The notes under the pieces were generated by a model. That model saw only the letters and a list, made by a program, of their open reading frames with translations, was not told where the DNA came from and did not search any database. From positions 124,001 to 188,000 of the forward strand of contig NZ_JAGJCB010000006.1 in assembly GCF_017814435.1 (NCBI RefSeq): a stretch of 64,000 nt of DNA. Direction: 5' to 3'. The translations under genes and the position numbers were made by a program. Positions 1 to 64,000 of the stretch are shown here, piece after piece. The stretch comes from Mariniflexile gromovii (GTDB taxonomy: Bacteria > Bacteroidota > Bacteroidia > Flavobacteriales > Flavobacteriaceae). Numbering within the stretch: position 1 is the first letter of the stretch; each line of letters begins with the position of its first letter.

Positions 1-1047
1 TAACTGAACATTTAAATTCCACCATAAACTTGGCCACCCCGTATTTTTATAAAACGGACCCATTAAATCTAAAGCAGGACCATCAGCACGAGAACACGTA
101 GCCATTTTGTAAATTTGAATCCAATAAAAAGATTCCATTTTAGCATCTGGCATTGTTATAAATGACTTTTGATAGTAGTTATGCCACCAGTTTCTATGGG
201 CCGACTCTATGTTTTTTAAGGTTGCTGCTTTCGCATCATTAATGGTTTTAATAGCTACTTTTTCTGAAACATCAGCTTTAGGAACCTCATTTGCTATTGA
301 AACATATAATGTAGAATTATTTTCTGATGTTTTGTTCTCTGTCCATGCCGTTGCATAGTCGCCACCTGCCAATAAAGGCTGCGTACAAATTGAAATACCT
401 TTCTCAGACTTTACTATTGGGTTAGGGTTTGGTTTATAGTTTAATGTATGTGGATGATCAGGCTTTGCATACACACGAGGGGTTATCGGATTTCCTGCCA
501 TCCACTCCCATCTATACGATAACTTTTTATTCTGTTTCTTTTCTGTTGAATGAATTTCTATCACATTCATCATGCGATCATAAGGTGTGAAGGCACGAAA
601 CGTAATTTCACCTAAATCTGTATAAATAGTCCCTCTTACTTCAGCATTCCATAAATCTTGTCGAATAGATGCTGATTGAATTTTACCAACGGGATACAAT
701 GCCATTCTTCCAACATCCAATCGAGAAAAGTCATACAAACCAGTTCCTTTTACGCCCATAGAAGTCTTTTTATCGGGTGCACCTCTGTGGTCGGTAACAT
801 CTTGACGTCCCATATGAAAATCTATACGATTGTCTTCCATAGTGGCATAAATCATCATTCCCACTTGACCATTACCTGTAAATGCACCTTCGTTCCATTG
901 CAAAGGAATTTCTTCCCAAATCAAATCGTGCTGTGCCATAAAATTAGGCCAATCAATCTTGTTGGATTCTTGACCATTTACAGTAACGACCACACCAATA
1001 AAGATTATAAAAAAGATACTTTTTAAAAAACTGTTATTTTTCATCAT
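1..1047 (-). CDS. Secreted glycoside hydrolase, GH95-like/DUF5703-like (partial, C-terminus outside window)
   Basis: The reading frame is open from ATG at 1047 to the window edge, giving 349 residues without a stop. The N-terminus has a signal peptide (about 25 residues, ending VVVTVNGQ). After it comes WEEIPLQWNEGAFTGNGQVG, and near the cut the tryptophan-rich GWPSLWWNLNVQ, which resembles the N-terminal beta-sandwich and the start of the alpha/alpha barrel of GH95-like and DUF5703 proteins. That family match is from memory of motifs. The likely role is exo- or endo-cleavage of a polysaccharide in the periplasm or at the cell surface. It lies 43 bp downstream of the GH29 gene on the same strand, so the two are probably co-transcribed. 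The catalytic region is not in the window, so no active-site statement is possible. Confidence 0.62.
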   Translation of the reverse strand, partial: MMKNNSFLKSIFFIIFIGVVVTVNGQESNKIDWPNFMAQHDLIWEEIPLQWNEGAFTGNGQVGMMIYATMEDNRIDFHMGRQDVTDHRGAPDKKTSMGVKGTGLYDFSRLDVGRMALYPVGKIQSASIRQDLWNAEVRGTIYTDLGEITFRAFTPYDRMMNVIEIHSTEKKQNKKLSYRWEWMAGNPITPRVYAKPDHPHTLNYKPNPNPIVKSEKGISICTQPLLAGGDYATAWTENKTSENNSTLYVSIANEVPKADVSEKVAIKTINDAKAATLKNIESAHRNWWHNYYQKSFITMPDAKMESFYWIQIYKMATCSRADGPALDLMGPFYKNTGWPSLWWNLNVQL

Positions 1048-1090
1048 TAAAATGTTGATTTTATAAATATTATAATTGTACTTAAATTTT

Positions 1091-2842
1091 TTAATTCTGT
1101 TTTAATGTTACTTCTTTCAAATTAATAGTATGCCATTTTCCAGCTACGGGCATTAAAGAGAACTCATATTTACCAGCTTTATCAATATTGAAATCACCTA
1201 ACTCTACGGATTTAAAGCGTTTTAAATTTTCGCCACTTGCAGGAATTTTTACGGTTTTTGATTGTCCATTTAGGGTCACCATTATTTCAGTTTCCTTATT
1301 TCCAGAATAGCCTGCAACAACGTTTAAACTGCCTGGTTTATCAACTTCAAATGACCAATAAACACGTGCTGTTTCGCTGTCCCAACTTCCTACGCAATCT
1401 AAATGATCATCATATTGTGCACCGGGACCTTGTAAGTTTTCATATTGTGCTCTAACCGCTGGCAAGGTTACAATACCTGTTTCATCTTGACCCAGAGGTT
1501 TTTGAGGCAAGGCGTTGGGCATTTCCTTTAATTTTAAAACAATTACAGGTACTACGCTATCTGGTGCTTCACCGGTTAATTGCACTTGAATACCATCTTC
1601 AAAAGCATTGGTTTTAAACGTTCTTTTTTTATTAGCAAGTAAATAACAGGCTTCTACATTATTTTTAAGTCTTATTGGTAAGGAAGCGCCATCTTTCCAA
1701 TCGTAAACATGTAGATATAACAAACCTTTATTGTCAACGGTTTTCATGGTAATTCTACCCCACTCTGGAATATTGCTGGTTGGGCTTGCCTGCGTGCCGT
1801 AAATAGCTTCACTGTTTTCACGCATCCAGCCTCCAATAGCTTTTAAACGCTCGGTAGCTTCTGTTCTTAAAGTACCCTCACGTGTTGGACTCACATTCAA
1901 TAAGAAGTTACCTCCTTTACTACTTTGGTCAATTAAGTCGCGGATTAAAGTTTGAACCGAGTTAAAATTGTTATCATCGCTACGGTATCCCCAACTTCCA
2001 CTAATTGGTTTGCATAATTCCCAATATTTTGCTTCTGGTTGGTATCTTGGTCCGTTTCTTTCAAAGGTTTTATGATCGCCTGGGTAATCATCGCCCAAAC
2101 GATCGTTGGTGATAATTCTTGGTTGTAATGCGGTGGTGATATGATGTAAACTATCTACGACAGATTTGGTCATAGCTCGTGGCGTATCCCACCAAAAAAT
2201 GGCAATGGAGCCATATTCTGTTAATAGTTGTTTTACTTCCGGAAGCGCTTTTTCATATACATATTCGTCGCTACTTACACGCTTTAAATCTTTATCCCAA
2301 TTGTTTCCTAAACCACCTGGATGGTGCCAATCTTGAGCCTGTGAGTAATAAAATCCAAATTTAATCCCTTGTTCTTGACACGCTTTTGCTAATTCCTTTA
2401 ACACATCGCGTTTAAATGGTGTTGCATCAACAATATTATAATCGCTTGCTTTAGAATCGAACATTGAGAATCCATCATGGTGTTTTGCTGTAATCACCAT
2501 ATATTTCATACCGGCTTGTTTTGCCAAAGCAACAAATTCTTTAGCATTGAATTTTTCCGGATTGAATTCATCTGCAAATTTTTCATACTCCGCAATTTGA
2601 ATTCTACCTTTGTTCATAATCCACTCCGCACTATTGGTTTGGGCTTCACCTTTATAAAAACCTGCAGGTACGGTATAAATTCCCCAATGGATAAACATAC
2701 CAAAACGAGCTTCTTCCCACCAAGCCATGCGCTCTTTATCTGAAATCTCTTTTGTTTTTGTTAATTCAGGCTTCACAACTTTTTGCGCACATGCCGAACC
2801 AAAAACCAATACAACTAATACCCCACTAATGATTCTTTTCAT
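1091..2842 (-). CDS. Alpha-L-fucosidase, GH29, with C-terminal beta-sandwich
   Basis: This 583-residue exported enzyme should release terminal alpha-L-fucose from oligosaccharides. The signal peptide ends GSACAQ; cleavage after ACA, or lipidation at C18, are both possible. GH29 hallmarks are WWEEARFGMFIHWGIYTVPAG (about 41-61, split here by reading), KHHDGFSMF (120-128) and SIAIFWWDTP (212-221), where D219 is the predicted nucleophile. Residues about 460-583 form a separate domain containing YDDHLDCVGSWD and ending in a beta-rich stretch, probably a carbohydrate-binding or accessory sandwich. The gene is divergent from susC and carries a copy of the 30-bp PUL motif 113 bp upstream. It is the first gene of a short leftward unit with the partial hydrolase. 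Confidence 0.93.
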   Translation of the reverse strand: MKRIISGVLVVLVFGSACAQKVVKPELTKTKEISDKERMAWWEEARFGMFIHWGIYTVPAGFYKGEAQTNSAEWIMNKGRIQIAEYEKFADEFNPEKFNAKEFVALAKQAGMKYMVITAKHHDGFSMFDSKASDYNIVDATPFKRDVLKELAKACQEQGIKFGFYYSQAQDWHHPGGLGNNWDKDLKRVSSDEYVYEKALPEVKQLLTEYGSIAIFWWDTPRAMTKSVVDSLHHITTALQPRIITNDRLGDDYPGDHKTFERNGPRYQPEAKYWELCKPISGSWGYRSDDNNFNSVQTLIRDLIDQSSKGGNFLLNVSPTREGTLRTEATERLKAIGGWMRENSEAIYGTQASPTSNIPEWGRITMKTVDNKGLLYLHVYDWKDGASLPIRLKNNVEACYLLANKKRTFKTNAFEDGIQVQLTGEAPDSVVPVIVLKLKEMPNALPQKPLGQDETGIVTLPAVRAQYENLQGPGAQYDDHLDCVGSWDSETARVYWSFEVDKPGSLNVVAGYSGNKETEIMVTLNGQSKTVKIPASGENLKRFKSVELGDFNIDKAGKYEFSLMPVAGKWHTINLKEVTLKQN

Positions 2843-2955
2843 ACAAACTTCAATTTAACTTTTCAATTAATTTAGCTTAACATAAAGATGATTTCAACCT
2901 CCTTTACAATACAGTTTAAGCAAATACAATTTTAAAAACTACTACTGTCTTATTG

Positions 2956-2985
2956 TATAAATTATAAATCATTCCATATGAATTA
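2956..2985 (-). promoter_or_regulatory. Candidate PUL operator, site 1 (facing GH29)
   Basis: Read on the gene strand the site is TAATTCA, 7 bp, then TGATTTATAATTTATA. It fits the consensus TRATTYA, 7 bp, TGATTYATANTTTATA shared with three other sites in this locus. The first and last half-sites (TAATTCA and TAATTTA) are 21 bp apart, two helical turns, as expected for a dimeric AraC-type DNA-binding domain. It ends 113 bp before the GH29 start codon. Binding by the nearby hybrid regulator is inference. Confidence 0.65.
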
Positions 2986-3071
2986 TGGTGTGTTTTATAT
3001 TTTTTGGATATTTTTCTAAAGAGAGTTCTGCATGTTGCGTTTCTTTTCGGTAAAATCGAATAAATGAGCTA

Positions 3072-3101
3072 TAATTTATAAGAATTGATTTATAATTTAT
3101 A
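3072..3101 (+). promoter_or_regulatory. Candidate PUL operator, site 2 (facing susC)
   Basis: The plus strand reads TAATTTA (3072-3078), 7 bp, TGATTTATAATTTATA (3086-3101). It is a full match to the consensus built from the other three sites, in the same orientation relative to its gene. A 12-bp direct repeat TATAATTTATAA starts at 3070 and again at 3091, exactly 21 bp apart. The site ends 158 bp before the susC start. Confidence 0.65.
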
Positions 3102-3259
3102 ATTAGCAAAAAATATTATATCTAAAATTGCCTAACAACTAATAAGATGTTTTCTACTTCTAGTGTCACCAATTGTAATAATGTTTTTTGAGTCAATACT
3201 TATTACCACACTACTAACTGAAAACTTGTTAATTTATTAAATAAACTAAAACAAAATTT

Positions 3260-6200
3260 ATGATGAAACAAACACACAATCAGACACGTCTGAAAAATTT
3301 CAAAAGCCTATTTTGGATGATAGGCTTATTTGTATGCTTTATAACCACCAATGGTTATGCTAACGCTACAAAAGATCAAAACAGAACTATAACAGGAAAA
3401 GTCATTAGTGCTGATGACAACATGGGTATTCCCGGAGTTAATGTATTAGTTAAAGGAAGTAATACAGGGGCCGTAACCGATTTTGATGGGAATTACTCAA
3501 TTAATGTTCCAACTACCAACTCTGTATTGGTTTTCTCTTATATTGGTTTTAAATCAAAAGAAGTAACTGTAGGTAACAATACAACCATTAATGTAACATT
3601 AGAAGCTGATGTAGCTGCTTTAGATGAAGTTGTTGTAGTTGGATTTGGTTCTAGAAAGAAAGAATCTTTAACAGGTGCCATCGAGCAAGTAACCTCTGAG
3701 GTTTTTCAAGATAGAGCTATAACTAATACAGCCCTAGCTTTACAAGGGCAAACACCGGGCTTGGTGGTTACTAGAAATTCAGGAAGACCAGGTAATGATG
3801 ATATTGGTTTAAAAATTAGGGGAGCAACTTCAGTTAATGGTGGTAGTCCGCTAATAATTATTGATGGCGCACCTGTTTTTGATGACAGTGAATTTTATCA
3901 AATGAACCCTGATGATATAGAATCTATCAGTATACTTAAAGATGGGTCTGCCGCTATATATGGTTCTAGAGCTGCAAATGGTGTTATTTTGGTTACTACT
4001 AAAAAAGGTAAAGGAAAATTAACAGTTGAATATAATGGTAATACTAGATTTAATACACTAGGGCTTCGTGCGCCAGTAATATCCATGCAAAATTATGGTA
4101 AATTATGGTTGGAAGCTGTAGAGCAAGACGGTACAAATGATTATTGGGGCTGGAAATCAACAGAAAATGCGCAAAGAATGGCCAATGGTGAAGCAGGGTA
4201 TTATGAAACAAATTTTTGGGGAACTATTTATTTAGCACCATCAGATAGATATCTTGAATTGTATGGGCCAAATACTGGAACCCAACAAACCTTAAGTCTA
4301 TCAGGAGCTTCAGAGAGCGCAAGGTATCGTGCATCAGTAGGCTATGCTAACAATCAAGGTGCATTAAAAACTGCTTATGATGGCGCTAAGCAATATAATA
4401 TAAGGTTAAACACAGATTTTGATGTAACTGAAAAGTTTAATGTAGGCGTGGGCATCACATTTCAACGTGGTGTTACATCATCACCTTCTTCACAATTGCA
4501 ACAACGATTGGTTTCGAATGACCCCCCTCTTTTTCCTTCCAAAAATCCACTAGGACAATGGTATGCTAATTTTGGAATTACTGGGGGTGGTACAAACTCA
4601 ATTGCAGGAACTACCGATGGAGGTAGAGATGAGACTACCGAAGACTTAACAAAAATATCCTTGAATGGTACCTACGATATAGGTTATGGTTTTAGCATTA
4701 CTGGTAATGCCACTTATAATCAAATATCTTCCAGGAATGATAAAACCCTACTAACGGTTCCTCAATACGATTGGGAAGGTGCACTTGCTAAAAATCCTAT
4801 TAATAGCAGGTCGAGTATTGAAGTTGAAAATATCAGAAAATCATATCAAACCTACGGAGGGTTTTTAAATTATAAAACAACAATAAATAAACATACAATA
4901 GAAGGTATGGTTGGTCTAACCGCAGAATTAAATAATTACGATAGAGTATGGGCAAGAAGGTATGATATCCCTACCGGAGGACCCTATGACTTGAATGTAG
5001 CCACTGGTCTTGAGGATAACGAAGGTAATCAATACCAAGAAGGTCTATATTCTCAATTGACGAGAGTAAACTACGGTTTTGATGAAAGGTATTTATTAGA
5101 ATTAGTAGGTCGTCGAGATGGTTCTTCTAGATTTGATAAAGGGTTCAAGTATTCAACATTTGGAAGTGTATCTGCAGGCTGGAACATCCATAAAGAGACA
5201 TTCTTAGAAAACTTTGATCAGTTGAGTAATCTAAAACTACGTGCTAGTATAGGAACCACAGGAAATCAAGCAGGTATAGGTCGTTATGATTATGTTTCAA
5301 CCATAAGCCAAGGAACAACCGCTTTTGGTGCTTCACCTAGTTTGTATCCAACTGCTAACGTAAGTTCTATTACAACTAATTTGCGTACATGGGAAGAGGT
5401 TGAATTGAAAAATATAGGATTGGATTTTGGTTTTTTACAAAATAGACTTACGGGTGCTATAGATTTATTCGAAAAAAACAACAGAGGCATGTTAATACCT
5501 GTTGAGTATCCACAAACATTAGGAGGAAATGCTCCAACTACCAATTCTGGTCATTTAAGAACTAAGGGATGGGAAGTTGCTTTAAACTGGAGAGATACCA
5601 AAGGTGATTTTAGTTATAATATTGGAGTGAATTTAAGTGATAACAACAACAAGCTAATTTCTATGGAAGGTCAAACCACTGGAAATTACGGTTTGGTTCA
5701 AACTCGCGTAGGTTATCCCATAAATTCTTATTTTGCATATGAAACTGACGGTTTATTCCAAACACAAGCAGAGGTTGATGCTTACTATGATACTTATGGA
5801 GGTGCAGGTGAGATTCCAACAGAAGGTGGCACATCTGGACTTCGTATAGGAGATACTAGAAAAGTAGACTTAGATGGTAATGGTTACATAGATGATGTTG
5901 CACCCGAAGGTGGTGATGTAAAATTTGTAGGTGACAACCAATTACATTATGTGTTTGGTATCAATTTGGGTGCTCAATATAAAGGTTTTGATTTTACAGC
6001 ATTTTTTCAAGGAGCTCTAGAGCAAGTTGTATTTAGAGATGGTTTTCAAGCTTATCCTTTTGCACTTGTTTGGACAAACCAAACAGACGCTTATTTAGGT
6101 AAAACATGGACACCAGAAAATACGGGTGCTACTTACCCTAGGTTAACTACTAATGGTACTAGGTCTGGCTGGAACTGGCGTTATAATGATATTATACAGC

Positions 6201-6463
6201 AAGACAATAAATATATTCGTCTTAAAACAATTGTATTGGGATATACCTTACCAGAGAGTGTTACAAAAAAGTTGTCTATGGATAAAATACGTGTTTATTT
6301 TTCTGGTAATGATTTATTTGAGTTTTCTTCTGTAAAAGATGGCTATGATCCAGAATCTGGCAGTGTACCAACAAGTGTTGCAGGTCCTGATCCTTCAACT
6401 AGTAATAGAGAAATCTATCCATTTCAAAGAACTATGGCTTTCGGAGTTAATTTAACATTTTAA
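3260..6463 (+). CDS. SusC-like TonB-dependent outer-membrane glycan transporter
   Basis: This 1067-residue protein is the TonB-dependent porin of a SusCD glycan importer. After a signal region (to about residue 36) comes a carboxypeptidase-D-regulatory-like domain (about 42-116, TITGKVISADD and DFDGNYSINV). A TonB-box-like stretch LDEVVVVGFG (121-130) follows, then a plug domain with GSAAIYGSRAANGVILVTTKKG and a long beta-barrel ending MAFGVNLTF with a terminal Phe. It moves oligosaccharides across the outer membrane using TonB energy. It is 8 bp upstream of the susD gene and preceded by PUL motif site 2. The start is ATG at 3260; the second Met at 3263 is equally possible. Confidence 0.96.
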   Translation: MMKQTHNQTRLKNFKSLFWMIGLFVCFITTNGYANATKDQNRTITGKVISADDNMGIPGVNVLVKGSNTGAVTDFDGNYSINVPTTNSVLVFSYIGFKSKEVTVGNNTTINVTLEADVAALDEVVVVGFGSRKKESLTGAIEQVTSEVFQDRAITNTALALQGQTPGLVVTRNSGRPGNDDIGLKIRGATSVNGGSPLIIIDGAPVFDDSEFYQMNPDDIESISILKDGSAAIYGSRAANGVILVTTKKGKGKLTVEYNGNTRFNTLGLRAPVISMQNYGKLWLEAVEQDGTNDYWGWKSTENAQRMANGEAGYYETNFWGTIYLAPSDRYLELYGPNTGTQQTLSLSGASESARYRASVGYANNQGALKTAYDGAKQYNIRLNTDFDVTEKFNVGVGITFQRGVTSSPSSQLQQRLVSNDPPLFPSKNPLGQWYANFGITGGGTNSIAGTTDGGRDETTEDLTKISLNGTYDIGYGFSITGNATYNQISSRNDKTLLTVPQYDWEGALAKNPINSRSSIEVENIRKSYQTYGGFLNYKTTINKHTIEGMVGLTAELNNYDRVWARRYDIPTGGPYDLNVATGLEDNEGNQYQEGLYSQLTRVNYGFDERYLLELVGRRDGSSRFDKGFKYSTFGSVSAGWNIHKETFLENFDQLSNLKLRASIGTTGNQAGIGRYDYVSTISQGTTAFGASPSLYPTANVSSITTNLRTWEEVELKNIGLDFGFLQNRLTGAIDLFEKNNRGMLIPVEYPQTLGGNAPTTNSGHLRTKGWEVALNWRDTKGDFSYNIGVNLSDNNNKLISMEGQTTGNYGLVQTRVGYPINSYFAYETDGLFQTQAEVDAYYDTYGGAGEIPTEGGTSGLRIGDTRKVDLDGNGYIDDVAPEGGDVKFVGDNQLHYVFGINLGAQYKGFDFTAFFQGALEQVVFRDGFQAYPFALVWTNQTDAYLGKTWTPENTGATYPRLTTNGTRSGWNWRYNDIIQQDNKYIRLKTIVLGYTLPESVTKKLSMDKIRVYFSGNDLFEFSSVKDGYDPESGSVPTSVAGPDPSTSNREIYPFQRTMAFGVNLTF

Positions 6464-6471
6464 TCCAAGTT

Positions 6472-8283
6472 ATGAAGAAAATAATGAATAATTTAAAAAC
6501 AAAACAAATGAAAAAAATACTAATTTTATTTTCAGCAGTAATTCCATTACTCATGGGCTGCGAAAGTACTTTTTTAGATCTTGACCCCCTAGATGCGACA
6601 ACAGAGTCTGCTTTTTTTAATTCGCCTGATGATTTTGAAGCGGCAGCTAATAGTTTCTATAGAGGTTTACAATCACATTCGCCAAAAAATGCGTATGGTG
6701 GTGGTTCATGGAATAGCGGATTTGCTGATATCACTGATTTTGGAACAGATTTTACAGCTTGGGTGCAACCAGAGGGACAAGGTGCCACTACAGTTGGGAA
6801 TACAGATATCTATTGGCATAACTGGTATGGCTACCTTAGAGAGGTAAATATTCTATTAAAAAAGGCAGAAGAGTATAACGGTAACCCCTCAGATATTTCT
6901 AGACATGTAGCAGAGGCATACTTTTTTAGAGCATGGCATCATTTTTCTTTATTGAGACGTTTTGGTGGGGTGCCATTGGCAACTAAACTATTTGACGTAG
7001 GTGAAGAAGCACTTTATGGCCCTAGAAATAGCAGATATGAGGTAGTGGAACAAATATTGGCCGACTTAGATTTGGCTATGGCAACAGGCTTGCCAGACGT
7101 CATTCCCGACACCGAAATAGGAAAAATAGGAAAGTATGCGGCACAAGCCTTCAAAGCCGAGGTTTTGTTGTATGAAGCTACCTGGGAAAAATATGTTGGT
7201 ACTGATACCGATGGTGATGGTATTACCGTTGGTGCTGGTTCTGCAAAACCTTCAGGATATCCTACTGTAGATGCTATGCTTGATAGCGCTGTGCAAACTG
7301 CAAAATCTGTTATGGATAACGGAGGATATGAAATATGGAATCATAATGATGTACTAGACAATTTAAGCTATCGCCATTTATTTATTCTTGATGATGTAAG
7401 TAACAATGCTGGACTAGGAAAGTCTACCAATAAAGAATACATTATACAAAGTGTTTTTGACGGTGTGCTGCAAACACCTGGAGGTAATTTTTCTCATACC
7501 ACTGGTGGTAGAAATGCACCAACTCGTCATATATTAGATTTATTTTTGAGTTTAGATGGATTACCTATTGATAAATCGCCTCTATTTCAAGGCTATTATT
7601 TAATGACGGATCAATTTATTGATAGAGACTATAGAATGATATCCTATTTTGGAGAGAATCTTCCTGTCGGAGGTGGGTCTTTACCTATGACTGGAATTAG
7701 CAGCACAAGTTTATCACCAATAACTAATAGAAAGTTCAGAGCATATTCTTACCAAGACGGACGGGAAACATACAATTACCCACAATTACGTTATGCAGAA
7801 GTATTATTAACATATGCTGAAGCTTTATACGAAAGAGACGGAGCGATCTCGGATGCTGATTTAAACCTTTCTATCAATATACTGAGAGATAGAGCTGGGG
7901 TAGCGCATTTAACCAATGCTTTTGTTACTACAAATAACTTAGATATGTTGGAAGAAATTAGAAGAGAAAGATCTGTAGAATTATATATGGAAAATAATCG
8001 TTACAATGATTTGAAACGATGGGGTATTGCAGAAGAAGTCTTAGGACAAGATCTTATTGGTGAAGTCATTGAAGGAACCGAATATGAAACGAATCCCGCA
8101 TTGTATAATCCAGCTGCTTATATTTATGGTACCAAGAAAGTACAAACTGGCAAAGGTCTTCTTGATGCCGTAATTATTGATCCTGAAAATGTGAGAAACT
8201 TTAGTCAGAAAAACTATTTATTCCCTATACCTTCAGCACAGATTACGTTAAATCCAGCATTGAAACAAAACCCTGATTATTAA
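6472..8283 (+). CDS. SusD-like glycan-binding lipoprotein (RagB/SusD family)
   Basis: This is the surface lipoprotein partner of SusC that captures the glycan. Counted from 6472 it is 603 residues. The lipobox LLMGC ends at C30, which is long for a lipoprotein signal; starting at the internal ATG at 6508 (MKKILILF) would place the Cys at position 18, so 6508 is the more natural start. Family features include FFNSPDDFEAAANSFYRG, AEAYFFRAWHHFSLLRRFGGVPL, LRYAEVLLTYAEALYERDG, EEIRRERSVELYMENNRYNDLKRWG (in two parts) and the C-terminal LFPIPSAQITLNPALKQNP. It follows susC directly, so the two are co-transcribed, and a strong hairpin with a T-run follows. Confidence 0.95.
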   Translation: MKKIMNNLKTKQMKKILILFSAVIPLLMGCESTFLDLDPLDATTESAFFNSPDDFEAAANSFYRGLQSHSPKNAYGGGSWNSGFADITDFGTDFTAWVQPEGQGATTVGNTDIYWHNWYGYLREVNILLKKAEEYNGNPSDISRHVAEAYFFRAWHHFSLLRRFGGVPLATKLFDVGEEALYGPRNSRYEVVEQILADLDLAMATGLPDVIPDTEIGKIGKYAAQAFKAEVLLYEATWEKYVGTDTDGDGITVGAGSAKPSGYPTVDAMLDSAVQTAKSVMDNGGYEIWNHNDVLDNLSYRHLFILDDVSNNAGLGKSTNKEYIIQSVFDGVLQTPGGNFSHTTGGRNAPTRHILDLFLSLDGLPIDKSPLFQGYYLMTDQFIDRDYRMISYFGENLPVGGGSLPMTGISSTSLSPITNRKFRAYSYQDGRETYNYPQLRYAEVLLTYAEALYERDGAISDADLNLSINILRDRAGVAHLTNAFVTTNNLDMLEEIRRERSVELYMENNRYNDLKRWGIAEEVLGQDLIGEVIEGTEYETNPALYNPAAYIYGTKKVQTGKGLLDAVIIDPENVRNFSQKNYLFPIPSAQITLNPALKQNPDY

Positions 8284-8321
8284 AAATATTATATAATTTT
8301 GAGTTAGTAATTTAGTTTTTA

Positions 8322-8360
8322 AGCAGCTGTAAACCCTCAAGTTTACAGCTGTTTTTTTTC
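8322..8360 (+). terminator. Rho-independent terminator after susD
   Basis: An 11-bp perfect stem, CAGCTGTAAAC (8324-8334) with GTTTACAGCTG (8341-8351), has a 6-nt loop and is followed by an 8-T run. It lies about 40 bp past the susD stop on the same strand. Confidence 0.9.
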
Positions 8361-8704
8361 GAAAATAATCCTCAATAAAATGAAGAAAGCTTTCAGGCTT
8401 TTTTTCAAACTAAATCAATATAATAAGGATATTACCCCCACCAAATAAAAAACAAGCACTTGCTTAGGCATAAACTAAACCTATAAAACAAAACACTTTA
8501 TTGTTATAAAAACTATATCTATGAAAGAATATTTAAAGTCTCTAAGGAGTCCTATTTTTAAAACAAAACACAATTTACTACCATCGTATCCAAACCCCCA
8601 GTTACTTAGCTCTAATACACCTATTTTAGTTCATTTGAAACTAAACTAAGAAATCATCAATTAAACTAAATAAAAGGTTTAAAATATTAATTAAGGTACC
8701 ATAG
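8361..8704. other. Non-coding gap between convergent susD and GH88 genes
   Basis: This AT-rich stretch lies between two facing terminators. A 42-codon frame at 8521-8649 lacks any recognisable feature and was not called. I see no RNA gene or repeat here. Confidence 0.6.
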
Positions 8705-8734
8705 AAAAACCCTTTAAAACATAATTTTAAAGGG
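8705..8734 (-). terminator. Rho-independent terminator after GH88 gene 1
   Basis: The stem CCCTTTAAAA (8710-8719) with TTTTAAAGGG (8725-8734) has a 5-nt loop. On the minus strand it is followed by TTTTT. It lies 52 bp past the stop of the leftward GH88 gene. Confidence 0.82.
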
Positions 8735-8786
8735 CATCTCAAAATGAAACTAAGTTTCATAAACTAACTAAAATAACAAACTAACT

Positions 8787-10010
8787 CTAAATATTTTTAT
8801 TTTCAATTTTTCTTAATCTCAACAAGGCTTCCATAAAATAATAATCGGCATAAATAATTGGCACATCTATCTCAGAATTTTTAGGAAAATGTCCTGTAGA
8901 GTGCAATAAAAGTGCATCATTGGTATCACCGCTTAAATAAGTGTTAGAACTTAAATGGGTAATTAAATCTTTAGCTGCATTGAAATACTTTTCTTTTAAC
9001 TTTTCATCTTTTAATTGTTCAGATAATTCCAACATACCACAAGCTACAACTCCAGCTGCAGAAGCATCCTTTGGTGAATTAGGGATTTTAGGATCATCAA
9101 AATCCCAATAAGGAATGCCGTCTTCTGGTAAACGCTCTATAAAATGGTCAGCTAATTTTTGGGCCGTTGTTAAGAACTCCTCTTTACCTGTTTCACGGTA
9201 AGACATTGCGAAACCATAAATTCCCCATCCTTGACCTCTGGCCCACATGGAGTCATCTGCATAACCTTGGTGTGTTTTACCTTCAATAAATTCACCAGTT
9301 TTTTCGTCAAAACAAACAACATGAAAGATAGAATAATCTGGACGCACTAAACGTTTCATAGAAACTTCAGCATGACTTACGGCCATGTCGTATAGACTTT
9401 TATCACCTCCATTTTTAGCTGCCCAAAAAAGAAGCTCTAAATTCATCATATTATCAATAATGGTGTTGTGCTTAAACTCATGTTTCATTCCTGGCCAAGA
9501 CAAAATAGTACCTGCTTTAGGATTAAAAAGTGTCGCTAAAGTATCAGCCGCAGCCAATAAAACTTTTTTGTACTCTTCATTACCTGTAAGTCTATAGCCA
9601 TTACCATAACTACAGTAAACCATAAAACCCACATCATGGTTATCAGCTGGTGTATAAGCAATGGTTTTTAAAGGTGCAGTGAATTTTTCGGCTCCAGCCT
9701 TCAATGTTTCATCACCTGAATATTCATAAGCATACCAAAGTACCCCAGGCCAAAAACCAGAACACCAATCTCTTACATCTACAAAATTCCATTCTTTATG
9801 TCCTTTAGTAATATTTCTTGGAAAACTATCGGCATATTTTAAACTTTCTAAAACATCCTTAATCTTCAATACGCTTTTATCAAGCACAACCTCTTCATTA
9901 GTTTTTGTGGTTACCAATGCTGTATCAACATTTTCCTTTTTGTTTTGATTATTACAAGATAACAGGAATGTTATACATATAACCACTGAAGTAAGTTTAA
10001 AAATCCTCAT
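8787..10010 (-). CDS. GH88-type unsaturated glucuronyl hydrolase lipoprotein (paralog 1)
   Basis: This 407-residue protein should hydrolyse the 4,5-unsaturated uronic acid left at the non-reducing end by polysaccharide lyases. The signal ends in the lipobox LLSC with C19 as the lipidation site. The alpha/alpha-barrel motifs include DWCSGFWPGVLWYAYEY, NHDVGF (predicted catalytic D126) and HNTIIDNMMNLELLFWAAKNG (D186 in its middle), matching the two essential Asp of GH88. YADDSMWARGQGWGIYGFAM and DGIPYWDFDDP also fit. A close paralog of the same length lies at 13920-15143. The gene has a PUL motif copy 110 bp upstream and its own terminator, so it can be transcribed separately from the lyase gene. 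Confidence 0.93.
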   Translation of the reverse strand: MRIFKLTSVVICITFLLSCNNQNKKENVDTALVTTKTNEEVVLDKSVLKIKDVLESLKYADSFPRNITKGHKEWNFVDVRDWCSGFWPGVLWYAYEYSGDETLKAGAEKFTAPLKTIAYTPADNHDVGFMVYCSYGNGYRLTGNEEYKKVLLAAADTLATLFNPKAGTILSWPGMKHEFKHNTIIDNMMNLELLFWAAKNGGDKSLYDMAVSHAEVSMKRLVRPDYSIFHVVCFDEKTGEFIEGKTHQGYADDSMWARGQGWGIYGFAMSYRETGKEEFLTTAQKLADHFIERLPEDGIPYWDFDDPKIPNSPKDASAAGVVACGMLELSEQLKDEKLKEKYFNAAKDLITHLSSNTYLSGDTNDALLLHSTGHFPKNSEIDVPIIYADYYFMEALLRLRKIENKNI

Positions 10011-10120
10011 ATACTCTCTTTGTTTTTATTCTACTTGTTCTATAAATTTTTAAAAAAATACATATCTAAATTCTAGCTGTATGTTACTATGCAAGTATAT
10101 TAATACTTGTTTATATTGGA

Positions 10121-10150
10121 TATAAACTATGAATCATTTTCAATAAATTA
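10121..10150 (-). promoter_or_regulatory. Candidate PUL operator, site 3 (facing GH88 gene 1)
   Basis: On the gene strand the site reads TAATTTA, 7 bp, TGATTCATAGTTTATA, and it ends 110 bp before the start codon at 10010. It aligns without gaps to the site before GH88 gene 2: TATAAAnTATGAATCA is identical at 15 of 16 positions on the plus strand, and ACCC occurs at the same offset further out. Confidence 0.68.
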
Positions 10151-10272
10151 ATACCCTTTTAAGATCAAAACCCTACTGTTTACTAGCTAAATCTTTTATT
10201 AACTAAATTTTTTCACGTTTTATTTGATGGCATTTGGCTTGTGTTAAAATCAAAAGAAAAGAGCATTTTAAA

Positions 10273-12807
10273 CTAGTTTTCAGTTTGCATCATTTCTGAT
10301 TGTTCAGATTTAATTAGTTTCCCATTTACAAACTCTTTTATAGCTATCTGAACATTTTCGTTTTGCATATTTGAAATCTCAATAGTTTGTTTCCGTCCAT
10401 CTTTTAGATATACACTTAATTCATTTGAATTATTGGATTCTATTTTTAAAATTGTACTTTCACCTTTATAAGGCTCTATAACATTTAAAAATTGCACTTC
10501 TTTTTCATTAACGCGAACACCATACGTTCTTCTATCCGGATTATTTCTGATATCTCTTTGCTTACCTCCATTGGGGTAATTACATAATAAAACATCTGCC
10601 TTTTTAGGCCAAAGTGTGTGTACGTCTAGTTTCATCCCGTTTTCATCAAACTCAACTTTGGTTTCGCTTTTTGAAGTATACCATTGGGCATTTTCAAAAT
10701 ATTTATATGGCGATGTGTTTACTGTACTTAATTTATCTAAAGTAGAACCTTTCTTTTTAGCACCTACAATATTTTTGAAACCAACAGGGTGCATTAACCA
10801 ATCGTAATTGTGTTTTTGATCGGATTTCATATAATCTGCAAGAACTACATAATCATCAGTTACAACGGATAGACGTCTTTGTTGAATGGGTTTGAAGTTA
10901 GGGTCGTAATCGGTATCATCCCAAGGTGGAAACTTATCTGCATTCCAAGTTGGTATTTTACGCCATCTGGCATTGGTTTCAACTACAGATGCCTGCATTA
11001 ATTCACCTTTATAAAACAACAACAGTTCAGATGGTACGGCTTCTTGTTGTAATTCGTCTACAACAACCATGTTATGGGTGGCCGATGTTTGTACACATTC
11101 TTTATATCCAGGATTTCCATAACCAAACCACACCATTTCAGTTCCAAAATATTTATGCCCAAAACGGTCTAAAGCTACTAAACTGGCTCTATCAAACTGT
11201 CCGTGCCAGCCACCATGTGTACCATATTTTAAAAAAGCTTGAATTTGATTTTCTGGTGTATTAACTTCCGCCTGCGATCGTAAAGCCACTAAACCAATAT
11301 TTGGCGCATAGACAGATTCTGCTCGTGGGTCTTCAGTTTTTGGTAGTTCAGGTACACCGTACATTAAAGACACCCAAGAATCGCGTTTGGTTTTACTAAT
11401 TACCCATGCCAAATCGGGGTTTTTATATTCACGATAAGCTAATTCATAAAATTCATTCGGTTCTTTTAAATCGGAATCGTTGGTAGATACCAAATATGCA
11501 TTTTCATCCATAAAGGGTATATATGGAGTTACCATATCTTCTAAACCTCTGGTGTTTTTTCCGGTTGGCCCCCAATTATCAAACTTCATTCCCGTAAACC
11601 CTTCTTTGACATTATCAAAATCTTTACTTTTAAATTTAGCAGGAAAACGTCTGTGGTATAAATCCAATCCGTAATTTTTGAATGCCTGTGCCACTAATGT
11701 ATAGCGTTGCACCACCAAATAACAATAGTTTCCCGTACCTTCAAACCACCATCCATCTGCCATAACACCCTTACCTATTTGGTCTGCCATTCCACCATCA
11801 GCTTCTGTTAAATACTCTAATTCTGGAATATCTTGCAAAAACAGCGCTACAAAAATAGCTCCTGCATTGGCACTGGCTTGATGATTCATAATCCCTAAAC
11901 CATCCATGTGTTTTTTATTCAATGCTAAGTAGTAACGGAACGTGGCTTCTATGTTTTCTTTATCTTGTTTAGAAAATTCAGATTCATTAAAAATAATATC
12001 ACAAGCTGCAGAAAGAAACAAAAAGAAATTACCTTCATGCACTTGTACGCCATTTGTTGCTGCTCCTATAGATAAATAGCCTTTTTCTTTATCGCAAACC
12101 GCTTTTATTAAAGCTACGACTTTGTTTTTATAATTTACATTGCCTGTTAATTTGTAAGCCAAGGCCAATTGAAAAGCTTTTTCTCCATCGCTCGCACTAT
12201 AATTTAAACTGGACCATACTTTTGTTGGGCGTGGTTTGGTAACAATTTCACGTTCTGGAAACTTGAAACCATCCAGTTCCTTGAGCATGTTATCTAAATT
12301 TTGCTTTGCCCAATCGTATTTTGCTATCTTTTGTTTAGCTTCTTCAATAACAGGGTTTGTAACTAATAAAAACGGATGTGGTTTACTACGAACTGTTATG
12401 AATTCTAAGGTTTCTAATAATTCTTCTTTTTCGTCTTTGATTAAAATGATACTCGATTCGTGGCCTCCTAAAGGCATTCTATCGCTTACTATTACAGACA
12501 ATGTTCCATTATAAATAGCATGAGGTTCTAAAGTTACTTTTGAAATGCTTAAACTGTTAATGCATGCCAACTCGCGTGGATTTTTAACACTTAAATAATA
12601 GGTTTCTGAATTTTGAGAAGCATTTTTTAATTGAAAAGTGTACGATATTGTATCATTTGCTTTAGCTGCTCTGGTTTGTAAAGCACTGCTTAATATGCTT
12701 TCTATTACATTTGGCTTAGCGGAAAGTGTAGTTCCAGTAGCTATAAAAAATAGGAGTAAAAAAAGATGCTTTGGTATTTTATTGAATTTTGAAGTGTTAT
12801 TCTTCAT
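10273..12807 (-). CDS. Heparinase II/III-like polysaccharide lyase
   Basis: This 844-residue secreted protein has a signal peptide ending at about residue 30 (TTLSA). A beta-rich segment (about 35-140) is followed by an alpha/alpha toroid with IMNHQASANAG (N308, H309) and DGWWFEGTGNYCYLVVQRY (Y361, Y363), the arrangement of catalytic Asn/His and Tyr in heparinase II/III and alginate-lyase folds. The C-terminal beta-sandwich has GTHGGWHGQFDRASL (H531, H535) and TSATHNMVVVDE (H578). It probably cleaves a uronic-acid polysaccharide by beta-elimination, giving the substrate for the GH88 enzymes. The PL family (for example PL35, PL37 or PL40) cannot be fixed by eye. The gene lies between the two GH88 genes on the same strand. 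Confidence 0.82.
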   Translation of the reverse strand: MKNNTSKFNKIPKHLFLLLFFIATGTTLSAKPNVIESILSSALQTRAAKANDTISYTFQLKNASQNSETYYLSVKNPRELACINSLSISKVTLEPHAIYNGTLSVIVSDRMPLGGHESSIILIKDEKEELLETLEFITVRSKPHPFLLVTNPVIEEAKQKIAKYDWAKQNLDNMLKELDGFKFPEREIVTKPRPTKVWSSLNYSASDGEKAFQLALAYKLTGNVNYKNKVVALIKAVCDKEKGYLSIGAATNGVQVHEGNFFLFLSAACDIIFNESEFSKQDKENIEATFRYYLALNKKHMDGLGIMNHQASANAGAIFVALFLQDIPELEYLTEADGGMADQIGKGVMADGWWFEGTGNYCYLVVQRYTLVAQAFKNYGLDLYHRRFPAKFKSKDFDNVKEGFTGMKFDNWGPTGKNTRGLEDMVTPYIPFMDENAYLVSTNDSDLKEPNEFYELAYREYKNPDLAWVISKTKRDSWVSLMYGVPELPKTEDPRAESVYAPNIGLVALRSQAEVNTPENQIQAFLKYGTHGGWHGQFDRASLVALDRFGHKYFGTEMVWFGYGNPGYKECVQTSATHNMVVVDELQQEAVPSELLLFYKGELMQASVVETNARWRKIPTWNADKFPPWDDTDYDPNFKPIQQRRLSVVTDDYVVLADYMKSDQKHNYDWLMHPVGFKNIVGAKKKGSTLDKLSTVNTSPYKYFENAQWYTSKSETKVEFDENGMKLDVHTLWPKKADVLLCNYPNGGKQRDIRNNPDRRTYGVRVNEKEVQFLNVIEPYKGESTILKIESNNSNELSVYLKDGRKQTIEISNMQNENVQIAIKEFVNGKLIKSEQSEMMQTEN

Positions 12808-12853
12808 TTTGGTTTTATTTTTTTTTGACTGCTTACTATTACTTATAATCTGA

Positions 12854-12955
12854 TGTCACCTCGAGCCTTTCGACTGCGCTCAAGATAAACTAAAGTCGAG
12901 ACCTCATTATTACTCAAATTAATATAATAACCTCTCGACTGCGCTCGAGGTGACA
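12854..12955. repeat. REP-like fold-back repeat (TCGACTGCGCTC family), copy 1
   Basis: Perfect 13-bp inverted arms, TGTCACCTCGAGC (12854-12866) and GCTCGAGGTGACA (12943-12955), enclose further copies of CGACTGCGCTC. The GC-rich element stands out from the AT-rich background. It lies between the lyase gene and the nucleoside-hydrolase-like gene. The same core occurs at 35500-35556. Confidence 0.8.
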
Positions 12956-13037
12956 CAAAAATATTTCAGAGTAAACTTGAATTGATATAAATGGTACAAA
13001 CAGTTAATTTTATTAATTCTGCATTGAAGTTTGAAAC

Positions 13038-13907
13038 CTATTTCACTGCACTTTCAATAATAGCTTTAGCATCATCTGGATTTGTTTTTTGTTTACCTGT
13101 TAACAAATAGATAATCATACCAGCATCAGAAGGATCAAAATCACCTTTTTTAATACACGTTAATTGTCTAGAGTATAACCAATCTAATTGTTTTTGATTT
13201 TCTGCGGAATTTTCACGAATAGGAGATGTTTTAATCCAATCGAATTGTTCTTTAGGCGCTTTCAAACCTTCGTAATCTGTACCTCCGTTTTGATCAACTA
13301 TTCTATCTACGATAAGTCCTTTTGGTTCAAACTTTTCTTTTATTTCTTTCCATGTCCAACCTGAATGGTGTTCCCAATCATGCGGTTTGTCTGAATGGTT
13401 ATCGTTCCAGTTTGAATGGGAAATGATGCGAACGTATTTCAATTTAGAACTATTTGCCTTTTGAATAGCGCTCCCTACAACTTGCATGGGGCCTGCAGCA
13501 ACAATAGTTAAAGGATCTTTTTTGCTAGATTTATTAATTTCTTTGGTAATCGCGTTGATGGCCTTGGTTGAGTCCTGAACGGCTTCAATAAAATTTGATT
13601 TCTTAAAATTATAAATATCTTTTCCTTCTAAAGCACTTTTAAGCATTTGTTCTTTACCATCGCTTTTGTCGTGATTGCTCCCCCAAATATGGTCGCTAAA
13701 CGTATAAACAGTTAACTTATCCTGTAAATTTCTAGCTGCTAATAATGCCAAGGTTAATGGTGTTGCTGCCCAATCATCATGATCGTGCTCATTTCCATCG
13801 GAGCTTACTACAATTCTACCAATACTATAAGGAATGGTTTGCCCATAAAAAAAATGTGCGTTACTTAACAGAAAACATACACAAACAATGGTTTTAAAAT
13901 TTCGCAT
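13038..13907 (-). CDS. Secreted nucleoside-hydrolase-like protein of the PUL
   Basis: This 289-residue protein has a signal peptide ending about FFYGQ (residue 23). The first strand runs into an acidic cluster, VSSDGNEHDHDDWAATPL (D37, E40, D42, D44, D45), which resembles the DxxxDD calcium/ribose-binding loop at the N-terminus of nucleoside hydrolases. LTIVAAGPMQVV and the spread of later His and Asp residues are also compatible with that fold. Its reaction is unknown; hydrolysis of a glycosidic bond in a PUL product is inference. It starts 12 bp after the GH88 gene 2 stop, so the two are co-transcribed. I could not match it to a named family with certainty. Confidence 0.6.
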   Translation of the reverse strand: MRNFKTIVCVCFLLSNAHFFYGQTIPYSIGRIVVSSDGNEHDHDDWAATPLTLALLAARNLQDKLTVYTFSDHIWGSNHDKSDGKEQMLKSALEGKDIYNFKKSNFIEAVQDSTKAINAITKEINKSSKKDPLTIVAAGPMQVVGSAIQKANSSKLKYVRIISHSNWNDNHSDKPHDWEHHSGWTWKEIKEKFEPKGLIVDRIVDQNGGTDYEGLKAPKEQFDWIKTSPIRENSAENQKQLDWLYSRQLTCIKKGDFDPSDAGMIIYLLTGKQKTNPDDAKAIIESAVK

Positions 13908-13919
13908 AGTGATTAGATT

Positions 13920-15143
13920 TTAATTGTTGGTTTGAACCACTTTTTTATTGTTGGATTTTAATTTTTCCAATCGCATTAATGCTTCCATAAAATAATAATC
14001 GGCATAAATAATTGGCACATCAATTTCTGAACCTTTAGGATGATGCCCTGTTGAATGTAACAATAATGCATCATTTGTTTTTCCACTTAAATACTTATCA
14101 GAAGAAAGAATTTCCACAAATTTTTTGGCGGCATTGGTGTACTTTGTTTTTAATTTTTCATCTTTCAACACGTTAGCCAACTCCAGCATGCCACAAGCTG
14201 CAATGGCTGCAGCTGAAGCATCTTTGGGTGCATTTGGTATTTTAGGGTCGTCAAAATCCCAATACGGAATACCATCTTCAGGTAAACGGTTTAAAAAGTG
14301 GTCTGCTAACTTGATAGACGTATTTAGAAAATCTTGGTTGCCAGTTTCTCGGTAAGCCATTGCAAAGCCATAAATACCCCAAGTTTGTCCACGTGCCCAC
14401 ATAGACTCGTCTGCATATCCTTGGTGGGTATGTCCTTTAATAAATTCACCTGTTTTATCGTTAAACTCGCCTAAATGGTATGTAGCACTATCTGGTCTCA
14501 CAATATGTTTCATGGTTACTTTTGCATGACTTTCCGCAATATTATAAAGTTCTTTATTTTCTCCATTTTTAGCAGCCCAGAACAACAACTCTAAATTCAT
14601 CATATTATCAATAATGGTGTTGTGTGGGTAAATCTTTTTCTTTGAAGGCCAAGACTGAATGGCTCCAACTATAGGATTATATAAAGTAGCTAAAGTATCG
14701 GCTGCTGCCAACATGATTTCTTTGTAGGCTTCATTTCCTGTTAACCTGTAGCCATTTCCAAAACTGCAATATACTTGAAACCCGATGTCGTGATCATCGG
14801 CTGGTGAATAGGCAATGGTTTTTATGGTTTCTGTAAACTGTTCTGCTGCTTTTTTAATTTCTGCATCATTAGTATATTCATAACCATACCATAAAACACC
14901 TGGCCAAAAGCCGCTACACCAATCTTTAACACCTACTAATTTCCAATGTTGTTTCCCTTTTGGAATATTTCTTGGGAAACTATCAAAGCTATTTAAAGAT
15001 TTTAATGCTTCTTTTATTTTAACAGCATTTTGGCCAAGTACTGTTTCAACGTCCGTTTTTGGTGTTTTCTTTTTTTCGGCAGCGCAACCTGCAAAAAGAG
15101 TAGATACTAAAAAACCAACACAAATAATTTTTAAAATTCTCAT
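13920..15143 (-). CDS. GH88-type unsaturated glucuronyl hydrolase lipoprotein (paralog 2)
   Basis: This 407-residue paralog of the gene at 8787-10010 has the same expected reaction. The lipobox LFAGC gives C20. Catalytic-type motifs are DDHDIGF (D119) and NTIIDNMMNLELLFWAAKNG (D179 in the first part), with DWCSGFWPGVLWYGYEY and YADESMWARGQTWGIYGFAM also conserved. The two paralogs are highly similar across their length but differ most in the N-terminal linker and near FNDKTGEFIKG, so they may act on differently linked or sulfated unsaturated disaccharides. It is the first gene of a leftward unit with the nucleoside-hydrolase-like gene and has a PUL motif copy 97 bp upstream. Confidence 0.93.
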   Translation of the reverse strand: MRILKIICVGFLVSTLFAGCAAEKKKTPKTDVETVLGQNAVKIKEALKSLNSFDSFPRNIPKGKQHWKLVGVKDWCSGFWPGVLWYGYEYTNDAEIKKAAEQFTETIKTIAYSPADDHDIGFQVYCSFGNGYRLTGNEAYKEIMLAAADTLATLYNPIVGAIQSWPSKKKIYPHNTIIDNMMNLELLFWAAKNGENKELYNIAESHAKVTMKHIVRPDSATYHLGEFNDKTGEFIKGHTHQGYADESMWARGQTWGIYGFAMAYRETGNQDFLNTSIKLADHFLNRLPEDGIPYWDFDDPKIPNAPKDASAAAIAACGMLELANVLKDEKLKTKYTNAAKKFVEILSSDKYLSGKTNDALLLHSTGHHPKGSEIDVPIIYADYYFMEALMRLEKLKSNNKKVVQTNN

Positions 15144-15240
15144 ATTACAATTCTTTAAATGAAAAAATACTACTACCCAAGTAAGTATTTTTCAAAGTTA
15201 AGTTATAACTACAAGTATAAAAACTCTATGTTGGAAATAC

Positions 15241-15270
15241 TATAAAATATGAATCAAATCAGGTAAATCA
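15241..15270 (-). promoter_or_regulatory. Candidate PUL operator, site 4 (facing GH88 gene 2)
   Basis: On the gene strand the site reads TGATTTA, 7 bp, TGATTCATATTTTATA. It lies in the 176 bp between the regulator stop and the GH88 gene 2 start. Confidence 0.66.
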
Positions 15271-15319
15271 ACACCCATTTATGTTATAATTTCTACCTAA
15301 ATTAAGGTTTATTGATTAA

Positions 15320-18300
15320 TTATGATTCTTCTTTCTTGTTTTGTTCTAAGTACTCGCTAGGCGTCATATTATACAATTCCCGGAACGTTTTACCGAAATA
15401 AGCAGCTGAATTAAACCCAGACATGTGCGTAACTTCTTTTATGGTATATCCGCCTTTAAGCAATAATTCTGAAGCATATTTTAAACGGATAGTACGTATA
15501 AAATTACTTGGATTTTGCCCTGTAATAGATTGTATTTTTCTGTAAAACTGAGATCTACCAATACCTATATCTTTTAGTAAATGCTCTAATTTAAAATCAA
15601 TATCACTAATGTTATCCAAAATAACTTTGGTTGTTTTTTCAAGAAATGCTTCATCTATAGAATTACTTGTTACTTCATTTGAACTTATAACAGCTCCTAA
15701 TTTTGAAAATTTCTCTCTAATAATTCGCTTCGATTCCAACAAATTAGCAATTCGAGCTTTTAAAACATTCACATTAAATGGCTTACCTAAATACCCATCA
15801 GCCCCTGTTTTATAACCTTCAATCCGATCCTCTTCCAAAGCTCGTGCTGTTAATAATATTACTGGTATGTGGCAGGTTTCAAATTCTGATTTTATTTTTT
15901 TACATAATTCAAAACCATCCATTTTGGGCATCATCACATCACTAACAACAATTTCCGGGTAATGTTTTAAAACTTTTTCCAGACCTTCTTCACCATTAAC
16001 AGCTTCAATAATATTATAACGCCCTTTTAGTTCATTTCTTAAATGCTCTCTAAGTTCTTTATTGTCTTCTACAATTAACAACTTTGGCAAATCACCTTTC
16101 CCAGATATATCTTCTTTATCCTCGTACATCTGGGTAGCATCGGATATTAGCATATCATACTCTGCAGATTTCATGGAGTTTATTAAAAATTCATCCTTTA
16201 CATTGTCTACAACACTAGACTCTGCTGTTTTATTAAATGGGATTCTAACCACAAATTTACTGCCCTTATTATACTGGCTTTCCACAAAAATTTCGCCTCC
16301 ATGTATCTCTACCAACCCTCTGGTATAATTTAAACCAATTCCGGTTCCTGTTTTGTTGGGGTCTACATTATAAAAACGGGAAAATATTTTTTTAAGTTGC
16401 TCTTTATCAAGACCTATACCTGTATCTTCCACAACTATTTCAATGTAGGATTCTAATTTTTTTCTATCCTGCTTTAAAAAATTTAAATTTCTGTTTTTCT
16501 CTGTAAACTTATTTACCGATACTTTTATTTCTCCGCCACTTTCTGTGAATTTAACAGCATTTGAAATTAAATTGGTAAGTATCTTTTCCATTTTATCAAA
16601 ATCGAAAAAGGTAAACAATTGCTCGGAAGTGGATGAAAAACTATAATCGATCCCTTTTTTGGAGACAACTTCTTTAAAAAGAGCATAAATATCATGACTA
16701 AACTTGATAATGTCTCCTTTTTGAACCTGAAGCGGTGCCATACCTACTTCCATTTTTCTATAATCCAACAACTGATTTACCAGATACAACAAGCGTCTTG
16801 CACTTCGTTGAATAGACAATGCTGATGTTCTTACAATTTCACCATCATTATAGCCCGTTAACAACTTATCTAATGGATTTAAAATTAAAGTTAGGGGCGT
16901 TCTAAATTCATGGGACACATTAATGAAAAATTCCAGTTTCATCTGGTCAAACTCACGTTCTTTTTCACTATTTACACTTTCGGTATAATACTTTTGTAAA
17001 AACCATAATAACACTCCCGCAACTATTATATAAAGGGCGTAGGCACCCCAAGTTTTCCAAGGTGGTGAATTGATTGTTATTTTAACTGATGATACTGGGG
17101 CCGAATCCCAATCACCATCAACCGAAGCTTTTACGTTAAAAGTATAGGATCCTGGTTGTAAAGTAGAGTAATTAATTGTCCTATTAGTTCCAGCAACAAC
17201 GTACTCGTCATTAACGCCCTCCATTTTATAAGCATACTTAACTTGCTCTTGATTTTGGTAATGAAGTGCTATAAAATCAAATGATAAATTGGACTGATTA
17301 TACTTTAATATAATATCGTCTGCTTCTGAAAGTGATTTTGTTAAAGTATAACCACTATTTATTTTTTCACCAACTTTAACATACTTGTCGTTTATTTTTA
17401 ACCCGGATATGGTTGGGGTAAGTTTTGCTGAAGAAGTAATAGTAATATCTTTAGGGTTAAAAATATTAAAACCATTAATACCACCAATTAAAATACGACC
17501 ATCTTTTGTTCTTTCTATCGATTTACTTTGGTATTCCATTCCTTGTAAACCATCGTGTGTGTTGAAGTTTTTAAATTGATTGGTTTTAGGGTTTAAAAAC
17601 GACAAGCCACTTCGGGTAGTTATCCAAAAATTATGAAAAGCATCTTCTTTTAACGCTGTAATTAAATTATTGGGCAATCCATCTTGTGTGAAATAAGATT
17701 TTAGTAAGTTTAGATTGGAGTCTAATTTATAAATACCAATATCGGTCCCTAACCAAATGTTATGTAAATGATCTTCTTCAATGTAGTTTATTCGGTTTCC
17801 TGCAATACCTTCAATATTAATATCATTAAATTGAATTTCGCTAGGGAATTCACTCTTCAACTCATTAAGATTGATATAATTTAACCCTAAAGTAGTTCCA
17901 ACTAGCAACCTTTCTTTTGAATCAATAAATAGTGAAAAAACGAAATTACTTAGCAACCCTTCTGTATTACTATTTCCTATTTTGTAATGATGAAACTTAT
18001 TGTTTTTTGTATCCAGTAAATCCAACCCTTCATCTCTAAGTCCTAACCAAACTCTACCTTTTTTATCTTCTACACCTGTCCAAACCGAATTTTGACCAAT
18101 GGTAGAATCATCAAATTCGTTGTGTAAATATCTTTTACTTATATATGTTTCTGGATTAAATTTATTTAATCCACCATCTAAGGTACATACCCAAATATCG
18201 CCATCTTTATCTTCAAAAGTATACATCATTCTATTGGAGCTTAAAGATTTTGGGTCATTCGGGTTATAGCTAAATGATTTAAACGTTTTATCCTTTTCAT

Positions 18301-19489
18301 TAAACAAATTCAAACCACCGTTGTAAGCACCTATCCAAATGCGTCCCTTAGAATCTTGAAGTACAGATTGTACCTTTTTATCATTTAAACCATTTTCGGT
18401 TCCTTTTTTATAATAATAATGCCCGAAGTTTGATTTTGTTATGTCTAATTTACAAATTCCCTCATCATAAGTACCAAACCAAAAAATCCCGTCTTTATCT
18501 TGAATCACATCAGATATTTGATTCCCAGGTAATGAAAAAGGGTCAAATGGATTGTGTTCTAAATGTTGTGTTTCTCCATTTTTTTTATTGTAAAGAAAAA
18601 CACCAGCGCCATCGGTAACAATCCATATAATTCCTGAAGCATCTTGATAAAATTCATAAAACGGAACACTTTCTTTTGTTAATGAAATTTGTTTGAAAGT
18701 GTTTGTTTTCTTTTCCCATAAGATAAAATTTGAAGTATCATTACCTATCCAAAAATCATTATCAGAATCAATAAAAAAGCGTTTTGGTATATGATTTAAC
18801 TCGTAAGGTGTTTTACTTTTAATTAAAACTCTTTTAAAATCATCTGTTTCTGGATTATATTTATTTAAATGTTGACCATTGGTTCCTACCCAAATAAAAC
18901 CATCTTTATCTTTTGCAATTACATTTACATTATTGTTATCTAAACTAGTAACGTCTTTATATTTAATAGCATAATGCACAGGGTTTAAATCATTAATGTT
19001 ACTAGTATCATCATGTAATGATAGCTTCACCAAACCACTGCTTGTTCCTACCCATAATTGGTTCTTCTCCTTATTGTAGAGCAGGGCATTTATAATCTTT
19101 TTAGGATTGAAGGACCTAAGAGGTTGTTTATATAAAGGTATGTGCTTAAATATGTTTGTGTTTCTATTATAAAAATTCAAGCCATTATTTGTTCCTATCC
19201 AAAGGTTACCTTGCTTATCTTCTTGAATGACATTTATTCTATTATTGCTAATGGAAGTTGAATCTTTAATGATAGGCCTAAAAATTTCAAACTCGTAACC
19301 ATTATATTTATTTAAACCATCAATAGTACCAAACCACAAATAGCCTTGACTGTCTTGAAACACTTCCAAACAGGTACTACTAGACAATCCCTTGTCTGTG
19401 CTTAGGTTTTCGAACTTAAGATTAGTGTACTGTCCGAAAATAAAATTACAGCAAAAACTTAAAATAATAAGACATAAATTCTTGTTCAT
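15320..19489 (-). CDS. Hybrid two-component system regulator of the PUL (HTCS)
   Basis: This 1389-residue one-protein two-component system senses a glycan fragment in the periplasm and activates PUL genes. A signal peptide is followed by about 700 residues of two-component beta-propeller repeats (many LWFGT, IWIGT, IWVGT blades). Then come a Y_Y_Y domain (YTFNVKASVDGDW), one membrane segment (about 812-834), a HisKA domain with FINVSHEFRTP (H860) and an ATPase domain with DTGIGL and GTGIGLNYTRGLVEIHGG. The receiver has VSDVMMPKMDGFE (D1184), and the C-terminus is an AraC-type helix-turn-helix (about 1280-1389, with MSGFNSAAYFGKTFRELYNM). It is 176 bp upstream of GH88 gene 2 on the same strand. 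The four shared 30-bp sites are its likely targets; none was found before its own start. Confidence 0.95.
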   Translation of the reverse strand: MNKNLCLIILSFCCNFIFGQYTNLKFENLSTDKGLSSSTCLEVFQDSQGYLWFGTIDGLNKYNGYEFEIFRPIIKDSTSISNNRINVIQEDKQGNLWIGTNNGLNFYNRNTNIFKHIPLYKQPLRSFNPKKIINALLYNKEKNQLWVGTSSGLVKLSLHDDTSNINDLNPVHYAIKYKDVTSLDNNNVNVIAKDKDGFIWVGTNGQHLNKYNPETDDFKRVLIKSKTPYELNHIPKRFFIDSDNDFWIGNDTSNFILWEKKTNTFKQISLTKESVPFYEFYQDASGIIWIVTDGAGVFLYNKKNGETQHLEHNPFDPFSLPGNQISDVIQDKDGIFWFGTYDEGICKLDITKSNFGHYYYKKGTENGLNDKKVQSVLQDSKGRIWIGAYNGGLNLFNEKDKTFKSFSYNPNDPKSLSSNRMMYTFEDKDGDIWVCTLDGGLNKFNPETYISKRYLHNEFDDSTIGQNSVWTGVEDKKGRVWLGLRDEGLDLLDTKNNKFHHYKIGNSNTEGLLSNFVFSLFIDSKERLLVGTTLGLNYINLNELKSEFPSEIQFNDINIEGIAGNRINYIEEDHLHNIWLGTDIGIYKLDSNLNLLKSYFTQDGLPNNLITALKEDAFHNFWITTRSGLSFLNPKTNQFKNFNTHDGLQGMEYQSKSIERTKDGRILIGGINGFNIFNPKDITITSSAKLTPTISGLKINDKYVKVGEKINSGYTLTKSLSEADDIILKYNQSNLSFDFIALHYQNQEQVKYAYKMEGVNDEYVVAGTNRTINYSTLQPGSYTFNVKASVDGDWDSAPVSSVKITINSPPWKTWGAYALYIIVAGVLLWFLQKYYTESVNSEKEREFDQMKLEFFINVSHEFRTPLTLILNPLDKLLTGYNDGEIVRTSALSIQRSARRLLYLVNQLLDYRKMEVGMAPLQVQKGDIIKFSHDIYALFKEVVSKKGIDYSFSSTSEQLFTFFDFDKMEKILTNLISNAVKFTESGGEIKVSVNKFTEKNRNLNFLKQDRKKLESYIEIVVEDTGIGLDKEQLKKIFSRFYNVDPNKTGTGIGLNYTRGLVEIHGGEIFVESQYNKGSKFVVRIPFNKTAESSVVDNVKDEFLINSMKSAEYDMLISDATQMYEDKEDISGKGDLPKLLIVEDNKELREHLRNELKGRYNIIEAVNGEEGLEKVLKHYPEIVVSDVMMPKMDGFELCKKIKSEFETCHIPVILLTARALEEDRIEGYKTGADGYLGKPFNVNVLKARIANLLESKRIIREKFSKLGAVISSNEVTSNSIDEAFLEKTTKVILDNISDIDFKLEHLLKDIGIGRSQFYRKIQSITGQNPSNFIRTIRLKYASELLLKGGYTIKEVTHMSGFNSAAYFGKTFRELYNMTPSEYLEQNKKEES

Positions 19490-19832
19490 TCCTAGCTTTT
19501 TTTTTTGAGAATATACAATGATAATAAATTTAAAATTAAATTATGGAAAGGTGATTTTTCTTTTGAAATTATATTTATCAAATAGCAATAAAAAATAAAT
19601 GATAAGTTAAAATTACACTTTGTAAAAATAAGGAACTAAATTAAGTAATTCTATTAAAAAAAAACAAAGGCAAGGACACAAATAGCACATTGTTGATTAA
19701 CACATATTTATACTGTAAACCATTTTTTATAATTATTCCATATTCCAATCAAAACATATTTTTTTATACAAAAAACACTTTTGGCTTTCATATAAAAATG
19801 ATTAGCTTTGATGCCCTGTAAAATGTATTAAG
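19490..19832. other. Non-coding region between HTCS gene and tRNA-Leu
   Basis: This AT-rich stretch should hold the HTCS promoter (leftward) and the tRNA promoter (rightward). I see no ORF, no PUL motif copy and no clear hairpin in it. Confidence 0.6.
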
Positions 19833-19917
19833 GCGCACGTGGCGGAATTGGTAGACGCGCCAGCTTGAGGGGCTGGTGTTCGCTTAGAATGTGGAAGTTC
19901 GAGTCTTCTCGTGCGCA
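19833..19917 (+). tRNA. tRNA-Leu (anticodon GAG)
   Basis: The 85-nt gene has a 7-bp acceptor stem, GCGCACG paired with CGTGCGC, followed by discriminator A. The D-arm is GGCGGAATTGGTAGACGC. The anticodon arm is CCAGC, loop TTGAGGG, GCTGG, giving anticodon GAG. A class II variable arm and the T-arm GTTCGAGTC follow. The CCA end is not encoded. Confidence 0.96.
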
Positions 19918-19956
19918 CTTTTCTTCATAAAATCAATTAAAAATTTCCTTCTAAAA

Positions 19957-19987
19957 TTGATTTAATCAATGGATTCACATACTTTTG
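19957..19987 (+). promoter_or_regulatory. Flavobacterial-type promoter of the carH-like gene
   Basis: TTG (19957-19959), a 20-bp spacer and TACTTTTG (19980-19987) match the Bacteroidota TTG/TAnnTTTG consensus. The -7 element overlaps the TTGTTTA inverted repeat, suggesting autorepression. Confidence 0.55.
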
Positions 19988-20002
19988 TTTAACCATAAAC
20001 AA
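19985..20002. promoter_or_regulatory. TTGTTTA inverted repeat at the carH-like gene start
   Basis: TTGTTTA (19985-19991), spacer ACCA, TAAACAA (19996-20002) lies 6 bp before the ATG at 20009. The same half-site forms a second inverted repeat before crtI. It is the likely binding site of the MerR-type protein itself. Confidence 0.6.
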
Positions 20003-20008
20003 TTATTG

Positions 20009-20908
20009 ATGAACAATATTAAGGTTAACTTCAGCATTAAAGATCTTGAAAATCTTACCGGAATTAAAGCGCACACCATAAGAATTTGGGAAAAACGCTA
20101 TAATTTACTCACCCCGAATAGAACTGATACCAATATTAGAACCTATAGTATTGAAAGCTTGCAAAAACTGCTCAATATTACATATTTAAACAACAATGGT
20201 TTAAAAATTTCAAAAATTGCTGAGCTTAAAGATAAAGATATTCCCGAAAAAGTTAAGGAAATAGCATCTATTGGCAAAGCTGAAGACCATGCAGTGAACA
20301 CTTTTAAACTGGCCATGTTCAACTTTAACCAAACACTTTTTAATAATACGTACAACAGTTTGCTTGAAAGCAAAACATTCAGCGAGATTTTCTACACCGT
20401 GTTCCTACCTTTACTAGACCATATTGGGGTTTTATGGCAAACCAACACCATCACCCCTGCACACGAACACTTCATATCGGTACTTATTAAGCAAAAAATT
20501 CTTTTAAATATTGAAAACACACAAAACTTAACTCCCAAACCCAACACCAAAACTTTTGTTTTGTTTTTACCAGAACACGAGATACACGACATTGGCCTAC
20601 TTTTTATAAATTACCAATTAAAAAGTAAAGGTTACCACACCGTGTTTCTTGGTGAAAGTGTTCCAATGGACAATTTGAAAGATTTATTTAACTTTTTCAA
20701 GGATATTTCGTTTATTTCTTATTTCACCATTTATCCTGAAGAAGAAAAACTCACCACTTATCTTAATGAATTCAATAATTTACTTTTAGAAAACAGTAAC
20801 GCTACATTGATTTTATTAGGACAGAAACTATCAAATTACAGCAACAATAAGCTTCCAAAAAGCATATCCATCTATAAATCAATAGAAAATTTAGTTAAAG
20901 ATTTATAA
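20009..20908 (+). CDS. CarH-like MerR-family cobalamin-dependent photoreceptor/repressor
   Basis: The 299-residue product has an N-terminal MerR helix-turn-helix (NFSIKDLENLTGIKAHTIRI, then WEKRYNLLTP). A four-helix bundle carries W143, nine residues, then E153-H154, which is the Wx9EH light-sensing motif of CarH. The C-terminal Rossmann domain carries EIHDIG (191-196), the ExHxxG form of the B12-binding motif, with H193 as predicted lower cobalt ligand. CarH proteins repress carotenoid genes in the dark as adenosylcobalamin-bound tetramers and release DNA in light. The gene immediately precedes crtI. The ATG at 20009 is chosen over an in-frame TTG at 19985, which lies inside the inverted repeat and promoter. 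Confidence 0.9.
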   Translation: MNNIKVNFSIKDLENLTGIKAHTIRIWEKRYNLLTPNRTDTNIRTYSIESLQKLLNITYLNNNGLKISKIAELKDKDIPEKVKEIASIGKAEDHAVNTFKLAMFNFNQTLFNNTYNSLLESKTFSEIFYTVFLPLLDHIGVLWQTNTITPAHEHFISVLIKQKILLNIENTQNLTPKPNTKTFVLFLPEHEIHDIGLLFINYQLKSKGYHTVFLGESVPMDNLKDLFNFFKDISFISYFTIYPEEEKLTTYLNEFNNLLLENSNATLILLGQKLSNYSNNKLPKSISIYKSIENLVKDL

Positions 20909-20920
20909 ATATACTTAATA

Positions 20921-20952
20921 TTGTTTAACTTTAAACTATATTTGTTAAACAA
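20921..20952. promoter_or_regulatory. TTGTTTAAC inverted repeat and TATATTTG element before crtI
   Basis: TTGTTTAAC (20921-20929) and GTTAAACAA (20944-20952) are perfect 9-bp inverted arms separated by 14 bp. TATATTTG (20937-20944), a match to the -7 consensus TAnnTTTG, lies between and into the arms. The site ends one base before the crtI ATG at 20954. No TTG at the usual -33 distance is seen. Repressor binding here would block the promoter directly. Confidence 0.62.
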
Positions 20953-20953
20953 T

Positions 20954-22420
20954 ATGAATAAACATATACTTATAATAGGTTCAGGTTTCTCATCCTTATC
21001 CGCTTCATGCTACTTAGCTAAAGCAGGATACAAGGTTAGCATACTTGAAAAAAACAAAACCATTGGCGGTCGTGCCAGACAATTAAAAAGAGAAGGTTTT
21101 ACTTTTGACATTGGACCAACTTGGTATTGGATGCCCGATGTTTTTGAACGCTTTTTTTCTGATTTCAATAAAAAACCTTCCGATTATTATTCATTGGAAA
21201 AATTGAATCCAGCATATAGTGTGTACTTTGGAAAAAACGATTTTATAACTATTGAAGACACGTTAGAAAAAATAAAAACAGCTTTTGAAAATGAAGAAAC
21301 TGGTAGTTCTAAAAAACTAGACACCTTTATTAAAAAAGCCAAAAGCAATTACGATATTGCCATCAAAGATTTAGTTTACAACCCTGGTGTTTCGCCTTTA
21401 GAATTGGTCACCCCTAAAACCATGACTAAACTAAATCAGTTTTTTAGCACCATAAAAAAAGATGTTAGAAGAGAGTTTAAAAATGAAAGGTTAGTAAAAA
21501 TCCTAGAGTTTCCGGTGCTTTTTTTAGGTGCAAAACCAAGCGACACACCGTCATTTTATAGTTTTATGAATTATGCCGATTTTGGTCTTGGCACCTTTCA
21601 CCCCAAAAAAGGCATGTACCAAGTTATTTTAGCCATGGAACAACTTGCAAAGGAACTTGGTGTAACCATAAAAACAGAAAACCCAATTGATAAAATTATC
21701 GTAGATAATGGTAAAGCTGTAGGGATCATTACAAAAGAAACCACATATAAAAGTGATATTATAGTAAGCGGTGCCGATTACCATCACACCGAAACTTTAC
21801 TAGACCAACCGTATAGACAATACACCGAAGCTTATTGGAGCAAAAAAACCTTTGCACCTTCTTCCCTACTTTTTTATGTAGGTTTTGATAAAAAACTGAT
21901 TAATGTAAATCACCATACCTTATTTTTTGATGTAGATTTTGATATACATGCCGAAGCCATTTACGACAACCCAAAATGGCCTGAAAACCCATTGTTTTAC
22001 GCAAGTTTCCCTAGTAAAACAGATGATAGTACCGCACCAGAAGGCAAAGAGGCTGGTATTTTTTTAATACCGCTTGCTCCCGGTTTGGAAGATACTCCCG
22101 AGTTACGAGAAAGCTATTTTAACAAAATTATAGACCGTTTTGAAAATGTAACCTCCCAAAATATAAAAAAACATGTTATATTTAAGGAAAGCTTTTGCAT
22201 AAATGATTTTGTGAAAGACTATAATTCCTACAAAGGAAATGCCTACGGTATGGCTAATACGCTAACACAAACCGCCTTTTTAAGACCCAAGTTAAAAAGT
22301 AAAAAAGTTAAAGGTTTATATTTTACAGGACAATTAACAGTTCCAGGACCTGGAGTTCCGCCTTCTTTAATTTCGGGAAAATTAGTAGCCGATTTAATAT
22401 TAAAACATCACACCCTATGA
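20954..22420 (+). CDS. crtI: Phytoene desaturase (CrtI type)
   Basis: This 488-residue FAD enzyme should convert phytoene to lycopene. The N-terminal dinucleotide-binding fold is ILIIGSGFSSLSASCYLAKA with E32 at the end of the second strand and GGRAR (38-42). FTFDIGPTWYWMP and the C-terminal PGPGVPPSLISGKLVADLI are typical of CrtI. The ATG at 20954 is used; an upstream in-frame TTG lies inside the operator. It is the first gene of crtI-crtB-crtZ-crtY, and its TGA overlaps the crtB ATG (ATGA). Confidence 0.95.
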   Translation: MNKHILIIGSGFSSLSASCYLAKAGYKVSILEKNKTIGGRARQLKREGFTFDIGPTWYWMPDVFERFFSDFNKKPSDYYSLEKLNPAYSVYFGKNDFITIEDTLEKIKTAFENEETGSSKKLDTFIKKAKSNYDIAIKDLVYNPGVSPLELVTPKTMTKLNQFFSTIKKDVRREFKNERLVKILEFPVLFLGAKPSDTPSFYSFMNYADFGLGTFHPKKGMYQVILAMEQLAKELGVTIKTENPIDKIIVDNGKAVGIITKETTYKSDIIVSGADYHHTETLLDQPYRQYTEAYWSKKTFAPSSLLFYVGFDKKLINVNHHTLFFDVDFDIHAEAIYDNPKWPENPLFYASFPSKTDDSTAPEGKEAGIFLIPLAPGLEDTPELRESYFNKIIDRFENVTSQNIKKHVIFKESFCINDFVKDYNSYKGNAYGMANTLTQTAFLRPKLKSKKVKGLYFTGQLTVPGPGVPPSLISGKLVADLILKHHTL

Positions 22421-23256
22421 AAGCATTATTCGACACAGTGTCTTACAATTGCAGTAAAATTGTAACTAAAACATATAGCACTTCGTTTTCATTAGCTACT
22501 AAAATGCTTTACAAATCCATACGGCATGACATTTATAATATTTATGGATTTGTAAGGTTTGCAGATGAAATTGTAGACTCTTTTCACGACTACAACAAAG
22601 AAGAATTATTCCATAGATTTTCTGAAGATTTAGAACATGCCTTAAAAGATAAAATAAGCTTAAATCCTATTTTAAATTCTTTTCAATACACGTATCACAA
22701 ATACAATCTTGATAAGAGTTTAGTTGATGCATTTATGAAAAGCATGCAGATGGATTTACATAAAACCACCTATTTAACTGATGAAGAATACAAAAATTAC
22801 ATTTATGGATCTGCAGATGTGGTAGGACTTATGTGCCTGAAAGTATTTGTAAAGGGCGACAACGACAAATACAATGAATTAAAGGAAACCGCTATGGCAT
22901 TGGGTTCTGCTTTTCAAAAAGTAAACTTTTTAAGGGATTTAAAGGCAGATTTTGATGAACTGAACAGAAGCTACTTCCCCAATGTGGATTTAAGCCAACT
23001 CAACGAAAACTCAAAACAAAAAATTATTGATGATATTGAACAAGATTTTGAGAAAGGTTTAAGTGGTATTAAAAAGCTACCTATTGAAGCAAAATTTGGT
23101 GTTTTTATGGCTTATAGGTATTATAAACAACTCTTAAAAAAACTAAAAAGAACACCTGCGTTACAAATTAGAAATGCCAGAATACGTGTTTCAAACCCTA
23201 AAAAAGTAGAATTATTGATGCGTAGTTACGTAAAGTATCAATTAAATTTAATGTAA
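22417..23256 (+). CDS. crtB: Phytoene synthase
   Basis: This 279-residue squalene/phytoene synthase family enzyme condenses two geranylgeranyl diphosphates to phytoene. Both Mg-diphosphate-binding motifs are present: DEIVD (D50-D54) and DLKAD (D174-D178). The N-terminal YSTSFSLATKML and later RSYFP are also characteristic. It overlaps crtI by 4 bp, indicating translational coupling. Confidence 0.95.
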   Translation: MKALFDTVSYNCSKIVTKTYSTSFSLATKMLYKSIRHDIYNIYGFVRFADEIVDSFHDYNKEELFHRFSEDLEHALKDKISLNPILNSFQYTYHKYNLDKSLVDAFMKSMQMDLHKTTYLTDEEYKNYIYGSADVVGLMCLKVFVKGDNDKYNELKETAMALGSAFQKVNFLRDLKADFDELNRSYFPNVDLSQLNENSKQKIIDDIEQDFEKGLSGIKKLPIEAKFGVFMAYRYYKQLLKKLKRTPALQIRNARIRVSNPKKVELLMRSYVKYQLNLM

Positions 23257-23265
23257 ATTTATAGC

Positions 23266-23721
23266 ATGCAAACGGCACTATTTATACTCATTTTTATAGC
23301 AACTTATTGCTTTATGGAATTTATGGCGTGGTTTACCCATAAATACGTCATGCACGGTTTTTTATGGAGTTTACACAAAGACCACCATAAAAAAGACCAC
23401 GATAGTTGGTTTGAACGTAACGATGCTTTTTTTGTTTTTTACGCCGTAGTTAGTATTGGCTGCTTTTTACTTTGGAAATACGATATATTTTGGGCCGGCC
23501 TACCCATTGGTATTGGCATTTTTGCATACGGATTGTCTTATTTTTTAGTGCACGATATTTTCATACATCAACGTTTCAAATTATTTAGAAATGCCAATAA
23601 TTGGTATGCAAAAGGTGTTAGGCGCGCTCATAAAATGCACCATAAACATTTAGGAAAAGAAGATGGTGAATGCTTTGGAATGCTGTTTGTGCCATTTAAA
23701 TATTTCAAAAATAACAAATGA
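23266..23721 (+). CDS. crtZ: Beta-carotene hydroxylase (CrtZ family)
   Basis: This 151-residue integral membrane di-iron hydroxylase adds 3-OH groups to beta-carotene rings. The histidine clusters are HKYVMH (25-30), HKDHH (37-41), HDIFIH and HKMHHKH near the C-terminus, with hydrophobic segments between. It is 9 bp after crtB and overlaps the next gene by 4 bp. Together with the cyclase, it predicts zeaxanthin as the product. Confidence 0.94.
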   Translation: MQTALFILIFIATYCFMEFMAWFTHKYVMHGFLWSLHKDHHKKDHDSWFERNDAFFVFYAVVSIGCFLLWKYDIFWAGLPIGIGIFAYGLSYFLVHDIFIHQRFKLFRNANNWYAKGVRRAHKMHHKHLGKEDGECFGMLFVPFKYFKNNK

Positions 23722-24407
23722 CCTATTTGTACCTACTTTTAAATTTAGGCTCGTTATCTGTTCCTTTTATTTTTAGTTTTCATCCAAAACTAAAATTCTA
23801 TAAATATTGGAAATCTTTAGGCATTGGCATTTTAGTTAGTATGCTCATTTTTATTCCTTGGGATGTATTCTTTACTATACACGGAATTTGGGGCTTTAAC
23901 CCCAATTATTATTTAGGCGCAAAACTATTTAATTTACCTATTGAAGAATGGTTGTTTTTTATATGTATTCCGTATGCTTGTGTATTCACACATTACGCGC
24001 TATTGCATTACTTCCCAAATTTAAAATTATCAAGAAGTATAACTAAACTAATTAGCTATACTTTGATTCTTTGTTTTTTTATTATATCCATATATAATTA
24101 CGACAAATGGTACACGTTTGTAAACTTTACTTTGGCAACTATATTGACACTTATAGTGGTTAACAAAAAGCCAGAACTTCTTCAATCTTATTTACTAACA
24201 TTTTTAGTCATGCTGATTCCTTTTTTTATAGTGAATGGTATTTTAACAGGAAGTTTTATTGAAAATGAAGTGGTTTGGTATAATAATGCTGAAAACCTCA
24301 ATATTCGATTATTTACAATTCCTATTGAAGATGCTGTTTATGCTTTCACACTTATTCTTTTGAATCTTTTCATTATACAATCTATAGAAAAACCAAAGTC
24401 TAATTAA
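23718..24407 (+). CDS. Lycopene cyclase, fused CrtYc/CrtYd-type
   Basis: This 229-residue multi-pass membrane protein belongs to the lycopene-cyclase-domain family, in which the heterodimeric CrtYc and CrtYd halves are fused. Each half has its signature: PIEEWLFFICIPYA in the first and PIEDAVYAFTLILLN in the second. It should cyclise lycopene ends to beta-carotene. It is the last crt gene. Its stop overlaps by 4 bp the stop of the convergent dehydrogenase gene, so there is no room for an intervening terminator. Confidence 0.92.
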   Translation: MTYLYLLLNLGSLSVPFIFSFHPKLKFYKYWKSLGIGILVSMLIFIPWDVFFTIHGIWGFNPNYYLGAKLFNLPIEEWLFFICIPYACVFTHYALLHYFPNLKLSRSITKLISYTLILCFFIISIYNYDKWYTFVNFTLATILTLIVVNKKPELLQSYLLTFLVMLIPFFIVNGILTGSFIENEVVWYNNAENLNIRLFTIPIEDAVYAFTLILLNLFIIQSIEKPKSN

Positions 24408-25369
24408 GCGTTTATTACATTTTCAGGGTTTCCACTTAAATACGCTTTTAGATTATCAACTACAATTTGTAATAAACGTGCCCGCGATTCTTTTGGAGCC
24501 CAAGCAATATGCGGTGTTATAATACAATTTTTTGCTTTTAATAGTGGGTTATTTTCCTGAATAGGTTCCGATGAAATCACATCAACGGCGGCACCTGCTA
24601 CTTTACCCGAATTAAGTGCTTCTTTTAAATCCTCCTCCACAATTAAACCGCCTCTTGCAGTATTAATTATCATAACGCCATCTTTCATTTTGGCAATATT
24701 CAGTTTATTGATAATGCCTTCAGTACTTTCAAACAACGGACAATGTAAACTTATAATATCTGATTTTTCAAAAAGTTCCTCCAATTCAACATATCGACAG
24801 GTATCCGTTTCCAATGAGATATCTTTACTTCTATTATACGCCAAAATATTCAACCCAAACGCCTGCGCAATTTTAGCCGTTGCCTGCCCAATACGTCCAA
24901 AACCTATAATGCCTAAATTTTTCCCTGCCAGTTCAATCAATGGCGTATTCCAAAAGCAAAAATCTAATGATTTTGTCCATTCCCCATCTTTAACCGCTTT
25001 ATTGTGATCGCCTATGTGATGGCACATTTCCAACAACAAACCCATGGTAAACTGTGCTACGGCAGCTGTTCCGTAGTTTGGCACATTGGTTACCACTATA
25101 TTCAAATCAAGTGCAGCTTCAACGTCCACAACATTATAGCCCGTTGCCAACACACCTATATATTTAAGATTGGAAGCTTGGGTAAGCACTTCTTTTGGAA
25201 TGGGTACTTTATTCGTAAATATAACTTCGGCATCACCAATGACTTCGATCACTTTTTTTGGATAGAAATCGGTACGATCAAAAACTTTTAAATCGCCAAA
25301 TTGCTTGAGGCTTTCCCATGTTAAATCGCCAGGGTTTAAGGTATACCCATCTAAAACTACCATTTTCAT
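24404..25369 (-). CDS. D-2-hydroxyacid dehydrogenase (glycerate dehydrogenase/hydroxypyruvate reductase-like)
   Basis: This 321-residue NAD(P)-dependent enzyme has the Rossmann motif LGIIGFGRIGQATAK. The catalytic triad Arg, Glu and His lies in NTARGGLI, VISSEPIQ and ITPHIAWAP. The substrate (hydroxypyruvate, glyoxylate or another 2-keto acid) cannot be fixed by sequence reading. The ATG at 25369 (MKMVVLDGY) is preferred to an upstream TTG at 25429 because the family starts here. It lies downstream of the TlpA-like gene on the same strand. Confidence 0.88.
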   Translation of the reverse strand: MKMVVLDGYTLNPGDLTWESLKQFGDLKVFDRTDFYPKKVIEVIGDAEVIFTNKVPIPKEVLTQASNLKYIGVLATGYNVVDVEAALDLNIVVTNVPNYGTAAVAQFTMGLLLEMCHHIGDHNKAVKDGEWTKSLDFCFWNTPLIELAGKNLGIIGFGRIGQATAKIAQAFGLNILAYNRSKDISLETDTCRYVELEELFEKSDIISLHCPLFESTEGIINKLNIAKMKDGVMIINTARGGLIVEEDLKEALNSGKVAGAAVDVISSEPIQENNPLLKAKNCIITPHIAWAPKESRARLLQIVVDNLKAYLSGNPENVINA

Positions 25370-25439
25370 TGTATCTGAATTTTTAATGTTTTTAAAATTA
25401 ATGAAAAATGAATTCTGATAAAAACACAATGGGTTTTAA

Positions 25440-26009
25440 TTATTTTAATAAATTATCAATGGTGCTTCTTACTTTATGGCTATTCCAATTTGCGGCACCA
25501 CTTTCGTCTATAATAACGTTTCCTTCTTTGTCTATTAAAAACGTTCTTGGAATGGTGGTTATATTGAAGAATTCTGGATAGTCGGTAACTGGTCTGTACA
25601 CTTTAAACGTATAGTTGTTTTTAGCTAAAAACGGATCTATCTCACTATACCCATCGGTTGTAACAAAAAGAAATTGAACTTCATCACCATAATCGTTGTA
25701 AAGTGCTTGCATACTGGGCATTTCAGCAATACAAGGCGGACACCAAGTTGCCCAAAAATTGATTAAAACGACCTTTCCTTTGGTATCTTCAAAATCAAAA
25801 ATCGAATTGTCTTTATCTGTTAGTTTCCAATTATAATTGGTGATTTTAGTGAGTTTTTCGTTGTTTACGCTCACTGGTTTTACTAACGCAACAGCTTTAT
25901 GCAATAACACTTGAATTGGTTTTCTTGTTTGCGGAATGATTAAAACTGCTACTAGAATAAAAAAAACAATATTCTTTAATTTGGGCTTTGTTATGTTCAT
26001 ATATTTCAA
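25440..26009 (-). CDS. TlpA/ResA-like membrane-anchored thioredoxin
   Basis: This 189-residue protein has one N-terminal membrane anchor (about 12-27) and a periplasmic thioredoxin fold with FWATWCPPCIAEMP (C90 and C93) and the cis-Pro loop TTIPRTFLID. Such proteins reduce disulfides outside the cytoplasm, for example in cytochrome c maturation. Its exact partner is unknown. It is preceded by a terminator hairpin that separates it from the DUF5606 gene. Confidence 0.9.
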   Translation of the reverse strand: MKYMNITKPKLKNIVFFILVAVLIIPQTRKPIQVLLHKAVALVKPVSVNNEKLTKITNYNWKLTDKDNSIFDFEDTKGKVVLINFWATWCPPCIAEMPSMQALYNDYGDEVQFLFVTTDGYSEIDPFLAKNNYTFKVYRPVTDYPEFFNITTIPRTFLIDKEGNVIIDESGAANWNSHKVRSTIDNLLK

Positions 26010-26048
26010 TTAAAAAAGGCACAATTTCTATGTCGAAATTATGCCTTA
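26010..26048 (-). terminator. Rho-independent terminator after the DUF5606 gene
   Basis: The stem AAGGCATAATTTC with GAAATTGTGCCTT on the minus strand (26047-26035 and 26028-26016) closes with one G-U wobble and a 6-nt loop, followed by a T-run. Confidence 0.75.
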
Positions 26049-26072
26049 TATCTAACAAAACAAAAAAGGTTT

Positions 26073-26522
26073 CTATTCTTCTTCGTCTTTAACTGCTGCT
26101 TTTTTTGCCTTTTTGGGCTTAGAATCAGAATCATCTTCTAAATCTAACATATTGTGTTCTAACAATAAGTTATACCATTGAATTACCTTTTTAATATCGC
26201 TAGCATACACACGGTCTTCATCGTAATCCGGTAAAACTTCAAAGAAGTACTCTTCTAGTTTGTCTTTACTGTCTTTAGCTTTTACTGAAGTTGCTCCGCC
26301 GTTTTCCTTTTTCTTAATGTTTTTAAACACTTCTTTCAAAGGCACTTCTTCCGTTAAAGTATAAATAGCTATTTCACTTAAAACACTTACATTTTGCTGA
26401 ATATTAACAGATAATCTTTTTTTATCAATTAACGATTCTGCCACAAAACCACCACGGGTTTGGGCTACCAATTTATATAAACCTGGTTTTCCTGTTATAG
26501 CTATAACTTTTTCTAAACTCAT
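26073..26522 (-). CDS. DUF5606-family protein
   Basis: This 149-residue cytoplasmic protein of unknown function begins MSLEKVIAITGKPGLYKLVA and ends in a charged Lys/Asp/Glu tail after residue 128. The N-terminal half looks like a small beta-barrel, and YASDIKKVIQWYNLLLEHN forms a helix. Close homologs sit next to def and ruvX in many Flavobacteriaceae, as here, which suggests a housekeeping role; this is recall of gene order, not a search. Confidence 0.82.
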   Translation of the reverse strand: MSLEKVIAITGKPGLYKLVAQTRGGFVAESLIDKKRLSVNIQQNVSVLSEIAIYTLTEEVPLKEVFKNIKKKENGGATSVKAKDSKDKLEEYFFEVLPDYDEDRVYASDIKKVIQWYNLLLEHNMLDLEDDSDSKPKKAKKAAVKDEEE

Positions 26523-26577
26523 AAATTATTTTTTTGAAAAGGGCAAATATCAACTGTTTATTGATGTCTTGCAAATA

Positions 26578-27168
26578 TTATCGTTTCTTTTTTTGGTCTG
26601 GAAAACGCATGCGGTAATCCACATCTATCTTTCCTTTTGATATGTTGCCAAGCCTTCCTTTTATCAAACGTTTTTTTAAACTAGATAATTTATCGGTAAA
26701 CAACACACCTTCAATATGGTCGTATTCATGCTGAATAACCCTAGCAATTAAGCCATCAAAAACTTCGGTATGCAACTCAAAATTTTCATCAAGGTATTCA
26801 ATGGTCACTTTTGGTTTTCTAAAAACATCTTCACGAACATCTGGAATGCTTAAACACCCTTCGTTAAACGCCCACTCATCACCTTCTTCTTTTAAAATGG
26901 TAGCATTTATAAAAACACGTTTAAATCCATTTAAAGCTTTTTGTTCTTCATCGGTTAAATCTTCATCATCCGAAAACGGTGTGGTATCTACTATAAATAG
27001 TCGAATGGCCAAACCTATTTGAGGTGCAGCTAAACCAACACCACTAGCATTATACATGGTTTCAAACATATTATCTAGTAATGTATCTAGGTTTGGATAA
27101 TCTTTATCTATATCAACGCCTACTTTTTTCAAAACAGGGTCGCCATAGGCTACAATGGGTAAAATCAT
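26578..27168 (-). CDS. def: Peptide deformylase
   Basis: This 196-residue metalloenzyme removes the N-formyl group from nascent proteins. All three motifs are present: GVGLAAPQ (43-50), EGCLS (103-107, metal ligand C105) and HEYDH (147-151, ligands H147 and H151, catalytic E148). An internal acidic insertion FSDDEDLTDEEQ (65-76) is typical of Bacteroidota versions. The ATG at 27168 is chosen because MILPIVAYGDPVL is the usual family start. It lies between ruvX and the DUF5606 gene on one strand. Confidence 0.97.
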   Translation of the reverse strand: MILPIVAYGDPVLKKVGVDIDKDYPNLDTLLDNMFETMYNASGVGLAAPQIGLAIRLFIVDTTPFSDDEDLTDEEQKALNGFKRVFINATILKEEGDEWAFNEGCLSIPDVREDVFRKPKVTIEYLDENFELHTEVFDGLIARVIQHEYDHIEGVLFTDKLSSLKKRLIKGRLGNISKGKIDVDYRMRFPDQKKKR

Positions 27169-27259
27169 GGTTGAAATTTCTGTTATTGACTGCAAAAATA
27201 CAATACTTCTAATTTATTAAATGTAATAATGGAAAATTTATTCTTTTTTTAAGAATCAA

Positions 27260-27670
27260 CTATTTTGAGTATAAATAGCTTTGTAATATAAGTGTAGCGC
27301 TAATTTCATCAACCAATGCTTTATTTTTTCGTTGATTTTTTTTCAATCCACCATCAATCATAGATTGAAATGCCATTTTAGATGTAAAACGTTCATCAAC
27401 ACGTTGAATAGGTATATTTGGAAACTGCGCTTCCAACTTCTTTAAAAACGGCACAATTAACGCTTCACTTTCAGAGGCTGTATTATCCATCTGTTTAGGC
27501 TCGCCAACTATAAATAACTCAACAGGTTCTTTAGTTGTATAATCGTTTAAAAACGTAAGCAACTCATTGGTGTTAACCGTGGTAAGTGCAGACGCAATAA
27601 TTTGTAACGCATCGGTTACCGCAATTCCAGTGCGTTTCATACCATAATCAATTGCTAAAATGCGTGCCAT
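27260..27670 (-). CDS. ruvX: RuvX/YqgF Holliday-junction resolvase-like endonuclease
   Basis: The 136-residue product starts MARILAIDYGMKRTGIAVTD, the RNase H-fold strand with the first catalytic Asp. GEPKQMD, VDERFTSKMA and VDEISATLILQSYL complete the family pattern. It probably works in pre-16S rRNA processing or junction resolution. The ATG at 27670 fits the family start better than the longer frame from 27688. Confidence 0.94.
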   Translation of the reverse strand: MARILAIDYGMKRTGIAVTDALQIIASALTTVNTNELLTFLNDYTTKEPVELFIVGEPKQMDNTASESEALIVPFLKKLEAQFPNIPIQRVDERFTSKMAFQSMIDGGLKKNQRKNKALVDEISATLILQSYLYSK

Positions 27671-27699
27671 ATATAAATCTTTGTGCAAAAATAGCGTAA

Positions 27700-27737
27700 A
27701 AAATAAAAAAGGCTCTCTTTTTGGAGAAAGCCTTTTA
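27700..27737 (-). terminator. Rho-independent terminator after the small secreted protein gene
   Basis: On the minus strand AAGGCTTTCTC pairs with GAGAGCCTT (2-nt bulge) around a short loop, followed by a T-rich run. Confidence 0.65.
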
Positions 27738-27783
27738 AATAATTTAACCTTATGTAATATTTGAATATGAACTCTTGTTTGGT

Positions 27784-28092
27784 TTACGCTTTAAACGGTT
27801 TGTTAATTTTAGGAAATAACAAGTTTAAATTATCAACATTTCTTAAGCGATTAAAGTAAAGTCTAATATCACTGCTACGTGCAATAGATTCTTTTAAATC
27901 TGAAGCATCAATTAAAATAGCTTCGTTTTCACTTGTAGTAGTTGTTGCGTTTTCAACAGTTACTTGTTTGCTATCTTCAGAAACAGAAACAGTATTATTA
28001 ATCTCAACATTTACAGTTTCAGTAGTATTTTGTGCGTTACCAAAAGAGAATGCTAGTAAGAAGATTATTAATATGTAGAAATTTGTTTTCAT
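27784..28092 (-). CDS. Small secreted hypothetical protein
   Basis: This 102-residue protein has a signal peptide (MKTNFYILIIFLLAFSFGNAQ) and a mature part of about 80 residues. The mature part begins with Thr/Val/Glu-rich sequence (TETVNVEINNTVSV) and ends with the basic helix SDIRLYFNRLRNVDNLNLLF. No family was recognised. It is a single-gene unit with its own terminator. The ATG at 28092 is preferred because it gives a clean signal peptide. Confidence 0.65.
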   Translation of the reverse strand: MKTNFYILIIFLLAFSFGNAQNTTETVNVEINNTVSVSEDSKQVTVENATTTTSENEAILIDASDLKESIARSSDIRLYFNRLRNVDNLNLLFPKINKPFKA

Positions 28093-28421
28093 CTGTTCTT
28101 GTTGTTTGATGAGACAAATATATAGGCACAACAATGCTCACACACAATAAATTAGATATACACGCTGGTATTTTCGTTTAGTAGTGGAATTGCAAATTTT
28201 CACCGTTTAATAGATAAAATGCACGATTCAAAAGACCAAAAACTTTAAAATTGTATTTAATCGGAATATTTTTGAATTTGAAAGAACAAACTAATACCTG
28301 ACTGATTAAAAGATACCGTTAAACGACACTATTTACATCCTTTAAAATTCGTATTATTAAGTGTTTCATTCCCGTTTTTTATTAGATAGGTATTATATTT
28401 GCCAAAAAATAAAATACAAAA
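28093..28421. other. Divergent gap before dapD
   Basis: This 329-bp AT-rich stretch holds the leftward promoter of the small secreted protein gene and the rightward dapD promoter. TATATTTG at 28394-28401 matches the -7 consensus 20 bp before the dapD ATG. No ORF or repeat was seen. Confidence 0.55.
28394..28401 (+). promoter_or_regulatory. TATATTTG -7 element of dapD
   Basis: The octamer matches TAnnTTTG and ends 20 bp before the dapD ATG. The -33 region is only a T-run (28375-28380), so this is a partial match. Confidence 0.45.
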
Positions 28422-29237
28422 ATGACCGAATTAAGACAAACCATAGAACAAGCTTGGGATAACAGAGATCTTTTAAAAGAAGAAAAAACAACATCAGCTA
28501 TTAGAGAAGTCATCGAGCTGTTAGATAAAGGAAAGTTAAGAGTTGCAGAGCCTATTGATGGTGGATGGCAAGTAAACGAATGGGTAAAAAAAGCCGTTGT
28601 TTTGTACTTCCCTATTCAAAAAATGGAAACTTTAGAAGCAGGTATTTTTGAATATCACGATAAAATGCCTTTAAAAACCAATTACAAAGAACAAGGTGTT
28701 CGTGTGGTTCCAGGTGCTTCTGCAAGACAAGGTTCTTATTTATCTCCAGGTACTATTTTAATGCCTAGTTATGTTAATATTGGGGCTTATGTAGATGAAG
28801 GCACTATGGTTGATACGTGGGCTACTGTTGGAAGTTGTGCTCAAATTGGCAAAAACGTGCATTTATCTGGTGGTGTTGGTATTGGTGGTGTATTAGAACC
28901 ATTACAAGCTGCTCCAGTTATTATTGAAGATAACGTTTTTGTAGGTTCTAGATGTATTGTGGTTGAAGGTGTGCATGTTGAAACCGAAGCTGTTTTAGGC
29001 GCAAACGTAGTTTTAACTATGAGTACCAAAATTATTGACGTAACGGGTGATATCCCTATTGAAATGAAAGGTCGCGTACCTGCGCGTTCGGTAGTAATAC
29101 CTGGAAGTTATACTAAAAAGTTTGCTGCCGGTGAATACCAAGTACCATGTGCCTTAATTATTGGAAAACGTAAAGAAAGCACCGATAAGAAAACCTCTTT
29201 AAACAACGCACTTCGTGATAACGATGTAGCAGTTTAA
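28422..29237 (+). CDS. dapD: 2,3,4,5-tetrahydropyridine-2,6-dicarboxylate N-succinyltransferase
   Basis: This 271-residue enzyme transfers succinyl from succinyl-CoA in lysine/diaminopimelate synthesis. The left-handed beta-helix hexapeptide repeats are visible (VNIGAYVDEGTMVDTWATVG, CAQIGKNVHLSGGVGIGGV). FVGSRCIVVEGV and the C-terminal GEYQVPCALIIGKRKES also match the family. It is followed 12 bp later by a glycosyltransferase gene. Confidence 0.96.
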   Translation: MTELRQTIEQAWDNRDLLKEEKTTSAIREVIELLDKGKLRVAEPIDGGWQVNEWVKKAVVLYFPIQKMETLEAGIFEYHDKMPLKTNYKEQGVRVVPGASARQGSYLSPGTILMPSYVNIGAYVDEGTMVDTWATVGSCAQIGKNVHLSGGVGIGGVLEPLQAAPVIIEDNVFVGSRCIVVEGVHVETEAVLGANVVLTMSTKIIDVTGDIPIEMKGRVPARSVVIPGSYTKKFAAGEYQVPCALIIGKRKESTDKKTSLNNALRDNDVAV

Positions 29238-29249
29238 TCAATTTTAAAA

Positions 29250-30296
29250 TTGAAAATACTTGTTATACAACAGAAAATGATTGGTGATGTTTTAACATCA
29301 AGCATTTTGTTTAAGGTTATAAAGGATGAAATTCCAAACGCCGAATTGCATTACTTGATAAACACCCACACATTTTCTGTTGTTGATAACAATCCTTTTA
29401 TTGATAAATTTATTTACTTTACCAAAGAAGCTGAGTCAAGTAAAAAAGAACTTTTTAAACTTGCTAAATCCATAAGAAAGGAAAAATTTGATGTTGTTAT
29501 AGATGTATACTCCAAATTATCAAGCAACATCATCACGCTTTTTTCTGGAGCAAAAACAAAAATCTCTTATCACAAGTTTTACACCACATCAATTTATACT
29601 CATAATGTAAAACGCCATAAAACAGCTTCAACCAAAGCTGGATTAGCAATAGAAAACCGATTGCTATTATTAGAGCCTCTAGGCATTAAAATAGCAACCG
29701 CTCAACCAAAAATCTATCTTAAAGAAGAAGAAATTACAAACGCTAAAACCTTCTTAGAAAAGAATAATATACATTTAAACAAACCTATATATATGGTAAG
29801 TGTATTGGGTAGTGGCCTTAGGAAAACATATCCTTTTGAATACATGGCAGAAGTAATTGACACTATTGCAAACCAAACAAAAGGGTCTATATTATTCAAC
29901 TACATCCCTAATCAATTAACAGAAGCTGAAACTGTTTTTAATTTATGCAAACCAGAAACTAAAAAACACATAAAATTTGATGTTTTTGGTAAAAGTTTGC
30001 GCGAATTTTTAGCCATTACTTCACATTGCACTGCTGTAATTGGAAATGAAGGAGGTGCCATCAATATGGCTAAAGCATTGAATATAAATACCTTTGCTAT
30101 TTTTTCTCCATGGATTGATACAGCTACATGGGGAACTTTTGAAAGTAACCATCATATAAATGTGCATTTAAAGGATTATAAACCTGAACTATATGCCAAT
30201 AAAGCAGAAAAAGAAATGAAAAATGAATCTTTAGAGCTTTACAAAATATTTAAACCCGCATTTTTTACTGATAAGCTTAAGACTTTCTTAAATTAG
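29250..30296 (+). CDS. Glycosyltransferase family 9 (heptosyltransferase-like), TTG start
   Basis: This 348-residue GT9 protein probably adds a heptose or similar sugar to the lipopolysaccharide core. The N-terminus KILVIQQKMIGDVLTSSILF is the GT9 start, and VIGNEGGAINMAKALNI with FAIFSPW is the C-terminal nucleotide-sugar region. The TTG at 29250 must be the start: the next in-frame ATG is inside the conserved first helix (QQKMIGD) and would remove the first strand. It opens a run of envelope-sugar genes. Confidence 0.87.
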   Translation: MKILVIQQKMIGDVLTSSILFKVIKDEIPNAELHYLINTHTFSVVDNNPFIDKFIYFTKEAESSKKELFKLAKSIRKEKFDVVIDVYSKLSSNIITLFSGAKTKISYHKFYTTSIYTHNVKRHKTASTKAGLAIENRLLLLEPLGIKIATAQPKIYLKEEEITNAKTFLEKNNIHLNKPIYMVSVLGSGLRKTYPFEYMAEVIDTIANQTKGSILFNYIPNQLTEAETVFNLCKPETKKHIKFDVFGKSLREFLAITSHCTAVIGNEGGAINMAKALNINTFAIFSPWIDTATWGTFESNHHINVHLKDYKPELYANKAEKEMKNESLELYKIFKPAFFTDKLKTFLN

Positions 30297-30325
30297 CTTT
30301 GCATTTTTATAATAAGAACCAATAA

Positions 30326-31081
30326 ATGACCAAGCTTACAGCTATTATACCTACTGGAAACGAAATTCATAATATTGAAAATGTTATGGCCTCAGTAAGT
30401 TTTGCTGATGAAATTTTAGTGGTAGACAGTTTCAGTACAGACGGTACGTATGAAAAAGCAATAGAACTTGGTGCTACTGTAATTAGGAGAGCGTTTCAAT
30501 ACCCTGCTTCCCAAAAAAATTGGGCCATTCCACAGGCAAAACATGAATGGATTTTATTGGTAGATGCCGATGAGCGTGTTACTCCCGAGCTTAAAAATGA
30601 AATTTTAGAAATCCTTGAAAATCCCAAAGAAGGCATGGTGGCTTATTGGATTGGTCGGCTTAATCATTTTATGGGAGAAACCGTAAATTATAGTGGTTGG
30701 AGAAACGATTCGGTAATCCGATTATTTAAAAGAGATTTTTGTAAATATGAAGATAAGCATGTACATGAAGAAATTATTGCCCAAGGCCCTGTTGGAAAAC
30801 TAAAAAACAAGCTCTACCACAACACGTATATTACATTTGATAAATACATAGAAAAAATGAACCGCTATGCCACTTGGCAAGCTAAAGATTATGACAAAAA
30901 AACGGGAAAATTAACTCCTTATCATTTTGTCATAAAACCATTTTGGGGGTTCTTTAAGCATTATATAATACAAAGCGGATTTAGAGATGGCGTTGTTGGG
31001 TTAACCATTGGTTACATTCAAGGCTATGTAGTTTTTATGCGCTATGTAAAACTTTGGCTATTACGAAAAGGCAGAAACTAA
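30326..31081 (+). CDS. Glycosyltransferase family 2 (WaaE/LPS-core type)
   Basis: This 251-residue GT-A glycosyltransferase starts LTAIIPTGNEIHNIENVMAS and has EILVVDSFSTDGTYEKA and the metal-binding LLVDADERVTPEL (DAD as DxD). SVIRLFKRD and HVHEEI are typical of the WaaE/KdtX branch that glucosylates LPS core heptose. The acceptor here is unknown. It is 29 bp after the GT9 gene in the same direction and ends 5 bp from a convergent kinase-like gene. Confidence 0.88.
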   Translation: MTKLTAIIPTGNEIHNIENVMASVSFADEILVVDSFSTDGTYEKAIELGATVIRRAFQYPASQKNWAIPQAKHEWILLVDADERVTPELKNEILEILENPKEGMVAYWIGRLNHFMGETVNYSGWRNDSVIRLFKRDFCKYEDKHVHEEIIAQGPVGKLKNKLYHNTYITFDKYIEKMNRYATWQAKDYDKKTGKLTPYHFVIKPFWGFFKHYIIQSGFRDGVVGLTIGYIQGYVVFMRYVKLWLLRKGRN

Positions 31082-31086
31082 CTTGC

Positions 31087-31845
31087 TTATTTCCAAAATT
31101 TCAACTTCTTTTTCAAACGTCTTTTTCTATGGAATTTTTCCTGGAATTCTTCAGTAGATTGCCACATAAGATTGAAAACAGCTTCATAATCATCACCTGA
31201 ACATTTAGCATATTCGTCACTCATTACTTCTACCATGGATTTATGAATGGTCAACCTTGAAAAATTCTTGATTTTGGTTTCAAAATCCATAGGTTCAAAA
31301 TTCATTCTATTCAAATCCACTAAATAAAATTTATAATCACCATTATTCAACTGTATAAGTGTATTCCCCGGAGAATGGTCTAAAAAATGAATATTCTGTT
31401 CATGCAATTTATAAGTAAACCTTGTAAAGGCTCTCAAAATAGCTTCGTGGTTTGGGTAATTTAAATCTGTTGTTAGTTCTCTATAAGTTATATCATAATC
31501 TAAATGCTCACTGATGTAATAACTTTTTTTGAACAAAAAAGGCGTTTTAAACTCATAAAAAGCAATGGGCTGCGGTGTACCAATATGTAATGCCTTAAGC
31601 TTATTTGCATATTCAAAAGAGCGTTGTGCCTTGCTTTTTCTAAAAAATCTATAAGCAATTTGGTTAACTATATTGGGGATTCTAAACGATTTTACATTCA
31701 AAGTTAAACCGTTCAATTTAAACAACTTTAAAGAGTTTCTATCTTGGTTACCGAAATCTTCACCTTCAAACTCAAACCTATCAATAAAATGGTCTAATTG
31801 TTTTGTTTGATTTTTAAAATCATCATGAATTACAGCCTGTTTCAT
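31087..31845 (-). CDS. Lipopolysaccharide kinase-like protein (Kdo/heptose kinase family)
   Basis: This 252-residue protein has a protein-kinase-like core of the lipopolysaccharide-kinase family. The catalytic loop is FLDHSPGNTL (D156, N161) and the metal-binding equivalent of DFG is VDLNRM (D177). A Lys-rich region (RFFRKSKAQRSFEYANKL) with YISEHL forms the N-lobe. Phosphorylation of Kdo or heptose in lipid A-core is inferred from the adjacent GT9 and GT2 genes. The basic C-terminal tail (FHRKRRLKKKLKFWK) suggests contact with the inner membrane. Confidence 0.82.
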   Translation of the reverse strand: MKQAVIHDDFKNQTKQLDHFIDRFEFEGEDFGNQDRNSLKLFKLNGLTLNVKSFRIPNIVNQIAYRFFRKSKAQRSFEYANKLKALHIGTPQPIAFYEFKTPFLFKKSYYISEHLDYDITYRELTTDLNYPNHEAILRAFTRFTYKLHEQNIHFLDHSPGNTLIQLNNGDYKFYLVDLNRMNFEPMDFETKIKNFSRLTIHKSMVEVMSDEYAKCSGDDYEAVFNLMWQSTEEFQEKFHRKRRLKKKLKFWK

Positions 31846-31923
31846 ATAGCAATATTACAATTACTTTTTATTTTATCACGAGTTATATTAGCCCAAATTT
31901 GTTACTTTGCATAAAAAATAAAA

Positions 31924-33009
31924 ATGCACAACGTCTTTTTAGAAACCCATAACATAAAGAATTTATATTCGGGCTTTGGTCAATTCAATATGCAACTATT
32001 GAAAGCCATAAAAGAAATAAATGATCCAGATTTAAAATTCACTATACATACCAGTTTTGAAAATTTAATCAAAAGAAAATTTGGAACTTATTTCACATAT
32101 AAAGTTTATCTGGGTGCAAGACGCTATAAAATGACCCGCGTTAGAAAAAAATATGACGTATGGCATTCCGTAAACCAAAACACAAAAATAGAACCTTTTA
32201 ATAAAATTCCGTACGTGTTGACCGTACATGATGTTAATTTTATTGAAGAAATATCAAATAATATGGACCATGAACGAAACATATTATTTAAAGAAAAAAT
32301 AGAAAGAGCACATGCTATTACTTACATTTCGGAATTTGCTAAACAATCTACCCATCAACACTTTAAAATCCCAGAGGGGATGCCAGAATATGTTATTTAT
32401 AATGGCAACCCAACCAGTGAATTCATAGATCTAACAGGTTTTACAACAAACATTAATACGGAACAGCCGTATTTGTTTGCATTGGGTGACTTTTTAGAAC
32501 GGAAAAATTTTCACCTATTAGTTGAAATGTTACAGCATTTGCCAGAACTCAATTTAATTATTGCAGGAAACAGCGATCGCCCATATGGTGCCGTGGTTTT
32601 GGAGAAAATAGAAAGTCTGTCGTTACAAAACAGGGTTTTTTTAACGGGAAGAATTTCAGAAAAAGAAAAACAATTCTATTTAAAAAACTGCACAGCATTT
32701 GTATATCCATCGCTAAGGGAAGGTTTTGGATTACCAATAATAGAAGCCATGAAATTTGGAATTCCCATTATGCTAGCCAATACATCATCATTACCAGAAA
32801 TTGGAGGTGAACATGCATTCTATTGGAACGAACTAGAACCAAAAAAAATGGCTCACACACTTTTAGAAAGTCTTAAAACATACAACAACAACCCTTCATT
32901 TTATAAAAACAAATATATTGAAAGAGCAAACAGTTTTACTTGGGAAAACGCTGCAAAACAATATATTGATGTCTATAAAACCGTCATTAAAAATGCAAAA
33001 CGAAATTAA
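31924..33009 (+). CDS. Glycosyltransferase family 4-type (GT-B)
   Basis: This 361-residue GT-B protein carries VLTVHDVNFIEEI in the N-domain and PYLFALGDFLERKNFHLLVE, FLTGRISEKEKQFYLKNC and YPSLREGFGLPIIEAMKFG in the C-domain. The last contains the EGFGLPIIE nucleotide-sugar motif of GT4 retaining transferases. The target is probably a surface polysaccharide or LPS. Its 3' end overlaps the next gene by 17 bp. Confidence 0.88.
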   Translation: MHNVFLETHNIKNLYSGFGQFNMQLLKAIKEINDPDLKFTIHTSFENLIKRKFGTYFTYKVYLGARRYKMTRVRKKYDVWHSVNQNTKIEPFNKIPYVLTVHDVNFIEEISNNMDHERNILFKEKIERAHAITYISEFAKQSTHQHFKIPEGMPEYVIYNGNPTSEFIDLTGFTTNINTEQPYLFALGDFLERKNFHLLVEMLQHLPELNLIIAGNSDRPYGAVVLEKIESLSLQNRVFLTGRISEKEKQFYLKNCTAFVYPSLREGFGLPIIEAMKFGIPIMLANTSSLPEIGGEHAFYWNELEPKKMAHTLLESLKTYNNNPSFYKNKYIERANSFTWENAAKQYIDVYKTVIKNAKRN

Positions 33010-33553
33010 AAAAGCCTTAGATATATTAAAAAATGGTGGCCTTATTCTATATCCAACCGATACCGTTTGGGGTATTGGTTGCGATGCCACAAACCCCGAA
33101 GCCGTTAAAAAAGTGTACGCCCTAAAACAACGGGAGGATAGTAAAGCCTTAATTTGTTTAGTTGCTGATGATAGAATGCTGAAGAAATACGTAAAAAACG
33201 TGCCGGAAGTTGCATTAAACATTATAGATATTACCGATAAACCTACAACGATAATTTATGATGATGCACAAAATTTAGCTTCAAATTTGGTAGCCGAAGA
33301 TGGCACAATAGCCATTAGAATTCCAGATGATGAATTTTGTTTTCAACTTTGCAGAAAGCTAAATGGCGCCATTGTTTCAACATCGGCAAATATTAGTGGG
33401 TTCCCAACCCCAAATTCGTTTAAAGAAATACAACAAGAGGTTTTAAAAGGTGTAGACTATGTTGTAAATTTGCACCACGAAAAAATTTGCAACAAACCAT
33501 CGTCAATTATTAAGTTAAGTAATAATGGTGTTGTGAAGATTATTCGGGAATAA
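32993..33553 (+). CDS. Sua5/YciO/YrdC-type L-threonylcarbamoyladenylate synthase
   Basis: This 186-residue enzyme makes threonylcarbamoyl-AMP for the t6A modification of ANN-decoding tRNAs. The conserved start ILYPTDTVWGIGCDA, VYALKQREDSKALICLV and the C-terminal GAIVSTSANISGFPTP fit the family. The ATG at 32993 gives the usual length; a longer frame from 32918 lies within the glycosyltransferase gene. Confidence 0.92.
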   Translation: MQNEIKKALDILKNGGLILYPTDTVWGIGCDATNPEAVKKVYALKQREDSKALICLVADDRMLKKYVKNVPEVALNIIDITDKPTTIIYDDAQNLASNLVAEDGTIAIRIPDDEFCFQLCRKLNGAIVSTSANISGFPTPNSFKEIQQEVLKGVDYVVNLHHEKICNKPSSIIKLSNNGVVKIIRE

Positions 33554-33555
33554 TA

Positions 33556-33997
33556 TTACCGCGAATTCGCAAATTATTTTTTATTATAAATGGAAGATGA
33601 TTACATTTTCAAAGAGGAAAACTATCAATTAGTTGGTATTCTTTTTGAGGTTCATAAAAATCTTGGTAAAGGTTTCTCTGAAATCGTATATAAAGATGCT
33701 TTAGAATATGAATTCAATAGAAACAATATTCCCTTTGAAAGAGAAAAAGAATTTAAAGTTAAATACAAAGACACTTTTTTAAAACACAAATTTTATGCTG
33801 ATTTTGTTGTGTTTAATAATATTATTTTAGAAATAAAAACAGTAGAGTGCTTTAATGCTAACCATTATAACCAATGTCTTAATTATTTAAAAATATCTGG
33901 TTATAAATTAGCACTTTTGGCCAATTTTAACTCAATTTCCTTGGAATACAAACGCATTATAGATTCAAAGAAATAATAATTTGCGAATTTGCGGTAA
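33556..33997. mobile_element. Inverted-repeat-bounded unit carrying a GxxExxY gene (candidate mobile cassette)
   Basis: The left arm 33556-33578 and right arm 33975-33997 are 23-bp inverted repeats with one mismatch. Allowing one more mismatch, the arms extend inward to 27 bp (33582 and 33971). Each arm has a GCGAATTYGC core. The right arm begins inside the stop codon of the gene, and the whole unit fits between the stop of the Sua5 gene and the start of cca. No transposase and no clear target-site duplication are visible, so mobility is inference. Confidence 0.5.
33590..33976 (+). CDS. GxxExxY protein (PD-(D/E)XK nuclease-like)
   Basis: This 128-residue protein carries the family motif GFSEIVY (GxxExxY) after HKNLGK. 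The nuclease-like core is [21 protein letters not shown], where the Asp and ExK (D, then EIK) match a PD-(D/E)XK active site. Function is not established for the family; nuclease activity is inferred. It sits in a 442-bp unit bounded by inverted repeats between two housekeeping genes, unusual for a lone gene. Confidence 0.87.
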
Positions 33998-34001
33998 GAA
34001 T

Positions 34002-35420
34002 ATGAATTACAAACAAGCTTTACAACATCCCATTTTTAAAATAATATCAAAATCTGCCAAAGAACTAAATGTAGATAGTTACGTTATTGGCGGTTTTGTA
34101 CGCGATTTTATTTTAAAACGTGGCACAGCTAAAGATATTGATGTGGTTGCCATTGGCGATGGCATAAAACTTGCCAAACAAGTGGCAAAAAACCTGCCCA
34201 ACAAACCAAAAGTTCAGGTTTTTAAAACCTATGGTACCGCCATGCTTCTTTACGATGATATTGAGGTAGAATTTGTTGGTGCCAGAAAAGAATCATACAC
34301 CGAAAATAGTAGAAATCCTGCCGTTGAAAACGGCACTTTGGAAGACGACCAAAACCGTAGAGATTTTACCATAAACGCCTTGGCTTTAGACTTAAATGAG
34401 GCTAATTACGGCAACTTGCTAGACCCTTTTAACGGCATTGCAGATTTAGAAAACAAAATCATCCGTACACCGTTAAACCCCGATATCACCTATAGCGATG
34501 ACCCATTGCGAATGATGCGCGCCATAAGATTTGCAACACAACTGAATTTCACCATAGAAAAAAGCTCTCTAGATGCCATTTCAAGAAATTCCGAAAGAAT
34601 AAAAATCATCACCAACGAGCGTATTGTAGTAGAACTGAATAAAATTTTAGAAAGTGAAACTCCTTCAATTGGCTTTCTTTTACTTGAAAAAACAGGATTA
34701 TTACAATACATTTTACCCGAACTTATAGCCTTAAAAGGTATTGATGAAGTAGATGGTCAACGCCATAAAGACAATTTTTACCATACTCTAGAAGTCGTAG
34801 ATAACATTGCCCAAAACACCAATGATCTATGGTTACGTTGGGCTGCATTATTGCACGATATAGGAAAAGCGCCTACAAAAAAATTTAGCAAAAAAGTAGG
34901 TTGGACATTTCATGGGCATGAGTTTGAAGGTTCTAAAATGGTATACCGTTTATTCAAAAGATTGAAAATGCCTTTGAATGAAAAAATGAAGTTTGTTCAG
35001 AAAATGGTATTCATGAGTTCGCGCCCTATTGTATTGGCTAACGATGAAGTTACAGATTCTGCTGTTAGAAGATTGGTTTTTGATGCCGGTGAATTTGTAG
35101 ACGATTTAATGACGCTATGTGAAGCAGACATCACCACGAAAAACCCTAAAAAATTCAACAAATACCATAACAACTTTAAAATTGTTAGAGAAAAAATTAT
35201 TGAAGTAGAAGAACGTGACCATGTTCGTAATTTCCAACCTCCAATTTCGGGTGAAGAAATTATGAAAACCTTCAATTTAAAACCTTCAAAAGAAATTGGC
35301 ATCATTAAAGAGACCATTAAAGAAGCCATTTTAGAAGGCATCATTCCTAACGAACATGACGCCGCTTATAAATTGATGTTGAAGGAAGGTGAACGACTTG
35401 GATTAACAATTAACAATTAA
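34002..35420 (+). CDS. cca: CCA tRNA nucleotidyltransferase with HD domain
   Basis: This 472-residue enzyme adds or repairs the tRNA 3' CCA end. The class II nucleotidyltransferase head has [12 protein letters not shown] and the metal-binding [23 protein letters not shown] and [15 protein letters not shown] follow. An HD domain ([16 protein letters not shown]) lies in the C-terminal half. The ATG at 34002 is used; an upstream TTG lies in the inverted repeat. The stop codon and last residues (LTINN) are encoded within a 7-bp tandem repeat. Confidence 0.95.
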
Positions 35421-35443
35421 CAATTAACAATTAACAATTAACA
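35402..35443. repeat. Six-copy 7-bp tandem repeat (ATTAACA) at the cca 3' end
   Basis: Six perfect ATTAACA units span 35402-35443. The cca stop codon (35418-35420) lies inside the third unit. Change in copy number by slippage would mainly alter the 3' untranslated part, because the stop recurs in the early copies. Confidence 0.95.
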
Positions 35444-35499
35444 AAACTAAAAAAACACTCTCGCGCACTACTGAGAGGATCTATAAAAAATTTATCCCC

Positions 35500-35556
35500 T
35501 CGAGCGCAGTCGAGAGGCTATAAACATTAAAAGGAATAGGTCTCGACTGCGCTCGA
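35500..35556. repeat. REP-like fold-back repeat (TCGACTGCGCTC family), copy 2
   Basis: TCGAGCGCAGTCGAGA (35500-35515) and TCTCGACTGCGCTCGA (35541-35556) are perfect 16-bp inverted arms with a 25-bp spacer. The core is shared with 12854-12955. It ends 10 bp before the heme A synthase start and could form a transcript hairpin. Confidence 0.82.
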
Positions 35557-35566
35557 CCTGACAAAA

Positions 35567-36580
35567 ATGAAAAAGGATAACAAAAAAGTCATCTACTGGC
35601 TATTAACAGGCTGCTTACTGATATTCATTATGGTCATTGTTGGTGGCATAACACGATTGACCGATTCTGGTTTATCAATCTCCAATTACAAACTGATTTC
35701 TGGCACCATTCCACCTATTGGTGAACAAGAATGGCAAGAAGCATTCGACCTATACAAACAATATCCCGAATACAAAAAACTCAACTATCACTTTGAATTA
35801 GATGATTTTAAAAGCATTTATTTTTGGGAGTGGTTCCATCGTGTTATTGGTAGGGTAATAGGTTTGGTATTCATCATACCGTTCATATACTTTTTAATAA
35901 GAAAACAACTAACTAAAAAAACCATTTTAAAATGCTTGGTTCTTCTCGGGCTTGGTGCGTTTCAAGGGTTTTTAGGTTGGTACATGGTAAAAAGTGGCTT
36001 GGTAGATATGCCCGATGTAAGCCATTTTAGGCTCGCCGCCCATTTAACAACAGCATTCCTAACATTTGCTGCCACACTATGGGTAGCCTTAGACCTCATG
36101 TTCCCAAACCAAAAACCAGCCAACAAACCCATGAAAAACATCATCATGGTAAGTTATGGCGTGCTGATTTTTCAAATTATTTACGGAGCATTTGTGGCAG
36201 GTTTAAAAGCAGGACTACTTCACAACCATTGGCCCTTGATGAACGAAGGCCAATTTATCCATTTTACAGCTTACACCTTAGAGCCATTTTACAAAAACCT
36301 GATTGAAAATCCAAGTGGCATTCAATTTATACACCGAACAACTGCTTATTTGGTGGTCTTTTCTATATTCTTAATTTGGAGAAGATCAAAAAAATTCCAA
36401 TTAACGCTACAACAAAAAAACGGTGTTAATGCTTTAGTTTTTCTAGTAATAGCCCAATTTATTTTGGGTGTATTTACTATTATTTTACAAGTACCGTTAT
36501 GGTTAGGTATTGCACATCAAATAGGGGCTTTTTTCTTGTTAAGTGCCATGACTTTTACCTTACATCGTTTCACTAAATAG
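35567..36580 (+). CDS. ctaA: Heme A synthase (COX15/CtaA family)
   Basis: This 337-residue multi-pass membrane enzyme oxidises the C8 methyl of heme O to make heme A for cytochrome oxidase. MVIVGGITRLTDSGLSIS, WEWFHRVIGRVIGLVF, HFRLAAHLTTAFL, AGLKAGLLHNHWPLM and QFIHRTTAYLVV carry the conserved His residues of the duplicated four-helix bundles. The late His in WLGIAHQIGAFFLL is also present. It starts 10 bp after a REP-like repeat. Confidence 0.95.
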   Translation: MKKDNKKVIYWLLTGCLLIFIMVIVGGITRLTDSGLSISNYKLISGTIPPIGEQEWQEAFDLYKQYPEYKKLNYHFELDDFKSIYFWEWFHRVIGRVIGLVFIIPFIYFLIRKQLTKKTILKCLVLLGLGAFQGFLGWYMVKSGLVDMPDVSHFRLAAHLTTAFLTFAATLWVALDLMFPNQKPANKPMKNIIMVSYGVLIFQIIYGAFVAGLKAGLLHNHWPLMNEGQFIHFTAYTLEPFYKNLIENPSGIQFIHRTTAYLVVFSIFLIWRRSKKFQLTLQQKNGVNALVFLVIAQFILGVFTIILQVPLWLGIAHQIGAFFLLSAMTFTLHRFTK

Positions 36581-36592
36581 CATAAAATAACA

Positions 36593-36600
36593 TACATTTG
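36593..36600 (+). promoter_or_regulatory. TACATTTG -7 element
   Basis: This match to TAnnTTTG lies 17 bp before the ATG at 36618. No TTG lies at the usual -33 distance; the nearest T-rich stretch is CGTTT at about 36566-36570. Confidence 0.4.
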
Positions 36601-36617
36601 CAAAATATTTTTTAGTT

Positions 36618-37133
36618 ATGATTTACAGATTTAGAGTTATACTTGATAACGATGTTGACGATGATGTATTTCGCGATTTAGAAATTCGTGAAACCGACAC
36701 TCTTGAAGATTTACACAATATCATCACCCAATCTTTTGGGTTTGATGGTACCGAAATGGCTTCCTTTTATGTAAGCAACAACCAATGGGATCAAGGTGAA
36801 GAAATTTCATTATTCGATTTAAGTGAAGATGCTTCGGCGCGTTTAATGAATGAAACAGTAATTAACGATGTGGTTCACGAAATGCAAACACGACTTATTT
36901 ACGTATACGACTTTTTAAGTATGTGGACATTTTTTGTTGAATTAGCCGAAATTGTGGATGAAGCAAAAGGTGTAGATTACCCAAACCTCATGTTTGTGCA
37001 TGGGCAAATACCTGATGAAGCCCCAGAAAAACTATTTGATGTTGATGACGACTTTGATGATTTCGACGAGTTTGAAGACGATTTAGATATTGAAGATTAC
37101 GAAGGCTTAGATTTTGACGAAAACTGGAATTAA
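36618..37133 (+). CDS. Plasmid pRiA4b ORF-3-like family protein
   Basis: This 171-residue protein matches the pRiA4b ORF-3-like (IS1096 TnpR-like) family in its start MIYRFRVILDNDVDDDVFRDLEI and TLEDLHNIITQSFGFD, although the name does not imply transposition here. The last 40 residues are almost entirely Asp/Glu (DVDDDFDDFDEFEDDLDIED). Its function is unknown. It is convergent with the next gene (7-bp gap). Confidence 0.8.
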   Translation: MIYRFRVILDNDVDDDVFRDLEIRETDTLEDLHNIITQSFGFDGTEMASFYVSNNQWDQGEEISLFDLSEDASARLMNETVINDVVHEMQTRLIYVYDFLSMWTFFVELAEIVDEAKGVDYPNLMFVHGQIPDEAPEKLFDVDDDFDDFDEFEDDLDIEDYEGLDFDENWN

Positions 37134-37140
37134 CCCTAAT

Positions 37141-38202
37141 TTATTTAAAATTAATGGGGTTAATATTTTCATAGTTCTGGGTTAAAAATTCCAACGATTT
37201 TTTCAGTATCTGTCCCATAGAGGTACATTTCATAAATTCAGCATCTAACGTATAATCAAATATTTTCCCCTTAAGTAAATCTATATTTTCAGGATTCGAA
37301 ATCACATCTTCCACCATACAATCTATAAGCTCATCAATACGTCCATGAAAACTTTTCAAACGTTTCACTAAAATAGAACGTTCTTCAATTTTATATTGGT
37401 CTATGGATAGCTTTTGGAAGGTTTCAGAAACCAACTCAACCATTTTTAAATTCTCTTTAAAAAACTGAGGGCGGTACACATTAAACTTTCCTTCGTATGA
37501 TTGTTGATCAAAATCAATGGCCCTTATTTTATAAACCACATGGTCAAAATCGTGCGTCGGGACAATCACGTAATTATACGAACGCATATCGCCCAAAAGC
37601 CGAATCATACAGCGCTCATTAAACTTTACAAACTCTTTGGCTATTTGCGATTTTTCTAATTTATCACATTTTGGCAAATGGTTTTTAATAAACTCATCAC
37701 CCGGTATACCCGCAATATGCTCTTCAATCAAGGTATCTTTATAAACCAAAAAATTCAAATTATAGGGAGAAAGCATATGCTCCAATTCCAAACCATAAAC
37801 CCTGGACGCATCGGCAGTTTTAATATAGAAATAGGTATAATTATCATTTAAAATATTTCTTATTTTTATTCTAAAAGGTTTCGAATTTCCAAACGTGCAA
37901 TAATCAATCGCATCCACACTTAAAAACGGAAGGGTGTTTTCATTTCCATCCGAATGCAAAATAGTATACACCTTCTTCAACGACAACTCAATTTCCTGAC
38001 GTTCATACTCATTATAATACACCCGAATCCAAAGGGTATCATTATCCTCTTTATCATAAACCACGATAGACCCTTGAAAACGCAATAAATCATCATAAAA
38101 AATAGGAATTTTTATATTCCTATTATACTCCGTAAGATACTCATGTAACTTAGTTTTTATTGGGAAAGAAGGTTTCTTCTTAGAAATTTTTAAATCGTCC
38201 AT
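37141..38202 (-). CDS. Conserved hypothetical protein, 353 residues, function unknown
   Basis: No family was recognised. The protein has no signal peptide and no membrane segment, so it is probably cytoplasmic. The N-terminal half is beta-rich (IPIFYDDLLRFQGSIVVYDK, ETIELSLKKVYTI-like strands). The middle has RCMIRLLGDMRSYNYVIVPT and YKIRAIDFDQQSY, which faintly recall the catalytic loop and DFD of HipA or other kinase-like folds, but no Lys/Asp set could be assigned with confidence. It ends with helical segments. It is convergent with the pRiA4b-like gene. Confidence 0.7.
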   Translation of the reverse strand: MDDLKISKKKPSFPIKTKLHEYLTEYNRNIKIPIFYDDLLRFQGSIVVYDKEDNDTLWIRVYYNEYERQEIELSLKKVYTILHSDGNENTLPFLSVDAIDYCTFGNSKPFRIKIRNILNDNYTYFYIKTADASRVYGLELEHMLSPYNLNFLVYKDTLIEEHIAGIPGDEFIKNHLPKCDKLEKSQIAKEFVKFNERCMIRLLGDMRSYNYVIVPTHDFDHVVYKIRAIDFDQQSYEGKFNVYRPQFFKENLKMVELVSETFQKLSIDQYKIEERSILVKRLKSFHGRIDELIDCMVEDVISNPENIDLLKGKIFDYTLDAEFMKCTSMGQILKKSLEFLTQNYENINPINFK

Positions 38203-38551
38203 AGCATATAAAGTTAATCAAAAGTAACAATTTTTAGGGCGTTACCACAAGGGTCGGGCTTTCGGCTATATCTTTTGGTTTTTTTGTCATTCCTGCGAAA
38301 GCAGTAATATACAATTAAAACTAAATCTTTCCTTTTAAGGTTATTTCCTTATCAAAAGAAAACCAAAAGGATGCCGCCTCAAATGCGAAGCATTCACGAT
38401 TTCTTTAACTTAAGATAAAATGCCGAGTAATCCCTAACACATCACAAAATATACTTATTTTTTTCAAATATGTAACAAAACCTACACACTTTCGTCATAT
38501 TTTTAAAACTAACCAAAACAGAATCTTAATTCTGAATTAAAATTTTTCATC
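38203..38551. repeat. Non-coding gap containing a possible interspersed fold-back element
   Basis: No ORF lies in this 349-bp gap. CTTTTGGTTTT (38272-38282) and AAAACCAAAAG (38359-38369) form 11-bp inverted arms 76 bp apart. The sequence GTCATTCCTGCGAAAGCAG (38287-38305) looks like a decayed piece of a repeat often seen between flavobacterial genes. Whether it is repeated elsewhere in the genome cannot be told from this window. Confidence 0.4.
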
Positions 38552-39460
38552 TTGAAACCTATACTTACTATTAACAACCTCACCAAAAAATTTGGGAATT
38601 TAACAGCCGTAAGCAACTTAACTTTCACTATAAACAAAGGCAATGTTTATGGTATTTTAGGACCCAATGGCAGCGGAAAATCCACCACTTTGGGCATAGT
38701 TTTAAACGTAGTAAATAAAACCAGTGGCGATTTTAAATGGTTTGATGGCAACACTACAACCCACAACGCCTTAAAAAAAGTAGGTGCCATTATAGAGCGC
38801 CCCAACTTTTACCCGTACATGACGGCTACCCAAAACTTAAAACTCGTTTGCAAAATTAAAGGTGTCGATTACGGTAAAATTGACGAAAAACTGGAAATTG
38901 TTGGCCTTTTAGAACGAAAAAACAGCAAATTCAGCACCTATTCGTTGGGCATGAAACAGCGTTTGGCCATAGCCTCTGCCCTACTAAACGACCCCGAAAT
39001 TTTAATTCTAGACGAACCCACCAATGGTTTAGACCCACAAGGTATTCACCAAATACGGGAAATTATAAAACAAATTGCCGCCAAAGGCACCACTATTTTA
39101 TTGGCATCGCATTTATTGGACGAAGTTGAAAAAGTATGCTCGCATGTGGTAGTACTTCGTAAAGGCGTAAAATTATATTCCGGCAGAGTAGATGAAATGA
39201 TCTCCAGTTACGGTTTCTTCGAACTTAAATGCAACAACCAAAATGTATTGGTAACACTTTTAGAAAACCACCCCAGTTTCGGTAGAATAAAAGTGCAAGA
39301 ACATTTAGTCACCGCCTTTTTGAAAGAGCCCATGAAATCGGAAGAATTAAACAAATTTCTTTTTGAAAAAGGCATCGTTCTCACCCATTTAGTGCAACGC
39401 AAAGAAAGTTTAGAAGAACAATTTTTGCAATTAACCGATGCTGTACAACACCAAAACTAA
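38552..39460 (+). CDS. ABC transporter ATP-binding protein, TTG start
   Basis: This 302-residue ABC ATPase has Walker A GPNGSGKS (37-44), signature SLGMKQ (131-136) and Walker B LILDEP (151-156) followed by TNGLDP. Its C-terminal extension resembles the BcrA/lantibiotic-type exporters. It pairs with the membrane protein 4 bp downstream. The TTG at 38552 begins KPILTINNLTKKFGN, the normal first strand, and no nearby ATG is usable. The substrate is unknown. Confidence 0.92.
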   Translation: MKPILTINNLTKKFGNLTAVSNLTFTINKGNVYGILGPNGSGKSTTLGIVLNVVNKTSGDFKWFDGNTTTHNALKKVGAIIERPNFYPYMTATQNLKLVCKIKGVDYGKIDEKLEIVGLLERKNSKFSTYSLGMKQRLAIASALLNDPEILILDEPTNGLDPQGIHQIREIIKQIAAKGTTILLASHLLDEVEKVCSHVVVLRKGVKLYSGRVDEMISSYGFFELKCNNQNVLVTLLENHPSFGRIKVQEHLVTAFLKEPMKSEELNKFLFEKGIVLTHLVQRKESLEEQFLQLTDAVQHQN

Positions 39461-39464
39461 CCCT

Positions 39465-40289
39465 ATGTTACGACTTTTAAATTTAGAATTACAAAAACTT
39501 TTACTTAACAGAACCAGTAAAATACTCATATTCATATCTTTTATTTTACCGTTTTTTGTTATTCTTCTTTCATCATTAAAAATAAACGTTTTTGGTTTTT
39601 TTACATTAGAGTTAGGTGAGTTAGGCGTTTTCAATTTTCCCATCATCTGGCATTTAACCACATTTTTCGCATCACAATTCAAATTCTTTTTTGCCATTGT
39701 TGTGGTGAGTATGATTGGTAACGAATACAGCAACAAAACCTTAAAACAAAACCTTATTGATGGGCTAAGTAAAAAGGAATTCATTCTTTCTAAATTTTAT
39801 ACTATTGTATTCTTTTCATTGGTTTCTACCATATTAATTACCCTTATTTCTTTTTGTATTGGCATGTATTATTCCAGCTACAATGAAATTTCCATCATCT
39901 TAAGGGAAACTAATTTTTTAGTAGCTTACTTTGTTAAACTTGTTGGTTTTTTTAGTTTGTGTCTATTCTTTGGGATGCTTGTAAAACGTTCTGCTTTTGC
40001 ATTGGCTTTTTTATTCATTCTCTATATTTTGGAATGGATACTTTTTGGACTTCTTGCATGGAAATTTAATACGGATATTGCCGAAAAAATTCAGAATTTC
40101 TTCCCCTTAAAATCTATGTACAAACTTATTGATCAACCCTTCCAACGTGTAGCCATGACCAAGTTTCCCGACAAAGCAAATTTGATCTACGATTATAGCG
40201 TCCATTCTTACGAAATAGCTATTGTATTGTGTTGGACAACTTTATTCATCTTTTTATCGTACAGATTATTAAAACAGCGGGATTTATGA
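39465..40289 (+). CDS. ABC-2 type transporter permease
   Basis: This 274-residue membrane protein starts MLRLLNLELQKLLLNRTSKI and has about six membrane segments. GNEYSNKTLKQNLIDGLSK is the conserved cytosolic motif of ABC-2 permeases. It begins 4 bp after the ATPase stop. The permease frame continues to overlap the region just upstream of the first T9SS gene; its stop (40289) is 26 bp before that start. Confidence 0.9.
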   Translation: MLRLLNLELQKLLLNRTSKILIFISFILPFFVILLSSLKINVFGFFTLELGELGVFNFPIIWHLTTFFASQFKFFFAIVVVSMIGNEYSNKTLKQNLIDGLSKKEFILSKFYTIVFFSLVSTILITLISFCIGMYYSSYNEISIILRETNFLVAYFVKLVGFFSLCLFFGMLVKRSAFALAFLFILYILEWILFGLLAWKFNTDIAEKIQNFFPLKSMYKLIDQPFQRVAMTKFPDKANLIYDYSVHSYEIAIVLCWTTLFIFLSYRLLKQRDL

Positions 40290-40315
40290 TATCTTTGATA
40301 GCTTTGCTATCTAAA

Positions 40316-43039
40316 ATGAAAAAAAACTTATTAATATTAACATTTTTTAGTACCATTCTCTGTTTCGGACAAAAAGAAGCTTCCAACTGGTATTTTGGAG
40401 ACAATGCTGGTATTCGCTTTAATCCAGACGGTACTGTTACCGAATTAACAAACGGAAAATTAAGCACCATTGAAGGCTGCACCACCATTTCAGACGCCAA
40501 CGGCAACTTATTGTTTTACACTGATGGTGTAACCGTTTGGAACAAAAACCACACCATGATGCCCAATGGTTTTGGGTTATTTGGAGACCCTTCAAGCACC
40601 CAATCTGCTATTGTGGTTCCAAAACCCAACGACCCAAATATATATTACATATTTACGGTTGATACATCTACAAGTAATAGCGATGCTAACTACGGCTTTA
40701 ATTACTCCATAGTTGATTTAAGTTTAAATGGTGGCTTGGGAAACATCACTTTAAAAAACGAAAACCTGCTTGACCAAAGTTCTGAAAAAGTAACGGCGGT
40801 AGTAAAGGATTGTGTGAGTCAATCCATTTGGGTTATAACCTATGCACCATTTGATATAGGCTTTAATAATACTTTTTTTGCTTATGAAGTTAGCACTGCC
40901 GGTTTAAATACAACACCTGTGGTATCGCCTTTTTCAACATTTGTTGAAGATTCTAGAGGTTATTTAAAGCTATCACCAGATGGCACCAAACTTGTATCTT
41001 CCAACGCTTCTTCTGGATTATACATTTATGATTTTGATAAAGACACCGGTATAGTAAGCAACGAAAGAGCTATCTCCATTAATTTTTCACACAATGGATT
41101 CAATCGTCAAATTTCTTATGGAGTTGAATTTTCCCAAAGTAATGAATTACTCTATATCTCAACCTATTTGGAAACAGATAGAGATAACCAAAATAATCCT
41201 TCAGCTCAATATGGTGCTTTGCTTCAGTACAATTTAACGGCACCCAATATAAGCGCCAGTGAAATTGTAATTCATGCTGGGGTTACCTACAGGAGCGGAC
41301 TTCAATTAGGACCTAATGGCAAAATTTATAGAGCCATGAATGCCACTTATGGTCAAGGTTTACCCTATTTATCGGTCATCAATGCGCCAAATAACATAGG
41401 AGCTGCCTGTAACTACACACATAATAGTTTTCAATTAAGCAATAATTCCAGACAAGGCCTACCGCCCTTTATAACTTCTTTCTTTTCAGAAAAAATAGAT
41501 ATTATTAGAAACACCACAACAACCACATCTACCGAATTGTTTTTATGTGATGGAGACACTTATACTTTAAGGTCCGATGTTATTCCAGGGGCTACTTATA
41601 CATGGACACGCAATGATGTTCTTCTGTCTGAAACCAGCCCTAACCTAGATGTTGTAGAAGATGGTTTCTACAGAGTATTCATAGACCCCAATACAGGTGA
41701 TTGCGACAGCACTTTTGAAGGCGTTGCTTATGTTACTTACAACAGAAACCCTGTAGCTTATGATTATACTTTGACACAGTGCGATGAAGATGCCATTGTT
41801 GGCGGTTTTACAAGGTTCAATTTAATAGAGGCAACCAGTTATTTAACAGGTGGTGTTACTGAACTATCCGTTAAGTTTTATACAGACACGGCACTAACAA
41901 ATGAAATAACCAATAGTAGTGCCTACAGCTTTAATGCCGATAATCCGTCACCCGTTTACGCAAAAGTTTATAATGAAAAAACAGGGTGCTATGCTACCTC
42001 TGTGCTTAGTTTAAACGTAAACACGACTCCATTTGATGATTTTACACCAACCCCATTATGTGATGAATTAGGTTCTGAGGATGGTATTAACACTTTCAAT
42101 CTTGATACAGTAACAACTGAAATTCAATCTACCTATAATTTTGTATATGGAATAACTTATTACAAAACATTTGATGATGCACTTTTTGAAAAAAACAGTT
42201 TAAACACAACATTTACAAACACACATCCATACGCTCAAACTATTTACGCCCGTGCTGAAAATGCAAATAGTTGTTTTGGGATTATAAAAGTTATTTTAAC
42301 TGTTAATAAATTACCAAACATAAACACCCAAAGTTCTACATATTATTGCCTAAACAAATTTCCTGAAACCATTAATATTGATGCTGATATAACTAACGGT
42401 TCGCCAAATAACTACACGTACCTTTGGTCTACAGGCGAGAACACTTATAATATAGACATTAACCAACCAGGAACTTACACCGTTACAGTTACCAATGCAA
42501 ATGGCTGTAGTAAAGACAAAATTATTACTGTAGAACCTTCAAACATAGCAACTATTGAAGATGTTGAAATTAGTGATGCTTCAAAAAACAATACGGTTAG
42601 CGTCATAGTTTCTGGTGAAGGCACTTATGAATACAGATTACTGGATGAAAACAATATAGTATATGCCGATTTTCAAAGCAGTAATGTTTTTGAAAATGTA
42701 AAACCAGGGTTCTATTCAGTTTCCGTAAAAGACATTAAAAACGATTGTGGCATGGTAAATAGCCAAATTTCGGTTATTGGTTTTCCAAAAGTATTTACTC
42801 CAAACGGTGATGGTTATAATGATTCATGGCAAGTGTATGGGGTTTCCCGTATGTTTCAACCCGGTACCAAAGTTCATATTTTTGATAGATATGGAAAATT
42901 AATAAAAGAACTAACACCTTTAGGCGAAGGCTGGAATGGGTTAATGAACGGAAAACAATTACCAGTAGATGATTATTGGTTCTCGGTAAAACTTGAGGAT
43001 GGCAGAGTATATAAAAACCATTTTACTTTAAAAAGATAG
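40316..43039 (+). CDS. T9SS type B sorting-domain surface protein (1)
   Basis: This 907-residue exported protein has a signal peptide (MKKNLLILTFFSTILCFGQ) and an N-terminal beta-propeller-like region (WYFGDNAGIRFN; TDGVTVWNKNH). Two copies of the Cys-Asp repeat module (CDEDAIVGGFTRFNL; CDELGSEDGINTFNL) and an Ig-like segment follow. The C-terminal T9SS type B domain runs from KVFTPNGDGYNDSWQVYG to HFTLKR. Type B domains direct secretion through the type IX system and attachment to the cell surface. The ATG at 40316 is chosen over 40229 to give a signal peptide at the N-terminus. Confidence 0.92.
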   Translation: MKKNLLILTFFSTILCFGQKEASNWYFGDNAGIRFNPDGTVTELTNGKLSTIEGCTTISDANGNLLFYTDGVTVWNKNHTMMPNGFGLFGDPSSTQSAIVVPKPNDPNIYYIFTVDTSTSNSDANYGFNYSIVDLSLNGGLGNITLKNENLLDQSSEKVTAVVKDCVSQSIWVITYAPFDIGFNNTFFAYEVSTAGLNTTPVVSPFSTFVEDSRGYLKLSPDGTKLVSSNASSGLYIYDFDKDTGIVSNERAISINFSHNGFNRQISYGVEFSQSNELLYISTYLETDRDNQNNPSAQYGALLQYNLTAPNISASEIVIHAGVTYRSGLQLGPNGKIYRAMNATYGQGLPYLSVINAPNNIGAACNYTHNSFQLSNNSRQGLPPFITSFFSEKIDIIRNTTTTTSTELFLCDGDTYTLRSDVIPGATYTWTRNDVLLSETSPNLDVVEDGFYRVFIDPNTGDCDSTFEGVAYVTYNRNPVAYDYTLTQCDEDAIVGGFTRFNLIEATSYLTGGVTELSVKFYTDTALTNEITNSSAYSFNADNPSPVYAKVYNEKTGCYATSVLSLNVNTTPFDDFTPTPLCDELGSEDGINTFNLDTVTTEIQSTYNFVYGITYYKTFDDALFEKNSLNTTFTNTHPYAQTIYARAENANSCFGIIKVILTVNKLPNINTQSSTYYCLNKFPETINIDADITNGSPNNYTYLWSTGENTYNIDINQPGTYTVTVTNANGCSKDKIITVEPSNIATIEDVEISDASKNNTVSVIVSGEGTYEYRLLDENNIVYADFQSSNVFENVKPGFYSVSVKDIKNDCGMVNSQISVIGFPKVFTPNGDGYNDSWQVYGVSRMFQPGTKVHIFDRYGKLIKELTPLGEGWNGLMNGKQLPVDDYWFSVKLEDGRVYKNHFTLKR

Positions 43040-43163
43040 ACTTTTACTTAAAAACAGCTAAAAATGTATTTCCGCCCTTTTTTTTTCATTTCGTTTAAAA
43101 TTTACTTAATTTCCATCTCAATTTAGCCCAATAGCACAACTTTTTTTACCCAAATAAAACAAA

Positions 43164-46100
43164 GTGAAAAAAAACCTGCACAACTGTCTCATTGTAATTC
43201 TACTTTTTTGTAGCTGCAATTTTATGTTCGCTCAACAGATTACAGTTGATGATAATGTTGGTTTACAACAACTTATATTAGATAACTTAGTAAAAAACAG
43301 TTGTGTTGATATTACCAACATCTCATCATCGGTAAATGGAAGTGCAAGCGGTTTTTCTAGTTATGCATATTTTGAAAAAGGCAGTTCCAACTTTCCATTT
43401 CAAAACGGCATCATGCTCACCACTGGAAATGCCAGGTCTGGCGGTAACGGCGTTATTACACCAACGCTAAGCGAAGGAGCTTCAAATTGGGGAACAGATC
43501 CCGATTTAGAAACGGCTTTAGGTATTTCCAATACATTAAATGCTACCTCCATAGAATTTGATATTGTTTCCATTTCAAACCAACTTCAATTTAATTATTT
43601 ATTAGCTTCCGAAGAATATTTTGGAATTAATCCATGTCAATTTTCCGATGGGTTTGTATTTCTTATTAAAGAAACCGGTAGCCCCGGCCCTTACCAAAAT
43701 ATAGCCTTGGTACCAGGAACCTCAACGCCCGTTAACACCAACACCATTCACGATGAAATTTTTGGAGTATGTGCCGCTCAAAATGCCCAATACTTTGATG
43801 GGTACAATTTAGGAGACACCAACTATAATGGTAGAACTAAAGTATTAACAGCATCTACAACCATTACACCATATGTTCAATACCATATTAAATTAATTAT
43901 TGCCGACCAAACGGATATCCAATCAGATTCTGCCGTATTTATAGAAGGCGATAGTTTTAAAATTTTAGATTTAGGCGCCGACATTACCACCTGTTCCAGT
44001 ATAGCCACTTTAGATGCCGATATTCAAAACCCAGCGGCATTTTACCAATGGTTTAGGAATAACAACCTGATAGTTGGTGCAGTAAGCCCTACTTTAAATG
44101 TAACTCAAAATGGCACCTACAAAGTAGAAGTATCCGTCTCTTTAAATGGTAGTACGTGTGTTGAAGAAGATGAAATTGAGGTTGTATTAAATACGGAAGA
44201 ACCCATAGCTTCCATAACTAATTATCAACTTTGTGATGATGCATCAGGTAATGGTATTGAAATATTTGACCTTTCAACAAAAACAGCCGAACTTGTAGCT
44301 AATATTCCATTTACAAATTACACTTTTAGTTATCATTATTCCGATTTGGAAGCTAGAAGTAACATAAACCCCATAACAACACCTATTCCAAATACATCCA
44401 ATCCGCAAACCATTTATGTTAGAATCGATGATTCTAGTAGTAATTGTTTTGCATATACCACTTTTGATTTGGTAGTTAATGAAGTACCAAATATTGTAAA
44501 TCCAACACCACATGAGGTTTGTGATACTGATGATTTCCCTGATGGTTTCGCAATTGTTTATTTAACCGAAAAAGATGATGAAATTACTAACGGGCAAAGC
44601 AATTTAGCCGTAAGTTACCATTACACACCTGCCGAGGCCAATACAGGAAATAACCCTATAGAATCTCCATACATCAATGCTGCCACACCTACCAGCACCG
44701 TGTATGTACGTGTTATCAATACCCAAACGGGCTGTGTAAATACCACGTCTTTAAATGTTAACATTACGGTGAGTCCCATAGTAAATCGAGATACAAGATA
44801 TTTAGATGGTTGTGATGCCGACCATGATGGTTTTGACAGTTTTGACCTAACAGAAGTGATTGCTGATATTGAAGGCGGATTAACCAACGTAACAACCACT
44901 TTCCATGAAAGTTATGACGATGCGCAAACAGGCACCAACCCTATTGCCAATGCTACCAATTACCAAAATATAAACCCCGAAGAGCAAATTATTTACGTAA
45001 GGGTTGAAGATAACACAACAGGCTGTGCCTCTATTGTTCCTTTAGAAATCCATACCAATTTATTGTTGACAGCTACCGATACCGGAGATTTTGCTTTATG
45101 CGACACCAATGATGTTGATAATGATACTCTAGAGTTTAATTTAAATACGCTTGAAGCTTTTATAGGAAACGATTTGCCTTTCCCTATTGAAGTTACATTT
45201 TTTGAGTCTGAATCTGATAGAGATGCAAACATAAACCCGATTCCTAAAACTGGTTTGTACAGCGCCACAAGTCCAAAAGTACTCTATATAAGATTACTAA
45301 ATACAGATAGCGGTTGTGAGGATGTTGCCGATGTAACCCTATTGGTAAACCCTATATTGTTATTCAACCCTGCAAATCCGTTACCATACTGTGATACAGA
45401 TGATGATGGCATTGTAGATATCGATTTACATTCTTTAGACGATATTGTTACCAACGGCAATCCAGACTTTTCAGTTAGCTATTTTGCCAATGAAACGGAT
45501 GCTAACGACAATATATCGGAACTACCTCCATTTTATACCAACACACAGCCCATTGAAACTTTATTTGCACGGTTAGAAAATATAAGTTCAGGTTGCTTTA
45601 CTGTAAATTCTTTTCAGATAGAAGTGTTAACAGCACCTTCAACCAATACGCCTACCGATGTTATTATTTGTGATGACAATCAAGATGGATTTTCAATAAT
45701 TAATCTTAATGACAAAATTGATGAAGCTGTTAGCGATAGAACAGGTTTAAACATAACTGTTCACACATCTTTTAATGATGCGGATGCAGGATTGAACCCA
45801 ATTCCCAATTCCGATTTAAACACCTACAATTCCAACACACAAACTCTGTATATTCGTGTTGAAAACACAGTTTCTTCAACAGGATGTTATGCTATCGAAC
45901 CCTTTGAAGTTATTGTAAATACGCTTCCAGATTTCCCTGTAATAAGTCCGTTTCAAGTATGTGTTTCTAACGGTGGCAACAATACTAATTTTATATTATC
46001 TGAAAAAGATGACGAAATACTAAATGGCCAAACGGGAAAAGAAGTATTATACTTTGCAGATGCCGCTTTTACTTCACCTATTGATAAAAACAACAATTAT

Positions 46101-48062
46101 CAAAATACATCAAGTCCGCAAACCATTTATGTAAGAGTCGAAAATATAACCGATCGTAGCTGTTTTGGTACCTCATCATTTTTATTATTAGTATCTCCAG
46201 ATCCTGTTTACAACACCAATTTTGAAGATTACTTAATCTGTGACGACTCTAGTAACGACGGTAAAAATGTTTTCAATTTAGATGAAAAAAGAAATGAAAT
46301 TGCACTAGGTTCTACCGATAACTTAAATATTTCTTTCCACCTTACACGTACCCAAGCAGAAAACAACACAAATCCTTTAGCAAATCAATACACCAACGCA
46401 ACAAATCCCCAAACCTTATTTGTTAGAATTGAAAGTAGTGATTCATTATGCTTTATTGTTGAAGCATTGGGGATAAATATTATTGCTGCCCCAGATATTT
46501 CGGAAGTAAAGGCACCAATAATTGAATGTGATACCGATTATGATGGCATTACTACCTTTGATTTAGAAACCGCCGATTTTGATATAAACGATCGTGTTCA
46601 AAGTAATCTCATCATAAATTATTTTGAAAGTTTAAGCGACATCAACCCCAATGATGGCTTGGACAATTCCAATGAAATTCCAAATCCAACCGCTTACAAT
46701 TCTAATGCAAAAACAGTTTATATTAAAGTAGCCAATACACTAACTGGTTGTTACAGCGTCATTCCCTTAGAGCTTCAGGTAATTTTACCAGCCCCCACCA
46801 ACACCATTGGAACTATTGAAATATGTGACAATGACACGAATACTTATGATTTATCATTGGTAAACGCCATGATTGTAAACGATAGCAGTGGCGTCACCAT
46901 ATCCTACCACGATTCCCAAAACGATGCCGATACTAATACAGCCCCTTTACCAAATATTTATAATTACACTGCAAATAGTCATACTATTTATGCTAGAGTT
47001 TTAGACAATACAACGGGATGTTATAATGTACAAGCTTTCATTTTACAAATAAACGCGAATCCTATTGCTAATACACCGCCAAATTTAGTTTCTTGTGACG
47101 ATGATTTTGATGGCTTTTTCGAGTTTAATTTATCGGCAGCTACAAATGCTATATTAGGCGCACAAAACCCCAACACCTATACGGTTACTTATTATACGGA
47201 TTTAGCAAATGCCGAAGCTGGCACGAATGCTTTAGGGAATTTACATGCCGCTGTTAATGGCGAAGTTATTTATGCCAGAATACAAAACAACAATACAACG
47301 TGTTATGATATCACGCAATTTTCAGCTATTGTAAATCCGTTACCCGTTATTCCTATTAATGATATTGTTCCTTTATGCACAAACGATTTACCATTAATTA
47401 TTGATGCCTCTACTGGAAATGCAGGTGACAGCTATTTATGGACAACAAGCGACAATCCATCTGTAAACAATTCAACAGCTTCTGAAATTCAATTAGACAT
47501 TACAGACCTGGGCATTTACTCTGTTACAGTTACAACCCCGAGTAATTGCCAATACACAAAAACATTTTCGGTTATCGAATCTGAAACCGCTACCATAAAC
47601 CTAACAACCACAGTAGATTTTGCAGATCCAAACAGCATTACGGTTGATATTAGCGGTATTGGCAATTATGTATTTATTTTAGATGATGGTGAACCCCAAA
47701 CATCTAATGTGTTTCAAAACGTTTCTTATGGTGTGCACTTGGTAACTATTAGAGATTTAAATGGTTGTGAAGATGTAACCAAGGAAGTAGTCGTTATAGA
47801 CATTCCTAAATTTTTCACACCAAACAACGATTCTTATAATGATACTTGGCATATTGTAGGCATTGAACAACTCCCTGGCACCATTGTTTACATTTACAAC
47901 CGGTACGGTAAGTTAATTAAAACCTTGCTACAAACATCCGATGGATGGGATGGCACCTATAATAGTGAAAATATGCCTTCAGACGATTATTGGTTTGTGG
48001 CCAAAGTAATCCAAAACGGAAATGCTTTTGAAGTGAAAGGACACTTTGCACTAAAACGCTAA
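43164..48062 (+). CDS. Giant T9SS type B adhesin-like protein with choice-of-anchor L domain and 11 repeats (2), GTG start
   Basis: This 1632-residue protein has a signal peptide (MFAQ end) and a choice-of-anchor L domain (about 30-270) with GSSNFPFQNGIMLTTG, LASEEYFGINPCQFSDGF and DSAVFIEGDSF. Eleven tandem modules of about 85-100 residues follow, each starting with a CDxDxDGF-type loop and closing with YVRVEN..TGC; the Asp-rich loops may bind calcium. The T9SS type B domain starts at KFFTPNNDSYNDTWHIVG and ends HFALKR. The GTG at 43164 is used because no ATG precedes the signal peptide. It is probably a surface adhesin. Confidence 0.92.
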   Translation: MKKNLHNCLIVILLFCSCNFMFAQQITVDDNVGLQQLILDNLVKNSCVDITNISSSVNGSASGFSSYAYFEKGSSNFPFQNGIMLTTGNARSGGNGVITPTLSEGASNWGTDPDLETALGISNTLNATSIEFDIVSISNQLQFNYLLASEEYFGINPCQFSDGFVFLIKETGSPGPYQNIALVPGTSTPVNTNTIHDEIFGVCAAQNAQYFDGYNLGDTNYNGRTKVLTASTTITPYVQYHIKLIIADQTDIQSDSAVFIEGDSFKILDLGADITTCSSIATLDADIQNPAAFYQWFRNNNLIVGAVSPTLNVTQNGTYKVEVSVSLNGSTCVEEDEIEVVLNTEEPIASITNYQLCDDASGNGIEIFDLSTKTAELVANIPFTNYTFSYHYSDLEARSNINPITTPIPNTSNPQTIYVRIDDSSSNCFAYTTFDLVVNEVPNIVNPTPHEVCDTDDFPDGFAIVYLTEKDDEITNGQSNLAVSYHYTPAEANTGNNPIESPYINAATPTSTVYVRVINTQTGCVNTTSLNVNITVSPIVNRDTRYLDGCDADHDGFDSFDLTEVIADIEGGLTNVTTTFHESYDDAQTGTNPIANATNYQNINPEEQIIYVRVEDNTTGCASIVPLEIHTNLLLTATDTGDFALCDTNDVDNDTLEFNLNTLEAFIGNDLPFPIEVTFFESESDRDANINPIPKTGLYSATSPKVLYIRLLNTDSGCEDVADVTLLVNPILLFNPANPLPYCDTDDDGIVDIDLHSLDDIVTNGNPDFSVSYFANETDANDNISELPPFYTNTQPIETLFARLENISSGCFTVNSFQIEVLTAPSTNTPTDVIICDDNQDGFSIINLNDKIDEAVSDRTGLNITVHTSFNDADAGLNPIPNSDLNTYNSNTQTLYIRVENTVSSTGCYAIEPFEVIVNTLPDFPVISPFQVCVSNGGNNTNFILSEKDDEILNGQTGKEVLYFADAAFTSPIDKNNNYQNTSSPQTIYVRVENITDRSCFGTSSFLLLVSPDPVYNTNFEDYLICDDSSNDGKNVFNLDEKRNEIALGSTDNLNISFHLTRTQAENNTNPLANQYTNATNPQTLFVRIESSDSLCFIVEALGINIIAAPDISEVKAPIIECDTDYDGITTFDLETADFDINDRVQSNLIINYFESLSDINPNDGLDNSNEIPNPTAYNSNAKTVYIKVANTLTGCYSVIPLELQVILPAPTNTIGTIEICDNDTNTYDLSLVNAMIVNDSSGVTISYHDSQNDADTNTAPLPNIYNYTANSHTIYARVLDNTTGCYNVQAFILQINANPIANTPPNLVSCDDDFDGFFEFNLSAATNAILGAQNPNTYTVTYYTDLANAEAGTNALGNLHAAVNGEVIYARIQNNNTTCYDITQFSAIVNPLPVIPINDIVPLCTNDLPLIIDASTGNAGDSYLWTTSDNPSVNNSTASEIQLDITDLGIYSVTVTTPSNCQYTKTFSVIESETATINLTTTVDFADPNSITVDISGIGNYVFILDDGEPQTSNVFQNVSYGVHLVTIRDLNGCEDVTKEVVVIDIPKFFTPNNDSYNDTWHIVGIEQLPGTIVYIYNRYGKLIKTLLQTSDGWDGTYNSENMPSDDYWFVAKVIQNGNAFEVKGHFALKR

Positions 48063-48117
48063 AATTGGCAACTATTTCTAGTTAAGTGGTTATCTTTACG
48101 GCAAGAGTTTATTAATA

Positions 48118-50427
48118 ATGAAGCACTTTTGTTTTTTAAGTTTTTTCTTCACCAGTCTTTTTACTTTTGGACAAAATGTTCTGGTTAATAGTAATTCTTA
48201 TACACCACAACAACTTATAGAAGATATTTTAATTGGAAGTAATTGCATTTCCAACGTGGTTGTTACTAACGTAAGCGGTGGTAATTTTGGTGGTTCGGAC
48301 CAAAGTTATGGCGCTTTTGATGCTAATGGCAGTACATTTCCGTTTCAAAACGGTATCGTTTTAAGTACAGGCCGATTATCAAATGTAGAAGGCCCTAACA
48401 ATTCTTTAAGTGACGATGATGCCAACAATTGGTTTGGAGATTCGGATTTAGAAAACATTCTCAACGAGAACAATACCACCAATGCCACCGTTATAGAATT
48501 TGAATTTACCTCCATAGCATCACAGGTTAGCTTTAGGTATCTTTTTGCTTCCGAAGAATACCAAATAAACAATGCCAATACATGTCAGTACTCCGATTTG
48601 TTTGGGTTTTTAATTAGAAACGTTAACGATACGCAGTACACCAATATTGCTCTCATTCCAAACACACAAACGCCCGTAAAAGTAACCACGGTACACCCAA
48701 ACATCCCCAATGGTTGTGCGGCGCAAAACGAAGCCTATTTTGGAAGTTGGAACAACGCCTCAGCGCCTATTAATTTTAATGGGCAAACAGCTATTCTAAC
48801 CGCTACAGCAAATACAATCCCAAATGAAACCTACCATGTAAAACTGGTTATTGCCGATGAGCAAAACTATCGTTACGATTCGGCAGTATTTTTAGAAGCA
48901 GGCAGTTTTCAGCTAAGTACAGATTTAGGGATAGACCGATTAATTTCAACAAATAATCCGCTTTGCGAAAATGAAACTTTACAACTCGATGCGAATCAGC
49001 CCAATGCCACATCTTATAAATGGTTTAAAGATGGTATTGAAATCATTGGCGAAACCAATGACACCTATACCGTTGTTGATGCAGGCATTTATAATGTTGA
49101 AGTAACACTACAAGGCACCTGTATTTCTTACGGCGACATTACGGTTGAATATACCACTTTACCATCCGTAGACAACACCACATTAATTGCTTGTGATGAC
49201 AACCAAGATGGACTTTCCGTATATAATTTAAACGATGCCGAACAAGCTATTTTGAATAATGATAACAGCTTAACGATTGTAAATTATTTTTTAAATATTT
49301 TAGATGCTGAACAAAATTCAAATGAAATAACAAACCCTTCAACCTTTAACAATACAACGCCTCAACAAATAGTGTATGCACGGGTTGAAAACCAAAATGG
49401 TTGTTTCGCTATCGCGGAAATTACTCTTGAAATTTCAAACAACAACCTAACTATTACACCTTTTGAAGTTTGTGATACTGATAATGATGGCTTTGCGACC
49501 TTCAATTTAGATGATTTAAAATTAGCTATTCAACCCAACGTTCCAGCAAATGCATCCATTTCATTTTATAAAACCTTGAATGATTTTTTTAATGAAACGA
49601 ATGAATTGAATGGTAATTACAATAATGTTATTCAATATTCAGAATCGCTTTTTGTAAAAATAAAAAACGGAATAGATTGTTATGCCTTGAGTTCGGTGGA
49701 ATTAAAAACAATGGTTTCTCCACAGCTTTTAGCAAATGAAACCACTATGTATTGCTTAAACACGTTTCCAAATACTATTACCATTGACTCTGGTTTACAA
49801 AATGGTTCTGGCAACAACCTTAGCTATCAATGGTTTTTAAATTCGGTTTTACTTTCAGACACATCTTCTTCCATTCAAATTAATGAAACAGGTACTTATA
49901 CTGCTTTGGTAACATTCGCTAATAACTGTACTTCTTCAAGAGACATTATTGTAACACCTTCAAAAACAGCGACTATTCAATCAATTTTAGTTTCGGAAAA
50001 CACTATTACCATTACGGTTTCAGGAGAAGGCAATTATCAATATGCGCTAGACCATCCTATTTTTCAAGATGAAAACAGATTTACCAACGTTACTCCTGCT
50101 TTTCATACCGTATATGTGTATGATGTTAATGGCTGCGGAACGGTTCAAAAAAGTGTTGCTGTTTTGGGATTTCCTAAATTTTTCACGCCAAACAACGATG
50201 GTTTCAATGATACTTGGAAACCTTTGGGGGTAAATGCACAGTTCAATAATGATGTTGATATTAAAATATTCAATCGCTATGGCAAACTCATCAAACAAAT
50301 TAACACCATAGAAGCTGGATGGAATGGGACCTATAATGGCAACATGTGCCCTAACGACGATTATTGGTATCTGGTAGTGTTACCTGATGGCAGCGAATAC
50401 AAAGGGCATTTCAGTTTAAAAAGATGA
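48118..50427 (+). CDS. T9SS type B surface protein with choice-of-anchor L domain (3)
   Basis: This 769-residue paralog of the preceding gene has a signal peptide (FTFGQ end) and an anchor-L domain with STFPFQNGIVLSTG, FASEEYQINNANTCQYSDLF and YDSAVFLEAGSFQ. Two Cys-Asp modules (CDDNQDGLSVYNL; CDTDNDGFATFNL) and an Ig-like SxYQWFLN segment follow. The type B domain runs from KFFTPNNDGFNDTWKPLG to HFSLKR. It is effectively the 1632-residue protein with most repeats removed, consistent with repeat expansion or loss after duplication. Confidence 0.92.
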   Translation: MKHFCFLSFFFTSLFTFGQNVLVNSNSYTPQQLIEDILIGSNCISNVVVTNVSGGNFGGSDQSYGAFDANGSTFPFQNGIVLSTGRLSNVEGPNNSLSDDDANNWFGDSDLENILNENNTTNATVIEFEFTSIASQVSFRYLFASEEYQINNANTCQYSDLFGFLIRNVNDTQYTNIALIPNTQTPVKVTTVHPNIPNGCAAQNEAYFGSWNNASAPINFNGQTAILTATANTIPNETYHVKLVIADEQNYRYDSAVFLEAGSFQLSTDLGIDRLISTNNPLCENETLQLDANQPNATSYKWFKDGIEIIGETNDTYTVVDAGIYNVEVTLQGTCISYGDITVEYTTLPSVDNTTLIACDDNQDGLSVYNLNDAEQAILNNDNSLTIVNYFLNILDAEQNSNEITNPSTFNNTTPQQIVYARVENQNGCFAIAEITLEISNNNLTITPFEVCDTDNDGFATFNLDDLKLAIQPNVPANASISFYKTLNDFFNETNELNGNYNNVIQYSESLFVKIKNGIDCYALSSVELKTMVSPQLLANETTMYCLNTFPNTITIDSGLQNGSGNNLSYQWFLNSVLLSDTSSSIQINETGTYTALVTFANNCTSSRDIIVTPSKTATIQSILVSENTITITVSGEGNYQYALDHPIFQDENRFTNVTPAFHTVYVYDVNGCGTVQKSVAVLGFPKFFTPNNDGFNDTWKPLGVNAQFNNDVDIKIFNRYGKLIKQINTIEAGWNGTYNGNMCPNDDYWYLVVLPDGSEYKGHFSLKR

Positions 50428-50572
50428 CATTTTAGTTTATTAACGAATATTTTATCATTTCATCTGAATTAATTAAACCTTTAATAATTTGGTAAGTCTA
50501 TTTTAATTAAAATAGCATACTTTAGTTTGTAGCCAAAACTCAAACAAACCAATATTCTTAATTCATTTGAAA

Positions 50573-53500
50573 ATGCGAATCCAAAAGCATATCGATCAAC
50601 TCCTTTTTATACTCATCATATGTGTTGGTCAGTTTGCATTTTCACAATTAAGCAAAACACATTATATCCCACCTTTAACAGAATCGGGGACTAATTCATC
50701 TCAACCTCAAGACCATTACATTTACATTTCAACACCAAGTACTAATCTGGTTAGCTTTTCTATTCAACTTTTAGGTTCGGGAGCTACCATCACAGGAACT
50801 GTATCAAAAGCATCACCCTATATTTATAATATTGGTACAGGAAGAGACACCCAGTTATTTGTAAATGTCAACGAAACAAGCAGAGTAAAAACCAACAAAG
50901 GGTTTATAGTAGAAGCGGAAAGTCCTGTGTATGTATCGGTAAGGATAAATGCTGGAGCTCAAGCTGGGGCTTTGGTTAGCAAAGGTGCATCAGCTTTAGG
51001 AAACACATTTAGGGTTGGTAGTTTCACCAATTCAAATCCACAAACCAACTACTTAAATTTTGTTTCGGTTATGGCTACTTCAGATAATACATTAGTTGTT
51101 TTTTCTGATCTACCCGCGGGATTGATTATTGAAAATTATGTTGGCGTTACGCCCATATCCGTTACATTAAACAAGGGAGAAAGTTATGTGGTGGCCACAA
51201 ATAGCGCTAATAGCATTATTAATAGAGATGGCTTGATTGGTTGCCTAGTTCAATCGAACAAACCTATTGTTGTTAATTGTGGTTCTGCCAACGGAAGTTT
51301 TTACGGAGGAAGCGGAAGGGATTACGGTATAGACCAAATTGTAGACGCTTCTAAAATTGGCAAAGAATATATTTTTGTTAGAGGTGCCGGTGACGACGGT
51401 TGGGAAAATATTTTGCTAGTTGCCCATTCAAACAACACTTTTATAAGTATTAATGGCAATTCTCCTGTTGGCCCTATAAGCGAAGGGGAATATTATTTAA
51501 TTGAAGGCTCTTCCTATAATGCTAATGGCAACATGTATGTTGAAACCACTGAAGATGTTTTTGCATATCAAGGTATTGGAGGATTAGCAGGTGCTGAAGC
51601 CAACCAAGGCATGTTTTTTGTGCCTCCCTTAAGTTGTGAAACCAGAGGAAATCTAGATAATATAGCTGCCATAAACAATATTGGAAGTACCGTTTATACC
51701 GGTGGCATCACAATAGTTACAAAAGCAACCGCTACCATTACCATTAACAACACTCCTATTTCCAGTTTTAATGCAGTGGGGCCAAGTACAGTAACAGGTA
51801 AGCCAGATTATGTAACCTACAAAGTACTAAACCTAAGTGGTAATATTTCTGTTCAAAGTAATGACGAGCTATACTGCGCTTATTTCAATCAAAATAATAA
51901 TGCAACATCTGGAAGTTTTTATTCCGGATTTCCTACAGCACCAGAAATTAACTTCAACGCACAATTTACAACACTGGGCAACTGTATTCCCAATATAACA
52001 CTTGAAGCAGCAAACACCCAAAGCTTTGATAGTTTTGAATGGTGGTTTGATGATGGTTCGGGTTCAGGGTTTCAAAACACCCTTATAAGCACACCTAATT
52101 TAACCCCTACCGTTCCAGGAAAATACAAACTTATTGGAATCGTAACTTGCTCTGGCTTAACCCTAGAATCCATAGAAGTACCTGTAAGTATTTGTCCAGA
52201 TGATATTGATAACGATGGTATTATTGACAACCTTGATATTGATAATGATAATGATGGCATTTTAAATTGTACTGAATCCAGAGGTAATGTTGAAGTAAAT
52301 CTAAGTATCGTTACTACCCCAGAATTGGTTTTTGAAGATGGCTCCAGAAATTATGGAATTGCTACTGGTATTCATACAGCATCTAACACTTCTGGAACTC
52401 CCAATTATTTTACAGGCAATAGTTCGGGCGGGTTTTCGAGTAATTTAAGTCCGGGGAGCAGTTCAGAAAACAACTATCAAATTTCTTTTACAGAACCTGT
52501 AAATATTAAATATCAAGAATCTATAACCCATACTAATGTTGATGGAGAATACTTTATAGTAGGCATACTGCCTCTGAACAAAAATATAACGTTGGTTGAC
52601 CCTGACAATCGATTATTAGTAGATTCTAATTTTGACGGTATATTTGAAACAGGAATTACCACCATATCAGGTTCTGAAATTCATTTTAAAATAAACCCTT
52701 CTCCTTCTGGAAATACACCTTATACTTTTTTGGCAAATCAAGTTGATGGCTTTTCATTCGTTCACAAATTAGAAAATGCAACAACGGGGTCAATCTTTAC
52801 TGGTGGACTCTCACTCACATGTTTTAAAAAAGATTCCGATTTAGATGGTATAGAAGACGCCTTGGACTTAGATAGTGATAACGATGGCATTCCAGACTTT
52901 ATTGAAAACACCGGAACAATTATAGCTTTATCAGGCATAGATACAGATAAAAACGGATTGGATGATGTTTACAATATAAATGCGACACCATTAGATTCTG
53001 ATGCTGATGGCGTGTATGATTTTTATGATTTAGACAGTGATAACGATGGTATTTACGATTTAGAAGAGTCAGGAAGCAACTTGCCTGACACTAATTTTGA
53101 TGGTATAATTGATAACATAAACACAAAAATTGGCACAAATGGATGGGATGACAATGCTGAAACAGCTCCCGATAGTAATGCTATTGTTTATATTGTAAAC
53201 GATGTAGATGCAGATTCTATTTTTAGTTATATAGATTTAGATAGCGATGGCGATTTATGTAGCGATGTTATTGAAGCCGGATTTTCGGACGCCAACAACG
53301 ACAACCTATTAGGAAACACAACAGTTACTACAAATACTTCTGGAAAAGTTACCAATGCCACTGATGGTTACACACAGCCCAATAGCAATTATTTAAACTT
53401 CGCACCTCTATCAATTACAACCCAACCTGTTGACACTGAAGTTTGCGAACGTTTAAACACAACAATATCCATAGTTTCGGCCGAAGCAGAATCTTATCAA

Positions 53501-55090
53501 TGGGAAACAAGCACAGATGGAATCAATTGGAACCCCATTACAGACAATGCTATTTACAGCGGTTCCCAAACAGCAAACCTAGACATTTCAAACACACCAT
53601 TATCATACAATAATTACCAATACCGCGTAAAATTAGATAGAGTTGGCAATAGTTGTGGCTTGTATTCTAATAGTATAACACTTTCAGTAATTCCATCTCC
53701 AATAGTAAACCCTTCAGTTTCTTTAATACAATGTGATGATGATATTGATGGCATTAGTTTTTTCAACTTAACTGAAGCAAATCATAAAATTTCAACCAAT
53801 GTTTCCAACGAAACCTTCTTGTATTTCAAAACACAAATAGCCGCAAATTCAGGCGATACAACAAGTACAGATTACATAACTTCACCTACAACGTATCAAA
53901 ATAGCGCAAGCCCATTTACCGAAGTAGTTTGGGCAAGAACAACCTCTGCTTCAGGTTGCGCTGCCATTTCCCAAATTCAATTACAAGTCAGTATCAGTCA
54001 AATTCCTTCAGGAGCTATAAATGAAATTATTGATGTTTGCGATGACTTTTTAGATATTAATGGGAATAATAACAACAATAATGATGATACAGATGGCATT
54101 GCAAGCTTCAACTTTAGTTACGTAAAAGCAATGGTTGAAAGTTTCTTTTTACCACAAACACCCTCGGTTACTTTCTATAGAAATGAAGCCGATGCTTTAG
54201 CTGAAAATAATGCCATAACAGACACATCAAACTACAGAAATATTGGGTATCCTCACTCGCAACAAATTTACATACGGGTTGATAGTGAAATTAGCAACGA
54301 TTGTCAAGCATTAGGACCATACATTACTTTGAATGTAAATCCATTGCCTGAATTCACTGTTGAAACCCCTCAAATTGTGTGTACATCAGACCCTTCTTTC
54401 AGCATTATTTTAGATCCTTTTGAAGCTAATGTTACCGAAAATTTCAATTATTCATGGTTTTTTGAAGGTAATGAAATAGCAACCAGCTCAACATTAGAAG
54501 TTTCAACACCTGGAATATACACCGTAACCTTAACAAAAACCGATGGTTCAAGTTGTTCCAGATCAAAAGCTATTAGTGTAGAAGCTTCCGAAACAGCAAA
54601 CATCACACAAAACGATGTTACCATAAATGATCTTGCTGAAAATAATTCTGTCATCATAAACCCAGATAATTTAGGCAGCGGTAATTACGAATATGCATTA
54701 AGAGAAGTGGGGGCACCTTTTATAAATTACCAAGCAGAACCTGTTTTCAACAATGTAAAACCTGGGTTTTATACTATTTATGTACAGGACGAAATATGTG
54801 GCGAATCTACTTTGGATATTTCAGTAATTGGATACACAAAATATTTCACTCCTAATGGCGATGGCTTTAATGATTTTTGGCAGATAAAAGGCATCAATAC
54901 CGATATTCAACCCAATAGTATTATATTTATTTATGATCGCTACGGAAAACTTTTAAAACAACTAAGCCCAAATTCTGTTGGGTGGGATGGCACTTTTAAT
55001 GGCAACGTATTACCTACAGATGATTATTGGTTTAAAGTTTTTCTTCAAGACGGAAGAAATTTTATGGGGCACTTCACTTTAAAACGATAG
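50573..55090 (+). CDS. T9SS type B surface protein with IgGFc-binding-like and TSP3-like regions (4)
   Basis: This 1505-residue protein has a signal peptide (FAFSQ end) and an N-terminal IgGFc-binding-like region (about 30-460; NKPIVVNCGSANGS, GKEYIFVRGAGDDGWENILL). Thrombospondin type 3-like Asp repeats follow (DIDNDNDGILNC, DLDSDNDGIPDF, DLDSDNDGIYDLEESG), then two Cys-Asp modules. The type B domain runs from KYFTPNGDGFNDFWQIKG to HFTLKR. The ATG at 50573 is used; a TTG two codons earlier is possible. It is a likely calcium-stabilised adhesin. Confidence 0.9.
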   Translation: MRIQKHIDQLLFILIICVGQFAFSQLSKTHYIPPLTESGTNSSQPQDHYIYISTPSTNLVSFSIQLLGSGATITGTVSKASPYIYNIGTGRDTQLFVNVNETSRVKTNKGFIVEAESPVYVSVRINAGAQAGALVSKGASALGNTFRVGSFTNSNPQTNYLNFVSVMATSDNTLVVFSDLPAGLIIENYVGVTPISVTLNKGESYVVATNSANSIINRDGLIGCLVQSNKPIVVNCGSANGSFYGGSGRDYGIDQIVDASKIGKEYIFVRGAGDDGWENILLVAHSNNTFISINGNSPVGPISEGEYYLIEGSSYNANGNMYVETTEDVFAYQGIGGLAGAEANQGMFFVPPLSCETRGNLDNIAAINNIGSTVYTGGITIVTKATATITINNTPISSFNAVGPSTVTGKPDYVTYKVLNLSGNISVQSNDELYCAYFNQNNNATSGSFYSGFPTAPEINFNAQFTTLGNCIPNITLEAANTQSFDSFEWWFDDGSGSGFQNTLISTPNLTPTVPGKYKLIGIVTCSGLTLESIEVPVSICPDDIDNDGIIDNLDIDNDNDGILNCTESRGNVEVNLSIVTTPELVFEDGSRNYGIATGIHTASNTSGTPNYFTGNSSGGFSSNLSPGSSSENNYQISFTEPVNIKYQESITHTNVDGEYFIVGILPLNKNITLVDPDNRLLVDSNFDGIFETGITTISGSEIHFKINPSPSGNTPYTFLANQVDGFSFVHKLENATTGSIFTGGLSLTCFKKDSDLDGIEDALDLDSDNDGIPDFIENTGTIIALSGIDTDKNGLDDVYNINATPLDSDADGVYDFYDLDSDNDGIYDLEESGSNLPDTNFDGIIDNINTKIGTNGWDDNAETAPDSNAIVYIVNDVDADSIFSYIDLDSDGDLCSDVIEAGFSDANNDNLLGNTTVTTNTSGKVTNATDGYTQPNSNYLNFAPLSITTQPVDTEVCERLNTTISIVSAEAESYQWETSTDGINWNPITDNAIYSGSQTANLDISNTPLSYNNYQYRVKLDRVGNSCGLYSNSITLSVIPSPIVNPSVSLIQCDDDIDGISFFNLTEANHKISTNVSNETFLYFKTQIAANSGDTTSTDYITSPTTYQNSASPFTEVVWARTTSASGCAAISQIQLQVSISQIPSGAINEIIDVCDDFLDINGNNNNNNDDTDGIASFNFSYVKAMVESFFLPQTPSVTFYRNEADALAENNAITDTSNYRNIGYPHSQQIYIRVDSEISNDCQALGPYITLNVNPLPEFTVETPQIVCTSDPSFSIILDPFEANVTENFNYSWFFEGNEIATSSTLEVSTPGIYTVTLTKTDGSSCSRSKAISVEASETANITQNDVTINDLAENNSVIINPDNLGSGNYEYALREVGAPFINYQAEPVFNNVKPGFYTIYVQDEICGESTLDISVIGYTKYFTPNGDGFNDFWQIKGINTDIQPNSIIFIYDRYGKLLKQLSPNSVGWDGTFNGNVLPTDDYWFKVFLQDGRNFMGHFTLKR

Positions 55091-55117
55091 CACATATATT
55101 TTGCGTAATTTTGCAAT

Positions 55118-57118
55118 ATGAAGTTCAAAATTGAATCCGAATTCAGTCCTACAGGCGATCAACCCGAAGCTATAAAACAACTCGTTGCCGGTATAAATGC
55201 CAACGAAAAATACCAAACACTACTTGGTGTAACAGGTTCCGGTAAAACCTTTACAGTTGCTAATGTGATTCAGGAAGTTCAAAAACCCACGCTTGTTTTA
55301 GCCCATAATAAAACCTTAGCAGCTCAATTATATTCCGAGTTTAAACAGTTTTTTCCAAATAATGCTGTTGAATACTTCGTATCGTATTACGACTACTACC
55401 AACCTGAAGCATACATTCCCGTATCGGGAGTTTTTATAGAAAAAGATTTATCCATCAATGAAGAAATAGAAAAGATGCGTTTAAGCGCAACCTCTTCCCT
55501 ACTTTCTGGCAGACGTGATGTATTGGTTGTTGCATCCGTTTCGTGCATTTATGGTATTGGAAACCCAATAGAATTTCAAAAAAACGTGATTACGCTTAAG
55601 CGCGACCAAGTTATTTCAAGAACCAAACTTTTACATCAATTGGTACAAAGTTTGTATTCGCGCACCGAAGGTGAATTCAATCATGGAAACTTCAGGATAA
55701 AAGGTGATACGGTGGATATCTTCCCAAGTTATGCCGATGATGCCTTTAGAATCCACTTTTTTGGCGATGAAATTGAGGATATGGAATCTTTCAACATCCA
55801 AACCAATCAAGTGATTGAAAAATATGATTTGCTGACTATTTATCCTGCAAACATGTTTGTAACATCGCCCGATGTTTTACAAAACGCCATTAAGGAAATT
55901 CAGGACGATTTAGTAAAACAGCACGATTATTTTAAAGAAATTGGTAAACATTTAGAAGCAAAAAGGCTTAAAGAACGCACCGAATTCGACTTAGAAATGA
56001 TTCGGGAATTGGGCTATTGTTCCGGTATTGAAAACTACTCCCGTTATTTAGATGGAAGACTTCCGGGTACAAGGCCATTCTGTTTATTGGATTATTTCCC
56101 AGAGGATTACTTAATGGTCGTGGATGAAAGTCACGTAACCATTTCGCAAGTACACGCCATGTATGGAGGCGATAGAAGCCGTAAAGAAAATTTGGTAGAA
56201 TACGGTTTTAGATTGCCAGCTGCTATGGATAACCGACCCTTAAAATTTGAAGAGTTTGAAGCCATACAAAACCAAGTGATTTATGTAAGCGCAACCCCTG
56301 CCGATTATGAATTAAAAAAATCGGACGGTATTTATGTAGAGCAAGTGATTCGTCCAACCGGATTATTAGATCCCGTTATTGAAATCAGACCCAGTTTAAA
56401 CCAAATTGATGATTTAATTGAAGAAATACAGCAACGTGTAGAAAAAGACGAACGTACCTTGGTAACTACACTTACCAAACGTATGGCTGAAGAATTAACT
56501 AAATATTTGGACCGCATTCAAATTCGTTGTCGTTATATACACAGTGATGTAGATACTTTGGAACGTGTAGAAATTATGCAAGATTTACGCAAAGGCTTGT
56601 TTGATGTGTTGGTTGGCGTAAACTTACTTCGTGAAGGACTGGATTTACCAGAAGTATCTCTAGTAGCTATTTTAGACGCCGATAAGGAAGGTTTTTTACG
56701 TTCGGCACGTTCATTGACACAAACCGTTGGTAGAGCCGCTAGAAACCTTAACGGCAAAGCCATTATGTATGCAGATAAAATAACCAACAGCATGCAAAAA
56801 ACCATTGACGAAACCAATTACCGACGCGAAAAACAAATTGCATACAATACCAAACATAATGTAGTGCCTAAAGCATTAAACAAAAGTTTAGATAATGCCT
56901 TAACAAAAAACTCGGTTAGCACCTATAGCTACGAATTGGAAGCCGCAAAAGCTGCCGAACCTGAAAGTGCCTATTTAAGCAAACCTGAATTGGAAAAGAA
57001 AATTCGCGAAAAACGCAAACTTATGGAAGAAGCCGCCAAGGCTTTGGACTTTATTGTGGCTGCAAAATTGCGTGATGAAATTAAAAACTATCAAGATAAA
57101 CTCTCAAAACAAATGTAA
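55118..57118 (+). CDS. uvrB: Excinuclease ABC subunit UvrB
   Basis: This 666-residue protein is the damage-verification helicase of nucleotide excision repair. Its motifs are LLGVTGSGKTFTVANV (Walker A), YYDYYQPEAYIP (beta-hairpin), MVVDESHVTISQ, YVSATPADYE, LLREGLDLPEVSLVAILDADKEG (in two parts), QTVGRAARN and a C-terminal UvrC-binding domain (EKKIREKRKLMEEAAKALDF). TAATTTTG (55106-55113) just before the start may be its -7 element, which would give a nearly leaderless mRNA. Confidence 0.98.
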   Translation: MKFKIESEFSPTGDQPEAIKQLVAGINANEKYQTLLGVTGSGKTFTVANVIQEVQKPTLVLAHNKTLAAQLYSEFKQFFPNNAVEYFVSYYDYYQPEAYIPVSGVFIEKDLSINEEIEKMRLSATSSLLSGRRDVLVVASVSCIYGIGNPIEFQKNVITLKRDQVISRTKLLHQLVQSLYSRTEGEFNHGNFRIKGDTVDIFPSYADDAFRIHFFGDEIEDMESFNIQTNQVIEKYDLLTIYPANMFVTSPDVLQNAIKEIQDDLVKQHDYFKEIGKHLEAKRLKERTEFDLEMIRELGYCSGIENYSRYLDGRLPGTRPFCLLDYFPEDYLMVVDESHVTISQVHAMYGGDRSRKENLVEYGFRLPAAMDNRPLKFEEFEAIQNQVIYVSATPADYELKKSDGIYVEQVIRPTGLLDPVIEIRPSLNQIDDLIEEIQQRVEKDERTLVTTLTKRMAEELTKYLDRIQIRCRYIHSDVDTLERVEIMQDLRKGLFDVLVGVNLLREGLDLPEVSLVAILDADKEGFLRSARSLTQTVGRAARNLNGKAIMYADKITNSMQKTIDETNYRREKQIAYNTKHNVVPKALNKSLDNALTKNSVSTYSYELEAAKAAEPESAYLSKPELEKKIREKRKLMEEAAKALDFIVAAKLRDEIKNYQDKLSKQM

Positions 57119-57134
57119 CCTTAAGATTGTTACA
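57114..57134. promoter_or_regulatory. TGTAAC/GTTACA inverted repeat before the second hybrid regulator
   Basis: TGTAAC (57114-57119, overlapping the uvrB stop) and GTTACA (57129-57134) are inverted arms 9 bp apart. CTTAAGATTGTTACA (57120-57134) matches CTTAAGGTTGTTACA at 60051-60065 in 14 of 15 positions. It is a possible autoregulatory site. Confidence 0.45.
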
Positions 57135-57200
57135 ATAATTATATGCAATAGATAATTTGTTTGTATTAATTGTATAAATTTATATATCAATCTTTTACAA

Positions 57201-59999
57201 ATGAAAAACCTTTATCTATTGGCAATAACTTTTGTGCTGTCATTCTATTCTTTTTCACAAAATAAAAAAATTGACTCTTTAAAAAACAATATTACTTTAA
57301 AAAGTAATGTGAACAAAAAGTGGCAATCACTTTACGAACTCGCAGAAATATACCGTCTTAATATTCAAAATGATAGTACCTATAAATATGCGCATCAGGG
57401 TTTTGAAATAATTAAAAACAAAAAACAAGACTCACTTTTCTTACTTTCAACACTTCAATTGTATCGCTTATCAAATAAAACAGCACAACCAGATACTATA
57501 AACTATTTAGATTTAGCTTATCAAATATCAAAATCAAGCAACAAACAAACGTTGTTTATTGAAACCTATTACACACAAGGTCTTTCTCATTTTTATGGGG
57601 TTGGCGAATATGCAGAAGCTATGCCCTATTTTTTAAAGGTTGATTCTATTTCAAAGAAATTCAACATTAAAAATAAGACCACCATATCTGCACTTATTCA
57701 ACGTGCCGAAATTTCAAGATTAAAATTTACAGAACGTAATACTTTAATAGCAAAACGAATTTTGGATGAAGCCTTAAAAGATGCACGAACTATCAAATCA
57801 GAAGAGATGATCTACCTAGTTTATACTTATTTATCTGATGTTTCTCAATTGATGAAAAAATATGATGATGCTAAAAAGTATTTAAAATCTGCTTCCGATT
57901 ATTTCCTAAAAAAAGATGATATTAGAAATGTATCTCAAATATACCTTTTATATACTGCTTATTACCTAGGAATAAACGATTTAGAAAATGCTAAAAAAGA
58001 ACAACTTAAGCGAATTTCTTATTTACGTAAAAAGGATGATGTGCTTGAACTAGGAAGAGCTTTGATGTACAGTGGCAGCTTTCATAGGCGAAAAACAAAG
58101 GACTATAAAAAAGCTATTGAAAGTTTATTGGAGGCTAAAAATATTTATGAAAACCTAAATATGATAGATGGAGATCCTTATGAAAGAATCATTTACGGTC
58201 TTGCACTATGCTATTCTGAAATTAAAAATCATGAAGAATCAAATTCCTATTACAATCTTGCCTATGATTTAAGAGTAAAACTCATAAAAAAAGAAAACAG
58301 AAACTTAACAACTTCTCTAGAAGCCAAATACCAAAACGAAAAAAAAGAGCAAGAGATTAAATTATTATCCGCTGAAAATCAACTGGCCAAAAAACAAAAA
58401 TACATTTATATAAGTATCGCTATTTTACTTCTAATATCTGGAGTATTCCTGTTTTTCAATTATCGAAACAAAATCAAAACTGCAGAAAAACTCAAAGAAC
58501 TCAATGCATTAAAATCAAGATTCTTTGCCAATATATCACATGAATTCAGGACGCCTCTAACCCTTATAAAAAGTCCTGTTCAAAGTTTAAAATCAAGTCT
58601 TTCAAATGAAGACGATTTATCAAAACTGGAGTTAATTGACAAAAATTCCAACAGAATGCTGGAGTTGGTGGATCAATTATTAGAACTTTCAAAAATAGAC
58701 AATGGCCAATTAAAACTTCTTTTTAAAGAAGCCAATATACAGCAAACGTTACATGCCATTGTAGAACCTTTTGTTTTTGAAGCTAAAGAAACTAAGAAAA
58801 TATTCAAATTTTTGCTTCCTGAAGTTTCAATAAACCATGTTTTTGATAAAGATGTTATAGAAAAAATAATAACCAATCTACTTTCCAATGCCTTTAAATA
58901 CACAAATCCAAACGATACCATTTCGTTTAATTCTAACATAAACAATGAAACTTTAGAGATAACCGTTTCAAATTCCTGCAACAATTTAAAGCAAGAAGAT
59001 TTACCGAAATTGTCTGAACGTTTCTATCAAAAAAACGATAGTTTTGATGGTGCTGGTATTGGCTTATCACTTGTTAAAGAACTTATTACCTTATATCAAG
59101 GCACTATCAAAACAACTTTAAAGGACAACATGTTAAGTTTTGTTATTCACCTTCCGCTGAAAACAGAAAACCCAAATGCCGTTGTTGTTTCAAAAGAAAC
59201 TACATCAGACAATCTAGAAGATATTTTTAGCACCGATTCTGAATTACCGATTCTTTTAATTGTAGATGACAATCAAGATATCAGGAACCTCTTAAAGTCT
59301 CTTTTTGAAAAAAACTACGTTGTTCTTCTGGCTGAAAACGCCGAAGAAGGATTCAAATTAGCAAAAAAACATATTCCAGATTGCATTATAAGTGATGTTA
59401 TGATGCCAAAAACAGATGGTTTTGAGTTTACAAACACAATAAAAACCAACGAACTCACCTCGTTTATCCCTGTTATTTTATTAACAGCAAAAACATCTGA
59501 AACAGCCCGTTTAGAAGGTTTAAAAAATCAGGCAGATGCTTTTTTAACAAAACCATTTAATAACGATGTGGTTATGCAAACGGTACTTCAGCTCATCAAA
59601 GAACGCAAAAAATTACAAGAACGCTACAGTCAGGAACTTGTGTTAAAACCAACCGACATTGTAGTAGATTCTTATGATGAAAAGTTTACAGCCAAACTTC
59701 AAGACATCCTAGATGCCAACATTAACAAAGCCGATTTTACTGCTGAAGAATTTTCAAACTTAGCCAATTTAAGCAGAATGCAACTACACCGAAAACTGAA
59801 AACTTTATTTGGCGTTACAACTTCAGAATTTATAAGAAATGAACGCGTAAAAATGGCATCCGAACTTTTAAAGAATCGAAACATAAGCATCTCAGAAGTA
59901 GGTTATGCTGTTGGTTTTAACGATATCTCATACTTTGCCAAATGCTTTAAAGATGTTTTTAACGTAACTCCTACAGAATATCAAAAAACACCTTCTTAA
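57201..59999 (+). CDS. TPR-type hybrid two-component regulator with AraC-type output
   Basis: This 932-residue protein starts with a signal peptide, followed by about 350 residues of tetratricopeptide-like helices. One membrane segment (about 401-421) precedes a HisKA domain with FANISHEFRTP (H447), an ATPase domain with NLLSNAFKYTN and GAGIGLSLVKELI, and a receiver with CIISDVMMPKTDGFE (D732). The C-terminal AraC-type helix-turn-helix has VGYAVGFNDISYFAKCFKDVFNVTP. It differs from the first HTCS in having no beta-propeller. Its probable target is the lipoprotein operon directly downstream. Confidence 0.93.
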   Translation: MKNLYLLAITFVLSFYSFSQNKKIDSLKNNITLKSNVNKKWQSLYELAEIYRLNIQNDSTYKYAHQGFEIIKNKKQDSLFLLSTLQLYRLSNKTAQPDTINYLDLAYQISKSSNKQTLFIETYYTQGLSHFYGVGEYAEAMPYFLKVDSISKKFNIKNKTTISALIQRAEISRLKFTERNTLIAKRILDEALKDARTIKSEEMIYLVYTYLSDVSQLMKKYDDAKKYLKSASDYFLKKDDIRNVSQIYLLYTAYYLGINDLENAKKEQLKRISYLRKKDDVLELGRALMYSGSFHRRKTKDYKKAIESLLEAKNIYENLNMIDGDPYERIIYGLALCYSEIKNHEESNSYYNLAYDLRVKLIKKENRNLTTSLEAKYQNEKKEQEIKLLSAENQLAKKQKYIYISIAILLLISGVFLFFNYRNKIKTAEKLKELNALKSRFFANISHEFRTPLTLIKSPVQSLKSSLSNEDDLSKLELIDKNSNRMLELVDQLLELSKIDNGQLKLLFKEANIQQTLHAIVEPFVFEAKETKKIFKFLLPEVSINHVFDKDVIEKIITNLLSNAFKYTNPNDTISFNSNINNETLEITVSNSCNNLKQEDLPKLSERFYQKNDSFDGAGIGLSLVKELITLYQGTIKTTLKDNMLSFVIHLPLKTENPNAVVVSKETTSDNLEDIFSTDSELPILLIVDDNQDIRNLLKSLFEKNYVVLLAENAEEGFKLAKKHIPDCIISDVMMPKTDGFEFTNTIKTNELTSFIPVILLTAKTSETARLEGLKNQADAFLTKPFNNDVVMQTVLQLIKERKKLQERYSQELVLKPTDIVVDSYDEKFTAKLQDILDANINKADFTAEEFSNLANLSRMQLHRKLKTLFGVTTSEFIRNERVKMASELLKNRNISISEVGYAVGFNDISYFAKCFKDVFNVTPTEYQKTPS

Positions 60000-60025
60000 G
60001 CAAGCAAACCCCCTATTTTACTAAG

Positions 60026-60070
60026 TGTAACACAGCATGTTACATATCTCCTTAAGGTTGTTACATATGT
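60026..60070. promoter_or_regulatory. 21-bp-spaced direct repeat (TGTTACATATNT) upstream of the lipoprotein operon
   Basis: TGTTACATATCT (60038-60049) and TGTTACATATGT (60059-60070) differ at one of 12 positions and are exactly 21 bp apart. An inverted TGTAACA (60026-60032) precedes the first. The spacing matches a dimeric AraC-type site on one face of the helix. It lies 54 bp before the first gene of the operon. Confidence 0.6.
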
Positions 60071-60124
60071 AGCTACCAAAAGCTTCTTGTTGTTATAATT
60101 TAGTATGAAAGATTTCCCTAAGTA

Positions 60125-60280
60125 ATGCAAAAAAAAAGAAAGTATCATTTTGAAGCTCAATTAGAAAAACCCTTTTCCCAAAAAATATATCTAAACATCA
60201 ACCACTTAGATAAAGGATTATATGAACTGAATATTACACACAAAAATAAATTAATAAAAAAAACAACCTTTAAAAAATGA
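60125..60280 (+). CDS. Small protein, 51 residues, coupled to the lipoprotein gene
   Basis: The short frame encodes MQKKRKYHFEAQLEK and ends LNITHKNKLIKKTTFKK. Its TGA overlaps the next ATG (ATGA at 60277-60280), a typical coupled arrangement and a reason to think it real. It has no signal peptide. The segment INHLDKGLYELNITHKNKLI resembles the last strands of T9SS type A sorting domains, but nothing precedes it that would be sorted. Function unknown. Confidence 0.55.
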   Translation: MQKKRKYHFEAQLEKPFSQKIYLNINHLDKGLYELNITHKNKLIKKTTFKK

Positions 60281-60765
60281 ACCTCATGAAGACAATGAAA
60301 TTAGTATTACTGGTATTATTTGTATCCCTTCAATCTTGTGATAAAGATGACGCAGACCCTTTTGTAGATTTAAAAGCGGAAAACACAACTTATGAATTGG
60401 TTTCCAAAACAACAGCAACAACTGGTATTGTTAGAATTACTGGTCATATAAAAAATGTTGGAAATACCACTTACACTTCAGGCTCCAATCAACAATTAGC
60501 ACAATTATTAGAACATCCATTGGGTACTACAACCAATAACGTAGTTGCAACTTCAAATATATCTACTTCTTTAAATGCAGGTGCAGAAGTAAGTTTTAGC
60601 TACACCAGAAACTGGGATATTGCCATTGAGTTTCAACCGGAAATTATTTTAAGAATTTCATATGACCCCGACATTCTTATTGATGGAAACTCCAATAATG
60701 ATGATATGGACTCCAGCAACAATTCATTCACTTTAGATGGAACAGCGATTAATTATTTATTCTAA
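60277..60765 (+). CDS. Lipoprotein of unknown function
   Basis: This 162-residue protein has a lipobox ending LQSC (Cys at about position 21) followed by an Asp-rich tether (DKDDADPF). The rest is beta-rich with VRITGHIKNVGNTTY and a repeated Asn/Thr pattern, similar to CARDB-type or other Ig-like sandwich domains. It was not matched to a named family. Three in-frame Met codons (60277, 60286, 60295) are possible starts; 60277 is used because of its overlap with the small protein's stop. Confidence 0.75.
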   Translation: MNLMKTMKLVLLVLFVSLQSCDKDDADPFVDLKAENTTYELVSKTTATTGIVRITGHIKNVGNTTYTSGSNQQLAQLLEHPLGTTTNNVVATSNISTSLNAGAEVSFSYTRNWDIAIEFQPEIILRISYDPDILIDGNSNNDDMDSSNNSFTLDGTAINYLF

Positions 60766-60769
60766 AACC

Positions 60770-61501
60770 ATGAAAACAAACCTTTACATATTACTTGTTT
60801 TATTAACCTTCATTAGCTGTAATAAAGATGATGATGCTCCAGCACAAACCATCTCACAAAGAGACGCTTTAATTGCTTTAAACAACGCAAACCCTGGAAA
60901 CACCTTAAACTGGGATATATCTTCAACCGATATAAGTACGTGGGAAAACCTTTCTGTGAATAGTGATGGAAAAGTGACCAACTTAAACCTTATTTCAAAA
61001 GGATTAACTACCATTCCTAGTGAAATTGGGGTATTAACAGAGCTCACATTTTTAGAACTTAGAAGCAATGCTATTACCAACATCCCCAATGAAATTGGCA
61101 ACCTAAACAAACTTTCATATTTAGGCTTGAACAACAACCATATCTCTAGTTTACCCAACACCATGTCCAACATGAGCCTATTGGACAGATTGTTTGTTTA
61201 CAATAACAATTTAACGAGTATTCCCAGTGAGATAGGAAATATAACAACTTTAATAAGACTTGAATTAGGAGCAAATGCTATTACAAGTATTCCAAGTTCT
61301 TTGGGCCAACTCACAAACTTAGAATATTTAAGTTTTTATAGCAATGACATTTCTACGGTACCTATGCAATTAAGCAACCTAACAAGCCTAATGACTTTAG
61401 ATCTTTCATCAAACAGTATAACCTCCGTTCCATCAGTGGTATGTGATTTAGAGTTCACGGGAACTACCATAGTAATAGACGCTGGTGTAACGTGCAATTA
61501 A
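60770..61501 (+). CDS. Leucine-rich-repeat lipoprotein
   Basis: The 243-residue product starts MKTNLYILLVLLTFISCNKDDD, with lipobox FISC and an acidic tether. About seven leucine-rich repeats follow (LTELTFLELRSNAITNIPNE, NLEYLSFYSNDISTVP), ending in CDLEFTGTTIVIDAGVTCN, which may form a disulfide-closed cap. It probably binds a protein or glycan at the surface. It starts 4 bp after the previous stop. Confidence 0.85.
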   Translation: MKTNLYILLVLLTFISCNKDDDAPAQTISQRDALIALNNANPGNTLNWDISSTDISTWENLSVNSDGKVTNLNLISKGLTTIPSEIGVLTELTFLELRSNAITNIPNEIGNLNKLSYLGLNNNHISSLPNTMSNMSLLDRLFVYNNNLTSIPSEIGNITTLIRLELGANAITSIPSSLGQLTNLEYLSFYSNDISTVPMQLSNLTSLMTLDLSSNSITSVPSVVCDLEFTGTTIVIDAGVTCN

Positions 61502-61512
61502 AAATTTCAACC

Positions 61513-62784
61513 ATGAAAAAAATAATTTTATTAATGCTCATAGTGTTTACAATACCATGTAGAGCACAGTTACTAAAAAAATTAGGAAAAAAAGCCGAAC
61601 AAGCGGCAGAACGTACCGTAGAGCGACGGGTGGAAAAAGAAGCATCAAAAAAAACAGACCAAGCGCTTGATAGCGTTTTTGGAACTGGTGAAAATAAACC
61701 CAAAAAAGAAAAAAGCACAAAAAAGGAAGATGTTGCAAACATTGGTTCAAACGAAAATAAATCAGGAAGCAAAAAAACCAATCAGGATATTGTCAGTCGC
61801 AGTTCATTCTTCCCCAATGGCGATGTTATTTTTGAAGAAACATTTAAGGAAGACACACAAGGCAATTTTCCGGCCAATTGGGAAACCAACTCTGGCGGGG
61901 AAATTATTTTGGTGAATGGCAATAAAGCACTCAAACTTTACCCCAATAGTTTGTGCATAACCAATATGAAGCTATTACCTGAAAACTATGCCTTGGATTT
62001 TGATTTTATAACCGGAAATTTAGATTACAAAGAATTGAGCGGTTCTGAATTTATGGTTCAGTTTGTAAAAGAAAACAAGCTTAATAAAGATTTAAAACAA
62101 CGGGCTGAATTCCATTTTTCACTATGGCAAGGAAGTGCCTTGCCAAGAAAAATATTTGTTGAGAATTTTGGTGTAGCAAATAAAATTAAAAACAGCATTG
62201 ATTTTGACATGAACACCAAATTCAATAAATCAGTTCATGTAACCTGTGTAGTGAATGGCAAACGTTTAAGGGTTTACATGGATAATGAAAAAGTTATAGA
62301 CTTACCCTCCTTTTTACAAGACGGTTTAGGAAGATACATTCAATTTTACTTAAAAGGTACAAAACCGCAATTAAACCATATTGTAGCCATTTCAAATATT
62401 AAAATCACTGAAGAAGGTGAAGATATTCGTTCATTAATTTTAAAAGGCGGATTTAGTACCACTAAAATTCTTTTCGATTCCGGTTCAGATAAAATAAAAA
62501 ATGAATCATTCTCCTATTTAGATAAAATTGGAAATGTTTTAAAAGGCGATACAAGCATTAAATTAAAAATTATTGGTCACACCGATAGCGATGGCGATAC
62601 CAAAGCCAATTTAGGGTTATCGCAAAAACGAGCTGCATCGGTTAAAAAATACCTCTTAGAACACTTTAAAATAGCGGAAGCATCTATACAAACCGATGGC
62701 AAAGGTGAAAGTGAACCAATAGCAAACAATGCAACCAGTGAGGGAAAAGCACAAAACAGACGTGTAGAATTTAAAAAACTATAA
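61513..62784 (+). CDS. OmpA-family outer-membrane/periplasmic protein
   Basis: This 423-residue protein has a signal peptide (PCRAQ end) and a basic, coiled-coil-like segment rich in Lys/Glu (about 22-85). A middle region reads like a laminin-G/concanavalin-type beta-sandwich (FPANWETNSGGEIILVNGNK). The C-terminal OmpA domain has TTKILFDSGSDKI, IIGHTDSDGD, LSQKRAASVKKYL and RRVEFKKL. OmpA domains bind peptidoglycan. It starts 11 bp after the LRR gene. Confidence 0.9.
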   Translation: MKKIILLMLIVFTIPCRAQLLKKLGKKAEQAAERTVERRVEKEASKKTDQALDSVFGTGENKPKKEKSTKKEDVANIGSNENKSGSKKTNQDIVSRSSFFPNGDVIFEETFKEDTQGNFPANWETNSGGEIILVNGNKALKLYPNSLCITNMKLLPENYALDFDFITGNLDYKELSGSEFMVQFVKENKLNKDLKQRAEFHFSLWQGSALPRKIFVENFGVANKIKNSIDFDMNTKFNKSVHVTCVVNGKRLRVYMDNEKVIDLPSFLQDGLGRYIQFYLKGTKPQLNHIVAISNIKITEEGEDIRSLILKGGFSTTKILFDSGSDKIKNESFSYLDKIGNVLKGDTSIKLKIIGHTDSDGDTKANLGLSQKRAASVKKYLLEHFKIAEASIQTDGKGESEPIANNATSEGKAQNRRVEFKKL

Positions 62785-62796
62785 ACTATATAGATC

Positions 62797-63204
62797 ATGA
62801 AAACAACAACATACCTAGTACTTGCAATCTTTATATTGCTTAATTCTTGTAGTAAAAATGACGATCCAGAACCAACTACCGAAGAATTATTGATTTCGGG
62901 AAAATGGTTCTTCAATAAATACAATGGCGAAGATATAAACTCTTGCGAACGACAAACTTATTTTCATTTTACCGATGCCAATTCATTAATTGTGGAATCA
63001 TTTGCTTTCAATTCAAGCTCTATGGTTTGTCAATCTGGTGGTTTAATTGGATACTCCTATACTATAAATTCCAACAACGAAATTATAACAACTGGTGGTG
63101 GTACTATTTTAACGTTCCAAATAAAATCCATTTCCCAAACCAGTTTGGTACTGGTTAGGCAAATATCCTCAGGAGCTCTCATTGAAACAACTTTTATAAA
63201 ATAG
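62797..63204 (+). CDS. Lipocalin-like lipoprotein
   Basis: This 135-residue protein has lipobox LLNSC and an acidic tether (SKNDDPEPTTEE). The sequence LISGKWFFNKYNGED followed by YFHFTDANSLIVES and YSYTINSNNEIITT is typical of small Bacteroidota lipocalin-like lipoproteins. It starts 12 bp after the OmpA-family gene. Ligand unknown. Confidence 0.8.
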   Translation: MKTTTYLVLAIFILLNSCSKNDDPEPTTEELLISGKWFFNKYNGEDINSCERQTYFHFTDANSLIVESFAFNSSSMVCQSGGLIGYSYTINSNNEIITTGGGTILTFQIKSISQTSLVLVRQISSGALIETTFIK

Positions 63205-63209
63205 GTGCG

Positions 63210-64000
63210 ATGAAAGTTGCTTGTTTCCTTATTTGCCTTAGCTTTTGTTTTGTTTCATTCGGACAGCGGAATTTATTTTTTCATCCAGATGATGAAACCG
63301 TTCAAGACACCGTTAGAACACGTTCAGGAAATATGCCCATTACTTTTGAGGATTATGATCCAAATGAAACCATATCATTTGATAAAAAAATTACGTTTTC
63401 ATTTAGTTCCAATTCTGGAACCTCAACTACCAGTGAATTTCTTGTAAACACCAATAAGGGCTATATGGCAATGAACAAAGAGATGATGGAGCGTATGATT
63501 GGGATGGAATTCCCGCATAATAACGATGTAAAAGTACATTACAGGGTTACCAACACTAAAGGAAAAACCTTTTATTACATGGAGCTTAATGGTGTAAAAC
63601 AAGTCATTAATAGATCGCCAATAAGTGAGGTTTCTATAGATGAAACCAATATGTCGGTAGCTAAATTCAACCGGAATTATTCACCAACTGGAAATAACCT
63701 GAACATAAGTAGCCAGAATTACAATTCAGTTGAATATCAAAGCAACAACTCAAGTCCAGAAAATGAGTATTATGTTTATGTAGCAGACCAAAACAGTGTA
63801 AATATCAACCCAAATTCCAACCCAAAAACTGCCGGTATTTTTGGTTTAGGCTATATTTTTAATAATAACAAAACGCAACTGGTTACTCGGGTTGAAAACG
63901 AAAAAGGCACTGCAGAAATTGAAAATATTGAAGATGTTTCCATTGGTATTGATGGTAACTCCTATAGAAGGCGTGAAAACATTGTGGCCGATGACCATGA
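63210..64000 (+). CDS. Secreted hypothetical protein (partial, C-terminus outside window)
   Basis: The frame from ATG at 63210 is open to the window edge, giving 263 complete codons. It starts with a signal peptide (MKVACFLICLSFCFVSFGQ), 5 bp after the lipocalin-like stop. The visible part is Asn/Ser-rich with few recognisable motifs (KKITFSFSSNSGTST; GIFGLGYIFNNNKTQLV). No family was recognised. The rest of the gene lies outside. Confidence 0.75.
   Translation, partial: MKVACFLICLSFCFVSFGQRNLFFHPDDETVQDTVRTRSGNMPITFEDYDPNETISFDKKITFSFSSNSGTSTTSEFLVNTNKGYMAMNKEMMERMIGMEFPHNNDVKVHYRVTNTKGKTFYYMELNGVKQVINRSPISEVSIDETNMSVAKFNRNYSPTGNNLNISSQNYNSVEYQSNNSSPENEYYVYVADQNSVNINPNSNPKTAGIFGLGYIFNNNKTQLVTRVENEKGTAEIENIEDVSIGIDGNSYRRRENIVADDH

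Follow-up and report, generated by a model that had tools for sequence, protein, structure and literature searches.

What reads the short element repeated ahead of the PUL genes of this Mariniflexile gromovii locus, and how far beyond the locus does it reach? Algal and aquatic Flavobacteriaceae often encode many hybrid two-component regulators (HTCS), with as many as ten in one genome among the scored matches in the relatives compared here, and to our knowledge few of their targets are known. The element is a real DNA element, and its distribution points to the sugar-sensing regulator encoded nearby as the protein that most likely docks there and would thereby switch on a large and partly dispersed set of genes for polysaccharide digestion.

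The repeated element and its register

The preliminary description had placed a 30-bp bipartite pattern before the GH29, susC, and both GH88 genes. In the window, by which we mean the whole 64-kb stretch analysed, all 4 sites fit this pattern with 0 mismatches at the coordinates and on the strands given, and with up to 3 mismatches allowed there are 5 matches, whereas 100 shuffles gave 0.02 on average, which establishes the 4 sites as real. The fifth match, at 36619 with 3 mismatches, was taken as chance.

The 30-mer is exact but too short. It omits the opening 7 bp (about TGRRYYA) of a putative operator unit of 37 bp, in which a 16-bp sequence (about TGRRYYATAATTTATA) is directly repeated once with a period of 21 bp. 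The 21-bp distance originally assigned to the outer half-sites is correct, yet it is better read as the direct repetition of this 16-bp unit, and the middle TGATTYA, considered as a separate half-site, was rejected as such since the second repeat begins with it.

The operator at 2956..2992 (minus strand; CACACCATAATTCATA-TGGAA-TGATTTATAATTTATA), whose strongest departure from consensus is at the 5' end of its first repeat, precedes its predicted target, a GH29 alpha-L-fucosidase gene (1091..2842, minus). The one at 3065..3101 (plus; TGAGCTATAATTTATA-AGAAT-TGATTTATAATTTATA) precedes susC and susD (3260..8283, plus) and scores E 1e-10 in the genome-wide profile scan, in which it was itself among the training sites. 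Two more, both on the minus strand, stand before a GH88 gene (operator 10121..10157, gene 8787..10010, minus) and, just 3' of the regulator gene, before a predicted unit of a second GH88 gene, a 289-aa gene, and an 844-aa lyase-like gene (operator 15241..15277, unit 10273..15143, minus); this last position is the same in the relatives G003 and G004.

The lyase gene had been proposed to be read from the upstream unit, and gene order favors this, the order GH88/289-aa/lyase being retained in G003 with one gene inserted. A 230-bp gap with a hairpin precedes the lyase gene, and this hairpin could weaken read-through. The lyase-like protein matches an alginate-lyase Pfam family at 22.0 bits, slightly below the cut-off of 22.2, and 5 of the 40 cluster proteins compared with Pfam, which represent part of the cluster's frames, had no family match. 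The inducing sugar is probably a sulfated glycan that contains fucose and uronate; families alone cannot name a polysaccharide.

A predicted regulon across the genome

In the whole 4.28-Mb genome, the 30-bp pattern matches exactly 4 times and, when up to 3 mismatches are allowed, 20 times, compared with 3 for the pattern read backward; for a longer pattern the counts are 13 and 0. The 15 strong sites comprise 10 across 93 kb of the window's contig and 5 on four other contigs, C12, C14, C28, and C50, so the predicted regulon numbers 15 sites or more rather than the four first described. Each of the 15 has a co-directional open frame downstream of it, and ORFs of at least 150 aa contain none of them. 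The search pattern behind the 15 sites was that of the preliminary description or a derivative of it, which means that the scores cannot be counted as independent; orthologous sites in close relatives likewise lack independence from one another.

A profile scan in which 150 of 7402 candidates were scored gave E values of at most 6e-7 for the 15 training sites, then 8e-5, then 0.02 and weaker. Many equally scoring matches in unrelated places, the outcome the preliminary description had treated as adverse, were looked for and not found, the scores dropping sharply after the 15 sites. Four further matches, C50:86045 (E 8e-5), C50:95184 (E 0.1), C49:40932, and C49:59649, may be weak but real sites on sequence grounds, since each precedes a co-directional frame; the other matches at E 0.02 or above were treated as chance.

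That the regulon is independent of gene order, as had been suggested, is supported by the sites on other contigs and by unlinked targets in G019, a genome in one contig and 100% complete, where operator-bearing susC and GH88 genes lie 1.4 Mb from the regulator orthologue. Predicted members on other contigs include secreted CBM6 proteins, and unlinked targets of this kind would escape methods based on PUL boundaries.

Association with one regulator clade

The regulator gene (15320..19489, minus strand) encodes 1389 aa that combine, in a single chain, a periplasmic propeller/Y_Y_Y sensor, a histidine kinase, a receiver, and an AraC-type DNA-binding domain, which is the composition of an HTCS. 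There is one transmembrane stretch (hydrophobic 812-834), a phospho-His motif SHEFRTPL near 859, and a receiver motif DVMMP at 1184. The receiver also carries TCHIPV, giving the full CHIP-DK form of the S/CHIP-DK motif, and the Asp of DEAF and the Lys of YRK are 39 residues apart, like D1344 and K1383 in BT4124.

Co-occurrence of element and regulator was compared in 26 of 59 other genomes of relatives, picked to include all eight with orthologues and with 150 candidates scored in each, and a profile match at E 0.01 or better is present in 8/8 of those that have an orthologue, at 53% identity or more, versus 1/18 without, the single exception being G014 (E 0.0025). Among 80 named loci, the best 80 of at least 591 and extending no more than 10 kb from the regulator in either direction, all 5 with a regulator of at least 50% identity have a profile match versus 0/75 of the others. 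Near the four other propeller-type HTCS genes of the M. gromovii genome, the best profile match was partial (E 0.056). With an operator-only matrix, 51 sites appear in 23 clade stretches, of which 13 were regulator-centred and 10 were not, these being mostly chosen around matches of a profile that included the box described below, versus a single site (L298) in 115 non-clade HTCS stretches of about 2.1 Mb. The figure of 51 is at the higher cut-off; a lower one, with overlaps unmerged, gives 64 matches. A co-directional start follows within 400 bp in 43/51 clade sites, and 0/51 are inside an ORF of at least 200 aa.

The link to the hybrid regulator that had been proposed is supported by the genome and locus counts. 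Cross-talk between close regulator paralogues is possible, because in G004 a weaker related site adjoins a paralogue 57% identical to the regulator.

A promoter-like box at a fixed distance

At 4/4 window sites, a -7-like box (TANANTTG) begins exactly 21 bp past the operator: TAAAATTG at 2927..2934 (minus) for GH29 and at 3123..3130 (plus) for susC, and TATACTTG at 10092..10099 and 15212..15219 (both minus) for the first and second GH88 operators. TAnnnTTG stands at +21 in 10/15 sites of the genome and is absent from 5/15. In the 51 clade sites it is exactly at +21 in 34 and absent there in 17, while all other offsets from 0 to 37 together yield 4 matches. The 13 stretches picked by regulator position alone all contain a site, and the box is at +21 in 22 of their 29 sites.

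The sigma-A -7 box consensus of Flavobacteriaceae is TAnnTTTG, with variants, in the available part of PMC9723704. This strict form is found at +21 in 1/15 of the genome's own sites and 0/51 clade sites, and the reading of the box as a strict sigma-A -7 box was dropped on recheck in favor of the term -7-like; the fifth position is A in 31 of the 34 clade sites with TAnnnTTG at +21. For Flavobacterium johnsoniae, in the same phylum, the available part of PMC7366714 states that attempts to identify a -33 motif gave none. Here TTTG, a possible -33 element, occurs within the first 8 bp past the operator in 0/15 own and 4/51 clade sites, and for this reason the promoters look dependent on help.

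A model of activation and its rivals

The element has two direct repeats about 21 bp apart, lies upstream of PUL genes near a regulator gene, and is conserved across genomes with orthologous regulators, all of which are marks of an HTCS operator. We consider it very probable that the sites are operators of the HTCS at 15320-19489 and that they work as follows. Sugar would reach the sensor, the fused kinase would phosphorylate the receiver, and the AraC-type domains would be released, two of them then binding as neighbours with matching orientation to the 16-bp repeats, one 21-bp period, or two helical turns, apart. With the TANNATTG box placed at -12 to -5, the operator would occupy -70 to -34, beside the expected -33 element, so that the bound pair could contact RNA polymerase and set off transcription from a promoter with a -7 box that departs from the sigma-A consensus. 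Targets would be GH29, susCD, both GH88 units, six more promoters within the adjoining 90 kb, and further genes on other contigs. The copies of the element, their register, the constant spacing to the box, their placement ahead of genes, and their co-occurrence with the regulator clade are observed; what we infer in this model is binding, its control by phosphorylation, activation over repression, where transcription starts, which sigma factor acts, and what the sugar is.

The reader of the element might instead be a different AraC-type regulator encoded in this genome, which has 37 AraC-type domains, and direct repeats are a common form of AraC-family target. We consider this improbable, since the motif tracks the HTCS clade in both the genome and the locus comparison, does so across genera with different neighbouring genes, and stands directly behind the regulator gene in G003 and G004 as it does in the window. 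A highly improbable variant would have the same HTCS bind mainly as a repressor at a site adjoining the -33 region: the operator end does abut the expected -33 position, and BT2391 is a repressing HTCS (PMC11253607), but the regulator here has the full CHIP-DK motif, tied in the same paper to DNA binding held off until phosphorylation, and its promoters look help-dependent. We find it hardly conceivable that the sites are just shared AT-rich promoter sequence, perhaps with an alternative sigma factor reading TANNATTG, and without a specific operator-binding regulator. The sequence is AT-rich and the box deviates from TAnnTTTG in a constant way, with its A at the fifth place, but 17/18 relatives without an orthologue show no profile match, the matrix finds 1 site in 115 non-clade stretches versus 51 in 23 partly hit-chosen clade stretches, and a direct repeat of fixed period is unexpected for a sigma site.

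On the preferred reading, activation by the adjacent HTCS, a more specific proposal can be made, which we offer tentatively and at somewhat less than even chances. HTCS activators may dock rigidly with their edge at about -34, replace the -33 element, and use a dedicated -7 box with A rather than T at the fifth place, such that operator and box form one 66-bp unit whose copying across unlinked loci in this clade would create a genome-wide regulon. We limit docking to the regulator clade because outside it a fixed-distance link to the -7 box was inseparable from the reverse-strand control; phylum-wide docking was rejected on this basis, and a stricter first version of that test was dropped when tandem repeats swamped the signal. 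Repeats of period 21 (at least 11/16) occur at HTCS loci outside the clade in 69/466 upstream regions, compared with 23 to 56 for other periods, and in 50/265 of a second set, compared with 18 to 43. In this second set the excess is slight at 10/16 (104 versus 73 to 100) and there is none at 12/16 (12 versus 1 to 13). A paired-region scan outside the clade gave scattered examples, e.g., L252 and L263 at 22 bp.

A 37-bp site together with a fixed promoter position makes target genes nameable from sequence, and fixed docking makes it testable where membrane-bound sensors meet RNA polymerase. If the same docking grammar is true for other HTCS clades, their regulons would be readable from sequence alone.

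Relation to known systems

In E. coli, AraC binds araI1-I2, a direct repeat of approximately 17-bp half-sites 21 bp apart, beside the upstream promoter element. This works similarly to what we propose, although the regulator there is small, cytoplasmic, and sugar-binding, and the systems are unrelated.

Closer to home, predicted Bacteroides HTCS operators are direct repeats with a mean distance of 21 bp, found ahead of susC/D and of enzyme genes in the regulator's vicinity and sometimes at distant targets, in the available part of Ravcheev et al. 2013 (PMC3878776). The alpha-mannan HTCS motifs given there, two 16-bp sites with a 5-bp spacer, are identical in geometry to the operator here. The present operator differs in its Flavobacteriaceae host, probably in sequence, and in standing exactly 21 bp from a -7-like box, the available part of PMC3878776 making no mention of promoter distance. 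The SusR-like operators in that part of the same source likewise consist of direct repeats ahead of genes of the susC type and belong to the same phylum, but they have repeats 67 or 77 bp apart and another class of regulator, and a SusR-type operator was ruled out here by the 21-bp period. This kind of operator is therefore already known; what is new here is its register, the proposed rigid docking, and the unlinked regulon.

Putative operator sites and a −7-like box

An earlier claim of four copies of one putative operator ahead of the GH29, susC and both GH88 genes is borne out, since the sites at 2956-2985 (−), 3072-3101 (+), 10121-10150 (−) and 15241-15270 (−) all match the proposed pattern with 0 mismatches, on the strands described. 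Allowing up to 3 mismatches adds one match in the window (shuffle expectation 0.02, 100 shuffles), and across the genome (4.28 Mb, 52 contigs, with the window at C49:124001-188000) it yields 20 matches versus 3 for the reversed pattern, while a longer form of the pattern gives 13 versus 0. What does not hold is the 30-bp frame, which begins 7 bp late. Aligned with one another, the sites show two 16-bp direct repeats with a 5-bp gap and a period of 21 (TGAGCTATAATTTATA and TGATTTATAATTTATA at the susC site). Among the 15 strong sites of the genome, conservation starts with AAA just 5′ of the resulting 37-mer and ends with TTTATA. Most of the following 21 columns are low (18 columns, 0.01 to 0.44 bits), those at +15 to +17 are moderately conserved (0.56 to 0.70 bits), and a conserved box occupies +21 to +28.

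This box resembles a −7 promoter element and begins exactly 21 bp past the operator at 4/4 window sites (TAAAATTG twice and TATACTTG twice). Ten of the 15 genome sites, which were picked through operator patterns only, carry TAnnnTTG at +21. A 40-nt matrix trained on the operator part alone was run on 23 stretches from loci of the clade of the window's hybrid two-component regulator (HTCS), and it recovered 51 non-overlapping sites in 21 of them. TAnnnTTG lies at +21 in 34 of these 51 clade sites; at other offsets from 0 to 37 it occurs once at 20, once at 22, twice at 12 and nowhere else. Where stretches were selected solely by regulator position, all 13 contained a site, and 22 of their 29 sites had the box at +21; by chance the rate in upstream regions there is 0.003 per position.

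The box differs from the strict sigma-A form TAnnTTTG, which is found at +21 in 1/15 genome and 0/51 clade sites. An alternative sigma factor may read TANNATTG. If the box is set at −12 to −5, following PMC9723704, then the operator covers −70 to −34. TTTG within the first 8 bp past the operator is seen in 0/15 genome and 4/51 clade sites, so the −33 element is mostly absent. Of the 34 clade sites with TAnnnTTG at +21, 31 carry A at the fifth position of the box, where the sigma-A consensus has T.

Predicted extent of the regulon and the lyase gene

A sequence-only profile built from the 15 sites was run genome-wide, the scan for many equal matches elsewhere that the preliminary description had proposed, and among the 150 of 7402 candidates scored E-values drop from 6e-7 or better for the 15 training sites to 8e-5 (C50:86045, contig C50) and 0.02 (C50:69144), with weaker scores thereafter. 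Ten of the 15 sites lie on the window's own contig, C49 (46 to 139 kb), and five on C12, C14, C28 (two) and C50. Fourteen are 39-277 bp ahead of a co-directional frame; the C12 site, near a contig end, is 118 bp ahead of an open frame running off the contig. Domains were checked in 40 proteins, 35 of them on C49, where the run encodes GH29, GH95, GH97, GH31, GH28, GH43, GH88 and S1 sulfatases, together with esterases, a sugar transporter and a heparinase-like protein. The single target on C50 and the pair on C28 all carry CBM6 and a T9SS secretion tail, and two of these three have an alginate-lyase-type match. The fucosidases, GH88 and sulfatases suggest a fucose- and uronate-containing sulfated glycan. 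The best-scoring genome site, C14:11288 (L031), precedes a 308-aa protein whose T9SS tail is its only recognised domain. Weaker sites at C49:40932, C49:59649, C50:86045 and C50:95184, all on the minus strand, stand before co-directional frames. Counting weaker sites, the regulon may comprise about 19.

Neither the operator matrix nor the profile finds an operator before the lyase gene in the window. The corresponding region of the relative G003 reads operator, GH88, a gene like that for the 289-aa protein, a GDSL-type gene, lyase, one gene, operator, GH88, again with no operator directly preceding the lyase; G004 lacks the lyase gene at this place. The preliminary suggestion that this gene is read from the upstream unit gains from both the window and the G003 gene order, which support putative transcription by read-through. 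Against this stands a strong predicted hairpin (z −3.6, 1 of 200 shuffles as good) in the 230-bp gap at 12808-13037 that separates the lyase gene from the 289-aa gene. The hairpin is formed by a dispersed inverted-repeat element with the core GAGCGCAGTCGARAGG, of which the genome has 16 copies, two of them in this gap.

Which regulator probably reads the operator

Orthologues of the window HTCS (15320-19489, minus strand) occur in 8 of 59 other relatives at 53-88% identity; G003 and G004 have an additional second copy at 57%, and the next full-length match is at 36%. In the 26 relatives searched, profile matches at E 0.01 or better are present in 8/8 genomes with an orthologue and 1/18 without (Fisher 6e-6, a statistic that ignores kinship of the genomes), the sole match without an orthologue being weak (E 0.0025). 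In the eight orthologue genomes all matches share a contig with the orthologue, necessarily so in the three one-contig genomes. One-contig G019 (100% complete) also has matches 1.0 and 1.4 Mb away from its orthologue; at 1.4 Mb, operators precede susC and GH88 homologues in a region that also holds a GH29 homologue. Apart from the orthologue, a single HTCS match in this genome reaches E 1e-100, at 3.36 Mb.

Of 80 named HTCS loci, five reach 50% identity or more (Flavobacterium fluviatile, F. seoulense, F. ajazii and two Maribacter), and all five have profile matches with E no higher than 0.01; the remaining 75 show no match up to E 1. The surroundings of the genome's four other propeller-type HTCS genes give only a partial best match (E 0.056). 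Outside the clade, the operator matrix matches once in 115 stretches; that match is in L298, and the genome concerned, G003, has the orthologue. A diverged, weaker operator in G004 (L198:8715-8784, minus strand, E 0.013) adjoins the 57%-identical paralogous regulator, and this pair is natural material for mapping residue-to-base reading.

Other features of the window include a second hybrid two-component AraC-type regulator at 57201-59999 (+), with TPR in place of the propeller sensor, and two very large ORFs upstream of it (43164-48062 and 50567-55090). A tRNA-Leu(gag) lies at 19833-19918 (+), about 340 bp past the 5′ end of the HTCS gene.

The window HTCS has kinase and receiver motifs as well as a CHIP-DK motif, which PMC11253607 links to DNA binding that stays suppressed until the regulator is phosphorylated. 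Among solved sequences the nearest is 12aw, an HTCS fragment. Sensor binding would be followed by phosphorylation and release of the AraC-type domains. These would bind the two repeats side by side and contact polymerase at promoters whose −7 box departs from the consensus and which mostly lack a −33 element.

Comparison with known HTCS operators

A fixed distance from operator to −7 box was not found in the available portions of PMC3878776, PMC11253607, PMC11501099, PMC10994844, PMC7366714 and PMC12125979, nor was a flavobacterial HTCS operator found in the open-access literature, among the titles and abstract openings of the matches listed. PMC5061871 marks predicted HTCS sites and −7 boxes in a supplementary figure. 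The kind of operator is already known from predictions for 16 B. thetaiotaomicron HTCSs, whose motifs in PMC3878776 are direct repeats about 21 bp apart; in one group there a 5-bp spacer separates two 16-bp sites, the same layout as in the window operators.
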